Below, piece by piece: positions 1-64,000 of a DNA stretch of 64,000 nucleotides. Source of the DNA: Actinomycetota bacterium (lineage in GTDB: Bacteria; Actinomycetota; CADDZG01; JAHWKV01); the NCBI GenBank assembly GCA_030447305.1, contig JAUJPC010000001.1, positions 451,998-515,997 on the forward strand, given 5' to 3'. Made by a program: the position numbers and the translations under genes. Position 1 is the stretch's first letter. Each line of letters opens with the position of its first letter. The notes under the pieces are model-generated. The model was not told where the DNA came from. It did not search any database and saw nothing but the letters and a program-made list of their open reading frames with translations.

Positions 1-3000
1 CAATGAGCGTCGTCAAAGTGTGGATCCTCACTGGCGGGGAAATTCTCTAGTAACCAGATGAGCAATTCCGCCCTTTCTTCTATCCCCAAAGCTAGGGCGC
101 TCTTGGTCATCCGACTCCGACGCGCAACGGAGAGCATTAATTGCTTGCCGAACGTTGGGTCGGCCCTCATCACCTCCCACAAGGATGGCCACGTCTCCGG
201 AGGTCCGTATTCGAAAATAAGTGAACCGGCGGAGAAGGCGCGCCGCGAGTTCGCCGACCGACCTTCGGGTGACAATGACTCTGATAGTAGCTGGAGTGCC
301 GGTTCATACCGGTGACGTGCCAAAATCTCCGCGATCTCGTGCCAAAACCCATCCGATACGTCTGCTCTCCGGAGGTAGGAGATCAGTTCTAAGGCGACAT
401 CTCTACCCCACATGACGTCGAGCTCATCATCAATGGAGAGAAGCGGTTCGTCCTCTCGCGTGGCTGCCTCCAAAATGGCTCCAGCAGCTCCAAGGAGCTG
501 CCGCCTTGCATGCACTGCAGCGTGCCGGATGAGCTCAGCCTTTGTTTCGCCATCGCTGCCTGCTGGATAAGCGAGAATGATTGGTGCCCATTCGCCCCAA
601 ACATGGTCGGGCACTTGGAGGCATTGATCGGGTGCTGCCCGCCACAACAGCGCGAGTGCACGGAAGCCAGCGAGCACCTTGTAAGGAAAGCGGTCAGTTC
701 CTAACCAGGCATGCGGGTCGCATCGCGCTCTCGTCAGGTACTTGAATGACGCCTCCACAAAACGCCTTTGAATGTCAACTGGAAGAAGTGACCACCGGGG
801 TAGTGCAGTGAGATCCGGTTCCCACTTTCGTACCAGCCGTTGGCCAGGATCGACAGCGACGTAACGCTGCGCCCGCCAAAAGCCATCATTGTCACCGGCT
901 TCAAATGCATCAAGCTGGGACGTAATTTCAGTCTCTATTTCAGTCTGGGAAGGGGCGGGTGGACCAGATTCCAACCGTACTGCTTGGTGGCGGAGCCAAG
1001 CTTTCCGCATGACGGCCGCCCGTTCGGAGCCTAGCTCGACAGCTTCAAACCAGTAGGCGAGGGCGTTTCGAACCGGGTGGATCTCAGGGAGCGCTAGCAC
1101 GACAGCAGCGTGAGGCGCGTGGTCGGGTCGAAAAATGAAATTGACTATCTGGGCCAAAAGCGCAGGACGAGGCGGCTCATTCTCATCGTCATGTCTGGCG
1201 ATCAGCCACGACAAATCGTCCACGGCGACCAGTTTTTGCCCCCGATGAGATTCCAGCCCCACATCAAGGACAACATGTGCAATTTCCGGGTCATCATCTA
1301 CCTCAGCAAAGATGGCGTTTAGGAGCCGGCGTCTTCGCCACGCCGACGGATCCAGCGTTATGCCATCGGCGTTGTACCGACGCTCAACTAACAGATCTTC
1401 GTTCTTCTTGGCGCGGCACACAGTAAGTCTTGCCAAAGCTCGGGCAACTTCCGGTTGATTGATCTGATCCCAAGCTAATTCGACGATGCGGTCAGCGAGA
1501 GGCTCAAAAGCGTCCGGTCGGCCGGTTTGCTCAATCCTTGTTAACCAGTCCAGGAGTTTGTAGACCTGCGTCGGTTGCAGCGACGGAGGAAGCTCGATAG
1601 TGAGGAAGTTCTTGTAGGCACCAAAGAAGTTGAGCCGCCTTGGTGGAGTGAGTGCATCAAGTAGCTCATTCAATGAGATGTGAGAAGGCCACAGGAGGCG
1701 AAGCGCAAGCCCCTTTAGCTCATCGCTCTGATCGTCAGTCACATAATTCAGCGCCAACTCACGCAGCTTATGTACGTCACCAGCCGTAGGGTGGAGCCTC
1801 GCGATTGTCCAACCCGCATGTATTCGTACGCGCAGTTCCTCGTCAGGATCGGTGAGCATCGTGAGAAGCAAATCCGAGAGCGATCCCTCGCCGAGATCGG
1901 CAGCAATGTCGATTGCGAGGATTCGGTCTTCCACTTCTGGGCTACTGAGCCGTCGTCGGAGCTGATCGACCAGACCGGGATGGGCCAGGTGACGGTAGCG
2001 CTGCCGCCATCCTCGCCTAGTTGACGCTTCCCCGCCCCCGAAGAGCCGCCCAATAAGCGATTCAGATAGCGCTCGATCCCCTAACGGGATGCCAGCCGAC
2101 AAGAAGGCGTCAGCATCTAGATCTACCAGAGTCCCGTAGCGAGCTGGGCGCATTGCCACCAGCCAGGCGGCCACTTGACGATAAGCCGGAAAGACTCTTG
2201 TCGTTCCAGTGATATTTGAGGTGAGTAGCTCTTGTACTTTGATCATCGGAAGTTCGTTAGCTTGGAGGTGCCACGCGGTCAAATAGTCTCCATAGCTCTG
2301 GTGCGCCCATCCGAGGCGCTGTTGCCCTCGGGAAGTGAAAAGCCCAGTCCTTAGTACCTCGTCGACTCCAGACCGCTCGACCTGCAAATGACCCGTTTGG
2401 GTCGGCTCGAAGCCCCCTGTACAGTCGTCCAGCCTGAGCATCGTAGTTTTCTTGTGAGCACTACCGCTCGGTGCAACATCAATTCCGGACTTCCCGCAAA
2501 AGATCGATAGTGCGCCGATGCGCCCGGCTATAGCGAGTCTCTGAAAAGGCGTAAGGGTACCGAGGTGGCCAGCATCGCGTCGGTGTGGATTTTGCTCTTC
2601 AGCAAGTAGTTCAAGGCCCTGTCGGTACAAATCGACAAGACTTGTAGGGATCGAACCTTCGCTTGTCTTAAAGATGTCAATCAGCATCCCAAGCGTCAGA
2701 GGCTTGATTGCCAATGAGACTGCCCCAGCCGCTTCAACCCCTCGAGCGAATGCCTCCGCATCAATGAAATGTGCTGAGGCAATTGCTGTTACGTCTCCAC
2801 GCTGTAGCGGAAGAATTTCGACGATCTTGGGTCTAGGCGCCTGAGATTTCAGAGCATCCTCCACCGTAGCTGGCCAGTCGGCTGTTCGGCAGGCGACCCG
2901 GAATCGCAGGCGATCGAGTGGCCAGGATTTAAATTCGCGCGCCAGAATCGTGGCGACTTTTGGTACGTCGAGGCGGCACTCGTCAAGGCTGTCTAGGAAC

Positions 3001-3350
3001 ACGTGAAGAATGCCCGATCCTTCCTTCCATGTAGTAACGGTGGGCCCGCGCAGCACCTCTCGTACAAGTCTGTCCTCGTCGCCGTACTCGGCTAAGTCGA
3101 CAGCCAATACATGGGAATCTTGCCTGTTAGCCGCATTGGCCTTGGTTAAGGCGACCACTTGGTGGAGGGCTGTCGTCTTGCCCGCACCCGGCTCTCCAAG
3201 CAGCACCAGGCGGGGTTCGTCAATCAGACTAAAGGTGGGAATGAGATTCCTGTTCGGTGACAATGCCGAACCTGTGTCTGCTAGATAACCGCGATCGTCA
3301 AGTGTGAAGGCGCCGTCCCGCTCACACCAGTAACGCTCTACACTTTCCAC
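1..3350 (-). CDS. NACHT/STAND NTPase with HEAT-like C-terminus, partial
   Basis: Reading the minus strand from GTG 3350 gives one frame without a stop to the left edge, at least 1116 residues with the C-terminus outside the window. The start is the first possible one, because an in-frame TAG lies two codons upstream. Residues 52-60 read GEPGAGKTT (Walker A), and about 117-124 read HVFLDSLDE (Walker B with the extra acidic residue usual in NACHT ATPases). The N-terminus (ERYWC..RDG..) is short, so no effector domain precedes the ATPase. From about residue 430 on, helical repeat-like segments appear (SSPEVEDRILAIDIAADLGE), suggesting a HEAT/Armadillo-type sensor. NACHT STAND proteins in bacteria often sense phage and trigger cell death; that role is inferred here from the architecture and from the neighbouring HEPN and nuclease genes. 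No effector is visible, so it may lie in the missing C-terminus or in a partner gene. Confidence 0.85.
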   Translation of the reverse strand, partial: MESVERYWCERDGAFTLDDRGYLADTGSALSPNRNLIPTFSLIDEPRLVLLGEPGAGKTTALHQVVALTKANAANRQDSHVLAVDLAEYGDEDRLVREVLRGPTVTTWKEGSGILHVFLDSLDECRLDVPKVATILAREFKSWPLDRLRFRVACRTADWPATVEDALKSQAPRPKIVEILPLQRGDVTAIASAHFIDAEAFARGVEAAGAVSLAIKPLTLGMLIDIFKTSEGSIPTSLVDLYRQGLELLAEEQNPHRRDAGHLGTLTPFQRLAIAGRIGALSIFCGKSGIDVAPSGSAHKKTTMLRLDDCTGGFEPTQTGHLQVERSGVDEVLRTGLFTSRGQQRLGWAHQSYGDYLTAWHLQANELPMIKVQELLTSNITGTTRVFPAYRQVAAWLVAMRPARYGTLVDLDADAFLSAGIPLGDRALSESLIGRLFGGGEASTRRGWRQRYRHLAHPGLVDQLRRRLSSPEVEDRILAIDIAADLGEGSLSDLLLTMLTDPDEELRVRIHAGWTIARLHPTAGDVHKLRELALNYVTDDQSDELKGLALRLLWPSHISLNELLDALTPPRRLNFFGAYKNFLTIELPPSLQPTQVYKLLDWLTRIEQTGRPDAFEPLADRIVELAWDQINQPEVARALARLTVCRAKKNEDLLVERRYNADGITLDPSAWRRRRLLNAIFAEVDDDPEIAHVVLDVGLESHRGQKLVAVDDLSWLIARHDDENEPPRPALLAQIVNFIFRPDHAPHAAVVLALPEIHPVRNALAYWFEAVELGSERAAVMRKAWLRHQAVRLESGPPAPSQTEIETEITSQLDAFEAGDNDGFWRAQRYVAVDPGQRLVRKWEPDLTALPRWSLLPVDIQRRFVEASFKYLTRARCDPHAWLGTDRFPYKVLAGFRALALLWRAAPDQCLQVPDHVWGEWAPIILAYPAGSDGETKAELIRHAAVHARRQLLGAAGAILEAATREDEPLLSIDDELDVMWGRDVALELISYLRRADVSDGFWHEIAEILARHRYEPALQLLSESLSPEGRSANSRRAFSAGSLIFEYGPPETWPSLWEVMRADPTFGKQLMLSVARRSRMTKSALALGIEERAELLIWLLENFPASEDPHFDDAH

Positions 3351-3610
3351 CCTCTAATTACACCCCTTGCCTATGACGCTTGTGTAGCTAATTGGTGTCA
3401 CTCTTGCCGAGGTGGTCCCTTCAGACTTCCTCTCCCAAGTTTGATAGGAACGCGCTCGAGTAACGAGGAAAGCTAGTTCGCCGCCTCCGGAGAAGGACCA
3501 GCGGAGTACGCCAGCAATTAGCGGGATATGGCTCCTACGGCCCGTAGAGATGCCAGGAGAGACGCATTACGGATTGCTCATGTGGCGTGATCGTTTCATA
3601 TGAGCCACCG

Positions 3611-4672
3611 TCACGCATTAAAAACCTTGAAAGGTTGATCCGGGTACGCAACCGAAAGAGCGCTGTCGAGATGTAGGCGGACATCCAGCCTCTCAGCGCT
3701 CTTGCGCCACCTGACTAGATCGTCCTCTAAGGGACCTTTACCCAATCGGCCCGGTTCTCTTCCCTTTATCACTGCATCAAAGGCGTTGCCAATCACGTCG
3801 TTCAGGACATTTGCCCCGTCAACGGCGGAAAAAGTGAACTCAGGCGACCATGGACTGTTCAGTATTAGAAACACGAGAGACTGCTCAAGCGGTGACTCGT
3901 ACGACAAATGATCTCGCCAGAAGTTGGCGGGCTCGATGTACCCTTGCCCGACGGAGAAGAGTGCATGCACTAACAGGCCCTCCCTACCCGAGATGATTCC
4001 GTCCTCTGGCGCCTGTGCCCAGGGACGAGCGGACCAGGTGAGTTGAAGCTGCACGTCGTAGTGACGGTCGCAGTGATCGATCAGGCGCTTCGCATCTTGA
4101 TGTTCTTGCAGGAGCCAACCCTCAGCGATGGGATCATCCATTCGCTTAGTGAAGTACGACCGGTGGTTGTGGGCCTCGAGCGCAACACGTGCTCCGTGTT
4201 CGAGGCTGCGTAGTGTTAGCTCAACTCGGTTAAGGTCATCGTCATTTGGTCGACGGCAATGCATGTTCCGGTTACGAAGCTCCTGCAACTCGTCTACCAC
4301 GCCCTCCCAGCGCGGCCTCGGAAGTAAAGACGGTTCGAATAAGGGCCAATGCTCGTCGCTCGCGACCAGCTGAAACAAATATGAAACGTCTAAATATGCC
4401 AATACGTTTGACCAGTCTGGGCTCGCCATGTATCTATTGATCAAGTCTTTGGCGCTTCGATTTGCAGCTTGTTTTTCTAGCTGATGAATCCAGCGGTGGC
4501 CGTATTTGGCCCTCAACTCGAGATATACGAGCTGGCGCAACCAAGTTTCAAGCTGCCACCATCTGGCGAAGAAAGCGACGGCATTCGGCGGGACCCCAAG
4601 TTCAACAGCTCGACTCAACGAGCGGCGGATGGCCCCTGCAACCCGCTGCCAATAATCTTCGTTCGTTTTCAT
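3611..4672 (-). CDS. Swt1-like HEPN domain protein (putative RNase)
   Basis: 353 residues. The N-terminal third is helical with WWQLETWLRQL followed by AKYGHRW, resembling the Swt1/HEPN family. Residues 133-138 read RNRNMH, an exact RX4H motif of the HEPN ribonuclease fold, set in the usual 'EL.NRNMHCR' helix. The C-terminal half (from about 180) is not recognised. It lies between the NACHT gene and the integrase, all on the minus strand, but is separated from each by 150-260 nt, so it may have its own promoter. HEPN proteins commonly act as toxins or abortive-infection RNases; that activity is inferred, while the motif is seen directly. No cognate MNT antitoxin is visible next to it. Confidence 0.65.
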   Translation of the reverse strand: MKTNEDYWQRVAGAIRRSLSRAVELGVPPNAVAFFARWWQLETWLRQLVYLELRAKYGHRWIHQLEKQAANRSAKDLINRYMASPDWSNVLAYLDVSYLFQLVASDEHWPLFEPSLLPRPRWEGVVDELQELRNRNMHCRRPNDDDLNRVELTLRSLEHGARVALEAHNHRSYFTKRMDDPIAEGWLLQEHQDAKRLIDHCDRHYDVQLQLTWSARPWAQAPEDGIISGREGLLVHALFSVGQGYIEPANFWRDHLSYESPLEQSLVFLILNSPWSPEFTFSAVDGANVLNDVIGNAFDAVIKGREPGRLGKGPLEDDLVRWRKSAERLDVRLHLDSALSVAYPDQPFKVFNA

Positions 4673-4828
4673 CTCTGGAAAGCGAGTAGGAAAGCCGCGA
4701 CTGGGCAGTTGCTGAATACTGTTGGTATCTCGACAAAACGAAGGCCGCTAAAACAGATTATTACTGCTGCGACGTTGACATGGTTCGCCACTAAGGCTTC
4801 GGGTTAAGTTCCTTACGCCTCTCAGGAC

Positions 4829-5998
4829 TTATGAACCGTAAACGACGGCCGCAACCCGGTCGGCCGCGTCCTGTTGCTGGCCAGGCATTTCATGACCGTA
4901 GGTGTCCAGGGTGAAACTCACGCTCGCATGTCCGAGCCGCTTTGACACAACAAGTATGTTCACGCCGGCCTGCAGCGCCAGGCTCGCGCTTGTGTGCCGA
5001 CAGTCGTGAAACCGGATCGTCGGGACTCCCGACTTTTTGATTAAACGCTTGAACGCCCGGCCAAATGCTTCGGGGTGAACCAACTCCCCGTTCTCGCAGG
5101 TGAACACCAGGCCGGAATCCTGATAAGCCGGACCCCAGGCAAGACGTTCTTCCGCTTGCCGGCTCTTATGGACCTTCAGAACCTGCACTGTCTTTGAGTC
5201 GAGGTCCAGCGTCCGGCCCCCAGCGACGCTTTTGGGAGAGCCAAACTGAGGTCGGTAAGCCACGCTGATCAGCGTCTGGTTAACCGTCAGCCTGCCAGCC
5301 TCCAGATCGACATCCTTCCAGCGAAGACCCAAGATCTCGCCTTTGCGCATACCGGTGCAGAGTGCCAGAGCCCACGCTGCCCATAGCCGATCCTGTTCGG
5401 CATGGGTGAGGAACTGTTGAGCCTCCGGGGGGGTCCAGTGCTTCATTTCTTCCTGAACCAGCTTCGGGGGCCTAACAAGCAGAGCAACGTTTCTTTGAAC
5501 CAGCCCGTCGGTTACGGCGTCCCGCAGCGCAAGCTGCAGGACCGCATGGATGTAACGGATGGTCCGGCAGGACAGGCCCCCGGGTTCGCCGTCTTTGCGT
5601 CCGCCCTCCTGGGCCAAGGCCGAGTAGAGCCGGCGTAGGTGGCAGGCCTTGAGGTCCTGTAGGGCAATAGCTCCAAGCCGTGGAATGATCTGGCGCTTGA
5701 CGAGGCTTGAGTAGCTTAGGTGGGTAGATGGTTTCACTTGGGAGCTCATGCTGGGAATCCAGTCCGCAAGGTAATCTCCGACGGTCACTGAGCTCGGCTG
5801 AACGTACTCCCCCCGATCTATCTCCAAAAGAGTTGAGCGCACCCATCGCCAGCCCTCACGCTCGCTCTTGAAGGCATTCGTTCTAGTGAGTTGCTTGCGC
5901 CGACCGGTCGCCGGGTCGACGCCGATGTCGACCACAGCACTCCATGCGTCGTACGGCGCACCATCGCGTCGTTTCCGCTGGAATACTCGTCCTTTCAT
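4829..5998 (-). CDS. int: Tyrosine recombinase / integrase
   Basis: 389 residues, the usual size for actinobacterial integrases. The N-terminus (MKGRVFQRKRRDG..YDAW) is the arm-type AP2-like DNA-binding domain. A core-binding domain occupies about 70-190 and the catalytic domain 190-389. The catalytic residues are all visible: Arg in CTGMRKGEILGLRW, Lys in SPKSVAG, the HDCRHTSASL box (His-x-x-Arg), His in LGHAS and Tyr in DTYGHE. A cysteine replaces the common leucine in the HDLRHT box, which should be neutral. With the excisionase and replication-relaxation genes upstream in the same direction it forms the integration module of an actinobacterial integrative element. The tRNA-Asn fragment at 12592 is a candidate attachment site but lies 6.6 kb away, so the pairing is not proven. 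Confidence 0.93.
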   Translation of the reverse strand: MKGRVFQRKRRDGAPYDAWSAVVDIGVDPATGRRKQLTRTNAFKSEREGWRWVRSTLLEIDRGEYVQPSSVTVGDYLADWIPSMSSQVKPSTHLSYSSLVKRQIIPRLGAIALQDLKACHLRRLYSALAQEGGRKDGEPGGLSCRTIRYIHAVLQLALRDAVTDGLVQRNVALLVRPPKLVQEEMKHWTPPEAQQFLTHAEQDRLWAAWALALCTGMRKGEILGLRWKDVDLEAGRLTVNQTLISVAYRPQFGSPKSVAGGRTLDLDSKTVQVLKVHKSRQAEERLAWGPAYQDSGLVFTCENGELVHPEAFGRAFKRLIKKSGVPTIRFHDCRHTSASLALQAGVNILVVSKRLGHASVSFTLDTYGHEMPGQQQDAADRVAAVVYGS

Positions 5999-6105
5999 CT
6001 AACCGACCTTCCGTGCCGTTCCTGCCCGCCGTACCGCTTGAGCGTCATAACAACGACGATACGGATCCGGGTGACACGGACCGGAACAGCGAGAAACCAG
6101 CCATT

Positions 6106-6363
6106 TCATCGGTCCGCTCCCGTGGATCCGCCGGAGCTGGAGCCGTCCAGGAGTTCCTGAAGGGCTCTGCGCGGTACCCGCAGGCGCCGGCCAAGCCTTA
6201 ATGCTGGAATTTCGCCCCGACGTACCGCCTCGTAGGCGGCCGAGCGGCCGATCCGCAACAGGCGGGCCGTTTCCTCGACCGTGTAGACGCTAACTGCAGC
6301 GCTCCCCTCAGCCGCGAGGGGCCTGCCATCCGATTCGGGCGGCGAAGAGCTCGGGCTATTCAT
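6106..6363 (-). CDS. xis: Excisionase-like helix-turn-helix protein
   Basis: 85 residues from ATG 6363, chosen because it overlaps the stop of the upstream replication-relaxation gene by 8 nt (ATGAATAG); an ATG at 6399 would reach into that gene. Residues from about 26 read YTVEETARLLRIGRSAAYEA, then RGEIPALRLGRRLRVPR, a classic MerR-like/excisionase winged HTH of the helix_turn_helix_17 type. Such proteins bind next to the attachment site and direct the integrase towards excision. It sits directly upstream of int, 107 nt away, the standard xis-int order. Part of the Ser/Pro-rich start may be disordered. Confidence 0.85.
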   Translation of the reverse strand: MNSPSSSPPESDGRPLAAEGSAAVSVYTVEETARLLRIGRSAAYEAVRRGEIPALRLGRRLRVPRRALQELLDGSSSGGSTGADR

Positions 6364-7193
6364 GGCTGAAGTCTTCCAGGGAGAGTCGTATGTCCCCATC
6401 CAGCGGGAGCCAGATTGGCTCCAGCGGCCTGTCGCGGTGCCAGTCCAGGATGGTGGTCGCGACGGTTAGGCGTCTAGATCGAAGAGCTGGCCTGGCGAAC
6501 CGCTCTCGCCTTGTGCTTGGAAAGCAGAACAACAGCAGCTTCGGCAGATGGTTTGAGATGGCGGCTTCGTCGTAGTCGACCATCTTGTGCAGCAGCCTGG
6601 CGCACTCTTCGGTCGCTCGGTCCAGCTCCAGGTAGAAGGCAATCTTTCCCGATGGCGTTCGCAGAGTGGCGATCCCGTCCGGCCTGACGACGCCTTGGCA
6701 CAGCGAGGCACTTGAGGCCTCCCCGAGCCAGCTGGTAACTGCGAAGCTGTCGGTTTGTCGGCAGACCTCGCTCAGTCGGCAGAAAAAGTCGTTCACTTGC
6801 CTCATGGGTTCAGCCGAGGGCTGTTAACCAGAGCGAGGTGCCGGCTCTTGCGAAGGTGCAGCGTGTTGGCGTCGATGCCGCGGGCGTGGGAGACGATGTC
6901 AGCCCCGAGCTTGTCCAGCACGTAGTGCCAGGGCCAGGACCCGGGTCTTTTCGGGGCCGGAAGCGGTTGAGCAATCCCAGCAGGTAAAGCTCATGGAGTC
7001 TGACCCGAGCTCGGGCATGGGTGGAGAAATGAAGTTGGTAGACCTGAGTGGTGGTGAGGAATCGGTGATCAAAGATGTCGAGACAGATGTCCAGGTCTCT
7101 TTGAGTAAGGTTGGAGAGCACGGATACAGAATCGAATCTGTATCGGTTAGGCAATACAGATTGAGTGGAGGTCTTGACTGCGCGTCGCATCAA
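6356..7193 (-). pseudogene. Replication-relaxation family protein, two frameshifts
   Basis: Three pieces in different frames add up to one replication-relaxation protein. Piece one (7193 to about 6940) has the N-terminal HTH: RDLDICLDIFDHRFLTTTQV and LHELYLLGLLNRF. At about 6938-6944 the frame must shift by one base to continue as PWHYVLDKLGADIVSHARG and RKSRHLALVNSPRLNP. A second shift at about 6805 (CCATGA, the A shared) leads into RQVNDFFCRL and the C-terminal nuclease-like half ending LEDFSHE. Spacing between the segments matches the family without a gap. The gene family is typical of plasmids and actinobacterial integrative elements. Either the gene is dead, so the element cannot replicate or transfer on its own, or both shifts are sequence errors. 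Confidence 0.75.
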
Positions 7194-7832
7194 GCCTCCT
7201 CAGGCATGGATGTGCTCAGTTGAGACCCGCGCGGTCTCGGACGCGCGCCATAGGCACCTCCAGATCGCGCGACAGATTGCGCGAGATAGTGATCCGGCCG
7301 GCTCAGGCGTCGCTCCGACGTCGCACTGCTCTTGGATGACGCCAGCAACAAATTCTTCGAGAATTAGGACGGGCCGATGCAGATTTGCCGCGGACCTGAC
7401 CAGGGCACGATTTCAGAACAAGTGCGCGAGGGCAGGTTGTGACGTCGGTACCAATTTGCCTAGTGCGCGGGACTAGCGTGGTCAGCGATCCCTTCATCGA
7501 GTCTTTAACCATGGCAAGCAGTCTGAAGTAGGCGCGTCGCCGGAACGTCGCTATGGCGTCGCTGTGCCGACGTGCCCGAAAGTCAGGTCTCCAGTGACGC
7601 CAAGAGGCCACCGAACCGGTCCTACTTAGCGTCCCGGGGTGTTCCTGCGGGCAGTTAAGAGAGATCGTCTTTAAACTGATTGAAGGGGAGTTCTATGCCG
7701 CTCATGGCCCTGACGCCTATGCCGACTTGTTTTGCGTGTCCACCGGGAGTCGTTATCGGGTTGGGAGTTATCGAGGTCAGAGTAACCCGTAGTGAGGCGC
7801 ACCAGAAACCAGAAGTGGCAACATTGAAATAG
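7194..7832. other. Non-coding or unrecognised stretch
   Basis: 639 nt between the divergently oriented replication-relaxation gene and the nuclease-like gene. The open frames are short and mutually overlapping and show no family motif. It should contain the promoters of both flanking genes, but no convincing -10/-35 pair, tRNA or repeat is visible. It may be the scar of a lost gene of the island. Confidence 0.4.
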
Positions 7833-9254
7833 ATGTTGGCGCTCAAATCTCTCCGAACGCATGCCAAGGTCGATGTGGCGGACCTGAAGGCTTCCTTGGT
7901 GGCTCTTTCTGATGGGCCTTGGAAGCCCGCTTTCACGGAGTCCCAACGAGCGCTTGCGCGTTGCGCCGGCGCTGGTGACGATTTGGTTCCCAAGCTCGGT
8001 CCCACATTCGCGCTTCGCCCAAGCTTTGGGTCTCCGGGTGAGAGTTTTGGCGACCTAATATTCAGGGACGGAAGTGCGTACTACGTCTTTACGTCCCTAT
8101 CCGAGGATCCCTTCCTTGAAGTGGGCGTTGTTCAGCCGGGCGCGGATGCTACCGACCTTGATGAATTCGCGGACGCTGTCAAGCAAGCGATACTCTCGTC
8201 CCTCGACGGTCGGAAAACGCGCCATATGAGACTCGACTGGTCGGCAGTCAGGACCACATCAACTCAGTTAGACAATCTCGTTGCATCGGAACGGGAGACG
8301 TCTGGCATAGAGCTTCAGCGAGCTCGCTTGGATAGCGATGAATTGAAGGCGGCTGTCGTCCTTGAGCCGCGAACCACAAGAACGATCCTTATCGAGATAT
8401 CACAGGCCGGGTTCGCCCGAGAACAAGACATCCTTGCTCGAAGAGGCAAGGCGAAGGAGGAAGCCAGGGAGGCGCTCAACGAACTCAAGAGTGCAGGCCT
8501 AGTCGGCGTCGAATATCTAGTCGAGTGCAAGAAGGCCGGCACGCCGATAAGTCGCCTCCAAAGTCCTGACGACCTCAGTGACCCCGCAGTCGCCAGACTG
8601 AAATGTCCCGGTTGCGGGCGTACCTTCCCCGAGGAATCCCTAAGTGAGGCGTTTTCAATGTCGGAACTTGGCAAACGCATGACTCGGAAGAGTCACTGGA
8701 TGACCGTGGCGGTCACGAGTCGCCTGGTTGAAATAGGGGTTCCAATAGAAGGGATTCTATGGAACATCTCCGAGGGTGGGGATGAGGTCGATCTTGTCGT
8801 AGATGTAGTTGGGGATCTCTGGTTGTTCGAACTGAAAGATAGAGAATTCGGTGCCGGCGACGCCCATCCTTTCAACTACAGACAGGTTAGGTACAAGGCC
8901 GCTAAGGCGGTTGTCATAACTACCGAGAAGGTATCCCCCGACGCTCGGCGCGTTTTCCAGGAACTATCAAGGGAAGGGCGTGGCCAGCGCTCGAATCCGA
9001 TCTACGTTGAGGGATTGGAGAACACCGAGCCTGTCCTCACCCAAGAGATCGAGGCGGCTTACAGAAGGCAAGCCGCGAGAAAGCTCATCCGAGTTGGCTC
9101 AACCACCGGAATCGACTTTCGGCCGCTTTTGAAGGCCCACTTCGAAATTCCGGAACTCGAACAGGAGACTGTCGATTATGGCGATTACTTTATGTCGCCC
9201 GCAGTTTTTCGGAGTTGGGGAGGCCTCGGGGGATTCGCCGAGGAGGATCTCTGA
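7833..9254 (+). CDS. PD-(D/E)XK nuclease-like protein with winged-helix region
   Basis: 473 residues, not assignable to a named family. Residues about 190-250 look like a winged helix (FAREQDILARRGKAKEEARE, then ALNELKSAGLVGVEYL). A single CPGCG knuckle follows at about 265. The C-terminal part has the layout of a restriction-type nuclease core: Asp320 in DEVDLVVDVVGD and Glu333-x-Lys335 in LWLFELKDREFGAG, 13 residues apart, with a following YRQVRYKA helix. This is the D-(X)n-E-X-K pattern, typical of PD-(D/E)XK enzymes. It stands alone on the plus strand, 640 nt from the integrase module and 345 nt before the HEPN fusion. A role as a defence effector or Card1/RecB-like nuclease is inference. 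The start ATG has only a weak ribosome-binding site; GTG 7876 is an alternative. Confidence 0.6.
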   Translation: MLALKSLRTHAKVDVADLKASLVALSDGPWKPAFTESQRALARCAGAGDDLVPKLGPTFALRPSFGSPGESFGDLIFRDGSAYYVFTSLSEDPFLEVGVVQPGADATDLDEFADAVKQAILSSLDGRKTRHMRLDWSAVRTTSTQLDNLVASERETSGIELQRARLDSDELKAAVVLEPRTTRTILIEISQAGFAREQDILARRGKAKEEAREALNELKSAGLVGVEYLVECKKAGTPISRLQSPDDLSDPAVARLKCPGCGRTFPEESLSEAFSMSELGKRMTRKSHWMTVAVTSRLVEIGVPIEGILWNISEGGDEVDLVVDVVGDLWLFELKDREFGAGDAHPFNYRQVRYKAAKAVVITTEKVSPDARRVFQELSREGRGQRSNPIYVEGLENTEPVLTQEIEAAYRRQAARKLIRVGSTTGIDFRPLLKAHFEIPELEQETVDYGDYFMSPAVFRSWGGLGGFAEEDL

Positions 9255-9599
9255 AGCAGCTACCTCGCCTCATGTGGAGAACCTAACGGGAGTGCCATGA
9301 ATGGCCGTGGGAGGCCCTCGGCGCCCATCTGGCTGCAAGAAGGGTCGTGGAACTCTTAATTAGCGTTTACCGTACTCCCCTACCTAACTGCCTACTCCAA
9401 CCGACCATCGTGCTTCGCGGCGGCGGCTAAGCGGGCATCACTTAAGCCGACCGGACGATGAGGAAGCCAAAGGGCGCGAACATCTAGAAAAGCCCTGCCC
9501 CAACTACCCGTGGATAGACGGGTAACAGTTCCGATCCCTTGTAGCCGAGTTAGCCTGCGCTCCCCCGCTCAAATGCCAGCAGCGCTACGATTTTTGCCA
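9255..9599. other. Intergenic stretch between convergent genes
   Basis: 345 nt between two convergent stops. No gene, repeat or strong hairpin was recognised; it should hold the transcription ends of the two flanking island genes. Confidence 0.4.
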
Positions 9600-10430
9600 C
9601 TAGTACTCGCTGAATGCAAGGTGCAGGTCGTTGCGCACGGCCACGAAAATTGCCAAGACGGCCTCACCAGCATTTATCAAGCGAACGTCTCGTGCCGAAT
9701 CAAATGGCCATTTACCCCCATGGAAGAGGTTGTTGCGCACTCGATATGTCATTTCCAAGAGCCATTCGAGATCGACTTCATCAGTCGGTGGAGGTCCCTC
9801 CAGCAGCCATTCCAAATGACCCTGGCGAACGACTTGCTTGGCAGGTGGCTCTGCAACGAGTGGCGCGACTTCCTGAAGCAGCGCATGGTCCAACGGAATA
9901 TATGGGGATGTTTCTGCTGCTAAACGGCGCCACTCAATCAGTACTCTTTCACCTTGTTGCCGAACATAGCCGAGCGACTTCAAGGCATACTCGAATCGCG
10001 AAAAGACCATCAGAAATCGGGCACTTGCGACCCACGCTTCGCCAAGTTCGTAGGAAGATAGGGATTGAAGCAATAGATTCCGTCCTTGCTCCAAATCCTG
10101 GTCGGTTTTTTCCGTCTTATACTTGTCACGCCGACCGGACTTGGCCTCAAGCCACTGCTTCAATGAACGTTGCGATTCGGAAGACGGCACCCCCGCCAAT
10201 AAGTCGCTAGTCGAGATGTCTTCGTCAATCTCGGGCCAGTGAATGCCTTGTCCACGTCCAATCAAACGCCAGTTCGAGAGTTCATTAGCTGAAGCGTGGG
10301 TGAGCCTCGGGTACCAGGCTATGGGCGCGGAGATGGTTCGCCCATCACTGAGGTCGACCTGCAAAGAGTCGCCACTAATTGACACTGAGACGGCGACTGT
10401 CTCGGCGCGGTCAATCGATGAAGAACTCAT
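9600..10430 (-). CDS. DUF2442-HEPN fusion protein
   Basis: 276 residues from ATG 10430, which overlaps the end of the DUF4160 gene by 20 nt; a start at 10445 is possible. Residues 10-80 match the DUF2442 fold (VSISGDSLQVDLSDGRTISA, then WYPRL, then NWRLIGRGQGIHWPEIDEDI). Residues 110-276 are helical and carry RVRNNLFHGGK, in which Arg232 to His237 is an RX4H HEPN motif. Stand-alone DUF2442 proteins are usually under 100 residues, so the C-terminal HEPN part is an addition. DUF4160 and DUF2442 genes are often neighbours in a toxin-antitoxin-like order; here the fusion could be the toxic RNase half. That role is inferred. Confidence 0.7.
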   Translation of the reverse strand: MSSSSIDRAETVAVSVSISGDSLQVDLSDGRTISAPIAWYPRLTHASANELSNWRLIGRGQGIHWPEIDEDISTSDLLAGVPSSESQRSLKQWLEAKSGRRDKYKTEKTDQDLEQGRNLLLQSLSSYELGEAWVASARFLMVFSRFEYALKSLGYVRQQGERVLIEWRRLAAETSPYIPLDHALLQEVAPLVAEPPAKQVVRQGHLEWLLEGPPPTDEVDLEWLLEMTYRVRNNLFHGGKWPFDSARDVRLINAGEAVLAIFVAVRNDLHLAFSEY

Positions 10431-10647
10431 TCCACTTCTCCACACAGATCATTCGGTTCTTCTCGACTAGACGCTCAATCCTGCGTAGTTCTGCTGCGTT
10501 GAATCCGGAACTTCTTTCATATCGAACCGGATCTATCCAGTACTTAGCTACCATCGTCTCACGCTCGACATGCACATGGGGTGGCTCCGACCGGTCGGAC
10601 GAAAAGAAGAAGAATCGATATGGGCCGTCGATGAGAACAGTGGGCAT
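10411..10647 (-). CDS. DUF4160 protein
   Basis: 78 residues. The start ATG 10647 gives MPTVLIDGPYRFFFFSSD, the normal beginning of DUF4160 proteins. Upstream codons in the same frame lie antisense to an IS30 fragment and are not part of the gene. Conserved landmarks are EPPHVHVERE, AKYWIDPVR and SSGFNAAELRRIE. The frame ends inside the start of the DUF2442-HEPN gene (20 nt overlap), indicating coupled translation. The family has no settled activity; its fixed pairing with DUF2442 suggests a two-part system, with this small protein as a possible antidote or partner. Confidence 0.8.
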   Translation of the reverse strand: MPTVLIDGPYRFFFFSSDRSEPPHVHVERETMVAKYWIDPVRYERSSGFNAAELRRIERLVEKNRMICVEKWNEFFID

Positions 10648-10671
10648 CTTGCTGAGCTTAAGTCCGTCACG

Positions 10672-10812
10672 GGCCTTCTCCAGGGACGGGGCGAGCTCCG
10701 CCGGGAGCTGCACCGCTGCCTGCGCACCGGCCGAGCCCAGCGCCGCCCCAAGAGCATGGCCGAGAACCGTGGCCGGATCCCGAACATGGTGATGATCTCC
10801 GAGCGCGGTTAG
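10672..10812 (+). pseudogene. IS30-family transposase fragment
   Basis: In frame with 10672 the sequence reads GRGELRRELHRCLRTGRAQR and then NRGRIPNMVMISERG before a stop. This is the middle of an IS30-type transposase, where the enzyme normally continues into ERPAEV..GHWEGDL. Only about 46 codons remain and no inverted repeats are seen. It lies antisense to sequence directly upstream of DUF4160, so an IS30 element once inserted at or beside that promoter and then decayed. Confidence 0.7.
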
Positions 10813-11029
10813 ACCCAGCGCCCCCGGTTAGACCCACGCCTGTGTGTGCCACACATATCTACTTTAACAAGCGACACTTTTGCCGATCTTTACTTCGAGC
10901 GTTTTTCATCTGGCTGCACCGATGAGATGGCTAACCTCACCGATAAGGCGACCTGGCCGTGAGGCCAGCAAGCAATCTCTCCGGACCTGGCAAACCGTGT
11001 CCGGACGACCGAAGCGAAGGAGAAGGTTC

Positions 11030-11635
11030 ATGTTTGAGTCACTATTCGCCACCCTGGCGGCGAAGATTGTTGCCGGCGCTATCGCCGCCGTAATGGCTGT
11101 CACCTCAGGACTTGCTGCCGGCGGTCATCTGCCCGACGACATGCAGACTGCCATCTCCCGTGCGCTAAACGAGATTGGTTTCGACATTCCTGCCGGCGAC
11201 ACCCCAGAAGAAGTCTCGGAAGGTGCCGAGGACACTAACGACTCGGATGACCCCGCGGATGTCGAGGACTCTGACGACGACTCGGATGACCCCGCGGATG
11301 TCGAGGACTCTGACGACGACTCGGATGACCCCGCGGATGTCGAGGACGCTGACGACGACTCGGATGACCCCGCGGATGTCGAGGACGCTGACGACGACTC
11401 GGATGACCCCGCGGATGTCGAGGACGCTGACGACGACTCGGGTGATCCCGCGGATGTCGAGGACTCACAGGACGACGCAGATCACGAAGACTCGGATGAC
11501 CCCGCGGATGTCGAGGACTCACAGGACGACGCAGATCACGACGACTCGGATGACGACGAAGATGACCGCGACTCCGACGACGATGACGAGCATGCAGAGG
11601 TTGCTGACTCTAACGATGACTCGGAAGAGGACTAA
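11030..11635 (+). CDS. Exported Asp-rich tandem-repeat protein
   Basis: 201 residues from ATG 11030, preceded by GAAGGAGAAGG, a good ribosome-binding site. Residues 3-30 form a hydrophobic segment (AAKIVAGAIAAVMAVTSGLA) that acts as a signal or membrane anchor, followed by HLPDDMQTAISRALNEIGF. From about residue 65 the protein is almost wholly Asp, Ser, Pro, Ala, Val and Glu, in 13-residue units of the type SDDPADVEDSDDD. The tail is acidic (DDDEDDRDSDDDDEH). Similar short membrane-anchored, acidic-repeat proteins occur in actinomycetes without known function. Calcium or cation binding at the cell surface is a reasonable guess. It has its own likely terminator hairpin at 11769. Confidence 0.75.
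   Translation: MFESLFATLAAKIVAGAIAAVMAVTSGLAAGGHLPDDMQTAISRALNEIGFDIPAGDTPEEVSEGAEDTNDSDDPADVEDSDDDSDDPADVEDSDDDSDDPADVEDADDDSDDPADVEDADDDSDDPADVEDADDDSGDPADVEDSQDDADHEDSDDPADVEDSQDDADHDDSDDDEDDRDSDDDDEHAEVADSNDDSEED
11240..11540 (+). repeat. 39-nt tandem coding repeat
   Basis: A unit beginning GACTCGGATGACCCCGCGGA recurs at 11240, 11279, 11318, 11357 and 11396, exactly 39 nt apart, then at 11435 with two changes and at 11489 after a 54-nt step. Near identity of the first five copies shows recent duplication, so copy number probably varies between strains. Confidence 0.9.
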
Positions 11636-11768
11636 CAGACTTGGTAACCGAACCACGACTAGCGGTTGCGTCGCACTGACACCAAGCCACGCCTTGCGGT
11701 CGAGAAGGGTGGCCGCTGACCCGCCACATGTCTCCTGCCCGGCGGCGGCCTAAGTACTGCAACCAAGG

Positions 11769-11803
11769 GTGGAGACGTTGGGTTCTTTTTCGAACGTCCC
11801 CAC
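11769..11803 (+). terminator. Hairpin terminator of the repeat-protein gene
   Basis: GTGGAGACGTT (11769-11779) can pair with AACGTCCCCAC (11793-11803) with one A-C mismatch around a 13-nt loop, followed by TTT. It lies 134 nt after the stop of the Asp-rich gene. Confidence 0.45.
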
Positions 11804-12545
11804 TTTCACTTATACGAGCGTGTAACGCACGCCTCTAGAACTCCAGGTCATCTCCACACGCGTATGGTGTGGCCCGGCTGCCTTACAATTTCCGGACCGC
11901 ACTATAACTTCACACCGAGCATGACCTACTGCTTTTTTAAAGAGTCGTGCCGGACGGTGAACATCTGGCTCGGCCCCTAGAGCCATCTCTTGATGAGCTG
12001 CGATAACCCCAAGGCCATTAAGACCAGGGCTTCCGTTGAAATCTCCAATAAGCAAGGAGATGACCTTTCGGGCTCGCCTCTCCTAGTCCAGATTCTGGCG
12101 CGTTAGGGAGGCCAAACCCAGACGAATGCTTCGGCCTCCAAAACCGAAGGAATGGACATCATTCAATTGGTAGATGGCGTCGGATGAGGACCGGCCCACC
12201 GGACGGACGGCGGACGGAGGGAATTTCGCACCAGTGTATGGCTGCGATGTTTTGCGCGATTGATGCAAACTCTTCGTCACGTTGGAGTTGTTTAAAGGCA
12301 TCAAGAGCAGGCAGTGGTCTAACTACCTCGCTTTTATCCGGAAATTTCGCGAGCAACTAACACCTTTCTAGTGCTCGATCGGATCACATTCACATACAGC
12401 ACAAGTTGGAGAGGCCCCTTGTCTTTGTAGGCCTCTCCGAGCGCCTAGCAGCCAACTCCTGGGCGTGTGTTCACGGATGTGCTCACGAAATATTCCGTAC
12501 CCAGCCGGACCAAGGGGTATGAAGGGGAGTTTTGGCCCCACATAT

Positions 12546-12577
12546 GTGCCTGGAACGGACCTCTTGGGACGCTCCCG
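12546..12577. repeat. Dispersed repeat, copy 1
   Basis: GTGCCTGGAACGGACC followed by a 5-6 nt variable part and GGGACGCTCCCG. The same arrangement recurs at 27009-27041. It lies directly before the tRNA-Asn fragment. Confidence 0.5.
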
Positions 12578-12591
12578 GACGGCCGGTCCCG

Positions 12592-12635
12592 GACTGTTAA
12601 TCAATAGGTTGCGGGTTCGAGTCCCGCCCCCCGAG
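12592..12635 (+). other. 3' fragment of tRNA-Asn(GTT): candidate attachment site
   Basis: The sequence holds an anticodon loop CTGTTAA with GTT, the 3' anticodon stem TCAAT, a variable loop, a perfect T-arm (GCGGG TTCGAGT CCCGC, 12611-12627) and a 3' acceptor strand CCCCCGA plus discriminator. The 5' half of a tRNA is absent: the bases before GACTGTTAA neither pair with TCAAT nor give a D-arm or acceptor. A 3' tRNA copy of this size is what site-specific integration leaves at the distal end of an island. With this orientation the intact gene should lie to the left, outside the window. The reverse strand encodes the odd GGRDSNPQPID tail of the TetR gene. Confidence 0.75.
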
Positions 12636-13259
12636 CAACACGAATGTGTCGGGCCTAGACGCCCCTTTTTGTGCCGCCTCGTTCACCTGGGACCTGATGA
12701 GTGCGTTGGCGGCACTACCAACGTGACCTGCGGCACTGTCCGTGCCGAACATGCCTGCCGCAACGAATGCGCCGTCCATCAGCATGAGCAGCTGAGCGGC
12801 CAGGCCTCCCGGGTCGTCTGCACCGGCTCGCTCCGCCAGATCACTGAGGCGCCGGAGGACTGCCTTCTTGTGCCCCAATGCCACTTGATGGGCTCGATGG
12901 CCGGCGTCCGGAAAATCAGCGGCCGCGTGCTGGAACATGCAGCCGCCGAAGCATTGCGGGCTAGTTGTGAACTCGCCTAGGGACTCAAACAGGTGCAGCA
13001 GCTGCTCAAGGGGTTCACCTCGGCCAAGCGACTTGTCGAACCACACCCAGAACCGCTGATCAGCACGCTCTAGGTAGACCACGATCAATTCGTCCTTGGA
13101 CGGAAAGTGGCGGTAAAGGGTCATCTTCGCGACCCCTGATTTGGCGATAATCGTATCTACGCCCACGCCGACAAACCCGTCGCGGTAGAAGAGCGTGTCG
13201 GCCGCCTCCAAGATTCTCTCCCTGGCCGGCGCCGTTTCCGACAATTTAGCCCTTGACAT
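12597..13259 (-). CDS. TetR/AcrR family regulator
   Basis: 220 residues from ATG 13259. The N-terminal HTH is clear: RERILEAADTLFYRDGFVGV, then GVAKMTLYRHFPSKDELI. The C-terminal ligand domain contains CFGGCMFQHAAADFP, common in regulators of the TetR_C_16/LmrA-like group. The last 11 residues (GGRDSNPQPID) are translated from the complement of a tRNA-Asn fragment, so the original C-terminus was replaced or extended when the island integrated there. Two operator-like inverted boxes lie directly before the start, shared with the divergent acetyltransferase remnant and the SnoaL-like gene, so it probably represses itself and those genes. Confidence 0.9.
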   Translation of the reverse strand: MSRAKLSETAPARERILEAADTLFYRDGFVGVGVDTIIAKSGVAKMTLYRHFPSKDELIVVYLERADQRFWVWFDKSLGRGEPLEQLLHLFESLGEFTTSPQCFGGCMFQHAAADFPDAGHRAHQVALGHKKAVLRRLSDLAERAGADDPGGLAAQLLMLMDGAFVAAGMFGTDSAAGHVGSAANALIRSQVNEAAQKGASRPDTFVLLGGRDSNPQPID

Positions 13260-13261
13260 AT

Positions 13262-13307
13262 ATACAGACCTGTCTTTATTGTAGTACACAGGTAGACCGA
13301 TCTGTAT
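13262..13307. promoter_or_regulatory. Double TetR operator in divergent promoter
   Basis: ATACAGACCTGTCTTTAT (13262-13279) and GTAGACCGATCTGTAT (13292-13307) are inverted relatives of one box, ATACAGAYCKGTCT, which is itself partly palindromic (AGAC-N2-GTCT). They sit between the TetR start and the plus-strand genes and overlap where both promoters must lie. Confidence 0.6.
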
Positions 13308-13337
13308 CGTACCAGAACCCCGTAGGAGGTCAGTGCA

Positions 13338-13657
13338 ATGGATATCAAGCTTCGGCCGGGCACTCCAGAGGACGCCGACGAGTGTGGGCGGATCTGGTAC
13401 GAGGCGTTCAGCACTCTCGCGATGGCGCACGGATTTCCGCCGGATTTTCCGCTGCCGAAAGCAACGACGGGCTTAAAGCCCTGATTGCAGACGCTGAACA
13501 GTTCGCCGGTCCGGGCTTTCTGCTGCCCGCGCGTAATGCGGCAATGTTTCGATGGTGCTTGGAACATGGGCTTCGGGTGGTTCAGCCCATGACTTCGATG
13601 ACGCTTGGGCTCTACAACGAGCCCGGGGGCGCTTACCTGCCCTCTGTTCTGTATTGA
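13338..13657 (+). pseudogene. GNAT acetyltransferase with internal deletion
   Basis: The gene starts at ATG 13338 behind a strong AGGAGGT site and reads MDIKLRPGTPEDADECGRIW, then AFSTLAMAHGFPPDFP, the start of a two-domain GNAT protein. That frame stops at 13484. From about 13465 another frame reads LKALIADAEQFAGPGF, then FRWCLEHGLRVVQPMT and ends YLPSVLY, the C-terminus of the same family. Full-length relatives have well over 100 further residues between these two parts, including the acetyl-CoA binding core. So a deletion removed the catalytic core and changed the frame. The product cannot be an active acetyltransferase. Confidence 0.75.
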
Positions 13658-13723
13658 ACGATGACAAGGCTACGTGACGAGATCGTGAGCTCAGTAGGGC
13701 AAGCACTACCAAGGAGGAGAGGC

Positions 13724-14098
13724 ATGGGGCCGGCTGCAGCTGTCGCCGAACGTATTCGCAGATCGTATGAGGATGAGGACTGGAACTCTCTAAGAAGTCT
13801 GTTTCATGAGGACGCTGTTCAGGAATGGCCGCAGTCAGGGGAGCGTTTCGTCGGGCGAGACAGCATCATCGCAGCAGCACAGAACTATCCCGGCCTGCCG
13901 GAAATGAAGGGATTCAGAGTTGTGGCGGAAAGCGACTCGCTGGCGGTCACCGAGTTACTGCTCGACTACGATGGACGGCCCTACCGTGGGATAGCCGTTA
14001 CGGAGGTTGAAAACGGCCTGGTTCGCAAGCGTACCGAGTACTTCAACGAGCCGTTTGAAGCAGCCGGGTGGCGTGCCGAATGGGCCGAGTCGATGTAG
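13724..14098 (+). CDS. SnoaL/NTF2-like protein
   Basis: 124 residues from ATG 13724, preceded by AAGGAGG with 6-nt spacing. An upstream ATG at 13661 lacks such a site. The sequence follows the SnoaL-like cone fold: ERIRRSYEDEDWNSLRSLFH, then AVQEWPQSGERFVGRDSI, VTELLLDYDGRPYRGIAV and RKRTEYFNEPFEAAGWR. These proteins are small isomerases, hydrolases or polar-ligand binders; the substrate cannot be read. It follows the acetyltransferase remnant by 66 nt and is probably co-transcribed under TetR control. Confidence 0.8.
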   Translation: MGPAAAVAERIRRSYEDEDWNSLRSLFHEDAVQEWPQSGERFVGRDSIIAAAQNYPGLPEMKGFRVVAESDSLAVTELLLDYDGRPYRGIAVTEVENGLVRKRTEYFNEPFEAAGWRAEWAESM

Positions 14099-14398
14099 AG
14101 ACAAGGGCCTTCGGCCGCGGTTGGATGAAGGCAACTTCCAAGAGTCGCTCGCACAGCTCCCGTTACTCAGTCCGCGGAGTGTTCACTAGCGAGCTGTGCT
14201 GCTGGGAGATGACAATTCGCAAGCGCGGGTGAGGGACTCCAGGCGGCCCAAATTATTTCTGGCGCACCGTGCACGAATGTAGAGGGCGCGGTGACTCGCA
14301 TTGCTGGCGAGCCGCCGTCTCCTCCGGGGACTATGGGGCAGGGAGGTCTATATCCGGCCTTCAAAACTGCGAGGCCCATGGGCCGTTTCGAAGGCGCC
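14099..14398. other. Intergenic stretch between convergent genes
   Basis: 300 nt between the SnoaL-like gene and the stop of the small membrane protein. No gene or clear hairpin was recognised. Confidence 0.4.
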
Positions 14399-14845
14399 CT
14401 AATCTGAATCTGACGAGCTTCCGGGGTTCGTTTCTGCCCGCCAGGCGAGCAAACCGGTGGCCACAGCCACAGTCCCCAGAACGAAAACCAGCCCTGCCGG
14501 ATAATTCCGAGGAAGGGCGGAAGCGTTACCGGGAGCGCCACCCCGTCCGAGCACCAAAGGCAAAGCAGCCATGGTGACGGACCCGGCAACAATCAAGCCT
14601 CCATGGATGACCGGCCGGACTCGGTCGGGCACGATGCGCTTAAGCCAGCGGGCAAAGACGAACACCAAGGGGGCAAGCAGCAGGTCGTGCGCCAGTGCCG
14701 ATCCCACAAACCATGCGGCAAGGTTGGTCGGATCCGTTCGATCGGCATCAGCCAACACGCCCAGAATTCCGAACACGATTACGCCCCAGCCGGCGACGAG
14801 ACATAACCAGAAGGCCTTTCCTTTCGGAGCATGATGGCCGCTCAC
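14399..14845 (-). CDS. Small membrane protein of the molybdopterin cluster
   Basis: 148 residues if started at GTG 14845, which overlaps the preceding stop by 4 nt (GTGA); ATG 14869 is also possible. About four hydrophobic helices are visible: FWLCLVAGWGVIVFGILGV, LLLAPLVFVFARWL, GLIVAGSVTMAALPLVL and GLVFVLGTVAVATGLLAW. The protein ends in a Ser/Asp tail. It is the last gene of the five-gene minus-strand operon and may help anchor or couple the oxidoreductase upstream. No family name can be given. Confidence 0.75.
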   Translation of the reverse strand: MSGHHAPKGKAFWLCLVAGWGVIVFGILGVLADADRTDPTNLAAWFVGSALAHDLLLAPLVFVFARWLKRIVPDRVRPVIHGGLIVAGSVTMAALPLVLGRGGAPGNASALPRNYPAGLVFVLGTVAVATGLLAWRAETNPGSSSDSD

Positions 14846-16038
14846 TGAACCTGGAGCCTGGACAGCCACTTGGTTTGCATGACCCCGGGCCGATTGGGAC
14901 CAATCAGCCGGGCCGGAAATCCGTGGTCGATGTGCAGTGGTTCACCGTTGACCCTAAGGGCCACGAGTGTGTCGGGGTCGTGGGCGTGCAGGCGATTAAG
15001 GTCCGACTTCCGGTAGAGGCCGCGTTCTTGAAGGGACTCAGCCGAGACTGCGGCGTCTGGGCTTGCTCCGGCAACCTCCAAGAGCCGCCTCAAAGGCACG
15101 CCGGTCCACTCCGCAGAGGCGCTCCAACCTTCGACGCACGCGATGGGAAGATTGACCCGCCGCTGCTCCATCGAGCCAAGCTCGTCCAGCGACAAAGCCA
15201 GCGGCCGTGTGACAGCTCCCTCAACCAGCAGTCGCCAAGTTGGTTCGATCGCGAATTTCGTTACGCCCGCCGATCGGGCCGTCTTGTTGACTGGAAAGCC
15301 CTGCGGTCCAACCGCAGGATCGCGCGGGCCCAGGACGCTCAACCAGCGAAGAGGGCGGACGGTTTGACCAACCGTCGCCAAAGTAACTACGCCAACGGAT
15401 GCCCCAACCGCGGTCAAAAACCCGCGCCGGCTAAGGCCCCCCGCGTGTTCGGATAAGGATGCCTGGTTACGCCGTCCGCGCAGAGCCCTTGCCGTCACAG
15501 GAGCTTTGGCTCCTATGTGCACGATCAACGCACCGATGGTGATCCAAGCTGCCCAGTAGTGGGCTGCTGGGAAGAAGAACCTCCACGGGTACCACAGCGC
15601 GATGTTGTTCAGCCCGCTGGCCAGAAGAAAGACGCTTCCTCCCACCAGCGGCAGCAGACTGAGGCGCTCCAGGGCATGGGCGGTGTTTTCGATCGGCGGC
15701 CAAGCAAACAGCCTCGGGAAGACTGTCCACAGCTTGGCGAGAAGCAGCGGGACAGTGGCTATGCCGGTGGCGACATGCAAGCCCTGTGAGATCCGGTACA
15801 GATTGAAGGGCCGGGAGGGCCACAAAAACCATGACGGAGGTTGCTGGATGCCATGGGAAATCAGCCCGGTTGTGAAGCAGATTCCGAAGCTGACGCCCAA
15901 GGCAAGGCCGAGGATGGCTGCGGTCGCCTCGGTGTGGAGCCTGCTGGTAAAGGTTCCTTCTTTCAGCGGTCCGATCCTCAAACGCTCGAGGCGGACCCAA
16001 AGAGCTTCTAGGGTTTGACGAGGCTCGCGAACCATCGC
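14842..16038 (-). CDS. Cytochrome b561-like / molybdopterin oxidoreductase fusion
   Basis: 398 residues from ATG 16038, which overlaps the methyltransferase by 31 nt. The N-terminal half has four membrane helices with histidines suited to haem (GICFTTGLISHGIQQ, GLHVATGIATVPLLLAKLW, AAWITIGALIVHIG). At about 195 a Tat-like RRGFLTAVGASVGVV segment begins the second half, an extracytoplasmic sulfite-oxidase-type molybdopterin domain: LPIACVEGWSASAEWTGVPL carries the conserved Cys, and HIDHGFPARLIGPNRPGVMQ, then KW, follows. It resembles a self-contained YedY/YedZ-like system in one chain. The electron donor and substrate are unknown. It is the fourth gene of a conserved-looking operon with glycosyl and methyl transferases. 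Confidence 0.85.
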   Translation of the reverse strand, partial: AMVREPRQTLEALWVRLERLRIGPLKEGTFTSRLHTEATAAILGLALGVSFGICFTTGLISHGIQQPPSWFLWPSRPFNLYRISQGLHVATGIATVPLLLAKLWTVFPRLFAWPPIENTAHALERLSLLPLVGGSVFLLASGLNNIALWYPWRFFFPAAHYWAAWITIGALIVHIGAKAPVTARALRGRRNQASLSEHAGGLSRRGFLTAVGASVGVVTLATVGQTVRPLRWLSVLGPRDPAVGPQGFPVNKTARSAGVTKFAIEPTWRLLVEGAVTRPLALSLDELGSMEQRRVNLPIACVEGWSASAEWTGVPLRRLLEVAGASPDAAVSAESLQERGLYRKSDLNRLHAHDPDTLVALRVNGEPLHIDHGFPARLIGPNRPGVMQTKWLSRLQVQ

Positions 16039-16598
16039 TCTCCTCCACGCCAGATGTCCCGTACCGCAAGCCGGCATTCCTGCGCAAGATCCTTCAATGA
16101 GTCGGCGCTCACAAACGCCCACGGAAACCACTCGGTCGCCTGGGTCCCCGACTCGAGACGTGCGGTGAGAATGCAGCTGCGGGATCCCGGCCGATCCACC
16201 TCGACCAGCATCAACCCACCCCTGTCTAGCAGCTCTACGCCTCTTTTTAGCAGTGCTGCGGGATCTCCCCCGATGCCGATGCTGCCGTCGAGGATCAGCA
16301 AGGTTGCCCAACGGCCGGTACCCGGCAAAGGGCCGAAGACGGATCTTTTGAGCACGGGAACGCCACGATTGACCGCTATCTGAACCGCGTGGAGGGATGC
16401 GTCCACGCCCAACGCCAGCACTCCGCGGCCCGCCAGTGCCGCAACATGGCGGCCGGGTCCGCATCCGACGTCCAAAACGGGACCTACGACCCGGTCGAGG
16501 ACGTCCTCGTCCTCAGGCGAGGTCGCATCAAGCCAGCTCATGAGGTTCATTGGAATGGCCCACCCATCTTTGGCCCGCAACAACACCGGGGCGCTCAC
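16008..16598 (-). CDS. Class I SAM-dependent methyltransferase
   Basis: 196 residues. The SAM motif VLDVGCGPGRHVAALAGRG lies at about 41-59, the acidic ribose-binding loop is ALGVDAS, and LLILDGSIGIGGDP is motif IV-like. The start ATG overlaps the stop of the DUF2064 gene by 4 nt, so translation is coupled. The C-terminus overlaps the oxidoreductase start. The acceptor is unknown; small-molecule or lipid-linked substrates fit the neighbours. Confidence 0.85.
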   Translation of the reverse strand: MSAPVLLRAKDGWAIPMNLMSWLDATSPEDEDVLDRVVGPVLDVGCGPGRHVAALAGRGVLALGVDASLHAVQIAVNRGVPVLKRSVFGPLPGTGRWATLLILDGSIGIGGDPAALLKRGVELLDRGGLMLVEVDRPGSRSCILTARLESGTQATEWFPWAFVSADSLKDLAQECRLAVRDIWRGGERWFASLVKP

Positions 16599-17245
16599 TC
16601 GCTCAGCGCAAGATCCGCGGCTCTGAGATCCTGAAAGAGCCGGGCGAACAGCGTTTCGGGATTTTTCGAGGCAACCTCAGCCGCCGCCGCTGCGTCGTCC
16701 ACGTCGGCGAGCTCATCGACCTCACTCCACCGGAGGCCCCGAGCCTTGAAACACCTGCGCTGATGCGCCAGGGTGTCCGGCCTGCTCATGGGGACGTCGA
16801 CAAAGGCGGAGGCATCGGGCCTGTTGAGGCCGGCGAGCCACCATCCCCCGTCCGTGGCCGGCCCCAGAACCGCATCGATGCCGGGCGCGGCCAGCCTCTG
16901 GGCGGCATGCTGGAGCAGGCCCGAGGTGACCTGCGGGGTATCCATCCCGATCAACAGCGCAGGCTGGCCGATATCGACGAAGGCGGCACCGATGCGCTCG
17001 GCATGGCCGTGTCCACGCTGGCTTATCACCTCGAAGCCCGGTGGCAGCCAGGGACCCGGACTGCCCTCAAGGACCAGGATCCGACGTGGCGCGGGTGTCG
17101 AGACAACGGCTTGCAGGACATCGCTCAGCATGGCCGCTGCCAGCTGGGCGCACTCCTCGAGGTTGAACGGCGGGCTGAGGCGGGTCTTGCTTCGGCCCGG
17201 CCCGGGTTCTTTGGCGAGCACCCCGATTGCCGCTGCCGGGTTCAT
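16595..17245 (-). CDS. DUF2064/TIGR04282-type glycosyltransferase
   Basis: 216 residues. The start AAIGVLAKEPGPGRSKTRLS is the nucleotide-binding P-loop of the DUF2064 group, related to GT-A/CofC nucleotidyltransferases. LLIGMDTPQVTSGLL carries the metal-binding Asp (DTP here, DSP in most relatives), and AVLGPATDGGWWLAGL is the second family signature. It overlaps both the glycosyltransferase upstream and the methyltransferase downstream by 4 nt. It probably transfers or activates a sugar; the product is unknown. Confidence 0.88.
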   Translation of the reverse strand: MNPAAAIGVLAKEPGPGRSKTRLSPPFNLEECAQLAAAMLSDVLQAVVSTPAPRRILVLEGSPGPWLPPGFEVISQRGHGHAERIGAAFVDIGQPALLIGMDTPQVTSGLLQHAAQRLAAPGIDAVLGPATDGGWWLAGLNRPDASAFVDVPMSRPDTLAHQRRCFKARGLRWSEVDELADVDDAAAAAEVASKNPETLFARLFQDLRAADLALSE

Positions 17246-17886
17246 CGCAACAGGCCGCTCATATCGGCGATCGTTCGCACCGTGCCCGTAACCGTGCCGG
17301 TCACCTTCGATTTGCCACCTCTGCGCGGAAGATATGGGACCGGCACCTCGGCAATCCGCCAGCCCGCCGATGCCGCTTTAAGTACCATCTCCAGCGGCCA
17401 TCCGAATCGGCGGTCTTGCAAGTCCAGCTGCAGGAGCGCCTTTCGACCGGCCGCCCGCATCGGTCCCAGATCGGCCAGTTTCACTGCCGTTCTTCGGCGA
17501 ACCTCCAGGGCGACGCAGCGGTTGGCCAGCCTGGCGTGCCATGGCCACGCTCCTTCGACGGATTGGCGCGCCCCCATAACAAGGCTTGCGATCCCTTCCT
17601 CCAGGGGCCTGACGACACTCGGCAGATACGCCGGGTCAAGGGAGCCGTCGCAGTCCATGAAGCAGACAGTTTCGCCGGTTGCCGCGCGCAGTCCGGCAAA
17701 ACAAGCCGCACCGAAGCCCCTCCGCGGCTCGACTACCACCGTTGCCCCAAGGGCCTCGGCCACAGGTCCGGATCCGTCGGTGGAGCCGTTGTCCACCACG
17801 ATAGGATGAAATTCTCGAGGCATCCGCTCGAGGACCCAGGGAATCGCAGCTGCCTCGTTTAGCACCGGCAGAATGACGTCGGCCAC
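17242..17886 (-). CDS. GT2 family glycosyltransferase (DPM/DpgS-like)
   Basis: 214 residues, GT-A fold. ADVILPVLNEAAAIPWVLER and VVDNGSTDGS are the UDP-sugar site, CFMDCDGSLDP is the DxD region, and the C-terminal RFGWPLEMVLKAA, then VPVPYLPRRGGKSKV are typical of polyprenyl-phosphate or glucosyl-3-phosphoglycerate-like GT2 enzymes. No membrane helices are present, so a cytosolic or peripheral enzyme. It is the first gene of the minus-strand operon, 79 nt from the divergent membrane-protein gene, so the two operons share a promoter region. Confidence 0.88.
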   Translation of the reverse strand: MADVILPVLNEAAAIPWVLERMPREFHPIVVDNGSTDGSGPVAEALGATVVVEPRRGFGAACFAGLRAATGETVCFMDCDGSLDPAYLPSVVRPLEEGIASLVMGARQSVEGAWPWHARLANRCVALEVRRRTAVKLADLGPMRAAGRKALLQLDLQDRRFGWPLEMVLKAASAGWRIAEVPVPYLPRRGGKSKVTGTVTGTVRTIADMSGLLR

Positions 17887-17965
17887 GTCCCGATCCTAGA
17901 CCCCGGCGGCGGTGAAAAGGGCTCCGAGGCTGGTTACAATTTCCTTAACTTCTTTGGCCTCAGGC

Positions 17966-19318
17966 ATGCCCGTCGGCCGTGGAGCGTACGATTCTTTCGT
18001 GCCGGCACAGGACTCGGCCCTCGAGCCAAGGGCCCAGACCGTTTCGCGGGGCGACTCGCCGCTGTTGGCGGCCGCCCTTCTCTCGCTCTACGCCGCGCTC
18101 ATCGTTGTCGCTCACCTCTGGGGCTCGTCGCTTGCTCGGGCCGACGTAAGAATAGGGTTGGAGGCGCCCCCGCTTTTCGGAAGGTTTGATCCGCGCTTTA
18201 CCTTTCGGATTCTCCCAGCCGTTGCATTCGCAGCTTTCGTCGTGATCTTTGGGCACCGTTCTTCGGCTGCATCGTCCTGGAGGACTCTTCTGGTCTCCGC
18301 CTTTGCCGGCGCGGCCGTTTGGGCGTTGGCTTTGGCGTGGGTGGACGGATGGAGGGCTGTGGTTGCTCCGGTCCTAAGCCCCTTGGACGCCTACTCGTTC
18401 CTGCATCGCTTGGCCGAACCAGCCGCGTTCCTCCGAACCTTCACCATCAACATCGAGAGTTCTCCCATTCACGTTCAAAGCCACCCTCCCGGCCTGCCAT
18501 TGTTGCTTTACCTTCTTGACTCCTCAGGTCTGGGCAGCGCCGGCATAGTGGCGGCTATTTTCATTGCAGCCGGCGCCGCGGCGGCTCCGGCGGTCCTGGT
18601 GGCCGTGAAGGCGGTATCGGGAGAGCCGCTTGCTCGCTCGGCCGCCCCGTGGCTTGTCCTCGCTCCTTATGCGGTATGGATTGCCACCTCAGCCGACGCA
18701 TTGTACGCGGGGGTGGCCGCCTGGGCGGTCGCGCTAATCGTTTCGTCAGAGTCCGTCAACCGTCTGCGCCCATTCACCGGAGGTCTGTTATTCGGCGGCG
18801 GGTTGTTTCTCACCTATGGAGCCGCCGCACTGGCGGTGATACCGGCGGCCGTAGCGGTGGCAAGGCGGAGCTTCAAGCCCCTTGCATATGCAGCAGTTGG
18901 GACAGGATTTGTCCTGGCGGCATTTGGCTTTTTCGGGTTCTGGTGGCTCGATGGCCTCCAGGCGACAAGGATCCAGTACTACAAAGGGCTGGCAGGCTTC
19001 CGGCCCTACAGTTACTTTCTGCTCTCCAACCTTGCGGCTTTGGCCATTGGCTGCGGCCCTGCGGCGCTAGTTGGCCTGGCGGCATGGAGAGGCAAAACTC
19101 AAGATGCGACGATCTATCTGGTGGCCGGAGGACTGCTAGCAGTGAGCGCCGCCAACCTCAGCGGCCTCTCGAAGGGCGAGGTAGAGCGTATCTGGCTCCT
19201 GTTCATGCCCTGGATCGTTCTTGCCGCAGCCTTTATCGTTCGGGGCGGGCGGTGGTGGCTCGCCAGCAGCGCCGCTTCCGCCATCCTCGTACAGGTTCTG
19301 GTGGTGACGCCGTGGTAG
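17966..19318 (+). CDS. Polytopic membrane protein, GT-C-like
   Basis: About 450 residues with roughly ten hydrophobic helices. A first helix at LLAAALLSLYAALIVVAHLW is followed by an extracytoplasmic loop with FGRFDPRFTFR, and a later loop has HVQSHPPGLPLLLYLL, reminiscent of the HPPG motif of GT-C/PMT-like proteins. The start is uncertain: GTG 17912, ATG 17966 and GTG 17999 are all in frame and none has a strong ribosome-binding site. The stop overlaps the response-regulator start. A role in sugar transfer from a lipid carrier fits the GT2, DUF2064 and epimerase genes nearby, but is inferred. Confidence 0.75.
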   Translation: MPVGRGAYDSFVPAQDSALEPRAQTVSRGDSPLLAAALLSLYAALIVVAHLWGSSLARADVRIGLEAPPLFGRFDPRFTFRILPAVAFAAFVVIFGHRSSAASSWRTLLVSAFAGAAVWALALAWVDGWRAVVAPVLSPLDAYSFLHRLAEPAAFLRTFTINIESSPIHVQSHPPGLPLLLYLLDSSGLGSAGIVAAIFIAAGAAAAPAVLVAVKAVSGEPLARSAAPWLVLAPYAVWIATSADALYAGVAAWAVALIVSSESVNRLRPFTGGLLFGGGLFLTYGAAALAVIPAAVAVARRSFKPLAYAAVGTGFVLAAFGFFGFWWLDGLQATRIQYYKGLAGFRPYSYFLLSNLAALAIGCGPAALVGLAAWRGKTQDATIYLVAGGLLAVSAANLSGLSKGEVERIWLLFMPWIVLAAAFIVRGGRWWLASSAASAILVQVLVVTPW

Positions 19319-20006
19319 GCGATGACGGATCACGCCGGGTGCTTGTGGTGGAGGATGATCCCACGGTCTCAGAGGTCGTCACGAAGTACCTGGAGCGAGA
19401 CGGTTTCATGGTGACCTCGACCGCCGACGGTCTGGAGGCCCTGCGAATTGCGGAGCATGAGGCGCCCGACCTGGTAGTGCTGGACCTCATGCTGCCGGGC
19501 ATCGACGGGCACGAGGTGTTTCGCCGGCTGCGACTGAAAAGCGAGGTGCCGGTAGTGATGCTAACTGCAAAGATCGAGGAGGCCGATCGAGTGCGCGGGC
19601 TCGAGGTGGGAGCCGACGACTACGTGGTCAAACCGTTTTCACCTCGGGAGTTGACTCTGCGGGTCAAAGCCATTATCAAGCGAAGGGCGGCAGACCGATC
19701 AACTGCGGCCGATAGTGTCGTTGCCGGCGACATCCGCGTGAACCTCATATCAAGAGAAGTAGTCGTGTCGGGGGAACACATCGCTCTTACCGCCCTCGAG
19801 TTCGACCTTTTGAGCTTTATCATGCGTCACCCAACAAAGTCTTCAGCCGTGAGGCGCTGCTGGAGCGGGTCTGGGGCTATCAATTTGGTGACACCTCCAC
19901 CGTGACGGTCCACATCAGAAGGCTGCGAGAAAAAATCGAGCGGGATCCGGTCTCGCCGGCTCACGTGGTGACCGTCTGGGGCGTCGGGTACAAGTTCAGC
20001 CCATGA
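19312..20006 (+). pseudogene. OmpR-type response regulator with one frameshift
   Basis: The GTG start at 19312 overlaps the membrane-protein stop. The receiver domain is complete: RVLVVEDDPTVSEVVTKYLE, LVVLDLMLPGIDG with the phospho-Asp, VVMLTAKIEEADRV, and DDYVVKPFSPREL with the Lys. The winged helix begins ([24 protein letters not shown]) and breaks at CACCCAAC (about 19831). One missing base there restores [35 protein letters not shown] and [10 protein letters not shown], ending at TGA 20006, which overlaps the kinase ATG. As written, the protein loses DNA binding. Since the kinase is intact and coupled, a sequence error is at least as likely as true decay. Confidence 0.8.
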
Positions 20007-21214
20007 TCATTCTTGCGCTGCTCGCAGTCCTGCTCGGAGGATTTACCACCGCAGTGGTGGCTTCGGTGCTGAAGATACCCTCCTCCGATGCTATCAAGCT
20101 CTCGATGTTGGCGGCGGGCGGCGCCGTAGCGGCGGGCGGCGTTGGGGCTGCGGCCCTTCATGCCTTACGGCGCCGCTCAATCGCAGCCCAATCGGTGGTG
20201 GTGGCCTTTACCTCGCTGGGGGCCGTGGGGGCCGGGGCGTTGCTTGCGGCCCGCGCGATGTTCATCTCCACCCATGACCTCGCCGCCCTGGTGGTGGTCC
20301 TTTTTTCGGCGCTGACCGTTGGGCTGGTGATCGCGTTCCTCCTCGGTCGCCGGGTCGGCGAGGCCAGCCGCAATCTCTCCTCTGCGGCTCGAAGCATTGC
20401 AGAGGGAGAGTCCAAGAGCTTTGCCTCCGAGGCGGAGCCGCTGGAGCTCGCAACTTTGGCGCGCGAGCTCGAGGAGATGCGCACCAAGCTCGAGGAGACC
20501 AGAGCCAGCGAAAGAACGATGGACGCGTCGCGCCGGGAGCTGGTGACGTGGGTATCGCATGACCTAAGGACTCCGCTGGCTGATATCAGAGCCATGGCCG
20601 AGGCCTTGGAGGACGGTGTCGTAACGGACGCCGAGACGATTGGCCGCTATTACCGCACCCTTCGCCAGGAATCCGACCGACTTGCTCACCTGGTCGACGA
20701 CCTTTTCGAGCTCAGCCGGATCAACTCCGGAGCGCTCGAGCTCAACTACACTCCTGTTTCGCTGGCAGACCTCGTGTCCGATGCCCTGGCGGGCGCAGCG
20801 GCATTGGCGGAGATCAAGGGCGTGAGGTTGAACGGCGCGGTGACCGGCCGGCCGGTGGTAGTGGAGGCATCGATCTCGGAGGTTAGCCGGGTACTCCACA
20901 ACCTGCTGGAGAACGCGATCCGCCATACGCCGCCCGAAGGAGCGGTAAGCGTCGAGGCAGGTCTCGCCGATGGGCATGCCGTGGTGACAGTCACCGACGC
21001 GTGTGGCGGGATCCCCGAGACCGACCTCACAAGAGTGTTCGACCTCGCATTCCGCGGAAAAGCAGCGCGCACCCCGGATTCCAACGGCGGTGGTGGGCTT
21101 GGCCTAGCAATAGCGCGTGGAATAGTGGAGGCGCACAATGGAAGGATCGAGGTGCACAACCTGCAGCCCGGATGCCGTTTCACGGTTCACCTTCCACTCA
21201 CTCGGGCCTCGTGA
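20003..21214 (+). CDS. Membrane sensor histidine kinase
   Basis: 403 residues. Four hydrophobic helices lie in residues 1-115 with very short loops, so the input is probably sensed in the membrane. A HAMP-like linker ([20 protein letters not shown]) and coiled coil lead to the H-box [12 protein letters not shown]. The N-box [10 protein letters not shown], the G1 box DACGGIPE and G2 [12 protein letters not shown] follow. The start overlaps the regulator stop by ATGA and the stop overlaps the epimerase start by GTGA. It is the partner of the frameshifted response regulator. Confidence 0.92.
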
Positions 21215-22299
21215 GGGTTCTTGTAACCGGCGGCGCAGGGTTCATCGGTTCCCACGTGGTCGACGCCCTGTTGGCCGCCGGCCACCAGGTCCGGGTTCTC
21301 GACTGCCTGCATCGGCTCTCGCATCAAAGTCCGCCCGACTATCTCAACCCGGGAGCCGACTACCTGCTGGATGACATAAGGGATCCTGCGGCAGTCGACG
21401 AAGCCATCGACGGCGCAGACGCGGTTAGTCATCAAGCTGCGGTAGTGGGCCTGGGGGTCGACTTCGCCGACATTGCGGAGTACGTCTCGGTGAACTGCCA
21501 GGGCACCGCAAACTTGCTCAACGCCCTGTGGGCGGCAAGGTTCCGGGGGAGACTTGTGCTGGCCAGCAGCATGGTGGTTTACGGCGAAGGCAGGTATCGC
21601 TGCTCCGAGCATGGCCTGGTTGCTCCAGCGCCCCGCCGCCCAGACCATCTGGTGGCCGACCTCTTCGAGCCACCCTGTCCCATGTGCGCATGCCCGCTCT
21701 CGCCTGAGGCAGTCCCCGAGGATGCACCGTTGCGGCCACTGAGCATCTATGCGGCAACCAAGCTGCATCAGGAGCACCTATGCGACGCATTCGCCGTATC
21801 GACCGGAGCCCAAGTGATCTCACTGCGGTACCACAACGTGTACGGGGCGAGGATGCCCTTCGGCACTCCATATGCCGGAGTAGCCAGCATGTTTCGAAGC
21901 AGCCTGGAGCAGGAGCGATCTCCGCAGGTTTTCGAGGATGGGTCTCAGATTCGGGATTTCGTGCACGTCAGCGACGTAGCTCGCGCCAACATCCTTGCCC
22001 TGGGGGCACCTGAGGGCGTAACCGGTCCATTCAACATCTGTAGCGGCACTCCGAGGACTTTGAAGGAGGTGGCGGACCGATTGTCGGAGGCTTACGGTAG
22101 CGGCGCCCCGCAGCCGGTAATAACCGGCACTTTCAGACCCTCCGATGTGAGGCATGTGTTTGCCGATCCCGCCCGAGCTCGGGGGGAGCTGGGCTTTTCT
22201 GCCCGGGTTGCGCTAGACGACGGCATGCGCCGGTTCGCAAAAGAAAGCCTCCGAGCAGGACCCGCTTCGACATCGGGCAATAAGGCACCTCAACCCTGA
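21211..22299 (+). CDS. NAD-dependent sugar-nucleotide epimerase/dehydratase
   Basis: 362 residues from GTG 21211 (GTGA overlap with the kinase). An extended SDR fold is clear: VTGGAGFIGSHVVDALLAAG binds NAD, LASSMVVYGEG supplies the Ser, YAATKLHQEH the catalytic YxxxK, and YHNVYGARM follows. Between strand and helix is an inserted CPMCACPLSP, a pair of CxxC-like cysteines also seen in relatives and possibly metal-binding. It likely makes a nucleotide sugar used by the glycosyltransferases of the divergent operon. Confidence 0.9.
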   Translation: MRVLVTGGAGFIGSHVVDALLAAGHQVRVLDCLHRLSHQSPPDYLNPGADYLLDDIRDPAAVDEAIDGADAVSHQAAVVGLGVDFADIAEYVSVNCQGTANLLNALWAARFRGRLVLASSMVVYGEGRYRCSEHGLVAPAPRRPDHLVADLFEPPCPMCACPLSPEAVPEDAPLRPLSIYAATKLHQEHLCDAFAVSTGAQVISLRYHNVYGARMPFGTPYAGVASMFRSSLEQERSPQVFEDGSQIRDFVHVSDVARANILALGAPEGVTGPFNICSGTPRTLKEVADRLSEAYGSGAPQPVITGTFRPSDVRHVFADPARARGELGFSARVALDDGMRRFAKESLRAGPASTSGNKAPQP

Positions 22300-22939
22300 T
22301 CATTCGGCCTCCAACCTCGCCGGTGCCCCCAAGGGCGGCGGGCGTTCATATGCGCAGTCTGGCCACACCAGCAGGACAGCCAAGCTTCAAACTCCCCATT
22401 CGAAGCTGATCGATTCGGTTCCTTTGCTGCAAGCCGGCCCGAAACCTCTCCGCCATTGCCCCTTGTCCCGGTGAGCCGACACGACCAGCCGTCGTCAACC
22501 AACAGTGGCTGCCCTTCCGGGAAGTGCCACCCGACATGACCTTGGAGTCGTAGGCAGCGGCCACTCGCCTTGCGGTATCGCAGTTGGATCCCATCGCACC
22601 TAGGGAGGAACCCGCTCGATGTTTGACGCGCAGGCCTGGGATGCGGGCGAAAACACGGCAGGCGGCGGTGGTGCCGCGGGCGGATTTGCCGGCGGAGGAA
22701 CCGGCCCCGGGCCTTAGTCACGGCCGCTCAGTCGGGGGAGAGGCGCGGGGTGGGCCCGTAGGTGCCGATTCCGTTGCAGATGGCGGGACGACCGAGGACG
22801 AAGGTGAGGCTTCCGGGCCAATTTCCGGCGTAGGTGACTGGCTCGACAAGCTTGAGGTTATAGAAGGTCCGCCGCTACATCCTGCCAGTAAGACAATCAG
22901 GCACAACGAGGGCGGACAATGAATGATCGAACCTCCCAT
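22290..22939 (-). pseudogene. Possible decayed lipoprotein gene
   Basis: From 22939 one frame reads a signal peptide with lipobox (LCLIVLLAGCSGG) and then a Ser/Pro-rich linker ending in a stop at 22718. A Pro-rich piece (PVPPPANPPAAPPPPAVFSP) continues in a second frame, and a third frame reads SGRCLRLQGHVGWHFPEGQP and PLLVDDGWSCRLTG, which look like folded protein. Two shifts would join them. No family is recognised, so this is a weak call; the rest of 22300-23115 shows nothing else. Confidence 0.3.
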
Positions 22940-23115
22940 CCCACCCTTGCGTCAGCCGAGCAAGTGAGTACGTTGATCGTCCAATGGCTGGCTGGAGGGA
23001 CGGATGACGAAAGGAAGCTGACGCACACCTGCCGAATGGATGAGGGCCCTCTGCCGGTCGAGAATTTGCCACGGGCATGGCGCGGCCCAGCGTTCTCTAG
23101 CCGCTAGCTTGAGTG

Positions 23116-24408
23116 TTAGAGAGACTGCCTGACTAGCTCCGAGGCGAGTTCGTGTGCTCGGTCGAGGAGTGGACGATGCCACCACCTTTCCAGATCGATC
23201 TCATTGGCCGACGCCAGGTCATCGAGGAAGTGGGCGGCCAGCTCTTTCACTATTTCCCGGTCGTCTATGCTGACATTGAGCTCCTCCTCCAGTGCAAACG
23301 AGCGGTTGTCGAAGTTGGCCGAGCCGACGTTGGCCCATCCGTCGTCCACGAGAATGACCTTCGCGTGGAGCCGAGCTTTTTCGTACTCGAACATCCGAAC
23401 CCCGTCCTCCAGCAGCCGACCGTAGGAGTGTTGGCCCGCCTTGCGAACCACCTCTTTGTCAATCGGCCGGCCATTCACCAGGATGCGGACGTCGACCCCC
23501 CGCCGGGCGGCCTCGCAAAGGGCATCAACGAAACCCGAGCGAGGTGCGAAATACGCTGTGGTGATCCACAACCGCTCCCGGGCACCTTCGATCGCAGCCA
23601 GGAATAGGGTCTCGGTTGCAGTGCTTCCGCCCGTCGGGGAGCTCCGGAGCACGAGGATAGGCACGCCGTCATCAAAGGGCTCGAGCTCCGGTAGGTGTTC
23701 CGGTCCAGGGATTTGTCCCATTGTCTCAACCCAGTTCTCGAGAAAGGCGCCCATGACGTCCCGGACCACCGGACCCTCGATCCTGACGTGGGTTTCCCGC
23801 CAGCGGTCCGGCTTCTCGACGTTGCCCTCCCACTCCTCGGCGATCCCCACTCCCCCTGCGAATGCCACCCTGCCGTCGATAACCAGAACCCGCCGGTGCA
23901 TGCGGTTGTTCGCTTTTCCAAGCTGATACCACCGGATCGGCCTGAACCAGCCGACCACGACACCGGATCGCTCAAGCATCTCGACAACATCGCGGTCGAG
24001 CTTGGCGGAACCCCAGGCGTCCAGGAGAACTCGTACCTGGACCCCTGACCGAGCGCGCTCCGCCAAGGCATCGGCGATGTCACTTGCAGCTTTCCCCGCC
24101 CACCAGATGTAGGCGGAAAAGCTGATGCTCTCCGTCGCTGATCTGATCCCATCCAACATCGCCGGGAAGATTTCGTGGCCGTTGCGCAGGATCGCCACGC
24201 GGTTGCCGCCCCGTTGCGGCGCCTGAGTCAGTGCCTCTACGAGTCGGACAAAACCGCGGCTCCCTGGAGGGGGAGGCGATGAAATGTCTATGGTCTTGGC
24301 TGCCACCCGGCGAAACTTCGCGGCTTTGAAAGCGTACAGGGCTGCAAGACCCAAGCCGAACACCCCCGCGCCCATACCAAAGCGTCGCGGGAAAGAACCT
24401 CTGTTCAT
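23116..24408 (-). CDS. Phospholipase D family / cardiolipin synthase-like protein
   Basis: 430 residues from ATG 24408; ATG 24435 is possible. One membrane helix at the N-terminus (FGMGAGVFGLGLAALYAFKA) anchors it. Two HKD regions follow: NNRMHRRVLVIDGRVAFAGG and LHAKVILVDDGWANVGSANF with NRSF. The second is standard HxK(x)4D; the first has Arg in place of the Lys, which may weaken or change catalysis. Cardiolipin synthases join two phosphatidylglycerols or related lipids at the membrane. Substrate not proven. Confidence 0.88.
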   Translation of the reverse strand: MNRGSFPRRFGMGAGVFGLGLAALYAFKAAKFRRVAAKTIDISSPPPPGSRGFVRLVEALTQAPQRGGNRVAILRNGHEIFPAMLDGIRSATESISFSAYIWWAGKAASDIADALAERARSGVQVRVLLDAWGSAKLDRDVVEMLERSGVVVGWFRPIRWYQLGKANNRMHRRVLVIDGRVAFAGGVGIAEEWEGNVEKPDRWRETHVRIEGPVVRDVMGAFLENWVETMGQIPGPEHLPELEPFDDGVPILVLRSSPTGGSTATETLFLAAIEGARERLWITTAYFAPRSGFVDALCEAARRGVDVRILVNGRPIDKEVVRKAGQHSYGRLLEDGVRMFEYEKARLHAKVILVDDGWANVGSANFDNRSFALEEELNVSIDDREIVKELAAHFLDDLASANEIDLERWWHRPLLDRAHELASELVRQSL

Positions 24409-24490
24409 GGGAATCGACCTTATCGATTTGTGCAAGGAGTCGACGACTCCGGTTCGGCCCGGCCCTAATGTAAGAAATTATCCGAATCGC

Positions 24491-25108
24491 CTAAGCTTTG
24501 TAAGCCTCAGACGGGATGGGATTTAACTTCAGTGATCGGGCAACTGCCATCAAGACCGCCGCCGCTGTTTGCCCCGTAGTTGCCGACCACTCGTGCCCTT
24601 CAGTGGTATCTAGATAAGACGGGCCGGGCCCCGGTCCTCTATTCCAGTAGGTCCATGCTTGACCCGGAACCGTATAGCCGATGTCGATCAGGCCCTGCGC
24701 GACCTGCGATACCACGTGATGAGCACCATCCTCGTTGCCTGTGACCACAACCCCAGCAACCCGGTTGTACGCGACCGGTAACCCGTCGGGCCCCATCTCG
24801 CTGATCATCGCGTCCATCCGCTCAAGCACTCGCTGGGCGATGCTTGAGGGGTGGCCAAGCCAAGTTGGTGTCGCGAAGACCAAGATGTCGGACTCCAGGA
24901 GCTTGGAGTGGATGTGAGGCCACTGATCACCTTGGCCCTCGTCGGTTGTGACACCCGGAGGGACATGAAAATCGGTCACCCTGACTATCTCGGTGGTCAC
25001 CTCATGACCCTCGAGCTCCCGCACCAGCACGCCGGCTAATGCCTCCGTGTTGGACTGCTCGCTGGCGGCCTTCAATGTGCAGTTAAGAACCAGTGCTTTC
25101 AATATCAT
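24491..25108 (-). CDS. NADPH-dependent FMN reductase-like flavodoxin fold protein
   Basis: 205 residues. ALVLNCTLKAASEQSNTEAL is the FMN phosphate loop of the NADPH-dependent FMN reductase family. ILVFATPTWLGHPSSIAQRV binds the flavin ring, and VAGVVVTGNEDGAHHVV with NRGPGPGPSYLDT follows. It is a cytosolic oxidoreductase that may reduce quinones or free flavin. It stands 55 nt from the PLD start in the same direction. Confidence 0.88.
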   Translation of the reverse strand: MILKALVLNCTLKAASEQSNTEALAGVLVRELEGHEVTTEIVRVTDFHVPPGVTTDEGQGDQWPHIHSKLLESDILVFATPTWLGHPSSIAQRVLERMDAMISEMGPDGLPVAYNRVAGVVVTGNEDGAHHVVSQVAQGLIDIGYTVPGQAWTYWNRGPGPGPSYLDTTEGHEWSATTGQTAAAVLMAVARSLKLNPIPSEAYKA

Positions 25109-25220
25109 TCTCCAGAATCAGTGAATTGGCGAAAGAGTCAGCGCCCGTGCGGCTGAACTTCCTTGGAGGTTTCTTTGAAGGTCCCTGGAACCCTGCGGAC
25201 CGCGCCCTTGTCCACAATGT

Positions 25221-25664
25221 CTAGTGAAACAGGGCGACGAAGACAGCACTTGTGACGCCGGACAGGATGAACTTGTGGGCAAGGTCGGTTGTGACAGCTT
25301 TGGTTCCCCACTTCCAAGGCCACGGCGAGATGCCTAGACCTTTGTAGAGGAGCACGTCGCCAAACCAAAGCAAGACGAAATGCAGTGCTGAGGCCGCCAG
25401 TGGGCCCAGGGGCGTAAGCCCCAGCGCCCCCCGAAACAATCCCATGCTAATGCCGTGTCCCCAATGAACTGCCAGGCCCAGTTGCTTGACCTGAGCCGTG
25501 TTGCTGATCTTTGGCTCGAAAAGGACTGCCCCGACTTCCGCTGGGACCATGCTGTCTTTGCGTTGAGTCTTTGACTGCTCGACTCGTTCCGAGAGGGTTT
25601 GTGCCGTCGTACCAACTACTCCCGACACCATCCCCCAACCCAAAGCTGCCAATACGTCGACCAT
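25221..25664 (-). CDS. Small membrane protein of unknown function
   Basis: 147 residues with helices at ALGWGMVSGVVGTTAQTL, GISMGLFRGALGLTPLG, ALHFVLLWFGDVLLY and FILSGVTSAVFVALFH. HWGHG lies between, and the layout resembles YagU/DUF1440-type inner-membrane proteins, but the match is not firm. It lies between the flavin reductase and a TetR gene, possibly co-regulated. Confidence 0.7.
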   Translation of the reverse strand: MVDVLAALGWGMVSGVVGTTAQTLSERVEQSKTQRKDSMVPAEVGAVLFEPKISNTAQVKQLGLAVHWGHGISMGLFRGALGLTPLGPLAASALHFVLLWFGDVLLYKGLGISPWPWKWGTKAVTTDLAHKFILSGVTSAVFVALFH

Positions 25665-25799
25665 GCTCGCTCCTTAATCAGGTGACGCTTGGCATCTTCC
25701 GTAGACACTCAAGCGGCAGACTCGGCCGGCCTCGCCCGCGAGGCGCTGTACTGTTTAGTACACTCAAGAATCTTAAGCCAAGCCGGAGTTAAGGGTAGC

Positions 25800-26405
25800 T
25801 TATTGCTGGGTAAGCTCTTCGTTTCTAAATGAAAGGAGGTGGGAATAGGCGGCGCTTAGAGCATTCCGCATTGGCCGGATGTCCCTTTTGGTGGTCGCCA
25901 GCAGATATCCACCTTGAATCGCTGCCATGGTTATCTCGGCCAGTTCGGCTGGATCTGCATCGGCCGCAAGAGAACCGGATTGCTGCAACGCACGGAGACC
26001 GGCGGCCAGCTCGGCTTCCCAAAGGTCAAAAGCTTCAGCCAGAAGTCGCCTTAAAGAATCGTCCCGGTCAGCCATTTCAGCAGCTAAAGAGCCGATCGGG
26101 CAGCCACCTCGAAGCCGACGCTTTTCGTGCTGGTCGGCGAGAGCATCAAGCCAGTCTGAGATCTGATCCCAGTCCCCCAGTTGTGCGATGTACGGCTGCT
26201 GATCCTCCATCGTCCTGGCGAGCTGAAACCGCACAACTTCGGTGACCAACTGGTCCTTGCTGACGAAGTAGTAATAGAACTGGCCTTTGCCGGTATTACT
26301 GGCTTCGAGAACGTCGTCGACTGAGGTCCCAGCGACGCCTCGAAGGTGAATGAGTTCTGCCGCCGCTTGAATGATCCGCTGTCTGGTACTTGGTGACGAT
26401 GGCAT
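25800..26405 (-). CDS. TetR/AcrR family regulator
   Basis: 201 residues. The HTH reads RQRIIQAAAELIHLRGVAGT, then SVDDVLEASNTGKGQFYYYF and SKDQLV. The ligand domain has RGGCPIGSLAAEMADRDD, typical of the TetR_C group containing YsiA/LmrA-like regulators. A short inverted repeat lies 20 nt before its start. It is divergent from the DUF4383 gene and upstream of the membrane protein and FMN-reductase genes, the likely targets. Confidence 0.92.
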   Translation of the reverse strand: MPSSPSTRQRIIQAAAELIHLRGVAGTSVDDVLEASNTGKGQFYYYFVSKDQLVTEVVRFQLARTMEDQQPYIAQLGDWDQISDWLDALADQHEKRRLRGGCPIGSLAAEMADRDDSLRRLLAEAFDLWEAELAAGLRALQQSGSLAADADPAELAEITMAAIQGGYLLATTKRDIRPMRNALSAAYSHLLSFRNEELTQQ

Positions 26406-26424
26406 CGGCGCTTAGTTACCCTGC

Positions 26425-26437
26425 TAACCGCTGGTTA
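26425..26437. promoter_or_regulatory. Candidate TetR operator
   Basis: TAACCGCTGGTTA is a perfect 5-bp inverted repeat with a 3-nt spacer, 20 nt upstream of the TetR start and in the shared promoter region with the DUF4383 gene. Confidence 0.45.
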
Positions 26438-26592
26438 ACTCGGCTCATCGAAGCAGGACTGGTGTCTCTCCCCTTAGGGTGGACGTCGACAAGGTCATTC
26501 ATCGGCCCGCTACAACGACCTGGGTGCGGTCGATGGCGCTCCACGGAAGGGTTGTTATTCCGTTCAACAGAACAGAGAGAAGGGAGCAACAA

Positions 26593-27000
26593 ATGAGTAG
26601 CTCAAACGTGTCGGGAACCGGAAGCATTGACGCCACAAGGTTGTTCGCAAAGGTCTTCGGTATCGTTTTACTTCTGGTAGGAATTGTCGGACTTGTTTTG
26701 GGAGACGACCGGCTGTTTGGGATCCTCAATATCGACCTTGTGGAAGACATAATCCACGTGGCGTCTGGCCTGCTGTTGCTCTACGTGGGATTTGCTGCAG
26801 ACGCTGCCGTGGCCAAGACCCTGGTCGTCGCATTGGGGGTTGTTTACCTCATCGTGACGTTGCTCGGGTTCTTCGCCCCAGACTTCATTGAAATGCTTAA
26901 CCCGCACGGCTACACCCTGCTGGACAACCTGATCCACCTCGTGGTGGGCACGCTGGCCATCGCGGCTGCCTTGCTGGTGAAGCCCTCTGCTAGTCACTAG
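26593..27000 (+). CDS. DUF4383 membrane protein
   Basis: 135 residues from ATG 26593 with AGAAGGGAG in front. Four helices: VFGIVLLLVGIVGLVLG, IIHVASGLLLLYVGFAA, LVVALGVVYLIVTLLGFF and LIHLVVGTLAIAAALLV. NIDLVEDIIHVASG and TLLDNLIHLVVGT are the duplicated DUF4383 signature. Function unknown; such proteins occur in many actinomycetes next to stress or TetR genes, as here. Confidence 0.9.
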   Translation: MSSSNVSGTGSIDATRLFAKVFGIVLLLVGIVGLVLGDDRLFGILNIDLVEDIIHVASGLLLLYVGFAADAAVAKTLVVALGVVYLIVTLLGFFAPDFIEMLNPHGYTLLDNLIHLVVGTLAIAAALLVKPSASH

Positions 27001-27369
27001 GGCCTCGCGTGCCTGGAACGGACCCCTCGGGGACGCTCCCGCAATACAAGTCAATGCAACCTGGCGGGGAGCGGCCGCCGGATGGGGCATGGAGGCCATC
27101 GGCGTCGTCGAAGCGGTAGGCGCCGATGTCCGGACGTACGGGTGGAACAACCCTGGTTCGCCGGGCGACGGCTAGCGGAGCGGCTCGGATCCGGGCCGGT
27201 GGTCTGCAGCGGGACGTGACCTTCGCCGAACCGGCCCCCGGCGTGCCCGCCGGCCTGCCTACCACGCTAAGTACGACCGGGACGGGCCCAAGATCGTGGG
27301 CACCGTCGTTGGTCCCCGGGAGCCGAGGCCGTAACGATCAAGCTTGTGCCGGGTTCATCGACCCCTTAG
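27001..27369. other. Unassigned stretch with dispersed repeat
   Basis: 369 nt between the DUF4383 stop and the broken NmrA gene. It holds the second copy of the GTGCCTGGAACGGACC repeat at its left end. Short frames exist on both strands but none is recognised. Confidence 0.35.
27009..27041. repeat. Dispersed repeat, copy 2
   Basis: GTGCCTGGAACGGACC, then CCTC, then GGGGACGCTCCCG, matching 12546-12577 apart from a few central bases. Both copies lie outside recognised genes. Confidence 0.5.
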
Positions 27370-27746
27370 TTAAGCGACTAGGTCCTGACCCGCCGGCTCT
27401 TTGAACCGGCGTGCGTTGACGGCAAGCCAGCCGGCAAACGTCTGAAGCTGTGGATTGAGGAACCGGGACAACGCCGGACCGTAGTGCCCGCAGTAGTCCT
27501 CCCGGTTCTCATCGATCATTTGAAACATGTTTGCTACCATGTCCGCACCCGGCCCCCCGGAGCCGCGCAGGGCCTGGACCGGAACGTGGTCGTAACGCAC
27601 CTTCTCTCCAACGGCTTCGGAAAGCCCGGCGGCGAGCTCGGCGCCCGTGAGGTGCTCGGCCGCAACCCCCACCGTCCTTCCTATGAACCTGTGGCCTGCC
27701 TTGAAGATCCCGTAGTGCATCTTCCGACGTCCTCGGCGGCTATGTC
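27370..27746 (-). pseudogene. NmrA-like NAD(P)-binding protein, C-terminal part
   Basis: The minus strand reads DIAAEDVGR, then after one missing base (about 27721-27724) MHYGIFKAGHRFIGRTVGVA, HLTGAELAAGLSEAVG, GADMVANMFQMIDENREDY and LNPQLQTFAGWLAVN. This is the C-terminal half of an NmrA/HSCARG protein whose N-terminal half lies at 30200-30721. An IS21 element separates them. The extra shift may be decay after disruption. Confidence 0.85.
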
Positions 27747-27814
27747 GGCGATCACTGAATCTCGCGAAACATGATCATCGAATCTCGCGGTGATCTGACA
27801 AATTGACGCTCCTC
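27747..27814 (+). repeat. IS21 left terminal repeat
   Basis: GGCGATCACTGAA, a second GATCATCGAATCTCGCG copy about 22 nt inside, and TGACGCTCCTC at 27804. The same three blocks appear inverted at the right end. Multiple internal copies of the end sequence are typical IS21 transposase-binding sites. Confidence 0.85.
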
Positions 27815-27895
27815 CCGCAGGGTTAATCCACCCTGCGTGGTCATTGCCCTCCGAGGCTGTTGGCGACCAAGCCGAACAGCCAGGAGGGCTACACG

Positions 27896-29217
27896 ATGAT
27901 GACTCAGGAGGAGTATTTGGACATTCCAGGACTGAAAAGGCAAGGCTGGACCCTGCAGCAGATCGCCGAGGAGGTCGGGTACCACCCGGCGACGGTACGG
28001 GAGTGGATCCGCCGGGGTGGACCGCCACAGAAGCGGCAGATCGATCCGGCCAACCTTGTGATCAACGAGCACTGGGCCCAAGAGATAGCCATGCTGCTCA
28101 AGGCCAACCCCAACCTGCTCGCCACCTCGGTCGAGCGGCTGCTCCGAGCTAAAGGCTTCACCGGCAGCTACCCGACGCTCGCTCGGTACCTGTGCGGGGT
28201 GCGAGGCTCACGTCGGGGCCGGCAGGTCGAGGTTTCGGTTCCGATCGAGACCGCCCCCGGGGAGGAGTTCCAGTTCGACTGGTCCGACTGTTGCGACTTC
28301 GCCCGGCTGTGGGGGTGGGAGCAGCTGCACTGTTTCGGGGCGATCCTGTGCTACTGCCGGCGCCGCCACTGGTGGTTCACCGACTCAATCGACCGCCACC
28401 ACACCTTCGAGGGGCTGGTGCGCTTTTCGAGGACACCGGCGGAGTCCCCGGAGTCGGACGCACCGACCGGATGGGGTGCCTGGGTCGCTCCCACGGCCGG
28501 GTGTTTCGCTGGTTCGCTGAGTCGTTGGAGTTCGCCGCCTACCACGGCTTTTCCTTCAAGGCGTGCCAGGCCGGCGACGCCAAGCGCAAGGGCAAGGTGG
28601 AGCGTCCCTTTTGGGAGATGAAGGAGGCGTTCTTGCAGGAGGTGACCGTGACCGGACCACCCGCCAGCATCAACGAGCTGAACCGAAGGGCTGACGAATG
28701 GCTCGAGCACAACGTCCACCACCGGCCCCATCGGGTGACCGGGATGGCTCCGGCGGAGCGGATCAAAGACGAGCTGCAGATGTTGGGGCCGCTTCCCCGC
28801 CTCAGATTCGACACCTCAAAGCGGGAGTCCCGCCAGGTCGGGCAAGCGGTTCCGATGATCGAGGTCGACGGGGTCTTCTACTCGGTGCCACCGGCCCTGG
28901 CCAGCCAGATCGTGGAGGTCAGGCTGCCGGTTGACCGGCGAATCATCGAGGTACGCCACCGGGGCCAGCTGCAGGTTACCCACCAGATTGCCCCCTCAGG
29001 TTCCGAGCCGGTCTGGGACCCGCGCCACCGCCGGGAAGCGGAGCAGATTGCACTCAGCCGCCACCGGCGAACCCCGAGGTTCTCCCCGCATGAGCAGGTC
29101 TTGGTTGATCTGCTCGATCTTGGTGAGGGCGACTACGACGTCGAGCCGGTTCGGCTTGAGAGCTATGACCCGGACTCAGCCTGCTGCGGTTGCGGCTGGG
29201 CAGGGGGTGTGCGGTGA
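27896..29217 (+). pseudogene. istA: IS21 transposase IstA, one frameshift
   Basis: Starts at ATG 27896 behind AGGAGG. The N-terminus has an HTH (WTLQQIAEEVGYHPATVREW), then the DDE core: EFQFDWSDCCDF carries the first Asp. At a T-run (28424-28427) one base is missing: LVRF continues as SRTP in the written frame, but as FEDTGGVPGVGRTDRMGCLG after correction. The rest is intact with AKRKGKVERPFWEMKE (catalytic Glu region) and a C-terminal mu-transposase domain (PMIEVDGVFYSVP). As written the enzyme is truncated before the second Asp. Programmed slippage on the T-run is conceivable but the run is short. Confidence 0.85.
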
Positions 29218-29981
29218 GCGAATCGGTGTACGAGCAGATCAAAGACGGCTTAGGTTACCTAAAGCTCAACAAGGCCGAGGAGTGCTTTGCCACCCTGGTG
29301 GAGCAGGCACGAGACGACAAGTGGGACCACCTGCAGTTTCTGGCCCGGCTGGTGGACGAGGAGGTGACCGCCACTCGCAACCGCCGGCTGGCTTCCCGCA
29401 TGCGCTTCGCTCACCTTCCCGGGCGGCGCACCCTCGAGGATTTCGACTTCGACTTTCAGCCCTCGATCGATCGCAAGCTGGTCGAGGATCTGGCCTCCTT
29501 GAGGTTCGTCAAAGAGGGAAGGCCAGTTTTGTTTTTAGGCCAGCCCGGCTGCGGCAAGACCCACCTTGCGGTGGCCCTTTGCACCCTGGCGGTGGAGGCA
29601 GGGTACCGGGGCTACTTCGCCTCGGGAGCCGACATGTGCGCCTCGATCGCCGCCGCCTACGCCGAGGGCACCTTCAAGCTCAAGATGCGCACCTACACCG
29701 GTCCTTCGGTCCTGGTGATCGATGACGTCGGGCTGGTGCCGCTCGACCGGGCGGCGGGAAACGCCTTCTACCAGGTGGTCAACCGCCGCTACGAGATGGG
29801 CTCATCTACCATCGTCACCACCAACCGGGGGCTGCCCTCCTGGGGCGAGGTCTTCGGTGACTCGGTTGTCGCCGCCGCAATTTTGGACCGGCTGATGCAC
29901 CGGGCGGTGGTTTTCAACATCAAGGGGCCGTCCTGGAGGATGCGCGAACACCAGGCCCTCGCCGAGGCGGTAAAGCAATGA
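29214..29981 (+). CDS. istB: IS21 helper ATPase IstB
   Basis: 255 residues from GTG 29214, overlapping the istA stop (GTGA). The AAA+ core is intact: Walker A FLGQPGCGKTHLAVAL, Walker B VLVIDDVGLVPLD, sensor region TIVTTNRGLPSWGEVFGDSV and arginine region ILDRLMHRAVVFNI. IstB binds DNA and stimulates the IstA transposase. Family length is about 250, so this copy is full-length. Confidence 0.95.
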   Translation: MSESVYEQIKDGLGYLKLNKAEECFATLVEQARDDKWDHLQFLARLVDEEVTATRNRRLASRMRFAHLPGRRTLEDFDFDFQPSIDRKLVEDLASLRFVKEGRPVLFLGQPGCGKTHLAVALCTLAVEAGYRGYFASGADMCASIAAAYAEGTFKLKMRTYTGPSVLVIDDVGLVPLDRAAGNAFYQVVNRRYEMGSSTIVTTNRGLPSWGEVFGDSVVAAAILDRLMHRAVVFNIKGPSWRMREHQALAEAVKQ

Positions 29982-30133
29982 GGGACTGCTCTGTGCCGTA
30001 CTCAAGCCCCTCCCCAACTCCCAAACGCGGCTCTCAGCCCAACTCAGGAACTGAAAAATCTGCCAGAACCGTTATGAAGGTGTCTGGTGGCCCAAAAGAG
30101 CGCAAAGGAGGTCGCTGCTAAGGTTAATCGAGC

Positions 30134-30199
30134 GAGGAGCGTCACTCTGAGTAAATCGCGAATTTCGGTGATCATAAATCGCGGTTTTCAGTGATCGCC
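30134..30199 (-). repeat. IS21 right terminal repeat
   Basis: Read on the minus strand: GGCGATCACTGAAAACCGCG, then ATGATCACCGAAATTCGCG and TGACGCTCCTC, inverted relative to the left end with an offset of two bases to the inner block. Confidence 0.85.
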
Positions 30200-30721
30200 A
30201 AGAGCTATGCCGGGCAAGCTCATATCTCCCATCGGCGCAGTGATCGCCAATACGCCGTCGGGTCCTCGCTGAGGCCGCTGAGGCGCACCCGGCGTCAGAA
30301 GGTTGTCCCAGAAGGTCGGTAGGAGGAGAAAGGTAGTCGGGACGCCGTGGTCGATGAAAAATTGGTTGGCCTCGCCCTTGGCGTCCCAGTGGGGCACCTT
30401 GTACCTGCCCTGCAGGGTTGGAAAGCGGTCGTCCTCGAGCGCCCCCCGGTCCCGGCTGTTCTGCTGGGTTGACCAGACTGCATGATGAACGCCCGCCGCC
30501 TTGGCGGCACCGGCAAGGTGCGATGCCTGCTCGAGCTCCTTGTCGGCCCGGACAACCTCCGCCCCCCGTTCCGCCAGGGCACGGGCACGGTTGGACGCCG
30601 GCTCGCGTGTGACGGCCCGGCAGGCGAACCCGCCATGGGGATCGTCGACAATCGCCCGAGCCAGGCCGCCCCCCTGCGCCCCCGCCGCCCCAATCACGGC
30701 AACGATCTTGGCGTCGGTCAT
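30200..30721 (-). pseudogene. NmrA-like NAD(P)-binding protein, N-terminal part
   Basis: Starts at ATG 30721, overlapping the upstream small gene by ATGA. KIVAVIGAAGAQGGGLARAI is the Rossmann loop; VHHAVWSTQQNSRDRGA and VPTTFLLLPTFWDNLLT are family landmarks. The frame runs to MGDMSLPGIALGD and is then cut by the IS21 element. The rest of the gene continues at 27746. These proteins sense redox state by binding NADP(H) or act as oxidoreductases; this copy should be inactive unless the N-terminal fragment retains binding. Confidence 0.88.
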
Positions 30722-31023
30722 CGGCTTTCTCCTGCGGTCGCGGCAACCGCCGCCAGGCCCCGTTGGAGGTCGTCGTCGTTCATGGCCGGCTCCACCGTTG
30801 CCTTCACTCCCTGGAATAGCGGTTCGGCTATAACGGGGATAAGTGAGGGATCCTCAAGATCAAAAAAGATGTATCCGGTCCGCAGACCGTTTTCGGTGCA
30901 GTAGTACGCCGCTTCGGGACGGGTGCTCTCCGCCAGTGCCTTGTTGACCTCGGCCATCTTCCCTGTACGGATAGCTTCGCTGGCCACCTCGGTGTCGAAG
31001 GCAAACTTCAGTAGCATGCGCAT
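30718..31023 (-). CDS. Small DUF3303-like / ABM-type protein
   Basis: 101 residues. MRMLLKFAFDTEVASEAIRT, KALAESTRPEAAYYCTENGL and RTGYIFFDLEDPSLIPVIAE resemble the dimeric alpha-beta barrel proteins of the DUF3303 kind. It overlaps the NmrA-like gene by 4 nt, so the pair was an operon before the IS21 insertion. The function is unknown. Confidence 0.7.
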   Translation of the reverse strand: MRMLLKFAFDTEVASEAIRTGKMAEVNKALAESTRPEAAYYCTENGLRTGYIFFDLEDPSLIPVIAEPLFQGVKATVEPAMNDDDLQRGLAAVAATAGESR

Positions 31024-31270
31024 GATCTTTCCTCCCTATTCGAGCAGGACCGCCTTCGATCCAACTGTTGGATAAACCGCTGCAATCGACCGGTTCGTCG
31101 GGAGGGACGGCGCCTGCCCCATCCCGTCGCAGCCGGAGCCGGCAATTCGTCGTTGGGAGCCTTGCTAGTTCACAACTCGATCAGCCGGCCTGGGAAAGCA
31201 TGAAGAAAGAGGACGCCCGCGGCATCCGTTGAACTACTGGATCGAGCTACGGAATTCGGGCTACTGAGGT

Positions 31271-34192
31271 CTACCTGCGACCCAGTCCGTTGGCGGCGGC
31301 CCAGGCGGCAACCTGTGAGCGCGATCCGAAATCGAGTTTCGTCAGGATGCTTTGGACGTGGCTCTCTACAGTTCTCGGCGACACGACCAGCGCTTCGGCG
31401 ATCCGCCGGTTCGAAAGGCCCTCAGCTACCAAAGAAGCCACCTCACACTCCCGACGGCTTAGCGGAAAGTTTGCTGTAGCGGCCGGAATGAGCTCCTCCA
31501 CCAGCGCAGTGGCCCGAAGATGCAACGGCCGCATTCCCAGGACTTTGGCGGTGGCCGTCGCCGAGCCGGCAAGATCGTAAGCGTGTTTTGGCTCCTCTCG
31601 CCGGATCACCCTCGCAAGTGCGTACTGTGCTCTAGCCGCAATTCCCGGTGCCCCCACTCGCTGACTGAACTCGATAGCGTTCTGTAATTGCGTTCGCGCC
31701 TCCTCGGGCTTATCGAGCGACTCGGCTAGCAAGCCCAGGTAATAGGAGACGGGAGCGTAACAAAAGACCACACCGCTACCACAGCTTTCAAAGTGATCGG
31801 CAAACGGCAGGAGCGTTGCATACACCGACGAGGCGATGTCCCTATCGCCGAAGGCGGTGGCAAGCTCACCGAAAAACGAGGTGGTCATCAGCCATCCGGG
31901 GCTTCCCTGTTCCACTGGATAGAGCGGCCGCAACCGTTCGTACTCGACCCTGGCCTCGTCCATGGCTCCTTCGTCGAGCTTCAAAAGTGCGAGCAATGCG
32001 GCCATGACCGGAGGCACGTCGGACGAATCCACGCCCATTCGGCTGAACGTCCGACGGTAATCGTCGTAGTCCCCGGTCTCTCTTGCAAGCATGGCTATGA
32101 AGCCCAGGTACAATCCCATCGCACTCCGGTCTTCGATGCGAAGGGCATGTTGCAATGCGGTGTCCCAGGACTCGCGGGCCTCTTGGAAGTGACCGGTTAT
32201 GTGCTGCCACGCCGCTCTCGTCTTCAGAAGGTGGAAACGGGACAGCGGATCTTTCAATATGCCGGCCACCCGTTCGAGCCCTTTGAGCTCCGCTACAATC
32301 CCCGACGGGTCGCCGTGTTCGAACATCACCGAGGCTCGCCAGGCGTGACCCCAAAGCTCAAGATCGAGCCGGCCGCTGAGCGAGGCGAGAGCAAGCATGC
32401 GACCTCCCAAGATCATTCGTTCCTCAGACCACTGCGGTAGAAAAAGGGCCCTCTGGCGCCCCTCAAGGGCCGCCCCGAGCACCTCCGGATCATCAAACTG
32501 GCCAGCAAGCTCAAGAGCTTGTGCACTGAGGGCCATGGCGGATTCCACCTCGCCGTTTTCCGACACCGCGAGCGCAAGCCGTCCCATAAGGGCAGCTTTA
32601 AGCCTTTCGTTGCCTGGCCCCAATGAGGCAAGCGCTTGGCGGCACAGCCGAATAACGGAGTCTGTGATCCGTTTGTCGCCTACGCCGTGCATTACCAGAG
32701 CCGCCTGAGCCATCAGGTCCGGCCGTCCCGCCTGCTCCGCAAGAGCTGCAGCACGGTGGGTGGACTTAACGCAGGCTTGGAGCTCGCCGCTTCGCCATTG
32801 GGCAGTTCCCAGTGCCACAAGAAGCGCCGCCAACTCGGCCGCATCAGCGCCCCGGCGTTCGGCCAGGTCGAGCGCAGCGATGTAGAGGGGCACTGCCGCC
32901 TCGAACGCCAGATTGGTAGTCGCTGCCTCAGCAGCTTGAAGGGTCCAGCGCTCGGCATTGCCTGTATCACCCCCCGCGGCAGCCTGCATCCAGTGGAAGG
33001 CGAGGTCGGCCGCGTGTACCTCAGGGCCGGATTCGGCCTCGAGAGCTTCCGCTACCGCACGGTGAAGTTTCACACGACGCGCCATGGGCAAATCGGCGTA
33101 CAACGCCTCACGGAAAAGTCCGTGCTGGAATTGAAGCTCCTCCGGCTTGCCATTTAACGAGATGAGCAAAGATGCCGCCTTTGCCTCGTCGATGAGCTCC
33201 AACACCGAGATCTGGTCGGTGCCGGCAATGGTCTGTAGGCGTCTCAGCGAAACCGACCGGCCCAGCACCGCCGCAATCTCGAGCAGGCTTCGGCATTGCG
33301 GCGTTAGCTTGTCAAGACGATGGCAAACCATTCCCCGAACCCTTTCGGGCACCGCGGACGTCAAAATGGCGTCGTGTTTACCGATTGGCTCCTCTGAGAG
33401 CATCCGAGCCACTTCGACAAGGAATAGAGGATGACCCTCGGTTCGCTCGCATACAGCCTGGGCGAGCCCAACCGCCGGTTCGCCCAGCACGGCCCTCAGG
33501 AAATCGGCGACTTCGGCCTGGTTGAGCGGGCCAAGGCGCACCTCGTCCGCGCCCGCTGCGCGCCTCAGAGACGGAAGCATTTTCTTGAGTTCCGGCCCGG
33601 GTTCGTCCGCCCGGCAGGTGCCGAGAATAAAGATGGGAGCCGACGCTATTTCGGCACACAAGTAATCGAGGAGGCGAAGCGTTGGACCATCCGCCCAATG
33701 CAGGTCCTCCAGGACGACAACGACATCGTTATCTTCGGCGACCAGCCTGAGCAAATCGGCCACGGCGGCAAATGCCCTGAATCGAGCGCCCGTCGCATCC
33801 GCAGCTCCGCTGGGCGGATCAACCCCCAGGTCTTGTTGGATCTCCGGAGCTAGCAGCGCCAGTCCCCAGAGCCCTGGTCCAAGTCGCTGTTTCAGAACGG
33901 CTCGGTCCGCTTGTCGAGTGATGCTTCGGATAACCTGGATCCAGGGCAAGTAAGGAGGACTTTGTCCTATCTCCGAAGCACGGCCCCAAAGCACTCGGCT
34001 GCCGGTTAAGGATGCTTCTCGCGCTAAGGCGTCAGCGAGTCGGGTCTTTCCGATTCCTGCAGCGCCGGACAGTAGGGTGAACCTGCCTTGCCCCCTCCCT
34101 GCGGCGGCGAGGCCTCGACAAAGTCCGGCTAATTCCTTATTCCGCCCGACAACGACCTCACCGGTTCCCACCGCTTCCTTGGTCGTAGACAT
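31271..34192 (-). CDS. LuxR-family LAL regulator with AAA ATPase
   Basis: 973 residues, the size usual for large ATP-binding LuxR (LAL/MalT-type) regulators. VVGRNKELAGL is the N-terminal signature, FTLLSGAAGIGKTRLADAL the Walker A and VVVVLEDLHWADGPTLRLLD the Walker B. The middle (about 400-880) is TPR-like. The C-terminus has the LuxR HTH: PLSRRECEVASLVAEGLSNR, RIAEALVVSPRTVESHVQSI. It probably responds to a ligand by ATP-driven assembly and activates transcription. Its target is unknown; the neighbouring small gene and NmrA remnant or the tandem second LAL are candidates. Confidence 0.93.
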   Translation of the reverse strand: MSTTKEAVGTGEVVVGRNKELAGLCRGLAAAGRGQGRFTLLSGAAGIGKTRLADALAREASLTGSRVLWGRASEIGQSPPYLPWIQVIRSITRQADRAVLKQRLGPGLWGLALLAPEIQQDLGVDPPSGAADATGARFRAFAAVADLLRLVAEDNDVVVVLEDLHWADGPTLRLLDYLCAEIASAPIFILGTCRADEPGPELKKMLPSLRRAAGADEVRLGPLNQAEVADFLRAVLGEPAVGLAQAVCERTEGHPLFLVEVARMLSEEPIGKHDAILTSAVPERVRGMVCHRLDKLTPQCRSLLEIAAVLGRSVSLRRLQTIAGTDQISVLELIDEAKAASLLISLNGKPEELQFQHGLFREALYADLPMARRVKLHRAVAEALEAESGPEVHAADLAFHWMQAAAGGDTGNAERWTLQAAEAATTNLAFEAAVPLYIAALDLAERRGADAAELAALLVALGTAQWRSGELQACVKSTHRAAALAEQAGRPDLMAQAALVMHGVGDKRITDSVIRLCRQALASLGPGNERLKAALMGRLALAVSENGEVESAMALSAQALELAGQFDDPEVLGAALEGRQRALFLPQWSEERMILGGRMLALASLSGRLDLELWGHAWRASVMFEHGDPSGIVAELKGLERVAGILKDPLSRFHLLKTRAAWQHITGHFQEARESWDTALQHALRIEDRSAMGLYLGFIAMLARETGDYDDYRRTFSRMGVDSSDVPPVMAALLALLKLDEGAMDEARVEYERLRPLYPVEQGSPGWLMTTSFFGELATAFGDRDIASSVYATLLPFADHFESCGSGVVFCYAPVSYYLGLLAESLDKPEEARTQLQNAIEFSQRVGAPGIAARAQYALARVIRREEPKHAYDLAGSATATAKVLGMRPLHLRATALVEELIPAATANFPLSRRECEVASLVAEGLSNRRIAEALVVSPRTVESHVQSILTKLDFGSRSQVAAWAAANGLGRR

Positions 34193-34335
34193 GAGGGAAC
34201 CCGAGCTCCTTCGCCGTGCCGAGGCTTTCCATTGTCATCCGAAGGCCGATTCGAAGCAATGGTAACGTGCGGCCTCGCCTCATCTTCGACGTCTAATCCG
34301 ATCTGTGTTTCGTCCGGTCAGCGCTACGTAGGCTT

Positions 34336-37284
34336 TCAGATGCTTTCCTTGAGCATTGCGCTCAGCTCGGCGCGGCTGACCGGTCCAAGCTTCTGGTAGA
34401 TGTGCGTGAGGTGCGTGGTTACGGTACGCGCGGAGACGAACAGCCGGCTGGCGATCTGTCGGTTCGTCAGGCCTTGGGCGACGAGCTGAGCCACCCGGCG
34501 TTCGCCGGGAGTGAGGGCGTCGAGCCCGGTGGTGGCCGCGCGGCGGGGGCGGCCACCGGCGATGACCAGCTCCTCGCGGGCTTGGTCTGCAAGCGCGGTT
34601 GCTCCATGCCGGTGCGCAAGGTCGAGTGCGTCGACAAGGAAGCCCCGGGCGGGTTGGCGCCGGCGGTTCCGTCGCAGCATGGAGCCGAGCTCGGTCAGCG
34701 CGCGCACTCGGGTCAGCACCCGCGGTGACCCTGCCAAGATGTTCACGGCATCCTGCAGGCGGCGGATTCCATCCTCGCCACCCTCGATAATCCCAATTGC
34801 GATCAGGGCTTGCCCTATGGCACCGGCGACCTGTTGCTTCGTCGCCAGGTCGAGCTCTTGCGCGGCGAGCTCATGTGCGCGCGGCTCGTCGGAGAGCTGC
34901 AGGAGTGCCAAGGCGGCATGGGAGCGCCAGGGAAGGAGCGATGGCGCGTCGACGCCTCCCCGCCCGGCCAACGACCGTCCGCACGCGAGGAAATCCTCGA
35001 GGGCAGCGGCTGCGTCGTTCTGCGCTAGGCGAAACCAGCCCCGGCACTCGAGGTAGAAGGGATTGTCCTCGGCACGCTCGTCGGGCTTCGCGTCTGCAAG
35101 CATACGCCCCGCCTCGTCCCACTCACCTCGCACCATCAGGGCGTTGGCCAGGTGGGCTCGACCGAACGGCCTACCCAGGGCCGGCAGACCTCGAGCCGCC
35201 AGTTCGCCGCAGAGCCGGTCGGAGATTCGGGCGTCCGCTTCCGCGTCGGCCACGGCGCCGCGGCGCAGGTTGACGTTGGACCGCAGGCCGTAGACCACTG
35301 CAGTGGCCCATCCCCAGCGGTGCGCCACGTCTGCTGCCGCGTCGCAGGCGCGTTTCGCCTCCTCGAGCCGGTCGATGAACAGCAGCGCCTCGCCCGCATA
35401 GGCGAATTGAAAGCTGCCGCTTTCAATCAGCCAGTGCCCGCTCAAGGCGAGCTGCGCGAGTTCCGCCACCTTTTCCGGTGACTCGGTTCTCTCTAGGGCC
35501 GTGAGCGCGAGGTTGGCCAGCAGCACCACGCTGGTCGGTCGTGGGGGAAGCGCCTGGGGTGCGAGCTGGTCCAATCGAGCCAGCGCCTCGTCTCGGGTCC
35601 GGGCGTCGAGCCGGGCGCTGCCCAGCAACTCGGCCTCCAACTGCAGTGCCAGCTCCGGATCGAGAGCCGTTTGTGCGCTCGACTGCTCGTCCAGCAGGTC
35701 GACCGCCGACCAGAAGTCCCCGGCCAGCCCGAGGGTTCGGGCCAGGTGGAGCCTCGCCTCTGCCTCCTCGGCGGGTTCTTTGGCGAGTGCAAGGGCCTGT
35801 TGGGCGGTGGCGACCGCGTCCGGATGCCCGCTCTCGGCCTGCGCCCGCCCCAGCGCCAGGGTGACGCCGGCTTGCCGCCCGGGCGGGGGCGGTTCGGCGA
35901 GGGCCCTGGCCAATAACAAGGCGGCCGTCTCGGGGGACCCGCGCTGCCGCTCCCGGACGGCGGCGGCCACCAGCGTGTCCACCACCCAGGGGTCTCTTCG
36001 CGGCAGCGCTTCCAGCAATTGCGCAGCCACGCGTTCCAGCGGCGCCCCCCGGTCTGAGAGGAGGCGCGCGGCCCGGGCATGGGCCAGGGAGCGCCGCGCC
36101 GGCGGGATGTGAGCGCGGACGGCCTCGCGCAGCATGGGGTGGGTGAACCGCAGATAGGCCCCGGGCGCAAGGACGTCGGCTGCCACCAACCGATCCGCGG
36201 CGGTGACGGCCTCCAGCTCGCCGAGTCCTGCCAGTTGCGCGGCCTCCTGCAGCGGCGCCTCGCCCAGCGCTGCGACGGCGTCGGCCAGTTTCACAGCCTG
36301 ATCGCCGACATCGGCGAGCCGTCGCAGCACGGACCGGCCGACGCGCTCTGGAACGTACCGTTCGATGTCGGAGGTCTCGAGGTGGGGCAACTCCTGCAAC
36401 TCTCGGTCGGCGCGTAGCCCGGCAAGCAGCTCCCGAACGAGGAACGGGTTCCCCCCCGTAACCTGCCACAACCGGCGACAGACGCCGGCGTCGAGATCGG
36501 GATCCAAGACCGCTAAGGCCAGCGTTGTAACGGCCTCTTCGCCGAGCGGTGCAGGGGTGGCGCGTCGTGATCCCGCGAGCGAGTCGAACCGCGCGAGCAC
36601 GTCCTTCGCCGGCCCGTCGACGGAGCGCCGGGACGCCAACAGCATGAGGATGGGCAGGTCCGCGAGGCGGCGGGCCACGAAGCCGAGCGCATGCAGCGAC
36701 GGCAGGTCGGCCCAGTGCACGTCGTCGACGCACAGGAGACGTGGTCGCCGTTCGGCGAGGTCTTGAATCAGTTGGTAGAGCCCGTAGGCAGCCCCGAGCC
36801 CCTCACTACCCAGACCGCTGGACGGCGGACCGGCGGTCCCCTCGACGAGCGAAGCGAGAAACGAAGCGGGGCCTTCCAGGACCACAGCGCGGTCCGCGGG
36901 ATCCAGTTGCGCCAGGGCCGGTGCCAGGAGCTGTCGCAGCACCCCGTAGGCAAAGGCCGTCTCGAGATCGTCGCCACGTGCCCCATGGACTTCGAAGCCA
37001 GCATCGACAGCCATATGGGCGACTGCTTCGAGGAGCCGTGTTTTGCCGATGCCGGCCGGGCCCTCCACCACCAGGATTCGCCCCTCGCCGCGGGATGCTT
37101 CTGTAAGCGCCTGGTGGGCCGTCTCGAGCTCATGCTGCCGCTCGAGAAGGAGGTCGGAGTCTCGGGATCGCAGGGTCAGGGCCGGGCTCTCCTCGACGCC
37201 TTCGTAGTGCCTCCTCCCAATGTTACGACCCCCCTTACGATGCCGCCTCCGTCCGTCCTCCTCATGCTGACGGTTAAGGAGCAT
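34336..37284 (-). CDS. LuxR-family LAL regulator with AAA ATPase (second copy)
   Basis: About 982 residues. Walker A is LVVEGPAGIGKTRLLEAVA, Walker B RLLCVDDVHWADLPSLHALG, and the C-terminal HTH TPGERRVAQLVAQGLTNRQI, then ASRLFVSARTVTTHLTHIYQ. The start is uncertain: ATG 37284 is the first one that does not run into the divergent methyltransferase, while ATG 37305 and 37419 lie inside that gene. The typical core begins at LLLERQHELETAHQAL. Sequence differs clearly from the first LAL gene (31271-34192), so this is not a recent duplication. GC content is higher than for its neighbour. It is divergent from the methyltransferase at 37304, a likely target. Confidence 0.9.
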   Translation of the reverse strand: MLLNRQHEEDGRRRHRKGGRNIGRRHYEGVEESPALTLRSRDSDLLLERQHELETAHQALTEASRGEGRILVVEGPAGIGKTRLLEAVAHMAVDAGFEVHGARGDDLETAFAYGVLRQLLAPALAQLDPADRAVVLEGPASFLASLVEGTAGPPSSGLGSEGLGAAYGLYQLIQDLAERRPRLLCVDDVHWADLPSLHALGFVARRLADLPILMLLASRRSVDGPAKDVLARFDSLAGSRRATPAPLGEEAVTTLALAVLDPDLDAGVCRRLWQVTGGNPFLVRELLAGLRADRELQELPHLETSDIERYVPERVGRSVLRRLADVGDQAVKLADAVAALGEAPLQEAAQLAGLGELEAVTAADRLVAADVLAPGAYLRFTHPMLREAVRAHIPPARRSLAHARAARLLSDRGAPLERVAAQLLEALPRRDPWVVDTLVAAAVRERQRGSPETAALLLARALAEPPPPGRQAGVTLALGRAQAESGHPDAVATAQQALALAKEPAEEAEARLHLARTLGLAGDFWSAVDLLDEQSSAQTALDPELALQLEAELLGSARLDARTRDEALARLDQLAPQALPPRPTSVVLLANLALTALERTESPEKVAELAQLALSGHWLIESGSFQFAYAGEALLFIDRLEEAKRACDAAADVAHRWGWATAVVYGLRSNVNLRRGAVADAEADARISDRLCGELAARGLPALGRPFGRAHLANALMVRGEWDEAGRMLADAKPDERAEDNPFYLECRGWFRLAQNDAAAALEDFLACGRSLAGRGGVDAPSLLPWRSHAALALLQLSDEPRAHELAAQELDLATKQQVAGAIGQALIAIGIIEGGEDGIRRLQDAVNILAGSPRVLTRVRALTELGSMLRRNRRRQPARGFLVDALDLAHRHGATALADQAREELVIAGGRPRRAATTGLDALTPGERRVAQLVAQGLTNRQIASRLFVSARTVTTHLTHIYQKLGPVSRAELSAMLKESI

Positions 37285-37303
37285 CCGAACAAGGGAGGGC
37301 ACC

Positions 37304-38389
37304 ATGACTGCAACCGACACACCCACCACTGCGGAGGTAGACCAGGGCAAGCTCGAGGAGTTCGTCGGGCACTTCGCCACAGACCTCGGCGCCGTGCTGC
37401 ATGCCGCAACCGTGCTCATCGGCGACCGTCTCGGCCTCTACAAGGCCATGTCCAACTGCCGCTGGTGCACTCCGGAGGAGCTGGCCGAGCGCACGGAAAC
37501 CCACCTGCGCTACGTGAGGGAGTGGCTCGCCGCCCAGGCGGCCAGCGGCTACGCCGAGTACGATGCCGCCTCCGGCAGCTTCCGGCTCACCCCCGAACAG
37601 AGCTTCGCCCTGACGAGCGAGGACAATCCGCTGTTCGCTCCGGGAGGAATCCAGGTCGCCGCTTCCACCCTCGCCGACGTCGGCCTGGTCGCCGATGCTT
37701 TCCGGACCGGGCGGGGAGTGGCGTGGGGCGAGCACCACCATGACTTGTTCGAGGGGACCCTCCGCTTCTTCCGCCCGAACTACATCGGCAACCTCACCCA
37801 GCACTGGCTCCCCGCGCTCGACGGCGTGGAGGACAAGCTGCAGTCCGGCACGACCGTCGCCGACATCGCCTGCGGTGGGGGAGCGTCGACGATCATCATG
37901 GCGCGGGCCTACCCGGCCTCGAGCTTCGTGGGCTTCGATTACCACGAGGCGTCGATCGCCATCGCACGCAATTCCGCGGCTGCGGCCGGCGTCGCCGAGC
38001 GCTGCACGTTCGAGGTCGCGACGGCCAAGGAGTACCCCGGGACCGGGTACGGGCTGGTGACGGTCTTCGATGCCCTGCACGACATCGGCGACCCCACCGG
38101 CGTTGCGGCTCACGTCCTGCAGACTCTTGCCCCGGATGGGGCGTGGATGGTCGTCGAGCCGTTCGCCCACGACCGCCTGGAGGACAACCTCAACCCGGTG
38201 GGGCGCATCTTCTATTCGGCCTCCACGACCATCTGCCTGCCCGTGTCTCGCTCTCAAGAGGTCGATGCCGGCCTCGGTGCTCAAGCCGGCGAGGCCCGTC
38301 TGCGCCAAGTCGTCACCGGGGGTGGCTTTACCCGCTTCAGACGGGTCGCCGAGACGCCTTTCAACCTGGTCTTCGAGGCCCGGCCGTGA
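37304..38389 (+). CDS. SAM-dependent methyltransferase with winged-helix N-terminus
   Basis: 361 residues from ATG 37304 behind GGGAGGG. Residues 25-110 form a winged-helix dimerisation domain (LIGDRLGLYKAM, CTPEELAERTETHLRYVREW, LTPEQSFALTSEDNPL). The catalytic domain has VADIACGGGASTIIMARAYP (SAM motif), SFVGFDYHEASI and VTVFDALHDIGDP. It resembles Rv2258c-type proteins of mycobacteria. The acceptor is not known. It is transcribed away from the second LAL gene. Confidence 0.9.
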   Translation: MTATDTPTTAEVDQGKLEEFVGHFATDLGAVLHAATVLIGDRLGLYKAMSNCRWCTPEELAERTETHLRYVREWLAAQAASGYAEYDAASGSFRLTPEQSFALTSEDNPLFAPGGIQVAASTLADVGLVADAFRTGRGVAWGEHHHDLFEGTLRFFRPNYIGNLTQHWLPALDGVEDKLQSGTTVADIACGGGASTIIMARAYPASSFVGFDYHEASIAIARNSAAAAGVAERCTFEVATAKEYPGTGYGLVTVFDALHDIGDPTGVAAHVLQTLAPDGAWMVVEPFAHDRLEDNLNPVGRIFYSASTTICLPVSRSQEVDAGLGAQAGEARLRQVVTGGGFTRFRRVAETPFNLVFEARP

Positions 38390-38411
38390 CCAATACCGTG
38401 ATATCCAGTAG

Positions 38412-38422
38412 ATAGTAACTAT
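38412..38422. promoter_or_regulatory. Palindrome before yceI
   Basis: ATAGTAACTAT is a perfect inverted repeat (5-bp arms, one central base) about 47 nt upstream of the YceI start, overlapping an AT-rich -10-like stretch. A MarR-type operator is possible. Confidence 0.35.
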
Positions 38423-38468
38423 AGAGATTCGAGCGAACCGGCCGAGTGCCGGCGGAAAGGAACAAGAA

Positions 38469-39032
38469 GTGTCTACCGCAACCCAGACCGAGCTGGACCG
38501 GCTCACGGGCGACTACACAATCGACCCTGCCCACTCCCGCATCGGCTTTCAAGCTCGCCACGCCATGGTGACCAAGGTCCGTGGCCAGTTCAATGAATTC
38601 GAGGGCAGCTTCCACTTTGACCCTGCAGACCCCGAGGCATCGTCTGCGACCGTCACGGTTCAGGCCAAGAGCATCGACACCGGCCACGAGCAGCGCGACG
38701 CCCACCTGCGTTCCAACGACTTCTTCGCCATGGACGAGTACCGAGAGATCAAGTTTGTCTCCACCTCCGCCGAGAGGGTCGACGACCACAGCTTCAAGCT
38801 CAACGGCGAGCTGACCATCAAGGGAGTGACGCGGCCGGTCAGCATCGATTTCGAGTTCAACGGCGTCGAGCTAGACCCGTGGGGCAACACCCGCATCGGA
38901 TTCGAGGGCTCGACCGAGGTCAATCGCAAAGACTGGGGCATCAACTGGAACGCCGCCCTGGACTCCGGCGGCGTCCTGGTAAGCGACAAGGTCAAGCTTG
39001 AGTTCGACATCGCTGCAACCAAGAACTCCTAA
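38469..39032 (+). CDS. YceI family lipid-binding protein
   Basis: 187 residues from GTG 38469 behind GGAAAGGAAC. LTGDYTIDPAHSRIGFQARH, SFHFDPADPEASSATVTVQA, QRDAHLRSNDFFAMDEYREI and LTIKGVTRPVSIDFEFNGVE are the YceI lipocalin-like barrel. No signal peptide, so it is cytosolic, as usual for actinomycete YceI proteins. The family binds isoprenoid-type lipids; the ligand here is unknown. Confidence 0.95.
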   Translation: MSTATQTELDRLTGDYTIDPAHSRIGFQARHAMVTKVRGQFNEFEGSFHFDPADPEASSATVTVQAKSIDTGHEQRDAHLRSNDFFAMDEYREIKFVSTSAERVDDHSFKLNGELTIKGVTRPVSIDFEFNGVELDPWGNTRIGFEGSTEVNRKDWGINWNAALDSGGVLVSDKVKLEFDIAATKNS

Positions 39033-39045
39033 CACTGCGGTAAGT

Positions 39046-39074
39046 AACAAGGACCGGTTCAGCCGGTCCTTGTT
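39046..39074 (+). terminator. Rho-independent terminator of yceI
   Basis: AACAAGGACCGG pairs perfectly over 12 bp with CCGGTCCTTGTT around a 5-nt loop, followed by CTTTGTTCT. It starts 14 nt after the stop. Confidence 0.85.
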
Positions 39075-39190
39075 CTTTGTTCTAGACGGAGCGAGCCACT
39101 TCTTTCAGGAGGACGCGCCCGACGACGCAGCTCGGGCGATCCGCCAATGGCTCACCCGCCGGCGTTCCGTCGGATACCGCTCAATCGCAG

Positions 39191-39519
39191 ATGACTGACT
39201 CCGGAATGGTTCAGTACCTCCTGGATCAGCTCCATGACCCAGACGTCACCGCTCGTGCGATGTTCGGGGGGCACGGCATCTACCGGAACGGTCACATGTG
39301 CGCACTGGTCTACGGGCGAGGTCGTCTACATGAAGGTGTCGGCCAACGAGGCGAAAACGTCCAAACGTCAGTCGTTCCGTCCAGCACCAACCAGACCATA
39401 AGGAGCTTTCGCGAGATCACTGCGGACGAGCTGGAAATCCGGATGTCCTCGCATCACTTTTCGAAGAGGCCGAGCGAGCGGCATGGCTCAATGGTCTTCG
39501 GAAAGGGCGCCAAGCTTAA
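39191..39519 (+). pseudogene. TfoX N-terminal domain protein, three frameshifts
   Basis: Frame one reads VQYLLDQLHDPDVTARAMFG and GHGIYRNGHMCALVYG. Frame two, from about 39315, reads GEVVYMKVSANEAKTSKRQS, then FRPAPTRP and a stop. Frame one resumes at 39404 as SFREITADELE, and a third frame from 39436 reads NPDVLASLFEEAERAAWLNG and ends LRKGRQA. Together they give a complete TfoX-N protein of about 110 residues. At least three shifts are needed, so the gene is dead or the sequence is poor here. Confidence 0.8.
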
Positions 39520-39616
39520 AAACCGTGTTCCAGGCCCCCTCGGTTTAGTCCAACGAAGCTGGGGGTATCGGTTGGCCGGTTACTTCCAGACGGCCTGACA
39601 AGCAAAGGGGGCAAAG

Positions 39617-39805
39617 ATGGTCGACGTACCGACACCTGGCGAAGGCGCAGAAGAAGCTGAAGAGAGCAATGAGCCGAGGTCGCTGGGCGATGCCGCCAGG
39701 GAAAAGCGGGACCCAATCGCGGCTGAATCTATAGACGTTCCACCTTTCCGCAACCCCGAACGCACCGATAGCGGTGCCGAGGGCACGGGTCCCAGCAGCA
39801 CCTAA
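39617..39805 (+). CDS. Small hypothetical acidic protein
   Basis: 62 residues from ATG 39617 behind AAAGGGGG. Rich in Glu, Pro and Ser (EGAEEAEESNEPRSLGDAAR), with no hydrophobic segment and no recognised family. The ribosome-binding site is the main support. Confidence 0.35.
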   Translation: MVDVPTPGEGAEEAEESNEPRSLGDAAREKRDPIAAESIDVPPFRNPERTDSGAEGTGPSST

Positions 39806-39952
39806 ACGGGGTAGACACTCTCTGAGCACCAGGGCGGCGAGCTCCGGAAGGGGTGGGGGTCGCTCGGTGATGTGGGAATAAAAAGTACCTTGCTCCTAAG
39901 TCGCTTATAAGGGTTCAGTAGTCAAGTCCTTAGATTTGAGGAGGTGAGCTGA

Positions 39953-40520
39953 GTGCTTATCGACTTGGGTAGTTGGAAGAGCCTGGCTCTTCGGGGAGCG
40001 GCCGCATTGGTGTTCGGCTTGTCGACTCTTGCCTGGCCGGCGATCACTTGTTTGCGCTGGTCCTTCTCTTCGGTGCTTACGTTCTCGTGGACGGGGCCTT
40101 CCTCTTGATGTCGACCTTAAAGAGACAGGGGAGTCCCGAATCCCGGCGGGGACTGCTCATACTCGAGGGATTGGTCGGAGTGGGATAAGAATAGCGACTT
40201 TCGCCTGGCCGAGCATCACCGCCTTGGCGCTGCTTTATCTGATTGCAGCTTGGGCTCTAGTCACCGGTTTCCTCGAGATTGCCGCTGCCATCCGGCTTCG
40301 CAAGCACATCGACAATGAGTGGTTTCTTGGAATCGCCGGGGCAATCTCTGTGACATTTGGAGTGCTTCTGGTCTTGATGCCGGGAGCAGGCGCTCTCGCC
40401 GTCACATGGTTGATCGGCGTCTACGCGACGGTCTTCGGGGCGCTTCTAACCGCGCTGGCCTTCAAGATCCGCAGGCTTCTCACGCCGGCCGGTGGTACGT
40501 CCGCTCCTCTGGGCGCCTAA
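39953..40520 (+). pseudogene. HdeD/DUF308 membrane protein, two frameshifts
   Basis: Starts at GTG 39953 behind GAGGAGGTGA. Frame one: SLALRGAAALVFGLSTLAWP. After a missing base at about 40047: LFALVLLFGAYVLVDGAFLL and RRGLLILEGLVGVG. After a missing G in the GGG run at 40182-40184: IRIATFAWPSITALALLYLI, AAWALVTGFLEIAAAIRLR and GVLLVLMPGAGALAVTWLIG. Joined they form a full six-helix DUF308 protein of about 188 residues, related to acid-resistance protein HdeD. Both shifts are single-base losses. Confidence 0.82.
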
Positions 40521-40625
40521 CTAAAGCAGCGCTTGCAAAGGGGCATTGCGTGATGGGCTGCCTGTCGATCCGGAACACCAGGATCGCAGGCCAGCCCTGA
40601 TCCTAGCGAAGGCGGCGTGCCTGCT

Positions 40626-40847
40626 CTACCAGGAAATCTCGATCTCGATCTCGGACTCCTCGCCGATCTCGACCTCCACGCTAAGTTCGACCTCGGCGGG
40701 CACCTTTGCCGAGAGCCGGATGCCGTTGCGCACAAACTCAACTTGATTGTGGCGCGAGATTTGGTCCGCGAGTACCCTCAGGCGAGCGGCTGCTGCCTCG
40801 CGGCTCATCGTTTGATTCTCGGTTATCTCCAATAGCTCGTCGGTCAA
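40626..40847 (-). CDS. Amphi-Trp domain protein
   Basis: 73 residues. SREAAAARLRVLADQISRHN, QVEFVRNGIRLSAKVPAEVE and a final EIEIEISW match the amphi-Trp family, named for its amphipathic strand with a terminal Trp. The family has no known activity. It is convergent with the broken DUF308 gene. Confidence 0.85.
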   Translation of the reverse strand: MTDELLEITENQTMSREAAAARLRVLADQISRHNQVEFVRNGIRLSAKVPAEVELSVEVEIGEESEIEIEISW

Positions 40848-41071
40848 GCTCTACCTCCATGTCCGTTCGACATCCAGGTTCCTGGGGAACCGGCAGCTTC
40901 ACCAGGCTGTTGCGCTACCCAGCAGTTTTACTACTTTGTACGTGCCGGCACCCTCGGTCGTAGCCTTTCCTGGCTCCGCAAGGACTCCAGACGCAGCGAC
41001 TGAGCGTCGCATCTCCTAAGGTTTTGGGATCCGCGGTCCGGGTAATTCGGAAACCTACGGGGAGGTGCTTC

Positions 41072-41929
41072 ATGTTCAAGAGTCATCGTGCCATCCATAC
41101 GGCACTAGCAGTGCTTCTATCCATCTTTTTGCTGGCCGCTTGTGGAGGGGAAGAACCGGAAGAGACCGAGGCCAGTCCCACCACAGGCAACACCGGTGCC
41201 TTCGAGATAACCGGCACCGTTCAGACGGTTGAGATAGAGGATGGTGGAGCTTCACCGGGGGCGACCGGAACCGCCACGCCTACCAACGCCAGCCCGACCG
41301 CGGGCGGTTCGCCCACCGCGGGTGGGACCGCTTCGCCCGCCGGACCTGTTGCCCGGCTTTTGGTGGAGATCGAAAACCTCACTCCCAGGGCTCCAGGCAT
41401 CCTGTGTGACGTTGAAGACGGTGACCAGGTCACTCTGACCGTTACCGGCACCACCGCGATCGATCCGCAGCGCCCGCTCGAAGAGCTGGACGAGCTCGAG
41501 GGCCGTTCCATTCGTGCCGAAGGCAACGCCGAGGAGCTTGCGGCGGAGGACCGTGGCGGTAGTCCTGCAGGCGAGGGCGAAGAAACCGGGTCACCCACGG
41601 CAACTGGCACCGGCAGCCCGACGGCCAGCCCGACGGCCACTGGAACCGCCACTGGCGTCGCCAGCCCGGGAACCGGGGGTACGGCAGGGGGCGCAGGGGG
41701 TGGAGGCACCAACGAGGACCCCGAGGCCGGATGCCACTGGGAGGTGGCCAGGCTGGTGATTGAGGAAGCAGAGGGAGGCGAGACGACCGGTGCTGGTACC
41801 GGATCGCCGACTCCAGCTCCTGCGGGAGGCCAGGGCACGAAGACCGGAGGCACCGGCGCGTCGCCCACTCCCGGCAACCAGCGGACCCCGGCCGGTGCAA
41901 CGCCGACGTCAGGCGGAGCCGGAACCTAA
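41072..41929 (+). CDS. Low-complexity Thr/Pro/Gly-rich lipoprotein
   Basis: 285 residues from ATG 41072, in front of which lies GGGGAGGTG. Signal peptide HTALAVLLSIFLLAACGGEE has a clear lipobox (LAAC). A globular piece (VARLLVEIENLTPRAPGILC, DGDQVTLTVTGTTAIDP, ELDELEGRSIRAEGNAEEL) is split by long ATGTATPT- and GGTAGGAGG-type linkers, with CHWEVARLVIEE completing the fold. The two Cys (Cys in GILC and in GCHW) could form a disulfide. It is attached outside the membrane; the role is unknown. Confidence 0.8.
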   Translation: MFKSHRAIHTALAVLLSIFLLAACGGEEPEETEASPTTGNTGAFEITGTVQTVEIEDGGASPGATGTATPTNASPTAGGSPTAGGTASPAGPVARLLVEIENLTPRAPGILCDVEDGDQVTLTVTGTTAIDPQRPLEELDELEGRSIRAEGNAEELAAEDRGGSPAGEGEETGSPTATGTGSPTASPTATGTATGVASPGTGGTAGGAGGGGTNEDPEAGCHWEVARLVIEEAEGGETTGAGTGSPTPAPAGGQGTKTGGTGASPTPGNQRTPAGATPTSGGAGT

Positions 41930-41973
41930 AGAAAAGCGATGGGCTGACCCTTTTCAGCCAGACCGCTTCGTAC

Positions 41974-42008
41974 AAAGTCGGGGCCACCAATGCGGCCCCG
42001 ACTTTTTC
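41974..42008 (+). terminator. Rho-independent terminator of the lipoprotein gene
   Basis: AAAGTCGGGGCC pairs perfectly with GGCCCCGACTTT around an 8-nt loop and is followed by TTTTCG. It starts 45 nt after the stop and separates the lipoprotein from the sugar cluster. Confidence 0.9.
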
Positions 42009-42132
42009 GTCCACTGCAACTCCCCGTCTTAGCTGTCACGAGGTCGTGAAGCCGGGTAGGGTGCTGCGATGTGGCCAGCGTGGCGGATCGATCTATTGGA
42101 GGTAGGGTCGACATCGTGATGGAGGGTTGACA

Positions 42133-44877
42133 ATGCAGCAAGCCGGTGTCCGCCGGCTCGAATTCGACTATGCCGGCGTCGCCACCCTCGATGGTAACTG
42201 GGAGTTTTTTCCGGGGGAGCACTCGCTCGACGACCTTCCGAAGCTGAAGCCGGAAACAATCGTTGTTCCGGGACTGTGGGAAACCCAGGGTTACCTGGAG
42301 CTCGACGGGGCTGCCTGGTACCGGCTCTGCTTTGACCTTGAGGATGTCTCCGGCTACTGGACCCTTCGCTTCGGAGCGGTGATGGACATTGCCGACGTGT
42401 ACCTCAACGGCCGCCATCTGACTTCTCACGATCTGCCGTTCACGCCATTCGAGCTCGACGCCGGACCGGCGTTGAATGCCGGGGTCAATGAGCTGGTGGT
42501 CCGGGTCTTCGATCCGTCTTTGGACGACCCCCAGCACTTGCAGCTGCCGCACGGTAAGCAGGGTTGGGCCAACTGGATCTTTCCCAGCCGGCCCAGCCTC
42601 TACCTTACTTACGGCGGCATCTGGCAGTCCGTAACCCTCAGGCGCCACGGCCCCCTGGTTCTGCAAGACGTCTTCGTCAACAGCGATCCGGACGACCTCA
42701 GAGTGGAGGTTTCGCTTGCCAACCGTAGCCCCTCGAAGGTTCAGGGCCGGGTGTCGATTCGAACTCTGGGAATCCTCGAGGATGAGTGGGAGCACATCCC
42801 AGGCGGACAGAAGCGCAGCTTCAGCTTTGTATTGGGTTCCACCTCCGCGCCTCGCTGGAACCCGTCAAATCCAAATCTCCATGACCTGATAGTCGACATT
42901 AAGGCGGCTCGGGAGCCGAGCGACGGGGGTGTGGTTCGCTTCGGTCTGCGCAAGATCGAGATCGAGGGCACGCGGATGTTGATCAACGGGTCCCCTTACC
43001 GGATGAAGAGCGTCCTGGTCCAGGGATTTCGCTCCGACGGTCTCTACGCAGAGGGAACCCGAGAGGCTATCGAGGACGAGGTCCGCAAGGCGATCGACAT
43101 GGGCTTCAACACGGTTCGCCTGCACATCAAGGCTTTCGATCCGACATACCTGGACGTGTGCGACGAGCTCGGAATGTTGGTCCACAGTGACATCCCGGTG
43201 GCGGAGCCTATCGACCACGCACAGCTCGGCACCGATACCCCACTGGCTCTGCGGTGCCGCCGTGCCGCCCGCGACCAGGTCATTCGGGATCGCAACCACC
43301 CGAGCATCATCCTTTGGAGCGCGATGAACGAGCTGGGCCTGGAGCGGCCGGAGATCAGATTCTGGGACCGGTACGAGGACTTCGTTCGGGCCATGGTTGG
43401 TGAGGTGGAGAAGGCGGACCCGACGCGGCCGGTGATCGAGAACGACTGGGTGGAGCCCGACCCGGACCGGGTGTTCAGCTCGCCGATCCTCACCGCCCAC
43501 TGGTACGGCCGCCTTCACGCCGAGTACCTCGCCACAATCGACAAGAAGGCGGCGGAGTGGTCCGAAGTGGGAAGGCCGTTATACGTCACGGAGTTCGGGG
43601 ACTGGGGTCTCCCGGCCATGCCTCGTAAGGAGCTGCCGCCGTTTTGGGATACCCGCGAGATCTATTCAGTGGGACTGGCGGCGACATTATGGCCGGGCAG
43701 CATCGCCCGGTTCGTGAGTGAGACCCAGCGATATCAGGGCCTTTCCGACCGGTTTCAGATAGAGGTCTTTCGCAGGCACGACCACCTGGGTGGCTACTGT
43801 GTTACCGAGCTGACCGACGTGCCTCACGAGCTCAACGGACTGCTCGATCTTGACCGCAACCCCAAACGAATAGCGGCCGAGGAGATAACAAGGGCCAACC
43901 AACCGGTGTTGCCCATGCTCAAGCTGGAGAATTTGGTGGCGACCGCCGGAGGCACCTTTACCGCGTGCTTCGAGGTCGCCAACGACGGTCCGTCCCTGGA
44001 GGATATTACGGCTGAATGCTGGTTCGGGGATGCCTTCGGCCCTGAGGAGGCGGGGGTGGTGAGGATCGGCCGGCTGGACGGCTACCGGGCGAGCCGGCTG
44101 GGTGAAGTCCGGCTCACCGCTCCCGAGGTGCCCGGCGCCCATGACCTCATAGCGAGTCTCACTAAGGACGGAGTCGAGATCTCCAGGAACCGGTATCCGG
44201 TCCATGTTGTACTGGAGCCCGAGCCGGTTGGCCCCGTAAGGCTCCTCGGGGGCACCACCTGCGCGGCGGCGGTGGAAAGTGTCGGAGGCTACCTCTCCGA
44301 CGACGGAACGGTTGTTGTGGGGGAACGGTCTCTCGACGAGACCTCAGGGGCCGTGCTGCGTGAGAAGCTTGCGGCCGGTGGGTCGGTGATAGTCCTGGCA
44401 CAGGAACTCTCGGCGGTTCAGCACTTCCCGGTCCCGGTGGAGATGGCTCCGGTGTCCACCACCTGGGGCTCGTCGATTTTCCGTTTCACTAACGACGAGG
44501 GCTGGATGCCGGCTCTGCCCCGAAGAAATATTCTGACCACCGAGGACTCCACCATCCACCCGGGCAGTCTTATTGTCAGCATCGGAGGTCGGCCTTTTCC
44601 GGACATTCCAGCTGTCATCACTTACAAGCCGGCGCCCTACCCGCTCGCCGGAACGCTTATCGGGTGCACCTTCGTCGGCTCCGGAAGGCTCATCTTCTGC
44701 CAGTACCGGTTATGCGAGAGGGCAGGCTCGGGCGATGCAGCCGCACGGGCGGTGCTGGCCGACGTGATTCGCTCGCCCGAACGCCTGGCACGAGCGGCCC
44801 TGAAGGAGTCGATGGCAAAGCCGGACGGCCGAAATCTGCAGCTGTGGTGGCTCCCGCCGGGAGGAAAGCGCATTTGA
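42133..44877 (+). CDS. Glycoside hydrolase family 2 (beta-galactosidase/glucuronidase-like)
   Basis: 914 residues from ATG 42133 behind GGAGGG; a TTG at 42127 is unlikely. Domains: jelly-roll sugar-binding (about 10-170, YWTLRFGAVMDIADVYLNGR), immunoglobulin-like (180-280), TIM barrel (285-590) and a further C-terminal region (590-914). The acid/base is Glu400 in WSAMNELGLE, and the nucleophile Glu487 in YVTEFGDWG. No signal peptide, so it hydrolyses imported sugars. Its stop overlaps galT by TTGA, and galK follows. Beta-galactosidase activity is the simplest reading from this context, but the sequence alone does not exclude glucuronidase or mannosidase. Confidence 0.88.
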   Translation: MQQAGVRRLEFDYAGVATLDGNWEFFPGEHSLDDLPKLKPETIVVPGLWETQGYLELDGAAWYRLCFDLEDVSGYWTLRFGAVMDIADVYLNGRHLTSHDLPFTPFELDAGPALNAGVNELVVRVFDPSLDDPQHLQLPHGKQGWANWIFPSRPSLYLTYGGIWQSVTLRRHGPLVLQDVFVNSDPDDLRVEVSLANRSPSKVQGRVSIRTLGILEDEWEHIPGGQKRSFSFVLGSTSAPRWNPSNPNLHDLIVDIKAAREPSDGGVVRFGLRKIEIEGTRMLINGSPYRMKSVLVQGFRSDGLYAEGTREAIEDEVRKAIDMGFNTVRLHIKAFDPTYLDVCDELGMLVHSDIPVAEPIDHAQLGTDTPLALRCRRAARDQVIRDRNHPSIILWSAMNELGLERPEIRFWDRYEDFVRAMVGEVEKADPTRPVIENDWVEPDPDRVFSSPILTAHWYGRLHAEYLATIDKKAAEWSEVGRPLYVTEFGDWGLPAMPRKELPPFWDTREIYSVGLAATLWPGSIARFVSETQRYQGLSDRFQIEVFRRHDHLGGYCVTELTDVPHELNGLLDLDRNPKRIAAEEITRANQPVLPMLKLENLVATAGGTFTACFEVANDGPSLEDITAECWFGDAFGPEEAGVVRIGRLDGYRASRLGEVRLTAPEVPGAHDLIASLTKDGVEISRNRYPVHVVLEPEPVGPVRLLGGTTCAAAVESVGGYLSDDGTVVVGERSLDETSGAVLREKLAAGGSVIVLAQELSAVQHFPVPVEMAPVSTTWGSSIFRFTNDEGWMPALPRRNILTTEDSTIHPGSLIVSIGGRPFPDIPAVITYKPAPYPLAGTLIGCTFVGSGRLIFCQYRLCERAGSGDAAARAVLADVIRSPERLARAALKESMAKPDGRNLQLWWLPPGGKRI

Positions 44878-45860
44878 CTGAGCGCAGGTTCGACCCCACC
44901 AGGAGCGAGTGGGTCACGATCTCGTCGCACCGCCAGGACCGCACGTTCCTGCCGTCGAGACAGATGTGCCCGTTCTGCCCGACACACTCGCCGGAGTTCA
45001 CTACGGAGGTGCCGGTAGCGACCTACGACCTGGCGGTCTTCGACAACAAGTTTCCTTCACTTAGCCCAAAACCTCCCGCGCCGTCAGTGCAGGCCTCCGG
45101 CCTTTATCCGGTCGGGCCGGCCCTGGGAGCGGCCGAGGTGGTGCTGTACTCAGAGGACCATACGGCGACCCTCGCCGGGATGGATCAGGAACGGGTTTAC
45201 TGGATCATCAACCTCTGGGCCGACAGATATGCCACGCTCGGATCGCGGGAGGAGGTGGCGTACGTCCTGATCTTCGAGAACAAAGGCGTGGAGGTCGGCG
45301 TGACTCTGCACCACCCTCATGGACAGATCTACGCCTATCCGGATATTCCGCCGGTGCCGCTCAAGGAGCTAAAGTCCGCCCTGCGGCACCTTGAGGATTG
45401 GGGCTCGTGTGTTTTTTGCGACCAGATCGGGCGAGAACGAAGCGACGAGATTCGGGTTTTGGCCGAGAACCGCAGCTTTTTGGCGTTCGTTCCTTTTGCA
45501 GCCCGCTATCCCTACGAGGTCCGTATCATGTCCCGCCGGCACGCGGCCAGTCTGTTGGACCTGACCGATCCGGAGAGGCAATCGCTGGCTGAGATCATGC
45601 TCCGGGTTCTGCGGGGCTATGACGCTTTGTTCGGGTTCTCGATGCCCTACATCATGGGCATCCACCAGGCGCCCACCGACGACGGCGGATGGCAGGCCGT
45701 GAGCCACTTCCACATTGAGTTCACCCCACCCTACCGAACCGCCACGAAGCTCAAGTACCTGGCCGGCTCGGAGTTCAGTGGAGGCGCATTCCTCAACGAC
45801 ACGGTCCCCGAGGAGTCTGCGGAACGGCTTCGCGCTGCGGTGAAGTCGGTGGAGCGGTAG
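44874..45860 (+). CDS. galT: Galactose-1-phosphate uridylyltransferase
   Basis: 328 residues from TTG 44874, which overlaps the GH2 stop. TERRFDPTRSEWVTISSHRQ is the family start, CPFCPTHSPE supplies the Cys pair for structural zinc, and EVGVTLHHPHGQIYAYPDIP contains the His-Pro-His-Gln active-site motif with the uridylylated His. MGIHQAPTDDGGWQAVSHFH holds the second metal/His region. It exchanges UDP between UDP-glucose and galactose-1-phosphate in the Leloir pathway. Confidence 0.95.
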   Translation: MTERRFDPTRSEWVTISSHRQDRTFLPSRQMCPFCPTHSPEFTTEVPVATYDLAVFDNKFPSLSPKPPAPSVQASGLYPVGPALGAAEVVLYSEDHTATLAGMDQERVYWIINLWADRYATLGSREEVAYVLIFENKGVEVGVTLHHPHGQIYAYPDIPPVPLKELKSALRHLEDWGSCVFCDQIGRERSDEIRVLAENRSFLAFVPFAARYPYEVRIMSRRHAASLLDLTDPERQSLAEIMLRVLRGYDALFGFSMPYIMGIHQAPTDDGGWQAVSHFHIEFTPPYRTATKLKYLAGSEFSGGAFLNDTVPEESAERLRAAVKSVER

Positions 45861-45946
45861 CAACGGCTGATCCGGCGGAGCTGAGAGGGGAGTTCAGATC
45901 CCGCGCCGAAAAGGAGCCGGCGGGCATCTGGAGTGCGCCGGGAAGG

Positions 45947-47005
45947 GTGAACCTCATAGGCGAGCACACCGACTACAACAGCGGCTTCGTGCTTCCCATT
46001 GCCATCAACCTCAGAACCTACGTGGCGGCGGCCCCAAGGAACGATGGAGTTCTGCGTGGTTGGTCGCTCCAGGAGGCAGAGACTTTCGAGGTGGAGGTCG
46101 CAAGGCTGACCCCGGCCGGCGTGACGGGTTGGCCTGCCTACGCCTGTGGGCCGGCGTGGGTCCTGGCGCAGAGAGGCTGGTCCCTGCCGGGAGCCGACCT
46201 TCTTGTCGATTCCCAAATCCCCCTCGGCGCGGGCCTCTCCTCGAGTGCCGCGATCCAGACCGCCATCGGTCTCGCTCTTTCCGATCTTGCCGGACGGCCG
46301 CTGGAGGGAAGGGATCTGGCGGATGTCGCCCATCGATCCGAGTCCGACTTCGTCGGCGTTCCGTCCGGGACCATGGACCAGATGATCAGCGCCCTCGGGC
46401 GCCGATCCACAGCGCTGTTCCTGGACACCAAAGATGCCTCCTACGAGTACATCCCCTTCGATCTGATGGCCGGCAGACGGGCGCTGTTGGTTATCGACAC
46501 GGGCGTGAAGCACAGACTGCGTGACGGTCAATACGCCGAGCGCCGGAGGACCTGCGAAGCTGCCGCCGCAGCTCTGGGTGTGCCGTCGCTGAGAGAGGCG
46601 ACGCTCGAGCTGCTCGAGTCGGGAGTCCTCACGGAGGTCCAACGCCGCAGAGCCCGCCACGTGGTCACCGAGAACCACCGAGTCCTGGAGGTGGTGGCCG
46701 CCCTGAGGGCCGCAGACTTGCGGCTCGTCGGATCGGCCTTCGTCCGTTCCCATGAATCTCTGAGGCGAGACTACGAAGTCTCCAGCCCCGAGCTGGACCT
46801 TGCTGTGGAGTCGGCCCTGGCCGCCGGGGCGTTGGGTGCCCGCATGACCGGTGGAGGCTTCGGCGGCTCGGCCATTACACTGGTGGAAGCGGTGGATGTG
46901 GCTACTCTGCGCCGGCACGTGATCGGAGCGTTTGATACCGCCGGGTTTGGGAAGCCCCGAGTTTTCGAGGTGCATGCGGAAGACGGTGCAACGGCGCACC
47001 GTTAG
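45947..47005 (+). CDS. galK: Galactokinase, start unresolved
   Basis: Galactokinase signature GRVNLIGEHTDYNSGFVLPI, GHMP motif PLGAGLSSSAAIQTAIGLAL and C-terminal GARMTGGGFGGSAITLVEA are all present. The GTG at 45947 lies inside the signature, so it cannot be the real start. Homologous sequence (ADPAELRGEFRSRAEKEPAG) extends upstream in the same frame to about 45866, but no ATG, GTG or TTG is found there. The probable start is GTG 45849, within the galT end, if one base is missing before GTAGCAACG. Otherwise a non-canonical codon is used. The enzyme makes galactose-1-phosphate for GalT. Confidence 0.9.
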   Translation: MNLIGEHTDYNSGFVLPIAINLRTYVAAAPRNDGVLRGWSLQEAETFEVEVARLTPAGVTGWPAYACGPAWVLAQRGWSLPGADLLVDSQIPLGAGLSSSAAIQTAIGLALSDLAGRPLEGRDLADVAHRSESDFVGVPSGTMDQMISALGRRSTALFLDTKDASYEYIPFDLMAGRRALLVIDTGVKHRLRDGQYAERRRTCEAAAAALGVPSLREATLELLESGVLTEVQRRRARHVVTENHRVLEVVAALRAADLRLVGSAFVRSHESLRRDYEVSSPELDLAVESALAAGALGARMTGGGFGGSAITLVEAVDVATLRRHVIGAFDTAGFGKPRVFEVHAEDGATAHR

Positions 47006-47247
47006 GCGAGGATAGTTTCGGCGCCCCGGGGCTCGGGTAAATCGCCGACATAGCTTGAGGACCAGGCTCTCGCTGCAGCGCCCGTCGGCGCGTTCGTCAG
47101 TGAATCGTACTGCTGCAGGGAGGAAGGCTTGGAACTCATCAGCTTGTTTAAGTCCGTGTACTGGACCGCTTACGATCTCGACAGTGTCCAGACGTCCGCC
47201 CGCAGCATCGGTACTCCGAAATCCGAGACCAAGGCGGTGATGCCCGC

Positions 47248-49518
47248 ATGAGGCAGGACACCGATTTGATCGTCTTCTCGCACTTGCGGTGGACCTTCGT
47301 TTGGCAACGACCGCAGCACCTGGTCGCCCGCATGTCATTCGCTGCCCGTACGTGGTTCATCGAAGAGCCGTGGGAGGCCGACGTTGATGAGCCAAAGCTA
47401 TGCCTGCAGGAGCACGGAGACGTCACCAGGGTTTGGCTGGAGGTCCCCCGCCAGGGGAGCCACGTCAATTTCGGAGATCCGCGGGGCGCATCGTACGCCC
47501 AACACCTGGATGCGCTTTTTGCGAACGTGTCCGACCCGGCGGTGTGGCTGTACACCCCCATGGCACTGCACCTGGCAAAACAACGCGACCCCTCGGTGTT
47601 GGTCTACGACGTCATGGACGACCTGGCGATGTTCAAGGACGCTCCGGAGGAGTTGGTTCTAAGGTTCCGGCAAACCCTTGCAGCGGCCGACGTCGTGTTC
47701 ACCGGAGGAAGGTCACTGTTCAACAAGGTGGTCAAGCAGCGCCCGGAGCGGACCTACCTATTCCCAAGCGGGGTGGAGCCGGAGCACTACGAGCCGGCCA
47801 TAGACCTCCGGCAGAAGGGCGACAAGCCGGTGGCCGGATACGTCGGAGTCATCGATGAACGCGTGGACCTGCAGCTGGTTGCCGCAATTGCGGAACGTCT
47901 GCCCGACTGGGAGATCCGTATGGTGGGACCGGTGCTCAAGATCAACCCCGCCGACCTTCCTCAGGCCGCCAACATCGTCTATCCGGGGCATGTCGGCTAC
48001 AACGACCTTCCGGAGGTCATGAGCGGATTCCACGTCGGACTTATGCCCTTCGCCCTCAATGAGGCCACCCGATCGATCAGTCCGACCAAGACGCTGGAGT
48101 ATCTGGCGGCCGGCTTACCTGTGGTTTCCACCAGAGTCCCGGACGTTGTCGCCGATTACAGCGAGGTAGTGGCGTTTGCCGACGATGCCGAAAAGTTCGC
48201 CGATTGCTGCATCTCGTCACTCGCCGAGCCGACCGACGACATGAAGGCGCGGGTGGCGCCGATCTTGCGAAAGCAGCATTGGGACACCATCGCCCGGGCG
48301 ATGCAGGAGCTGCTGGTCAATGCGGTCAGCGAAAAGTCGAGAGCTCCCCGCATACCATCCGCCAAAGGATTCGACTACCTCATCGTCGGAGCCGGATTTG
48401 CCGGCAGCGTCATTGCCGAGCGGATGGCGAACGAGTCCGGCAAGCGGGTATTGGTGGTCGACAAACGCAACCACATCGGCGGCAACGCTTACGACCGCTA
48501 TGACGATTCGGGGATCCTGATTCACAAGTACGGTCCTCACATCTTCCACACCAACAGCAAAGAGGTCTTCGAGTATCTGTCGCAGTTCACCTCCTGGCGG
48601 CGGTACGAGCACCGGGTAAAGGCGAGCGTGGACGGCAGGCTGGTCCCGATCCCCATCAACCTCGACACGATCAACGAGTTGTACGGCATGGATCTGACCT
48701 CTCGGGACGTCGAGGACTTCTTCCAATCGGTTGCCGAGCCGGTATCCGAGTGCCTGACCTCTGAGGACGTGGTTGTGAGCAAGGTCGGCCGTGAGCTGTA
48801 CGAGAAGTTCTTCCGGAACTACACCCGCAAGCAGTGGGGCTTTGATCCCTCCGAGCTCGATGCCAGCGTCACCTCGCGTGTCCCCACCCGGACCAACCGC
48901 GACGATCGTTACTTCACCGACACCTATCAGGCGATGCCGACCAACGGCTACACACGGATGTTCGAGCGTATGCTGGACCACCCCAACATCAAGATCATGC
49001 TGAACACGGACTATCGCGAGATCGAGGACCAGGTGGACTGGGACGAGATGGTCTACACCGGACCTATCGACGAGTTCTTCAACAATCGCCTGGGCAAGCT
49101 TCCCTACCGGTCCCTCCAGTTCGAGTTCGAGACGTTCGATGCCGAGTACGTGCAGCCGGCGCCGGTCGTGAATTACCCGAACGAGCACCCGTACACGAGG
49201 GTGACCGAGTTCAAGTACCTGACGGGTCAGGAATCCGCAAAGACAACAGTGGTCTACGAGCATCCGAGCGACGACGGCGACCCCTACTACCCGGTTCCCC
49301 GGCCCGAGAATGCCGAGCTCTACAAAAAGTACAAGGCTCTGGCGCTCGCCACGCCGGGGGTTCACTTTGTGGGCCGCCTGGCGACTTACAAGTACTACAA
49401 CATGGATCAGGTCACCGCTCAGGCGCTGGCAATGCACCGTCGTCTGCACAAGGCGGGCCGGCCGGCGGAGCTGGTCGACCTCGGCTACGTTTCCTCGGCG
49501 GCTGCTGAGAGCAAGTGA
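47248..49518 (+). CDS. glf: Glycosyltransferase fused to UDP-galactopyranose mutase
   Basis: 756 residues. Residues 1-365 are a GT-B glycosyltransferase: WTFVWQRPQHLVARM, VLVYDVMDDLAMF, VAGYVGVIDERVDLQLVAAI and SPTKTLEYLAAGLPVVSTRV, similar to TuaH-type enzymes. From about 374 a complete UDP-galactopyranose mutase follows: FDYLIVGAGFAGSVIAERMA (FAD site), NHIGGNAYDRYDDSG, GPHIFHTNSKEVFEYL, NYTRKQWGFDPSELDAS and RLATYKYYNMDQ. Both halves look full-length. The fusion would couple making UDP-galactofuranose to its transfer. An intergenic gap of 242 nt separates it from galK, so it may have its own promoter. Confidence 0.93.
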   Translation: MRQDTDLIVFSHLRWTFVWQRPQHLVARMSFAARTWFIEEPWEADVDEPKLCLQEHGDVTRVWLEVPRQGSHVNFGDPRGASYAQHLDALFANVSDPAVWLYTPMALHLAKQRDPSVLVYDVMDDLAMFKDAPEELVLRFRQTLAAADVVFTGGRSLFNKVVKQRPERTYLFPSGVEPEHYEPAIDLRQKGDKPVAGYVGVIDERVDLQLVAAIAERLPDWEIRMVGPVLKINPADLPQAANIVYPGHVGYNDLPEVMSGFHVGLMPFALNEATRSISPTKTLEYLAAGLPVVSTRVPDVVADYSEVVAFADDAEKFADCCISSLAEPTDDMKARVAPILRKQHWDTIARAMQELLVNAVSEKSRAPRIPSAKGFDYLIVGAGFAGSVIAERMANESGKRVLVVDKRNHIGGNAYDRYDDSGILIHKYGPHIFHTNSKEVFEYLSQFTSWRRYEHRVKASVDGRLVPIPINLDTINELYGMDLTSRDVEDFFQSVAEPVSECLTSEDVVVSKVGRELYEKFFRNYTRKQWGFDPSELDASVTSRVPTRTNRDDRYFTDTYQAMPTNGYTRMFERMLDHPNIKIMLNTDYREIEDQVDWDEMVYTGPIDEFFNNRLGKLPYRSLQFEFETFDAEYVQPAPVVNYPNEHPYTRVTEFKYLTGQESAKTTVVYEHPSDDGDPYYPVPRPENAELYKKYKALALATPGVHFVGRLATYKYYNMDQVTAQALAMHRRLHKAGRPAELVDLGYVSSAAAESK

Positions 49519-50555
49519 CCCTGTTCACCGCTGGTGAGGTGACTCAGCGAGAGTTGGGCGCCGGCGGGCCGAAGCTGTCGACCCTGGGCTTCGGTGCCTG
49601 GGCCGCTGGGGGGGCTTCGAAGTTCGGGTGGGCATCGGTTGAGGACGAGGAATCGATCAAAGCGATCCGGTTTGCGGTCGAGTCCGGCGTCAACTGGATT
49701 GACACTGCAGCGTTTTACGGTCGGGGCCACTCCGAGGAGATCGTCCGCCGTGCGCTGGAACCGTGGAAGCACAGCCAAGAAGTCCTGATCTTCACCAAGT
49801 GCGGCCTGAGGTGGACCGGCAAGGACAGGGACACGAACCCCACGAACAATCTGAGGCCGCAGTCGATCCGTTACGAGTGTGAGCAGAGCCTGAAGCGGCT
49901 GGGCGTCGAACGGATCGACCTCTACCAGTTCCACTGGCCGGATCAGATTGGAACGCCGGTGGAGGACTCGTGGGGAACGATGCTTGAGCTGATTACAGAA
50001 GGCAAGGTGCGGTGGGGCAGCGTATCAAACTTCGGGGTGGATCTTCTGGACCGCTGCGAGAAGCTGGGGCACGTCCAGTCGCTGCAGCCGCGGATCAACC
50101 TCATCGACCGCTCTGCCCTCCCTGAGATCCTCCCGTGGTGCGTGGAGCACGGAACCGGGGTGATTGCGTACTCGCCGCTGGCGTCGGGCCTTCTGACCGG
50201 CAGCTGGGACGAGCGGCGGGTCGAGACGCTTCCCGTCGACGACTGGAGAAAGCACTCTGAAGACTTCCACCCGCCCCGGGTCTACCGGAGCCTCAAGTTT
50301 GCGGCCGCACTCAAACAGATTGCCGATGAGGCAGGGACCACGTTGCCGGTTCTGGCAGTGGCGTGGGTCCTTGGACTCCGCGGCGTTACGGGGGCGATTG
50401 TGGGGGCTCGCAACGCAGACCAGGTAAGGGGTTGGCTCCCGGCTGCAAGTTGGGAGCTGCCGCCGGAAACCTGGTCGAAAGTCGACGACCTAATTCGGGA
50501 GCAGGACACCGCGGAAGAACACTCCACGGCCAACTTTGATCCTAAGGTCGGTTGA
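49515..50555 (+). CDS. Aldo/keto reductase
   Basis: 346 residues from GTG 49515, GTGA overlap with the mutase fusion. Catalytic residues: Asp and Tyr in WIDTAAFYGRGHSEE, Lys in IFTKCGLRW, His in LYQFHWPD. The NADPH region is IAYSPLASGLLTGSWDERRV and GAIVGARNADQV. Family length is right. Cytosolic NADPH-dependent reduction of an aldehyde or sugar is expected; the substrate may be a sugar from the cluster. Confidence 0.93.
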   Translation: MTLFTAGEVTQRELGAGGPKLSTLGFGAWAAGGASKFGWASVEDEESIKAIRFAVESGVNWIDTAAFYGRGHSEEIVRRALEPWKHSQEVLIFTKCGLRWTGKDRDTNPTNNLRPQSIRYECEQSLKRLGVERIDLYQFHWPDQIGTPVEDSWGTMLELITEGKVRWGSVSNFGVDLLDRCEKLGHVQSLQPRINLIDRSALPEILPWCVEHGTGVIAYSPLASGLLTGSWDERRVETLPVDDWRKHSEDFHPPRVYRSLKFAAALKQIADEAGTTLPVLAVAWVLGLRGVTGAIVGARNADQVRGWLPAASWELPPETWSKVDDLIREQDTAEEHSTANFDPKVG

Positions 50556-50626
50556 GCTTCGTCACGCTGTGATTGCTTGGCGACGGCACCCCGCCGGAGC
50601 ATGACTGCCTTCGGGAATGGTATGAG

Positions 50627-51730
50627 GTGACCCGCACCGAAGAGGCCCTGACGAAGATCGACCAGGTGAGGGGATGGCTCGGCACGTCCCGTCTTGACGG
50701 GGTACTCCTGGAGTCGAACGCCAACTTCTCATGGATCACCGCCGGTGGTCACGGCTACATCGTGGTGTCCGAGGAGGAGGCCGCGGCGAGCGTCCTGATC
50801 ACCCTCGACCGGGCGGCCGTTGTGACTTCGAACATCGAGGGGCGGCGTCTTGCCGAGGAGGAGATTCCAGCAGGCTGCTTTGAGATCCTCGAATATCCCT
50901 GGGACACGCCGATGCGGCAGGACGAGCTGATCGAGGAGGTCGCCGGGTCGGGCAATCTTGTCAGCGACCTGCCCGCCTCCAAGAGGCAGAGCGCACCGCC
51001 CAGTCTTAACGCGCTCCGTACGGTACTACTGGGGCCGGAGATCGACAGGTACCGCCAGCTGGCACAGGATGGTGCCTTCGTAGTCGAGTCTGCCTGCCGG
51101 GCCGTCGAGCCCAAGCAGAGCGAGCTCGAAATGGCGGCACGAATGGCAGGTCTTTGCTACGAGAGGAAGATGCTTCCGGTCGTGAACCTCGTAGCCGCCG
51201 AGGATCGCATCTTCCGTTACCGGCACCCGCTCCCCAGCGGCATGCGCGCCGCCCGGACGATGATGGCGGTGCTGGTGGCGAGAAGAGGGGGGCTACACGT
51301 GTCGCTCACCCGGACGGTGTGCTTCGGCGATCCCGATCCTGACCAGCAAGCACGTCACGTGGCCTGCGCCCGAATCGACGCCCGGATGATTTCGAGGAGT
51401 ACGCCGGGGACAGCACTGTCAGAGGTTTTCGCCGCTGCGGTCCGGCAGTACGAGGCCGAAGGCTATCCCGACGAGTGGAGAAATCACCATCAGGGCGGTC
51501 CGACCGGATACGCAGGAAGGGAGCTGTTTGCCACTCCGAGCGAGGGCTACGTGATCAAAGCCGATCAGGCCCTCGCGTGGAATCCTTCGGTTGCCGGAGC
51601 CAAGTCGGAGGACACCATCTTGGCGACCGAGCAGGGACCGGAGGTCCTGAGCGACAGTGGCCACTGGCCGGTGCTGGAGATTGAGCTGGACGGAGTGATA
51701 TTCAAACGGCCGGGGTTGTTGATCCGGTAG
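50627..51730 (+). CDS. M24 peptidase-fold protein lacking metal ligands
   Basis: 367 residues from GTG 50627; an in-frame TTG at 50573 is less likely, since relatives start at TRTEEALTKIDQVRGW. N-terminal creatinase-like domain, then the pita-bread fold. The usual metal Asp pair is lost: MAVLVARRGGLHVSLTRTVC shows Arg/Ala and Leu in place of both Asp. The third ligand region keeps His (NHHQGGPTGYAG), the first Glu is replaced (LAWNPSVAGAK), and only the final Glu (SEDTIL) remains. So it is probably not a metallopeptidase, rather a binding protein or metal-free hydrolase such as creatinase. Confidence 0.82.
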   Translation: MTRTEEALTKIDQVRGWLGTSRLDGVLLESNANFSWITAGGHGYIVVSEEEAAASVLITLDRAAVVTSNIEGRRLAEEEIPAGCFEILEYPWDTPMRQDELIEEVAGSGNLVSDLPASKRQSAPPSLNALRTVLLGPEIDRYRQLAQDGAFVVESACRAVEPKQSELEMAARMAGLCYERKMLPVVNLVAAEDRIFRYRHPLPSGMRAARTMMAVLVARRGGLHVSLTRTVCFGDPDPDQQARHVACARIDARMISRSTPGTALSEVFAAAVRQYEAEGYPDEWRNHHQGGPTGYAGRELFATPSEGYVIKADQALAWNPSVAGAKSEDTILATEQGPEVLSDSGHWPVLEIELDGVIFKRPGLLIR

Positions 51731-51750
51731 CTATAAAGGTAGGTCTTCAA

Positions 51751-52605
51751 TCAGTCGCTGGAGTCACTGCCGAACCAGTCGATTGCTCGCCTTGCCAGGT
51801 CCTGCGGAACCATGTGGCCCCCGCGAAACTCCTCGTACACCACGTCGTAGCCAGCCCCCTGCAGCCGCGGTTGAATCCGCCTGCTCGTCCGGGCTATCGG
51901 CAGCACCTTGTCGTCGGTTCCGTGAGTGATGAAAATCTTAGGAGAACCCTCCAGCTTCCCCGGGGCCGAGAATCCCGGCGAGAAGGCGATGACGTGGGAG
52001 AACAGGTCCCCGTTGGTCAGCCCCAACGACAAAGCGTAGGAGGCGCCGTCGGAAAAGCCTTCGATACCAATGCGTTGAGGGTCGATCCGGTACCGGTCGA
52101 ACACGGAAGCAAGGGCGCGGTCCACGAATGCAACGTCCGGCCCGAACTCGTCAACGATGACGTCCCAGGTGGGGCCCCGGGAGTCGGGGGCCAACAGCAG
52201 AAGGCCTGCGTCATCGGCCAGGCCCAAGAGCGGGTCGATCCCTCCTCGCGCATCCCCACCCGCCCCGTGCAGCATGACGACCAGCGGAGCTGGATTCTCC
52301 GGGCGATATCCGGAGGGCACGTAGAGTAAACCGTCGCGGCCATCTTCCAGGCGCAGCTGATGCAGTCCGGGGGGGTCCGGCGGGGATGTCGGATCGTGAG
52401 GTCGGGAGCCCAGGCGCCCGCCCGCCGGGTCCGCGACTATCGTTGAGGGTGCCGACGCCTCGAGGTTGGGACGGTTTGCGCCGCCGGTGCCGTTGAATGG
52501 TTCCATGCCGCAAGAGACCAAGATCAAAAGAGGTAATAAGGCCCGGCTGCTCCGGATCACCGTCCGGTTGTACCCACCGCCCGTTTCGGGGAATCTGGTG
52601 CGCAT
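51751..52605 (-). CDS. Alpha/beta-hydrolase lipoprotein (PHB depolymerase/esterase-like)
   Basis: 284 residues from ATG 52605, overlapping the PxpC stop (TGATG). Signal peptide with lipobox: SSRALLPLLILVSCGMEP. The hydrolase core has PLVVMLHGAGGDARGGIDPL (oxyanion loop), the nucleophile Ser in IGIEGFSDGASYALSLGL, the Asp in THGTDDKVLP and the His in FRGGHMVPQDL. Esterase of the LpqC/Esterase-PHB group, acting outside the membrane. It is the last gene of the PxpABC operon. Confidence 0.88.
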   Translation of the reverse strand: MRTRFPETGGGYNRTVIRSSRALLPLLILVSCGMEPFNGTGGANRPNLEASAPSTIVADPAGGRLGSRPHDPTSPPDPPGLHQLRLEDGRDGLLYVPSGYRPENPAPLVVMLHGAGGDARGGIDPLLGLADDAGLLLLAPDSRGPTWDVIVDEFGPDVAFVDRALASVFDRYRIDPQRIGIEGFSDGASYALSLGLTNGDLFSHVIAFSPGFSAPGKLEGSPKIFITHGTDDKVLPIARTSRRIQPRLQGAGYDVVYEEFRGGHMVPQDLARRAIDWFGSDSSD

Positions 52606-53381
52606 CAAGTTTCGACGGCCCGAGCCAGGCGAAGCTTGTTCCCCGGCTGCGACTGCGCAACCAGGCGCAGATCCTCGGAGTGAACGACTCCACCGAGGGT
52701 GTAACCGCCTACCGTCGGCCCCTCCGCCATCAGGACGATGGGCAAGCCGTTGGGTGGTACCTGGATGCATCCGGGAACTAGGGGCTCGGACAGCAGATCC
52801 GCGCGTCCGCCGGGGACGGGATCACCCTCCAGCTGGTAGCCCATCCGGTCCACCCGGTTGCCGACCGTCCAGTTTCCGGAAAGCTCTCCGTACACCCGCA
52901 CATCCCCTGACATCGCAAGCGCCTCCACCGTCTCCGGCTCAGCGTTGTCGTTGCCGGCCTCGAGCATGGCCCCGGCCGCCACCCAGGATCCGATCCCTTC
53001 CCGCACGCTGGCAGACCGGCTTCCCATCACAACCGGCGCCTCAATGCCTGAGTTGACGGCCAGATAGCTCCACATGCCCTCGGGCGGGCTGGCCAGCTCG
53101 AACCTGTCACCCGGCTGGACTTCAACCGTCTGCCACCACGGCGCTCCAGGGCGGGGAGCGCCACCGAACGCGATGTTCCCGGGAGCAGTGACCTCAATCA
53201 CGAGCATGCCCGGACCGAACTCGACTCCTGCGGCAGCCGTGGCGGCTCCGGCCGCTCGGTTTGCCGCCGCGAGCGAGGCCGTGTCCATTGCCCCCGAGCG
53301 CCCAAACCCCAGCCTCCGGCTGCCGTAGCGCCCCTGGTCCTGGATGCTGGTGGCTATCGCCGGGGCGATGATGCGGATCAT
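52605..53381 (-). CDS. pxpC: 5-oxoprolinase subunit C (KipA-like)
   Basis: 258 residues from ATG 53381, ATGA overlap with pxpB. Family signatures MIRIIAPAIATSIQDQGRYG, RRLGFGRSGAMDTASLAAAN, ATAAAGVEFGPGMLVIEVTA and LIVPGCIQVPP-like LVPGCIQVPPNGLPIVLMAE with GPTVGGY are present. It forms the ATP-dependent 5-oxoprolinase with PxpA and PxpB, recycling pyroglutamate to glutamate in the cytosol. A little shorter than average (about 300), without losing a motif. Confidence 0.93.
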   Translation of the reverse strand: MIRIIAPAIATSIQDQGRYGSRRLGFGRSGAMDTASLAAANRAAGAATAAAGVEFGPGMLVIEVTAPGNIAFGGAPRPGAPWWQTVEVQPGDRFELASPPEGMWSYLAVNSGIEAPVVMGSRSASVREGIGSWVAAGAMLEAGNDNAEPETVEALAMSGDVRVYGELSGNWTVGNRVDRMGYQLEGDPVPGGRADLLSEPLVPGCIQVPPNGLPIVLMAEGPTVGGYTLGGVVHSEDLRLVAQSQPGNKLRLARAVET

Positions 53382-53968
53382 TGAGGCGAAAACCTGACTC
53401 GGTCCCCCGGAATCAACGCCGGTACCTCGGCCGTCCGGCCGATGATCCGCCAGCCGCCGGGACGCGGCCGTCCGTAGATGCCGCTCTGCCTGCCGGCGAT
53501 CCCTACCGAGCCACCGGCAACGGAGCGCCGGGGCTCGTCCATGCGGGGCACGGCTATCTCCGGAGGGACGTCGGACAGGTAGACGAAGCCGGGGGAGCCC
53601 AGCAAGCGAACGTCGTAGGGGATTGCCGAGTGCAGGGCAATCAGGTCCTCGGCGTCCATGCCCAGGTGCTGGCATACCCATCTAAAGTCATCGCCGTCGT
53701 AGGTGAGCCGGATCTCGTGAAGAGCGCCCTCGGCCGGTTTGACCGCCGCCATCAGCCCGGGAACTGCGGCTTCAACCTCCGCGCGATCAGGTGTCTCGAT
53801 CAGCACGGTTGTCGTGCCCGGACAGGTGTCCAGCACCCCCTTCAATCCTGCTGCCGCCGCGGCGAGGCCGGCCAGCAGCGCCGTGAGCTCGGTGGACGGC
53901 TCGGCTCGGAAACGGACCAACAGTGCGCGGTCGCCGAGCGACTCGACGACGAACTCCGGTGTGCTCAA
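53378..53968 (-). CDS. pxpB: 5-oxoprolinase subunit B (KipI-like)
   Basis: 196 residues. FVVESLGDRALLVRFRAEPS at the start, IRLTYDGDDFRWVCQHLGMD, GSPGFVYLSDVPPEIAVPRM and VAGGSVGIAGRQSGIYGRPR, PGGWRIIGRT are the carboxyltransferase-like family landmarks. Overlaps pxpA and pxpC by 4 nt on both sides. Partner of PxpC in the oxoprolinase complex. Confidence 0.95.
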   Translation of the reverse strand: MSTPEFVVESLGDRALLVRFRAEPSTELTALLAGLAAAAAGLKGVLDTCPGTTTVLIETPDRAEVEAAVPGLMAAVKPAEGALHEIRLTYDGDDFRWVCQHLGMDAEDLIALHSAIPYDVRLLGSPGFVYLSDVPPEIAVPRMDEPRRSVAGGSVGIAGRQSGIYGRPRPGGWRIIGRTAEVPALIPGDRVRFSPQ

Positions 53969-54672
53969 GGACCGATCTCGATTCCGGATGCCTGGAGCGC
54001 AGCCCGGGCGGAACGCACCAGGATCTCAGCCGAGGGGGAGTCGGAGTGGACGCAGAGCGAGTGAACCGATCCTGCCAGACGCAGAGCCTGCTCGGCGGCG
54101 GCTTTGGAATCCGTGAGAAGAGCGCCGGGCTCTCCCCGAGGAATCAGCGTGCCGTCCGGCCGGTAGCCGCGGTCGACGAACCCTTCCAAAATGATGGGCG
54201 GCCCGTCACCTCCAAGCGCCTCCAGGGTCGGTGCGGAGGCCAGGAGCATGACGGGGAGCCCCAGGAGGCCGGCAATCGTAGCCACCGCCTGTGCGATCTC
54301 CTCGTCCACCGCCGCATCGTTATAGAGGGCGCCGTGCGGCTTGAGGTAGCCGACCGCGGTTGCCGTCTGCAGGGCGGCCTCCTGAAGGGCAGAAACCTGC
54401 TCTCCCAGGCAGTCCACAAGCGCCTGAGTCCCCATCGTCATCGACACACGGCCGAAGTTCTCCCGGTCCGGGTATGAGGGGTGAGCACCGACCCTCAGGC
54501 CAAGCTCCTGAGCCGTGCGAAGGGCCTGGCGCATGGTGCGAATGTCACCGGCGTGTCCGCCGCACGCAATGCTGGCCGACGAGACCAGCTCCATCAAAGC
54601 CCGGTCGTCCTCCGCCCTCAGTCCCTCGCCGACGTCGGCGTTCAGATCTATCCGGCGGCGGCTCGACGGCAC
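53965..54672 (-). CDS. pxpA: 5-oxoprolinase subunit A (LamB/YcsF)
   Basis: 235 residues from GTG 54672, chosen because relatives begin at IDLNADVGEGL. An upstream ATG at 54771 lies inside the VWA gene. IDLNADVGEGLRAEDDRALM, SIACGGHAGDIRTMRQAL, GAHPSYPDRENFGR, GYLKPHGALYNDAA and FVDRGYRPDGTLIPRGEPGA are all conserved, including the probable catalytic acidic and His residues. It follows the VWA gene by 10 nt. Confidence 0.95.
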   Translation of the reverse strand: MPSSRRRIDLNADVGEGLRAEDDRALMELVSSASIACGGHAGDIRTMRQALRTAQELGLRVGAHPSYPDRENFGRVSMTMGTQALVDCLGEQVSALQEAALQTATAVGYLKPHGALYNDAAVDEEIAQAVATIAGLLGLPVMLLASAPTLEALGGDGPPIILEGFVDRGYRPDGTLIPRGEPGALLTDSKAAAEQALRLAGSVHSLCVHSDSPSAEILVRSARAALQASGIEIGP

Positions 54673-54682
54673 AGCAGGAAGG

Positions 54683-56632
54683 CTATCGGTATTTGACGAA
54701 GTCCCGCAGCACGAACTGGCCGATGTCGTGTCCGGCCGCGTGGAACACACGTCCTCCGGTGAGCTCGGCAAGCTCGTCCATGAATCGGGTCAGACCCTCG
54801 TCCTCCTCCAGCATGTAGATGTTCAAGGTTATGCCGGAGCTCGAGAGCCGCGTGGCCTCTGCGAGGGTCTTGTGGATGGTCTCCGAAGTGGGCGGCCAGC
54901 GGAAGGTCGCCTCGACGCCTCCTCTATAGCTGTCCACCAGGTGGGCAGTTGGCTCTCCGTCGGTGACCATGATCACCTGCCGGGACGCTCCCGGGTGTTC
55001 GGACAGGAGCCGCCGGGCCAGCAGGAAAGCGTGCTGCATGTTGGTCCCGTAGACCCGCTCGATGGTGCCTTCGACGGTCAGCTCCTTCGGCTCCAGCCGG
55101 CGGGCGTAGTCTGAGAAGCCGATCAGGTAAAGGTTGTCCTGCGGGTACTTACCCTCGATGAGCGCGTGGAGGGCCAGGGCCATCTTCTTGGCTGCGACCC
55201 AGTGGCCCCGCAGCGGCATGGAGAACGACAGATCCAGCAGCAGAGCGGTCGCCGTCTTGGTACGGGACTCCGCCTCGATCAGCTCGAAGTCGTCCGGGTG
55301 CAGGCGCAGCGCGCCGCTTCCCGACCTGGCAACGCTGCGCTTAACCGCGTTGAACACCGTTTTCTGAACCGAGATCTCACCGTGGTCCTCGTCGAACCGC
55401 CAAGGCCGGGTGGCTCCGGTCGGCTCAGCCGGTCCTCCCACGCTGCGGTCCTCATGGCCTCCGGGGCGGTCGTGCTTCAACACCTCGAACACCTTGATCA
55501 GCGCTCGCTCGCCCAGGCGGCGAATGCCCCGAGCCGTCAGCTCGAGCTTTCCTGAATCCCGGGCCAGCATCCCGGCTTCTTCCAGAGCCTTCTCGATGCG
55601 CTTGAGCTCCCGCAGGTCGGCTACCGCCTGTTCGTCGAGCGCCCGCTGCAGCTTCGCCTCGTCGACGTCGGCGATGCTCGCCCCGGCGTGACGGCCTCTG
55701 AGCGCCTGCTCGACCTCCTCCATCTCACCCAGCCGCTCAAAGGCATCCGCCGTCTCCGACAGGCCCATCGGCTCTTGGCCTTGTCCATAGGCAGCCTCGC
55801 CCCACGGCAGGTTGGGGGCCAGGGCCTCCATCTCCTGGCCGAGCATCGCCATCTCGAACTCGAAGTCCATATCGTTCATCACGGCGCTCTGGAGCTCTTC
55901 GAGCTCTCGCCGCTGCTCGGGGGACAGGCTGGCCAGCAGCCGGCTCATTGCCGCCATCCGGCTGGCCAGGACCTCCAGCAGCTCGTCCAGGTTGCGGGGC
56001 CTCTCCGGGAACATGTCGCCGTAACGCTGCATGAAGCCCTCGAAGTCGTACGGCTCGCCGTTGTTGCGCACCTCGATCATTCCGTTCAGCTCCGCCAGCA
56101 TCTGGCGCATCCGGGCCACATCCTCGACGCTCACGTTCTGCATGGCCCCCATCAGCTTGCCGAACTGAGCCTGGAGTAGCTCACGGCGGATGTCCTCCAC
56201 CAGGTCGTTGAACGCCTCCTGCGCCCGTGGGTCGACGAACTCGTAGCTCATGAGCTGGCGAATAGCCCCGGCGGGGGAGGTGGGAAGCAGGTCCAGCTGT
56301 GTCTCCCGCAGGCGTGCACCGTCCGAGCGATCGGCCGCCAGGGCCGCCTTCTCCTGGTCGAGAATGGCCTTCAGGCGGTCGGAGTACTGGCTGACCGAGG
56401 CGTTGGTGTTGGTCTTCTCCGCCCACCGCCGCCGGGCCTCGGCCATCCGTCGGGAAAGCTCGTCCAGCCCGCGCACGCGGCCGGGGATCCCCCTGCGCAT
56501 AAGTCGCTGAAGGGCTCGCTCGGGCCCGATGCCGGACAGAATGTCGTCCGAGATCTCGTCCACGAGGTCCGAATCCTCGATCTCGTCGTCGTAGGCCTGC
56601 GTTCCATCCCAGCGGGAGTACTCGGATCGCAC
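54683..56632 (-). CDS. VWA domain protein, partner of MoxR-type ATPase
   Basis: 649 residues from GTG 56632, 16 nt after the ATPase stop. The N-terminal 400 residues are helical and charged (MRQMLAELNGMIEVRNNGEP, RYGDMFPERPRNLDELLEVL). The C-terminal VWA domain has a complete MIDAS: DLSFSMPLRGHW (DxSxS), then the Thr and Asp in RQVIMVTDGEPTAHLVD. MIDAS ligand binding and pairing with a AAA+ ATPase are characteristic of metal-chelatase or MoxR-VWA chaperone systems. Target unknown; Bpa and oxoprolinase are neighbours. Confidence 0.9.
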   Translation of the reverse strand: MRSEYSRWDGTQAYDDEIEDSDLVDEISDDILSGIGPERALQRLMRRGIPGRVRGLDELSRRMAEARRRWAEKTNTNASVSQYSDRLKAILDQEKAALAADRSDGARLRETQLDLLPTSPAGAIRQLMSYEFVDPRAQEAFNDLVEDIRRELLQAQFGKLMGAMQNVSVEDVARMRQMLAELNGMIEVRNNGEPYDFEGFMQRYGDMFPERPRNLDELLEVLASRMAAMSRLLASLSPEQRRELEELQSAVMNDMDFEFEMAMLGQEMEALAPNLPWGEAAYGQGQEPMGLSETADAFERLGEMEEVEQALRGRHAGASIADVDEAKLQRALDEQAVADLRELKRIEKALEEAGMLARDSGKLELTARGIRRLGERALIKVFEVLKHDRPGGHEDRSVGGPAEPTGATRPWRFDEDHGEISVQKTVFNAVKRSVARSGSGALRLHPDDFELIEAESRTKTATALLLDLSFSMPLRGHWVAAKKMALALHALIEGKYPQDNLYLIGFSDYARRLEPKELTVEGTIERVYGTNMQHAFLLARRLLSEHPGASRQVIMVTDGEPTAHLVDSYRGGVEATFRWPPTSETIHKTLAEATRLSSSGITLNIYMLEEDEGLTRFMDELAELTGGRVFHAAGHDIGQFVLRDFVKYR

Positions 56633-56648
56633 GGTCAGTGCACCACTG

Positions 56649-58046
56649 CTAGCCGCCGAAGCGCCAGGCCCGGGGGCCGGTGCCGCTCTTGTTGACCCGC
56701 CGGGCGAGGTGGAGGCCTTCAAGGGCGAATTCGATCGCAGAGGCCGCTGCCCCGGGGCTCTCTTCGGTTAGACCCAGCCGCAACAGGGTCTCCTGCAGCT
56801 CAGGCACGTTGCCGAACTGAGCCAGGAACTCCTCGGCGCTCTGCTCATCGGAGCTTTCAACCACCATGCCGGTATCGAACCGTGCGACCCAGGGGCCGAA
56901 GTCCTGCCCGCCGAGGCGCCTTCGGAAGACGTCGGCGATGGCGGCCCGCATGCAGCTTTCGAGAATGCGCCGTTCCCGGCCCTCCTCCATGGTGTCGAAC
57001 TCAATCCGGCCCATCGAGGCATCGAGCAGGCTCCACAGCTCCAGGGGGCGGGGGACGGCGACCGGCTCACCGGCCAGCACGGCCCGGCGCAGCGCCCCGG
57101 CCATCAGCGTCTCCAGGTTCCCTATGGAGTAGCGGACTGAGACCCCGCTGCGCTGGTTGATCTTAGGGGAGCGGCGCAGGTGCCCGGTGTACTCGGCCAG
57201 CACCTCCTTCAGGAACACCGGGACGTAGACCGGGATGCCCACGCCCGGCGGGGCCGCCTCCTGGTCCATGATGGCGATCTCGTCGGCAGGTTCCTCCGGG
57301 TAGTGGGTCCGAACCTGGGTCCCGAAGCGGTCCTTGAGCGGAGAGATGATTCGGCCCCGGTGGGTGTAGTCCTCCGGGTTGGCGGTGGCCACCAGGAGGA
57401 GGTCCAGCGGAAGGCGGACCTTGAAGCCCCGGATCTGGACATCCCTTTCCTCCAGGATGTTGAGCAGCGAAACCTGGATTCGCTCAGGTAGGTCGGGAAG
57501 CTCGTTGATCGCCAGGATTCCGCGGTGGGTCCGGGGTATCAATCCGTAGTGGATGGTCAGCTCGTCCGATAGATAGCGCCCCTCGGCCACTCGAATCGGA
57601 TCCACGTCACCGATGAGGTCCGCCACCGAGGTGTCCGGCGTGGCGAGCTTCTCGGAGAACCGCTGGTCGCGGGAGATCCACGTCACCGGCGTGGCATCGC
57701 CGTCCCCGGCTATCCGGGTGCGGCAGCCGGCGCATACGGGGTGGTAGGGGTGGTCGTTGATCTCGCATCCGGCGATCGCCGGGACCGATTCGTCGAGCAG
57801 TCCGACCAGCGACCGGATCAGCCGGGTCTTTGCCTGACCTCGTTCGCCCAGCAGGATGATGTCGTGGCCGGCAAGAATCCCACGCTGGAGGGCCGGCAGC
57901 ACGGAGTCCGAGAAACCCATGATGGAGCCGAACATCGGTTGGCCGGCGCCGAGCCGGCGGGCCAGGTTCGAGCTGAGCTCCTGCTTGACGCTGCGGTCGG
58001 TGTAGCCGGACCTCTTCAGCTCCGCAACGGTGGTGGGCAGACCCAT
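56649..58046 (-). CDS. MoxR/magnesium-chelatase-type AAA+ ATPase
   Basis: 465 residues. Walker A IILLGERGQAKTRLIRSLVG, then a Cys-rich insertion NDHPYHPVCAGCRTRIAGDG, Walker B HRGILAINELPDLPERIQ, sensor LLLVATANPEDYTHRGRIIS, arginine finger region PLKDRFGTQVRTHYP. The Cys/His insertion (HPVCAGC with the preceding GCEINDHPYH) could bind zinc. It is the ATPase part of a MoxR-VWA pair with the gene downstream, 16 nt away. Confidence 0.92.
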   Translation of the reverse strand: MGLPTTVAELKRSGYTDRSVKQELSSNLARRLGAGQPMFGSIMGFSDSVLPALQRGILAGHDIILLGERGQAKTRLIRSLVGLLDESVPAIAGCEINDHPYHPVCAGCRTRIAGDGDATPVTWISRDQRFSEKLATPDTSVADLIGDVDPIRVAEGRYLSDELTIHYGLIPRTHRGILAINELPDLPERIQVSLLNILEERDVQIRGFKVRLPLDLLLVATANPEDYTHRGRIISPLKDRFGTQVRTHYPEEPADEIAIMDQEAAPPGVGIPVYVPVFLKEVLAEYTGHLRRSPKINQRSGVSVRYSIGNLETLMAGALRRAVLAGEPVAVPRPLELWSLLDASMGRIEFDTMEEGRERRILESCMRAAIADVFRRRLGGQDFGPWVARFDTGMVVESSDEQSAEEFLAQFGNVPELQETLLRLGLTEESPGAAASAIEFALEGLHLARRVNKSGTGPRAWRFGG

Positions 58047-58099
58047 GTTTTAAGGCTAACCCGGCCGTCAAACTAGCCGTACGAAGGGACGATTCGGGT

Positions 58100-58528
58100 T
58101 TAGAGGTACCCCTCTCGCTTGGGCGTGCTTCCGTTCGGTCCACCGAGCTCTCCAACCGACGGTTCGCCTCCCTGGCGCTCTAACTGCTGCACTGCCGCCT
58201 GCGCCTGAAACGATGCCTGCAGGCCCTGGAACAACCCGCTCATCCACCCGATCAGCGCCGAATATGCCATGCGGACCTCCTCAGCGGTTGCCCCGTCCCG
58301 GAACGGCAGGTCCAGTTCCAGCGCATTAAGCTCGGCCACCAAGAACTCGGGCAAGGCCTCCTCCAGCTGGTTCTTCACCCGGCCGTAGAGCAAGGCAAGC
58401 TCCTCGGCCGCCTCGGTGGTCGGCTGCATCCGGCGAGCTTCCTCCGCAACTTCACGGACCATGCTGGCAATGCGCATCAGCTTGGTCGGATCGAGCGGGC
58501 GCTCCTCCGGGACCTCCTCCATGGGCAT
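58100..58528 (-). CDS. bpa: Bacterial proteasome activator homologue
   Basis: 142 residues. LMRIASMVREVAEEARRMQP, ELALLYGRVKNQLEEALPEF, ELNALELDLPFRDGATAEEV and SALIGWMSGLFQGLQASFQA fit the four-helix Bpa/PafE family (DUF2587). The protein ends KREGYL; the terminal Gly-Tyr-Leu corresponds to the motif by which Mycobacterium Bpa docks into the 20S proteasome. Bpa forms ATP-independent rings that feed unfolded proteins to the proteasome. Presence of the motif implies that the organism has a 20S proteasome. It lies 53 nt upstream of the MoxR-type gene. Confidence 0.85.
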   Translation of the reverse strand: MPMEEVPEERPLDPTKLMRIASMVREVAEEARRMQPTTEAAEELALLYGRVKNQLEEALPEFLVAELNALELDLPFRDGATAEEVRMAYSALIGWMSGLFQGLQASFQAQAAVQQLERQGGEPSVGELGGPNGSTPKREGYL

Positions 58529-58635
58529 CAGTCACCTCTTTCCGCCGGTAATGGGTGCACAGGGATAAGGCCCCCGTGACTTGATCATAAGAGGTTCTTC
58601 ACAAACAGCGGGGACCCCAACCCCATAATGGAGAG

Positions 58636-60549
58636 ATGGGTCACGAACTTTGGAAACTGATGCAGCCCCACGGAGATGCAGCCAGCGTGAAGCTGCCGAA
58701 GGGTTTGATCAGGCGCATTCTGGTCTTCGCGCGGCCCTACCGGGCCCGCCTTGTGCTCCTCATGGTCATCATCTTCGGCATGTCGGGCCTTGCGGTGCTG
58801 AACCCGCTGCTCATCAAGATCATCATAGATGAGGCCCTGCCCAGCCGAGATCTCGGACTGCTGACCCGCCTGAGCCTGGCGATGGTCGGTGTGGCAGCCC
58901 TGACCGGGGTGGTGGCGGTGGGCATGCGCTACCTGACCTCCAGCATCGGCGAGGGCCTGATCTACGACCTCCGCGTCGCCCTGTTCAGCCACGTTCAGCG
59001 CCTGCCGATCGCCTTTTTCACCCGCACCCAGACCGGTGCCCTCATGAGCCGGCTGAACAACGACGTCATCGGCGCACAGCGGGCGGTTACCGAGACCACG
59101 TCCGGGACACTGTCCGTCGCCACCGACCTCATCGTCACAGCGGCGACGATGTTCGCCCTGGAACCACGGCTGACGCTGGCGTCGCTGGTGGTGTTGCCGC
59201 TTTTCATCCTTCCCACCCGCAAGGTCGGGAAGGTGCTTCAAGGACTGGTTCAGCAGCGGATGGAGCGCGACGCCACCATGAACAACCAGATGACCGAGCG
59301 CTTCCACGTCGGCGGAGCCCTGCTGGTCAAGCTCTTCGGGAACTACGCCTCGGAGTCCCTACGGTTCAGCAAGAAGGCGGCCGATGTGCGCGACATCGGA
59401 GTCAAGACCGCGATGTACGGCCGGGTGCTCTTCATGAGCTTTACCGTCGCCTCCGCCATCGGCACCGCGTTGGTCTACTGGCTGGGCGGCCGTATGGTGA
59501 TCCGGGGAACTCTGGAGATCGGCACGATCGTGGCGTTCTCGCTTTACCTCACCCGGCTGTTCGGACCCATCACCGGCCTCAGCAACATCCCGGTTGAGAT
59601 CAAGACCGCCCTGGTCTCGTTCAACCGGGTATTCGAGGTGCTGGACTTTCCCAGCTCCATCCGGGAGCGGCTGGGTGCAGTCGACCTTGTGAGGCCTAGG
59701 GGGGAGGTGGAGTTCGACGACGTCTGGTTCCGGTATCCGGCCGGCCCCTCGGTCTCCATACCCTCCCTTGAGGAGGGGAGGGTCGACGCGGCGGCTTTCG
59801 ACGACGAGCCTCAGTGGGTCTTGAAGGGCGTGTCGTTTCGGATCGAGCCCGGGCAGATGGTGGCTCTGGTGGGACCCTCCGGCGCCGGGAAGAGCACGAT
59901 CTCCGCGCTGGTCCCCCGCCTCTACGACACCACCAAGGGGTCGGTGCGTATGGACGGTGTGGACCTGAAGGACCTCACTCTGCAGAGCCTGGCCGACGCG
60001 GTGGGTACTGTGCCCCAGGACGTTCACCTATTCCACGACACCATCCGTGCCAATCTCGCCTACGCCCGGCCGGACGCGTCCGAGGAAGAGATCGTCGAGG
60101 CCACCAAGGCGGCCCAGATCTACGACCTTATCCAAAGCTTGCCGGACGGCCTGGACACGATGGTGGGGGAGCGAGGGTACCGCCTGTCGGGAGGGGAGAA
60201 GCAACGGCTCGCCATCGCCCGACTGTTGTTGAAGGACCCCGCAGTGGTGATTCTTGACGAGGCCACCGCCCACCTGGACTCGGAGTCGGAACTTTTGATC
60301 CAGCGAGCGCTCGGACGGGTCCTTCAGGGTCGCTCAAGCCTGGTGATCGCCCACCGGCTCTCCACCATCACCAGTGCCGATGAGATCCTGGTGGTCGATG
60401 AGGGCAAGATCGTGGAGCAAGGCAACCACCTCGAGCTCCTTCGCGGGGGAGGACTTTACGAAGACCTTTACCGCACGCAGTTCGAGGGGGCGCAAGAACG
60501 AATGGAGGCTGTTGCCGACGAGGTGATGCCGCAAGCCATCGACCTGTAG
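58636..60549 (+). CDS. ABC exporter, fused permease and ATPase
   Basis: 637 residues. Six membrane helices in 35-330 (LVLLMVIIFGMSGLAVLNPL, LAMVGVAALTGVVAVGMRY), then the ATPase: Walker A ALVGPSGAGKSTISALVPRL, Q-loop GTVPQDVHLFHDTI, signature YRLSGGEKQRLAIARLLLKD, Walker B AVVILDEATAHLDSESE and H-loop LVIAHRLSTITSADE. Type IV (MsbA-like) homodimeric exporter of lipids, drugs or peptides. A short acidic insertion (SLEEGRVDAAAFDDEPQW) lies in the ATPase start. Confidence 0.96.
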   Translation: MGHELWKLMQPHGDAASVKLPKGLIRRILVFARPYRARLVLLMVIIFGMSGLAVLNPLLIKIIIDEALPSRDLGLLTRLSLAMVGVAALTGVVAVGMRYLTSSIGEGLIYDLRVALFSHVQRLPIAFFTRTQTGALMSRLNNDVIGAQRAVTETTSGTLSVATDLIVTAATMFALEPRLTLASLVVLPLFILPTRKVGKVLQGLVQQRMERDATMNNQMTERFHVGGALLVKLFGNYASESLRFSKKAADVRDIGVKTAMYGRVLFMSFTVASAIGTALVYWLGGRMVIRGTLEIGTIVAFSLYLTRLFGPITGLSNIPVEIKTALVSFNRVFEVLDFPSSIRERLGAVDLVRPRGEVEFDDVWFRYPAGPSVSIPSLEEGRVDAAAFDDEPQWVLKGVSFRIEPGQMVALVGPSGAGKSTISALVPRLYDTTKGSVRMDGVDLKDLTLQSLADAVGTVPQDVHLFHDTIRANLAYARPDASEEEIVEATKAAQIYDLIQSLPDGLDTMVGERGYRLSGGEKQRLAIARLLLKDPAVVILDEATAHLDSESELLIQRALGRVLQGRSSLVIAHRLSTITSADEILVVDEGKIVEQGNHLELLRGGGLYEDLYRTQFEGAQERMEAVADEVMPQAIDL

Positions 60550-60561
60550 GAAAGACCCAAT

Positions 60562-60581
60562 AGGAATCGCATCTGGTTCCT
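60562..60581 (+). terminator. Terminator hairpin of the ABC gene
   Basis: AGGAATC pairs with GGTTCCT (one T-G pair) around GCATCT and is followed by TCTTGTTTC, 12 nt after the stop. Confidence 0.55.
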
Positions 60582-60684
60582 TCTTGTTTCGATCCCGTTC
60601 GACACGGGTTACTAATCGGCAGATCCGGGAACCTCAAAGCCGTTCAATGTCCTGCACGGCGAAGGTTTTGAAATCAGGCCTGAG

Positions 60685-61911
60685 ATGGAGAGCCACATCA
60701 TTGAGATCGGTTCGGGCCAACTACGCGATGATCCAGAGGTGGACCCGCACGCCCGACCGAAGATGATCGCCGACCGCTACGAGCTTGGAGAGCTGGTGGC
60801 ATCCGGGGGCATGGGCGAGGTCTACGCCGGCCGAGACGTGAAGCTGGACCGTGCGGTGGCGCTGAAGTTCCTGCGCAAGGACATGGCGGCGCAAAAAGAC
60901 CTCCGAAGCCGCTTCGAAGCAGAGGCCCGAGCCGCCGGACGGCTTTCTCATCCCAACGTCGTGGGTGTGTTCGACACCGACGAGCACGAGGGGACCCCGT
61001 TCATCGTCATGGAGCTCCTCTCCGGGAAAACGCTGGCCGACGAGGTGGCCAACGGCCCGGCCACCCAGCAGCGCGCCCGCCAGGTGTGCGAACAGGTTCT
61101 TTCTGCCCTGCAGGCGTCTCATCAGCAGGGGATCCTGCATCGGGATCTCAAGCCGGGCAACGTTCTGCTCACCTCGGATGGATCCGTGAAGGTTGGGGAC
61201 TTCGGCGTGGCTAAGATGGCCGAGGGGATGCACCTGACCCAAGCCGGGATGCTATTGGGGACGCCCGCTTACCTCGCGCCGGAGCGTATCGCCGGCGAGC
61301 CTGCAAGCGAGGCCAGCGACATCTACTCGGTGGGCGTGATCCTCTACGAGCTGCTGGCAGGCCGCAAGCCGTTCGATGCGGACACCCCGCTCGGACTGAT
61401 CCGAGCCATCCAGGACGATGTCGTACCTCCGCTCCGCGAGGTTCGTCCGGATGTCGACCCGGCCTTTGCCTCGGTTGTCGAGCGGGCCATGGCACGCGAC
61501 CCGGAGGTGCGGTACTCCTCCGCTGACCAGATGCAGGCCGATCTTGACGGTGACCGCGCGGCTCCTCGCCCGGCGGACACCGTTGCCGTAGCGGATTCCA
61601 CAAACGCCACCCGAGTGATGGAGGCGCCGGGTCGATCCTCGGGCAACGAACAAACTCTGGTGTCCCATCCGGTGCAGAGCCGCCCCCGGACCCCGGCGTG
61701 GTCGCGGCTCTCCAAGCGCAACCGGATAGGTGTGGCCATTGCGGCTGCTCTAATAGCGCTCAGTGTGTTTCTATTCTGGAGCAACACCCAACAGATCCCT
61801 GCGAACGATGCGACGGCCGAGAACACGCCGGCTGGTGAGACGTCCCCAGGCTCCGTGCCGGCCCCTCTTGAGGATGCGCTGAAGCAGCTGGAAGGAGCGG
61901 TGGACGATTGA
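60685..61911 (+). CDS. PknB-like Ser/Thr protein kinase
   Basis: 408 residues from ATG 60685; ATG 60763 (MIADRYELGELVASGGMGEV) is a possible later start. Kinase domain to about residue 290: GGMGEVYAGRD glycine loop, Lys in AVALKFLRKDM, HRDLKPGNVLL catalytic loop, DFGVAKM, LGTPAYLAPERI and SDIYSVGVILYELLAG. A linker and one membrane helix (IGVAIAAALIALSVFLFW) lead to a short outside tail. No PASTA repeats, so the sensor differs from PknB. The stop overlaps the lipoprotein start, suggesting that the two act together. Confidence 0.94.
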   Translation: MESHIIEIGSGQLRDDPEVDPHARPKMIADRYELGELVASGGMGEVYAGRDVKLDRAVALKFLRKDMAAQKDLRSRFEAEARAAGRLSHPNVVGVFDTDEHEGTPFIVMELLSGKTLADEVANGPATQQRARQVCEQVLSALQASHQQGILHRDLKPGNVLLTSDGSVKVGDFGVAKMAEGMHLTQAGMLLGTPAYLAPERIAGEPASEASDIYSVGVILYELLAGRKPFDADTPLGLIRAIQDDVVPPLREVRPDVDPAFASVVERAMARDPEVRYSSADQMQADLDGDRAAPRPADTVAVADSTNATRVMEAPGRSSGNEQTLVSHPVQSRPRTPAWSRLSKRNRIGVAIAAALIALSVFLFWSNTQQIPANDATAENTPAGETSPGSVPAPLEDALKQLEGAVDD

Positions 61912-62384
61912 AAAGGGCAGCTATCTGTCTGGCGGTGTTGGTGGCCTTGTCGGCTTGCCAGAGCCCCGAACAAAAGGCTAAGGAGCGGCTGCAGCAGCAG
62001 GTGGCCGGAGTACGGGATGCCGTCGAAGACCGGGATGCACAAACCGCCGCTCAGCGGCTTGCGAGCCTCCGAGCCGACGTCGCAAAGATGCGTCAGGAGA
62101 ATCTGATCACCGAGCAACAGACTCAGCAGATCCTGACCGCTGCACTGCAGGTGCAGGCCAACCTGATGTGGCTCGCTCCTGCAGCAGCCCCGGCTCCACC
62201 TCCACCTCCGCCTCCCGCCCCGGCTCCCGCACCCACCCAGCAGCTTGAGCCTCCGAGCTCGAACGCCGGCGGGTCGATCAGAGGAGCCGACGGCCAGCCG
62301 GGGGACAGGGGCAAGAAGGGCGAGGATGGCAAGGGCGCAGACAAGAACGAAGATGGCGGCCGCGAAGACAAGGAAGACGACTGA
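61908..62384 (+). CDS. Lipoprotein with coiled coil and Pro-rich tail
   Basis: 158 residues from TTG 61908 (TTGA overlap with the kinase). Signal peptide AAICLAVLVALSACQSPEQK with lipobox LSAC. Residues 20-85 form a charged helix (LQQQVAGVRDAVEDRDAQTA, LITEQQTQQILTAALQVQ), then PAPPPPPPPAPAPAPT and a collagen-like or acidic tail (GADGQPGDRGKKGEDGK). Located on the outer face of the membrane; possible sensor or partner of the kinase's external tail. Confidence 0.82.
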   Translation: MKRAAICLAVLVALSACQSPEQKAKERLQQQVAGVRDAVEDRDAQTAAQRLASLRADVAKMRQENLITEQQTQQILTAALQVQANLMWLAPAAAPAPPPPPPPAPAPAPTQQLEPPSSNAGGSIRGADGQPGDRGKKGEDGKGADKNEDGGREDKEDD

Positions 62385-62402
62385 GGCCCTCGCCTTGCGA
62401 CC

Positions 62403-62909
62403 TCAGGCGGTCCGCAGAATGGCTTTCAGCCGTTCGTGACGGTAGTTGAACAGGCGCCTCAAGTCCCGTCCGACGAACAGGTTGTGGACCAGTCGACCTC
62501 CGGGAACGGCATAGATGACGGAATCCCTGGCAAGTGTCTGGCCGTCGACATCCTCAAAGGTGTGCTCATGAATCCACCTGCGGAACGGACCGATGCGCTG
62601 TTCGTCCACAAAGCGGTGCGGGGGCTCCCATGCAGTGATCTCACTGTGCCAGATGGCCGGCACTCCCCGCACCCGAAACCGGTAACGGATCCTCGCCCCC
62701 TTCTTCATGGCGATTTCCTTGCCGGTTCTCACCCGCAGGCTTAACCATCGGGGGGTGATCCGGTTCAGGTTGTGGGGGCTGGAGAAGAACTCGAACACCT
62801 CGTCAATGCCCATGTCCAAAAGCAGCTCGGTGGTCAGCCGATAGGTTCCTCCCCGCCGGTGCTCGATTTGAAGGTTCCCGGACTGGACCTGCCGATCCAT
62901 GTTTCTCAT
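62403..62909 (-). CDS. SRPBCC family cyclase/dehydrase-like protein
   Basis: 168 residues; ATG 62909 or 62900. LTTELLLDMGIDEVFEFFSS, PHNLNRITPRWLSLRVRTGK, IRYRFRVRGVPAIWHSEITA, RFVDEQRIGPFRRWIHEHTF are the helix-grip fold signatures of SRPBCC/COQ10-type proteins, close to the YfcH-associated CDS 'cell division inhibitor SulA-like' group. A ligand-binding cavity is expected, the ligand is unknown. Confidence 0.88.
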   Translation of the reverse strand: MRNMDRQVQSGNLQIEHRRGGTYRLTTELLLDMGIDEVFEFFSSPHNLNRITPRWLSLRVRTGKEIAMKKGARIRYRFRVRGVPAIWHSEITAWEPPHRFVDEQRIGPFRRWIHEHTFEDVDGQTLARDSVIYAVPGGRLVHNLFVGRDLRRLFNYRHERLKAILRTA

Positions 62910-62960
62910 CGGATACAGGTTAACCAGGAGCGGTGGGGCAGCTTCACCCTACCGAAGTGG

Positions 62961-63866
62961 TCAGGCGGGCCCGGTTGCCGGAGCGTCCTCGACGGCGACT
63001 CTGCCCGCGGGTACATCGGCCAGCTTCACGCCGCCCTTACCCAAGCGGCCGGCGACCTCATCGAGGTCGGCGGAGGTTGGCAACTCAATGGTGAACTGAC
63101 GGAGCCCCGCACTTCCGGGCGGCGCAGGCGGAGCTCCCCGGCCGGCCCAGGTGTTCAATCCAAGGTGGTGGTGATAGCCGCCGGCAGAAACGAAGGCCAT
63201 GCCCAATCTGCGAGACATCCCCGTGACGTCAAAGCCCATAAGGCCGCTGTAAAAGCTGACGGCTTCGTCGACGTCCCGCACGTGCAGATGGACGTGGCCC
63301 ATCTTGCTGCCGGCGGGAAGCGGCAGAAACAGATCGTCGTCGGGTGTCAACTCGCCGAACAGCTGCCTCAAGTGGATGGGATCCCGACCAGAACGGAGCC
63401 TTCCGGAGGAGTCCCGTGCGCCGAAGTCGTCATCGGTCATGAACCAGCTCCCGTCCTCGGGAGTCTCAGCGTAGATTTCGATGCCGTTGCCGTCCGGATC
63501 CCACAGGTAGTCGGACTTGGTCAGGGTGTGGTCGGTGGGGGAGTGCGGATGGCGAATCTCCATCAGCCGCCTAACAACCCGGGCAAACTCTCGCCGGTTC
63601 GGAACCACGATGGCCAGGTGATAAAGCCCGGTGGTGCCCTGGGCCACGGGCTGGTAGGCACCGGGGTGGAGTACGAGCAGCTCAAGGCCTGCCGCGCCCA
63701 GACGGACTGGCGATCCGTCGTCCATCACCTCGAGGCCCACAACGTCGCGGTAGAAGCCAAGGGCCCTCTCGCCATTCGTAACGGCAAGGTGGACAGCACC
63801 AACCCCGGTCTGAGGAGCAATCGACCGGGCGGGACTCTGCAAGGCTGCGGGCTCGTTCATGCCCAT
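62961..63866 (-). CDS. Two-domain VOC protein (catechol 2,3-dioxygenase-like)
   Basis: 301 residues. Two VOC repeats: VGAVHLAVTNGERALGFYRD with YHLAIVVPNRREFARVV and a GNGIEIY, then MGHVHLHVRDVDEAVSFYSG and HHHLGLNTW, RQFTIELP. His in VHLAV, His in MGHVHL, His in HHHLGL and Glu in GIEIY could bind iron. It resembles CatE-type ring-cleaving dioxygenases. Substrate unknown; its orientation is away from the right edge. Confidence 0.9.
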   Translation of the reverse strand: MGMNEPAALQSPARSIAPQTGVGAVHLAVTNGERALGFYRDVVGLEVMDDGSPVRLGAAGLELLVLHPGAYQPVAQGTTGLYHLAIVVPNRREFARVVRRLMEIRHPHSPTDHTLTKSDYLWDPDGNGIEIYAETPEDGSWFMTDDDFGARDSSGRLRSGRDPIHLRQLFGELTPDDDLFLPLPAGSKMGHVHLHVRDVDEAVSFYSGLMGFDVTGMSRRLGMAFVSAGGYHHHLGLNTWAGRGAPPAPPGSAGLRQFTIELPTSADLDEVAGRLGKGGVKLADVPAGRVAVEDAPATGPA

Positions 63867-64000
63867 TCTTCTTCCATCAAAGCTATCGAGCTATACATTC
63901 ACTCTAACGTTGCAAGCAGCGGACGTTCCCAGCACTCTGGGCTGCGCGAGGATACTTTAGGATTCACTGATGGGAACCGATCCGGTTCACGTCTGCGACC
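63867..64000. other. Right-edge intergenic stretch
   Basis: No complete gene. A plus-strand ATG at 63969 could begin a further gene, but only about ten codons are visible. Confidence 0.3.

What the first reader, a model, noticed from the sequence alone, without database searches (positions are those of the whole stretch)
3611..4672. Swt1/HEPN protein with intact RX4H and unknown C-terminal half
Seen: Arg133-x4-His138 in a helix typical of HEPN RNases, plus about 170 unassigned residues. It lies between integrase and NACHT gene, so may be a stand-alone abortive-infection RNase or an effector of the NACHT protein.
Basis: partly seen in the sequence, partly recalled or inferred. Interest (0 to 1): 0.55.

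Follow-up and report, generated by a model that had tools for sequence, protein, structure and literature searches.

The report
Solo HEPN RNase on mobile element
A mobile DNA element in an uncultured actinobacterium carries a predicted RNA-cutting enzyme of the HEPN type, joined to a conserved second half that may sense infection; it looks like a one-gene anti-virus defence and probably not a partner of the NACHT gene beside it.

Summary
Window 3611-4672 (-) encodes a real 353-aa protein. Residues 41-157 match Pfam HEPN_Swt1 above its cut-off. R133-x4-H138 aligns with the RX4H of other Swt1-type HEPNs and is kept in 33 of 33 homologues, some only 21-28% identical. The 'unknown half' (about 170-353) is a conserved domain: AlphaFold is confident (whole pLDDT 89; domain alone 83). 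Its fold most resembles type III secretion chaperones/YbjN ('TY-chaperone' fold), but only weakly (Z 4-5), with weak profile support; R216, W218, G232 and F351 are its near-invariant residues.
The NACHT link is not supported. No relative of that NACHT occurs near the HEPN gene at 36 of 36 other loci, and no HEPN of this family occurs near 7 of 7 NACHT relatives. No partner gene is conserved; neighbours are varied defence genes, plasmid genes or integrases.
HEPN and NACHT are cargo of a 15.5-kb tRNA-Asn integrative element. A sister element in the same genome carries, in the same slot, a different Swt1-like HEPN protein with RX4H and an unrelated C-terminal half, and no NACHT.
Best reading: a stand-alone, single-protein abortive-infection RNase, HEPN effector plus exchangeable C-terminal sensor/regulator, working like Tha or DS-11. 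RNase activity, trigger and dimer are inferred, not shown.

The parts
3611..4672 (-). 353-aa Swt1-type HEPN protein with its own C-terminal domain
   Evidence: ORF; Pfam HEPN_Swt1 E 3.9e-8, over cut-off; PADLOC PDC-M34B E 4.3e-10; AlphaFold pLDDT 89.4, pTM 0.89
4175..4597 (-). HEPN domain, residues about 26-166 (helices 29-64, 66-78, 119-136, 144-169 in the model)
   Evidence: Pfam stretch 41-157; DSSP of the model; 28 of 29 family members scanned match HEPN_Swt1 at E<=0.01
4259..4276 (-). R133-N-R-N-M-H138, the HEPN RX4H motif
   Evidence: R133, R135 and H138 each 33 of 33; aligned with RX4H of other Swt1-HEPN proteins
3614..4165 (-). C-terminal domain, residues 170-353, predicted alpha/beta; tentative TY-chaperone-like (T3S chaperone/YbjN) arrangement
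   Evidence: model alone pLDDT 82.7, pTM 0.82, with residues 166-184 of the fragment under pLDDT 50; VIA-align Z up to 5.3; profile comparison with YbjN
4019..4027 (-). R216-P-W218, most conserved motif of the C-terminal domain (with G232 and F351)
   Evidence: R216 30/30, W218 28/30, G232 30/30, F351 30/30 among rows with the domain
1..3350 (-). NACHT/HEAT STAND-ATPase gene (1396 aa in full, continues beyond the window start), neighbouring cargo; not part of the HEPN system in my reading
   Evidence: EruA-like, 232 bits against cut-off 1000
4829..5998 (-). tyrosine integrase of the element
   Evidence: Pfam Phage_integrase E 3.2e-21
6106..6399 (-). excisionase-like DNA-binding protein of the element
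   Evidence: NCBIfam TIGR01764 E 4.1e-12
6356..7193 (-). replication-relaxation (Replic_Relax) gene, split between two frames
   Evidence: Pfam Replic_Relax on 6356-6805 and 6810-7193
12592..12638 (.). right attachment repeat: 47-bp exact copy of the 3' end of tRNA-Asn (left copy outside the window at G000:C4:449161-449207)

Best explanation
The gene encodes a stand-alone, single-protein defence RNase. The N-terminal Swt1-type HEPN domain would dimerise and cut RNA with R133 and H138. The conserved C-terminal domain would keep it off and switch it on when it recognises a sign of infection, causing growth arrest or death of the infected cell (abortive infection). The C-terminal domain most likely has a chaperone-like (T3S chaperone/YbjN, 'TY-chaperone') fold, so a peptide or unfolded protein segment is a plausible ligand. 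It travels as cargo of a tRNA-Asn integrative element and works without the neighbouring NACHT gene. Shown here: HEPN family match, motif conservation, two-domain architecture, lack of a conserved partner, mobility, and a sister element with another Swt1-like HEPN in the same slot. Inferred: RNase activity, dimerisation, sensing by the C-terminal domain, phage defence, and the identity of the trigger.
For: HEPN_Swt1 over its cut-off and in 28 of 29 family members scanned (the remaining row is most likely the C-terminal fragment L042, as the call gives only the count). R133/H138 33 of 33 in homologues down to 21-28% identity, in register with other Swt1-HEPNs. Confident two-domain model; the C-terminal domain is present in 30 of 33 rows (the other three rows, L028, L036, L039, are cut by a contig end or split). 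No conserved neighbour: largest other cluster 4 of 37 loci including the window. Neighbours include Hma, Shedu SduA, DISARM DrmA/D, BREX BrxHI, AbiEi/ii, SIR2-HerA, type III methylase and EcoRII-type genes. On plasmids in five records, and a C-terminal part in a sixth; integrase-family gene nearby in 3 loci including the window. Sporadic: full match in 1 of 198 relatives, the window's own genome. GC is 55-57% over the HEPN and NACHT genes against 61-65% at window 14-20 kb. Sister element with a Swt1-like HEPN (RX4H in register) and an unrelated C-terminal half in the same slot, no NACHT there. Precedents read in passages: Tha (PMC11087260) and DS-11 (PMC13092281).
Against: No experiment. No close relative has been tested as far as my searches show. 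The PADLOC tally has no matched control, and several of its models are generic (helicases, methylases). A dimer could not be modelled. The structure listings I saw showed no HEPN chains, because the C-terminal domain filled them, so the HEPN fold rests on sequence profiles and secondary structure. Chaperone-like similarity is weak: Foldseek found nothing with E<=0.001, Z under 5.4, TBP and unrelated chains close behind, and no profile signal with the actinobacterial clade alone. No promoter-like site was found in 3000-6200.
Confidence: 0.6

Rival explanations
1. The HEPN protein is the RNase effector of the adjacent NACHT (STAND) protein, which senses phage and activates it.
For: Same strand, next gene, 260 bp apart; bacterial NACHT proteins work with nuclease effectors, as a rule in the same chain (passages of PMC12169576).
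Against: No relative of this NACHT at any of 36 other HEPN loci; no HEPN of this family in the fetched surroundings of 7 of 7 NACHT relatives; the sister element has a HEPN in that slot and no NACHT-sized frame.
Confidence: 0.06
2. It is an RNase toxin that stabilises the element (addiction) or acts on competing elements, held in check by an antitoxin or by its own C-terminal domain, with phage defence secondary.
For: Cargo of an integrative element and of plasmids; HEPN toxins in toxin-antitoxin pairs are well known (PMC3710099 passages).
Against: No conserved neighbour that could be an antitoxin; between this gene and the NACHT gene the only same-strand frame of 20 aa or more is a 49-aa one overlapping its 3' end.
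Confidence: 0.15
3. The C-terminal domain is not a sensor but a substrate-specificity or RNA-binding module, so the enzyme cuts a particular RNA without a protein trigger.
For: Near-invariant R216/W218/G232/F351 could form a binding or catalytic site; TBP chains, a nucleic-acid binding fold, lie just behind the chaperones in the structure list.
Against: Rows of the T3S chaperone/YbjN type lead both lists, and the YbjN profile aligns over most of the domain.
Confidence: 0.15
4. It is a non-defence gene, an inactive HEPN or a decaying remnant.
For: Split or truncated copies exist: L020, L039, L042 and the Burkholderia plasmid copy.
Against: Here the frame is intact and R133/H138 are kept in all rows examined; distribution is sporadic and mobile.
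Confidence: 0.04

Closest known systems
HEPN_Swt1 (Pfam PF18731; Swt1/Abi2 group of Anantharaman et al. 2013, PMC3710099)
   Same: HEPN sequence profile over cut-off, RX4H in register
   Different: Most Swt1-HEPN matches in the phylum sample lie in open frames of about 850-2100 aa; none of the other 20 loci there matches this C-terminal domain
Tha (S. aureus prophage, PMC11087260, passages read)
   Same: Single protein, HEPN RNase with RX4H plus another part of unknown fold
   Different: Tha's HEPN is C-terminal and is triggered by tail proteins; sequence relation not tested here
DS-11, CBS-HEPN one-protein system (PMC13092281, passages read)
   Same: One protein joining HEPN to a regulatory domain
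   Different: No CBS domain here
PADLOC candidate PDC-M34B
   Same: Profile match E 4.3e-10 over 62-184 of 192 positions; the sister-element HEPN matches too
   Different: Match covers the HEPN part only; no PDC-M34A found among the element proteins scanned
TY-chaperones (T3S class I chaperones, YbjN, TY-Chap; PMC9503650, passages read)
   Same: Predicted order helix-strand-strand-helix-strand-strand-helix, and best structural matches for the C-terminal domain
   Different: Z only 4-5, no Pfam match, an extra RPW motif and C-terminal tail, fused to HEPN

Membership tests
HEPN_Swt1 (PF18731) | profile score above curated cut-off | tested here: met
   34 bits against 27.5; 28 of 29 members match at E<=0.01
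HEPN_Swt1 (PF18731) | R-x4-6-H motif in register and conserved | tested here: met
   33 of 33; aligned to other Swt1-HEPNs
HEPN_Swt1 (PF18731) | HEPN four-helix bundle | tested here: inconclusive
   helices as expected, but the fold list covered mainly the C-terminal part and no model of the HEPN part alone was made
HEPN_Swt1 (PF18731) | dimeric RNase activity | not testable with these tools
Abi2/AbiD/AbiF | Pfam Abi_2 profile match | tested here: not met
   no such family among matches to E 10 for P0001
Tha | sequence homology to Tha and activation by phage tail protein | not tested
   Tha not fetched or compared; only paper passages read
DS-11 type CBS-HEPN | CBS domain | tested here: not met
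   no CBS match
TY-chaperone fold (C-terminal domain) | same fold as T3S chaperones/YbjN | tested here: inconclusive
   9 of top 12 rows, Z 4.4-5.3; 14 of top 16 rows, Z 4.2-4.7; unrelated rows close behind
TY-chaperone fold (C-terminal domain) | sequence profile match to YbjN/TY-Chap | tested here: inconclusive
   no Pfam hit; hhalign with YbjN P 0.0012 for the proteobacterial clade, 0.0074 for all rows, 0.23 for the actinobacterial clade; none for TY-Chap1; 0 of 300 shuffles reach the first score
PDC-M34 (PADLOC candidate) | M34B with partner M34A | tested here: inconclusive
   M34B matched, no M34A among proteins scanned
EruA NACHT (neighbour gene) | score over NCBIfam cut-off | tested here: not met
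   232 bits against 1000 for the full 1396 aa
tRNA-targeted integrative element | tyrosine integrase, excisionase and direct repeats at a tRNA 3' end | tested here: met

The most novel reading that the evidence does not exclude
A new one-gene immune sensor-effector: a HEPN RNase fused to a type III secretion chaperone/YbjN-like domain that binds an unfolded segment of a phage protein, and a family of integrative elements that swaps Swt1-like HEPN enzymes with different sensor halves through one cargo slot.
Probability: 0.28. Interest if true: 0.65.

Novelty: new variant of a known kind. Interest (0 to 1): 0.42.

Why it matters
HEPN RNases are among the commonest defence effectors, yet the signals that trigger the solo ones are mostly unknown (general knowledge). 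A conserved, well-predicted regulatory half gives a defined object to test: does a chaperone-like domain read phage proteins? Sister elements with an alike HEPN half and different C-terminal halves in one slot would be a natural swap experiment on sensor specificity.

Tried and rejected
NACHT-effector model: rejected on mutual decoupling. The test covers relatives of this NACHT only (phmmer E<=1e-3, the 1116 aa inside the window, ORFs of 80 aa or more), and some loci end at contig ends.

Phage or viral homologues: none by tblastn in phages, none in viral contigs, no BFVD fold match with E<=0.001. Solved structures by sequence: none for P0001; with the family profile only weak hits, best E 0.046. 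Rfam: no RNA family in window 1-13000. Promoter scan: nothing; one terminator-like site on the plus strand, fewer than in shuffles. C-terminal domain apart from HEPN: in 396 genomes of the phylum only the window's own copy; the Burkholderia plasmid copy has the C-terminal part only and may be a remnant. EruA literature: not found; the EruA of PMC12839154 is an E. coli regulator of the same name (listing and start of abstract only). HEPN fold by structure search: no HEPN chains in the rows shown; absence is not evidence, since the C-terminal domain filled them. Right edge of the element: the DNA beyond 12638 found no match at that place in relatives apart from the repeat, so another element may follow in tandem, and the family search gave no clean empty site.

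Rows dropped before counts: three of 31 genome loci (L020, L041, L042) because the frame was under 200 aa, and the Burkholderia fragment; one near-copy plasmid hit (H3) not fetched; for the structure alignment A3, L039, L040 and L041 and the plasmid rows were also left out, while pieces of L020, L028, L036 and L042 were kept; nine of 127 neighbour proteins not passed to the family scans. The neighbour scans have no control set. Profile comparison was tried on three C-domain alignments and two families, so the best P of 0.0012 is one of six. Only 7 of the 16 places where NACHT relatives were found outside the window's genome (15 plasmid records, one genome; near-copies among them) were examined.

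Full report
OBSERVATION. The ORF at 3611-4672 (-) is intact: ATG to stop, 353 aa. Pfam finds HEPN_Swt1 at 34 bits (cut-off 27.5, E 3.9e-8, residues 41-157) and a sub-threshold HEPN_SAV2148 match. PADLOC gives PDC-M34B at E 4.3e-10, HEPN part only. NCBIfam has no match for the protein. P0001 contains five R-x4-6-H strings, so the string alone is no evidence; its position and conservation are.

RELATIVES. tblastn found six plasmid records: Arthrobacter x3, Aurantiacibacter, Acidisarcina, and a Burkholderia record with the C-terminal part only. A scan of the genome collection (84,980 species) returned 31 loci, labelled Actinomycetota, Pseudomonadota, Chloroflexota and Myxococcota. In 33 sequences of 200 aa or more (the window, 4 plasmids, 28 genomes), R133, R135, H138, R140, D146, R149, G160, D76 and G232 are kept in all 33; identity to P0001 falls to 21-28% in the far clade for most rows. 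The patterns of the genome scan lie outside the RX4H. The family HMM aligns this RX4H with the RX4H of other Swt1-HEPN proteins from the phylum, for example RNRWAH and RNAWAH; two of the weaker relatives shown keep the R and H in register too. In the tree, an actinobacterial and a mainly proteobacterial clade split with full support; a Nocardioides sequence and the Acidisarcina plasmid sequence (a long branch, placed with low certainty) lie in the second clade, as expected for a mobile gene. The full-length protein is rare: 1 of 198 relatives, the window's own genome; of the other five genomes in that tally four matched over residues 78-154 or less and one over 5-156, that is, the HEPN part.

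C-TERMINAL HALF. It is not disordered or arbitrary. AlphaFold with 29 rows gave pLDDT 89.4 and pTM 0.89 for the whole protein; the domain alone with 26 rows gave 82.7 and 0.82, with its last 19 residues under pLDDT 50. The order is helix 192-204, strands 207-215 and 233-241, helix 248-255, strands 266-271 and 277-282, helix 287-304, with short extra elements. Near-invariant residues: R216 30/30, W218 28/30, G232 30/30, T280 28/30, F351 30/30. Foldseek gave nothing with E<=0.001. VIA-align put type III secretion chaperones or YbjN proteins in 9 of the top 12 rows for the whole model (Z 4.4-5.3; InvB 98 residues, 3.5 A) and in 14 of the top 16 for the domain alone (Z 4.2-4.7). These Z values are in the range of common arrangements, and TBP follows at 4.1, so fold membership is tentative. 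hhalign with a YbjN alignment spans 104-110 columns: P 0.0012 with the proteobacterial clade, 0.0074 with all rows; with the actinobacterial clade 0.23 over 28 columns; unrelated controls 0.13-0.73. None of 300 shuffled YbjN alignments reached the first score; 1 of 300 reached the second. TY-Chap1 gave nothing. PMC9503650 (passages) describes T3SS/YbjN-type 'TY-chaperones' as predicted peptide binders in conflict systems, with a DALI Z of 5.6 for one of its own assignments. In the library searched I found no paper on a HEPN/TY-chaperone fusion (searches).

NACHT NEIGHBOUR. The gene is 1396 aa in full and is a distant EruA relative (232 bits, cut-off 1000). Its relatives are absent from 36 of 36 other HEPN loci, and the HEPN family is absent from 7 of 7 NACHT-relative loci (loci). 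HEPN and NACHT are therefore most likely independent cargo.

CONTEXT. A tRNA-Asn lies 2.8 kb left of the window. A 47-bp exact repeat of its 3' end recurs at window 12592-12638, giving a 15.5-kb element with integrase, excisionase and a split Replic_Relax gene. A sister element lies on contig C1 (L121): its integrase-relaxation module is 88-89% identical in DNA and the ends match, but the slot between left end and integrase differs. There lie a 390-aa protein with R-I-P-L-M-H (PDC-M34B E 4.7e-10; HEPN_SAV2148 E 1.2e-3 and HEPN_Swt1 E 0.012, both under cut-off; family HEPN HMM E 3.4e-8 in a search of two proteins, RX4H in register) and a 318-aa protein with RSKLVH and no Pfam match; the C-terminal half of the first does not match the C-domain HMM. 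Across the other loci no neighbour is conserved: the largest other cluster is 4 of 37 loci. Among 118 of 127 nearby proteins selected, PADLOC lists Hma, SduA, DrmA/D, BrxHI, AbiEi/ii, SIR2-HerA, type III methylase and other defence genes, most in one member each (no control set).

MECHANISM. Shown: family, motif, two domains, mobility, no partner. Inferred: HEPN dimer cuts RNA; the C-terminal domain holds it off and reads a trigger; the outcome is abortive infection. Precedents: Tha, a 301-aa HEPN protein with R265-x4-H270 switched on by tail proteins (PMC11087260, passages), and DS-11, CBS plus HEPN in one protein (PMC13092281, passages). The HEPN superfamily survey (PMC3710099, passages) lists many Swt1/Abi2 fusions; I saw none like this one in the passages read.

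VERDICT. A real, mobile, probably stand-alone HEPN RNase with a conserved second domain: new variant of a known kind. The NACHT link is not supported.

Noticed in passing
L121 (G000:C1:72000-89000) 4246-14814: Sister integrative element, 88-89% identical integrase module, different cargo: Swt1-like HEPN with RX4H, a second protein with RSKLVH, and an OLD/AAA-type ATPase (AAA_15 E 5.6e-13).
   Followed up: partly
window 9600-10445 (-) and 10411-10713 (-): DUF2442 protein with a C-terminal R-N-N-L-F-H (RX4H) stretch, possibly a second HEPN in the same element (no HEPN profile match), next to a DUF4160 gene.
   Followed up: partly
window 6356-7193 (-): Replication-relaxation gene split between two frames, so it may be broken, or the assembly has a frameshift.
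   Followed up: partly
window 7833-9254 (+): 473-aa protein with CxxC pairs and a weak Mrr_cat match (E 0.048); possible restriction-type cargo.
   Followed up: no
window 10880-11635 (+): ORF with a repetitive acidic DDPADVEDSDDD-type stretch.
   Followed up: no
window 12592-12638; G000:C1:74863-74907 and C1:205471-205515: Further near-copies of the tRNA-Asn attachment core elsewhere in the genome, suggesting more elements of this family.
   Followed up: partly
L011 6977-7456: Burkholderia plasmid copy of the C-terminal domain without a HEPN part, beside an AAA ATPase and a restriction-modification pair.
   Followed up: partly
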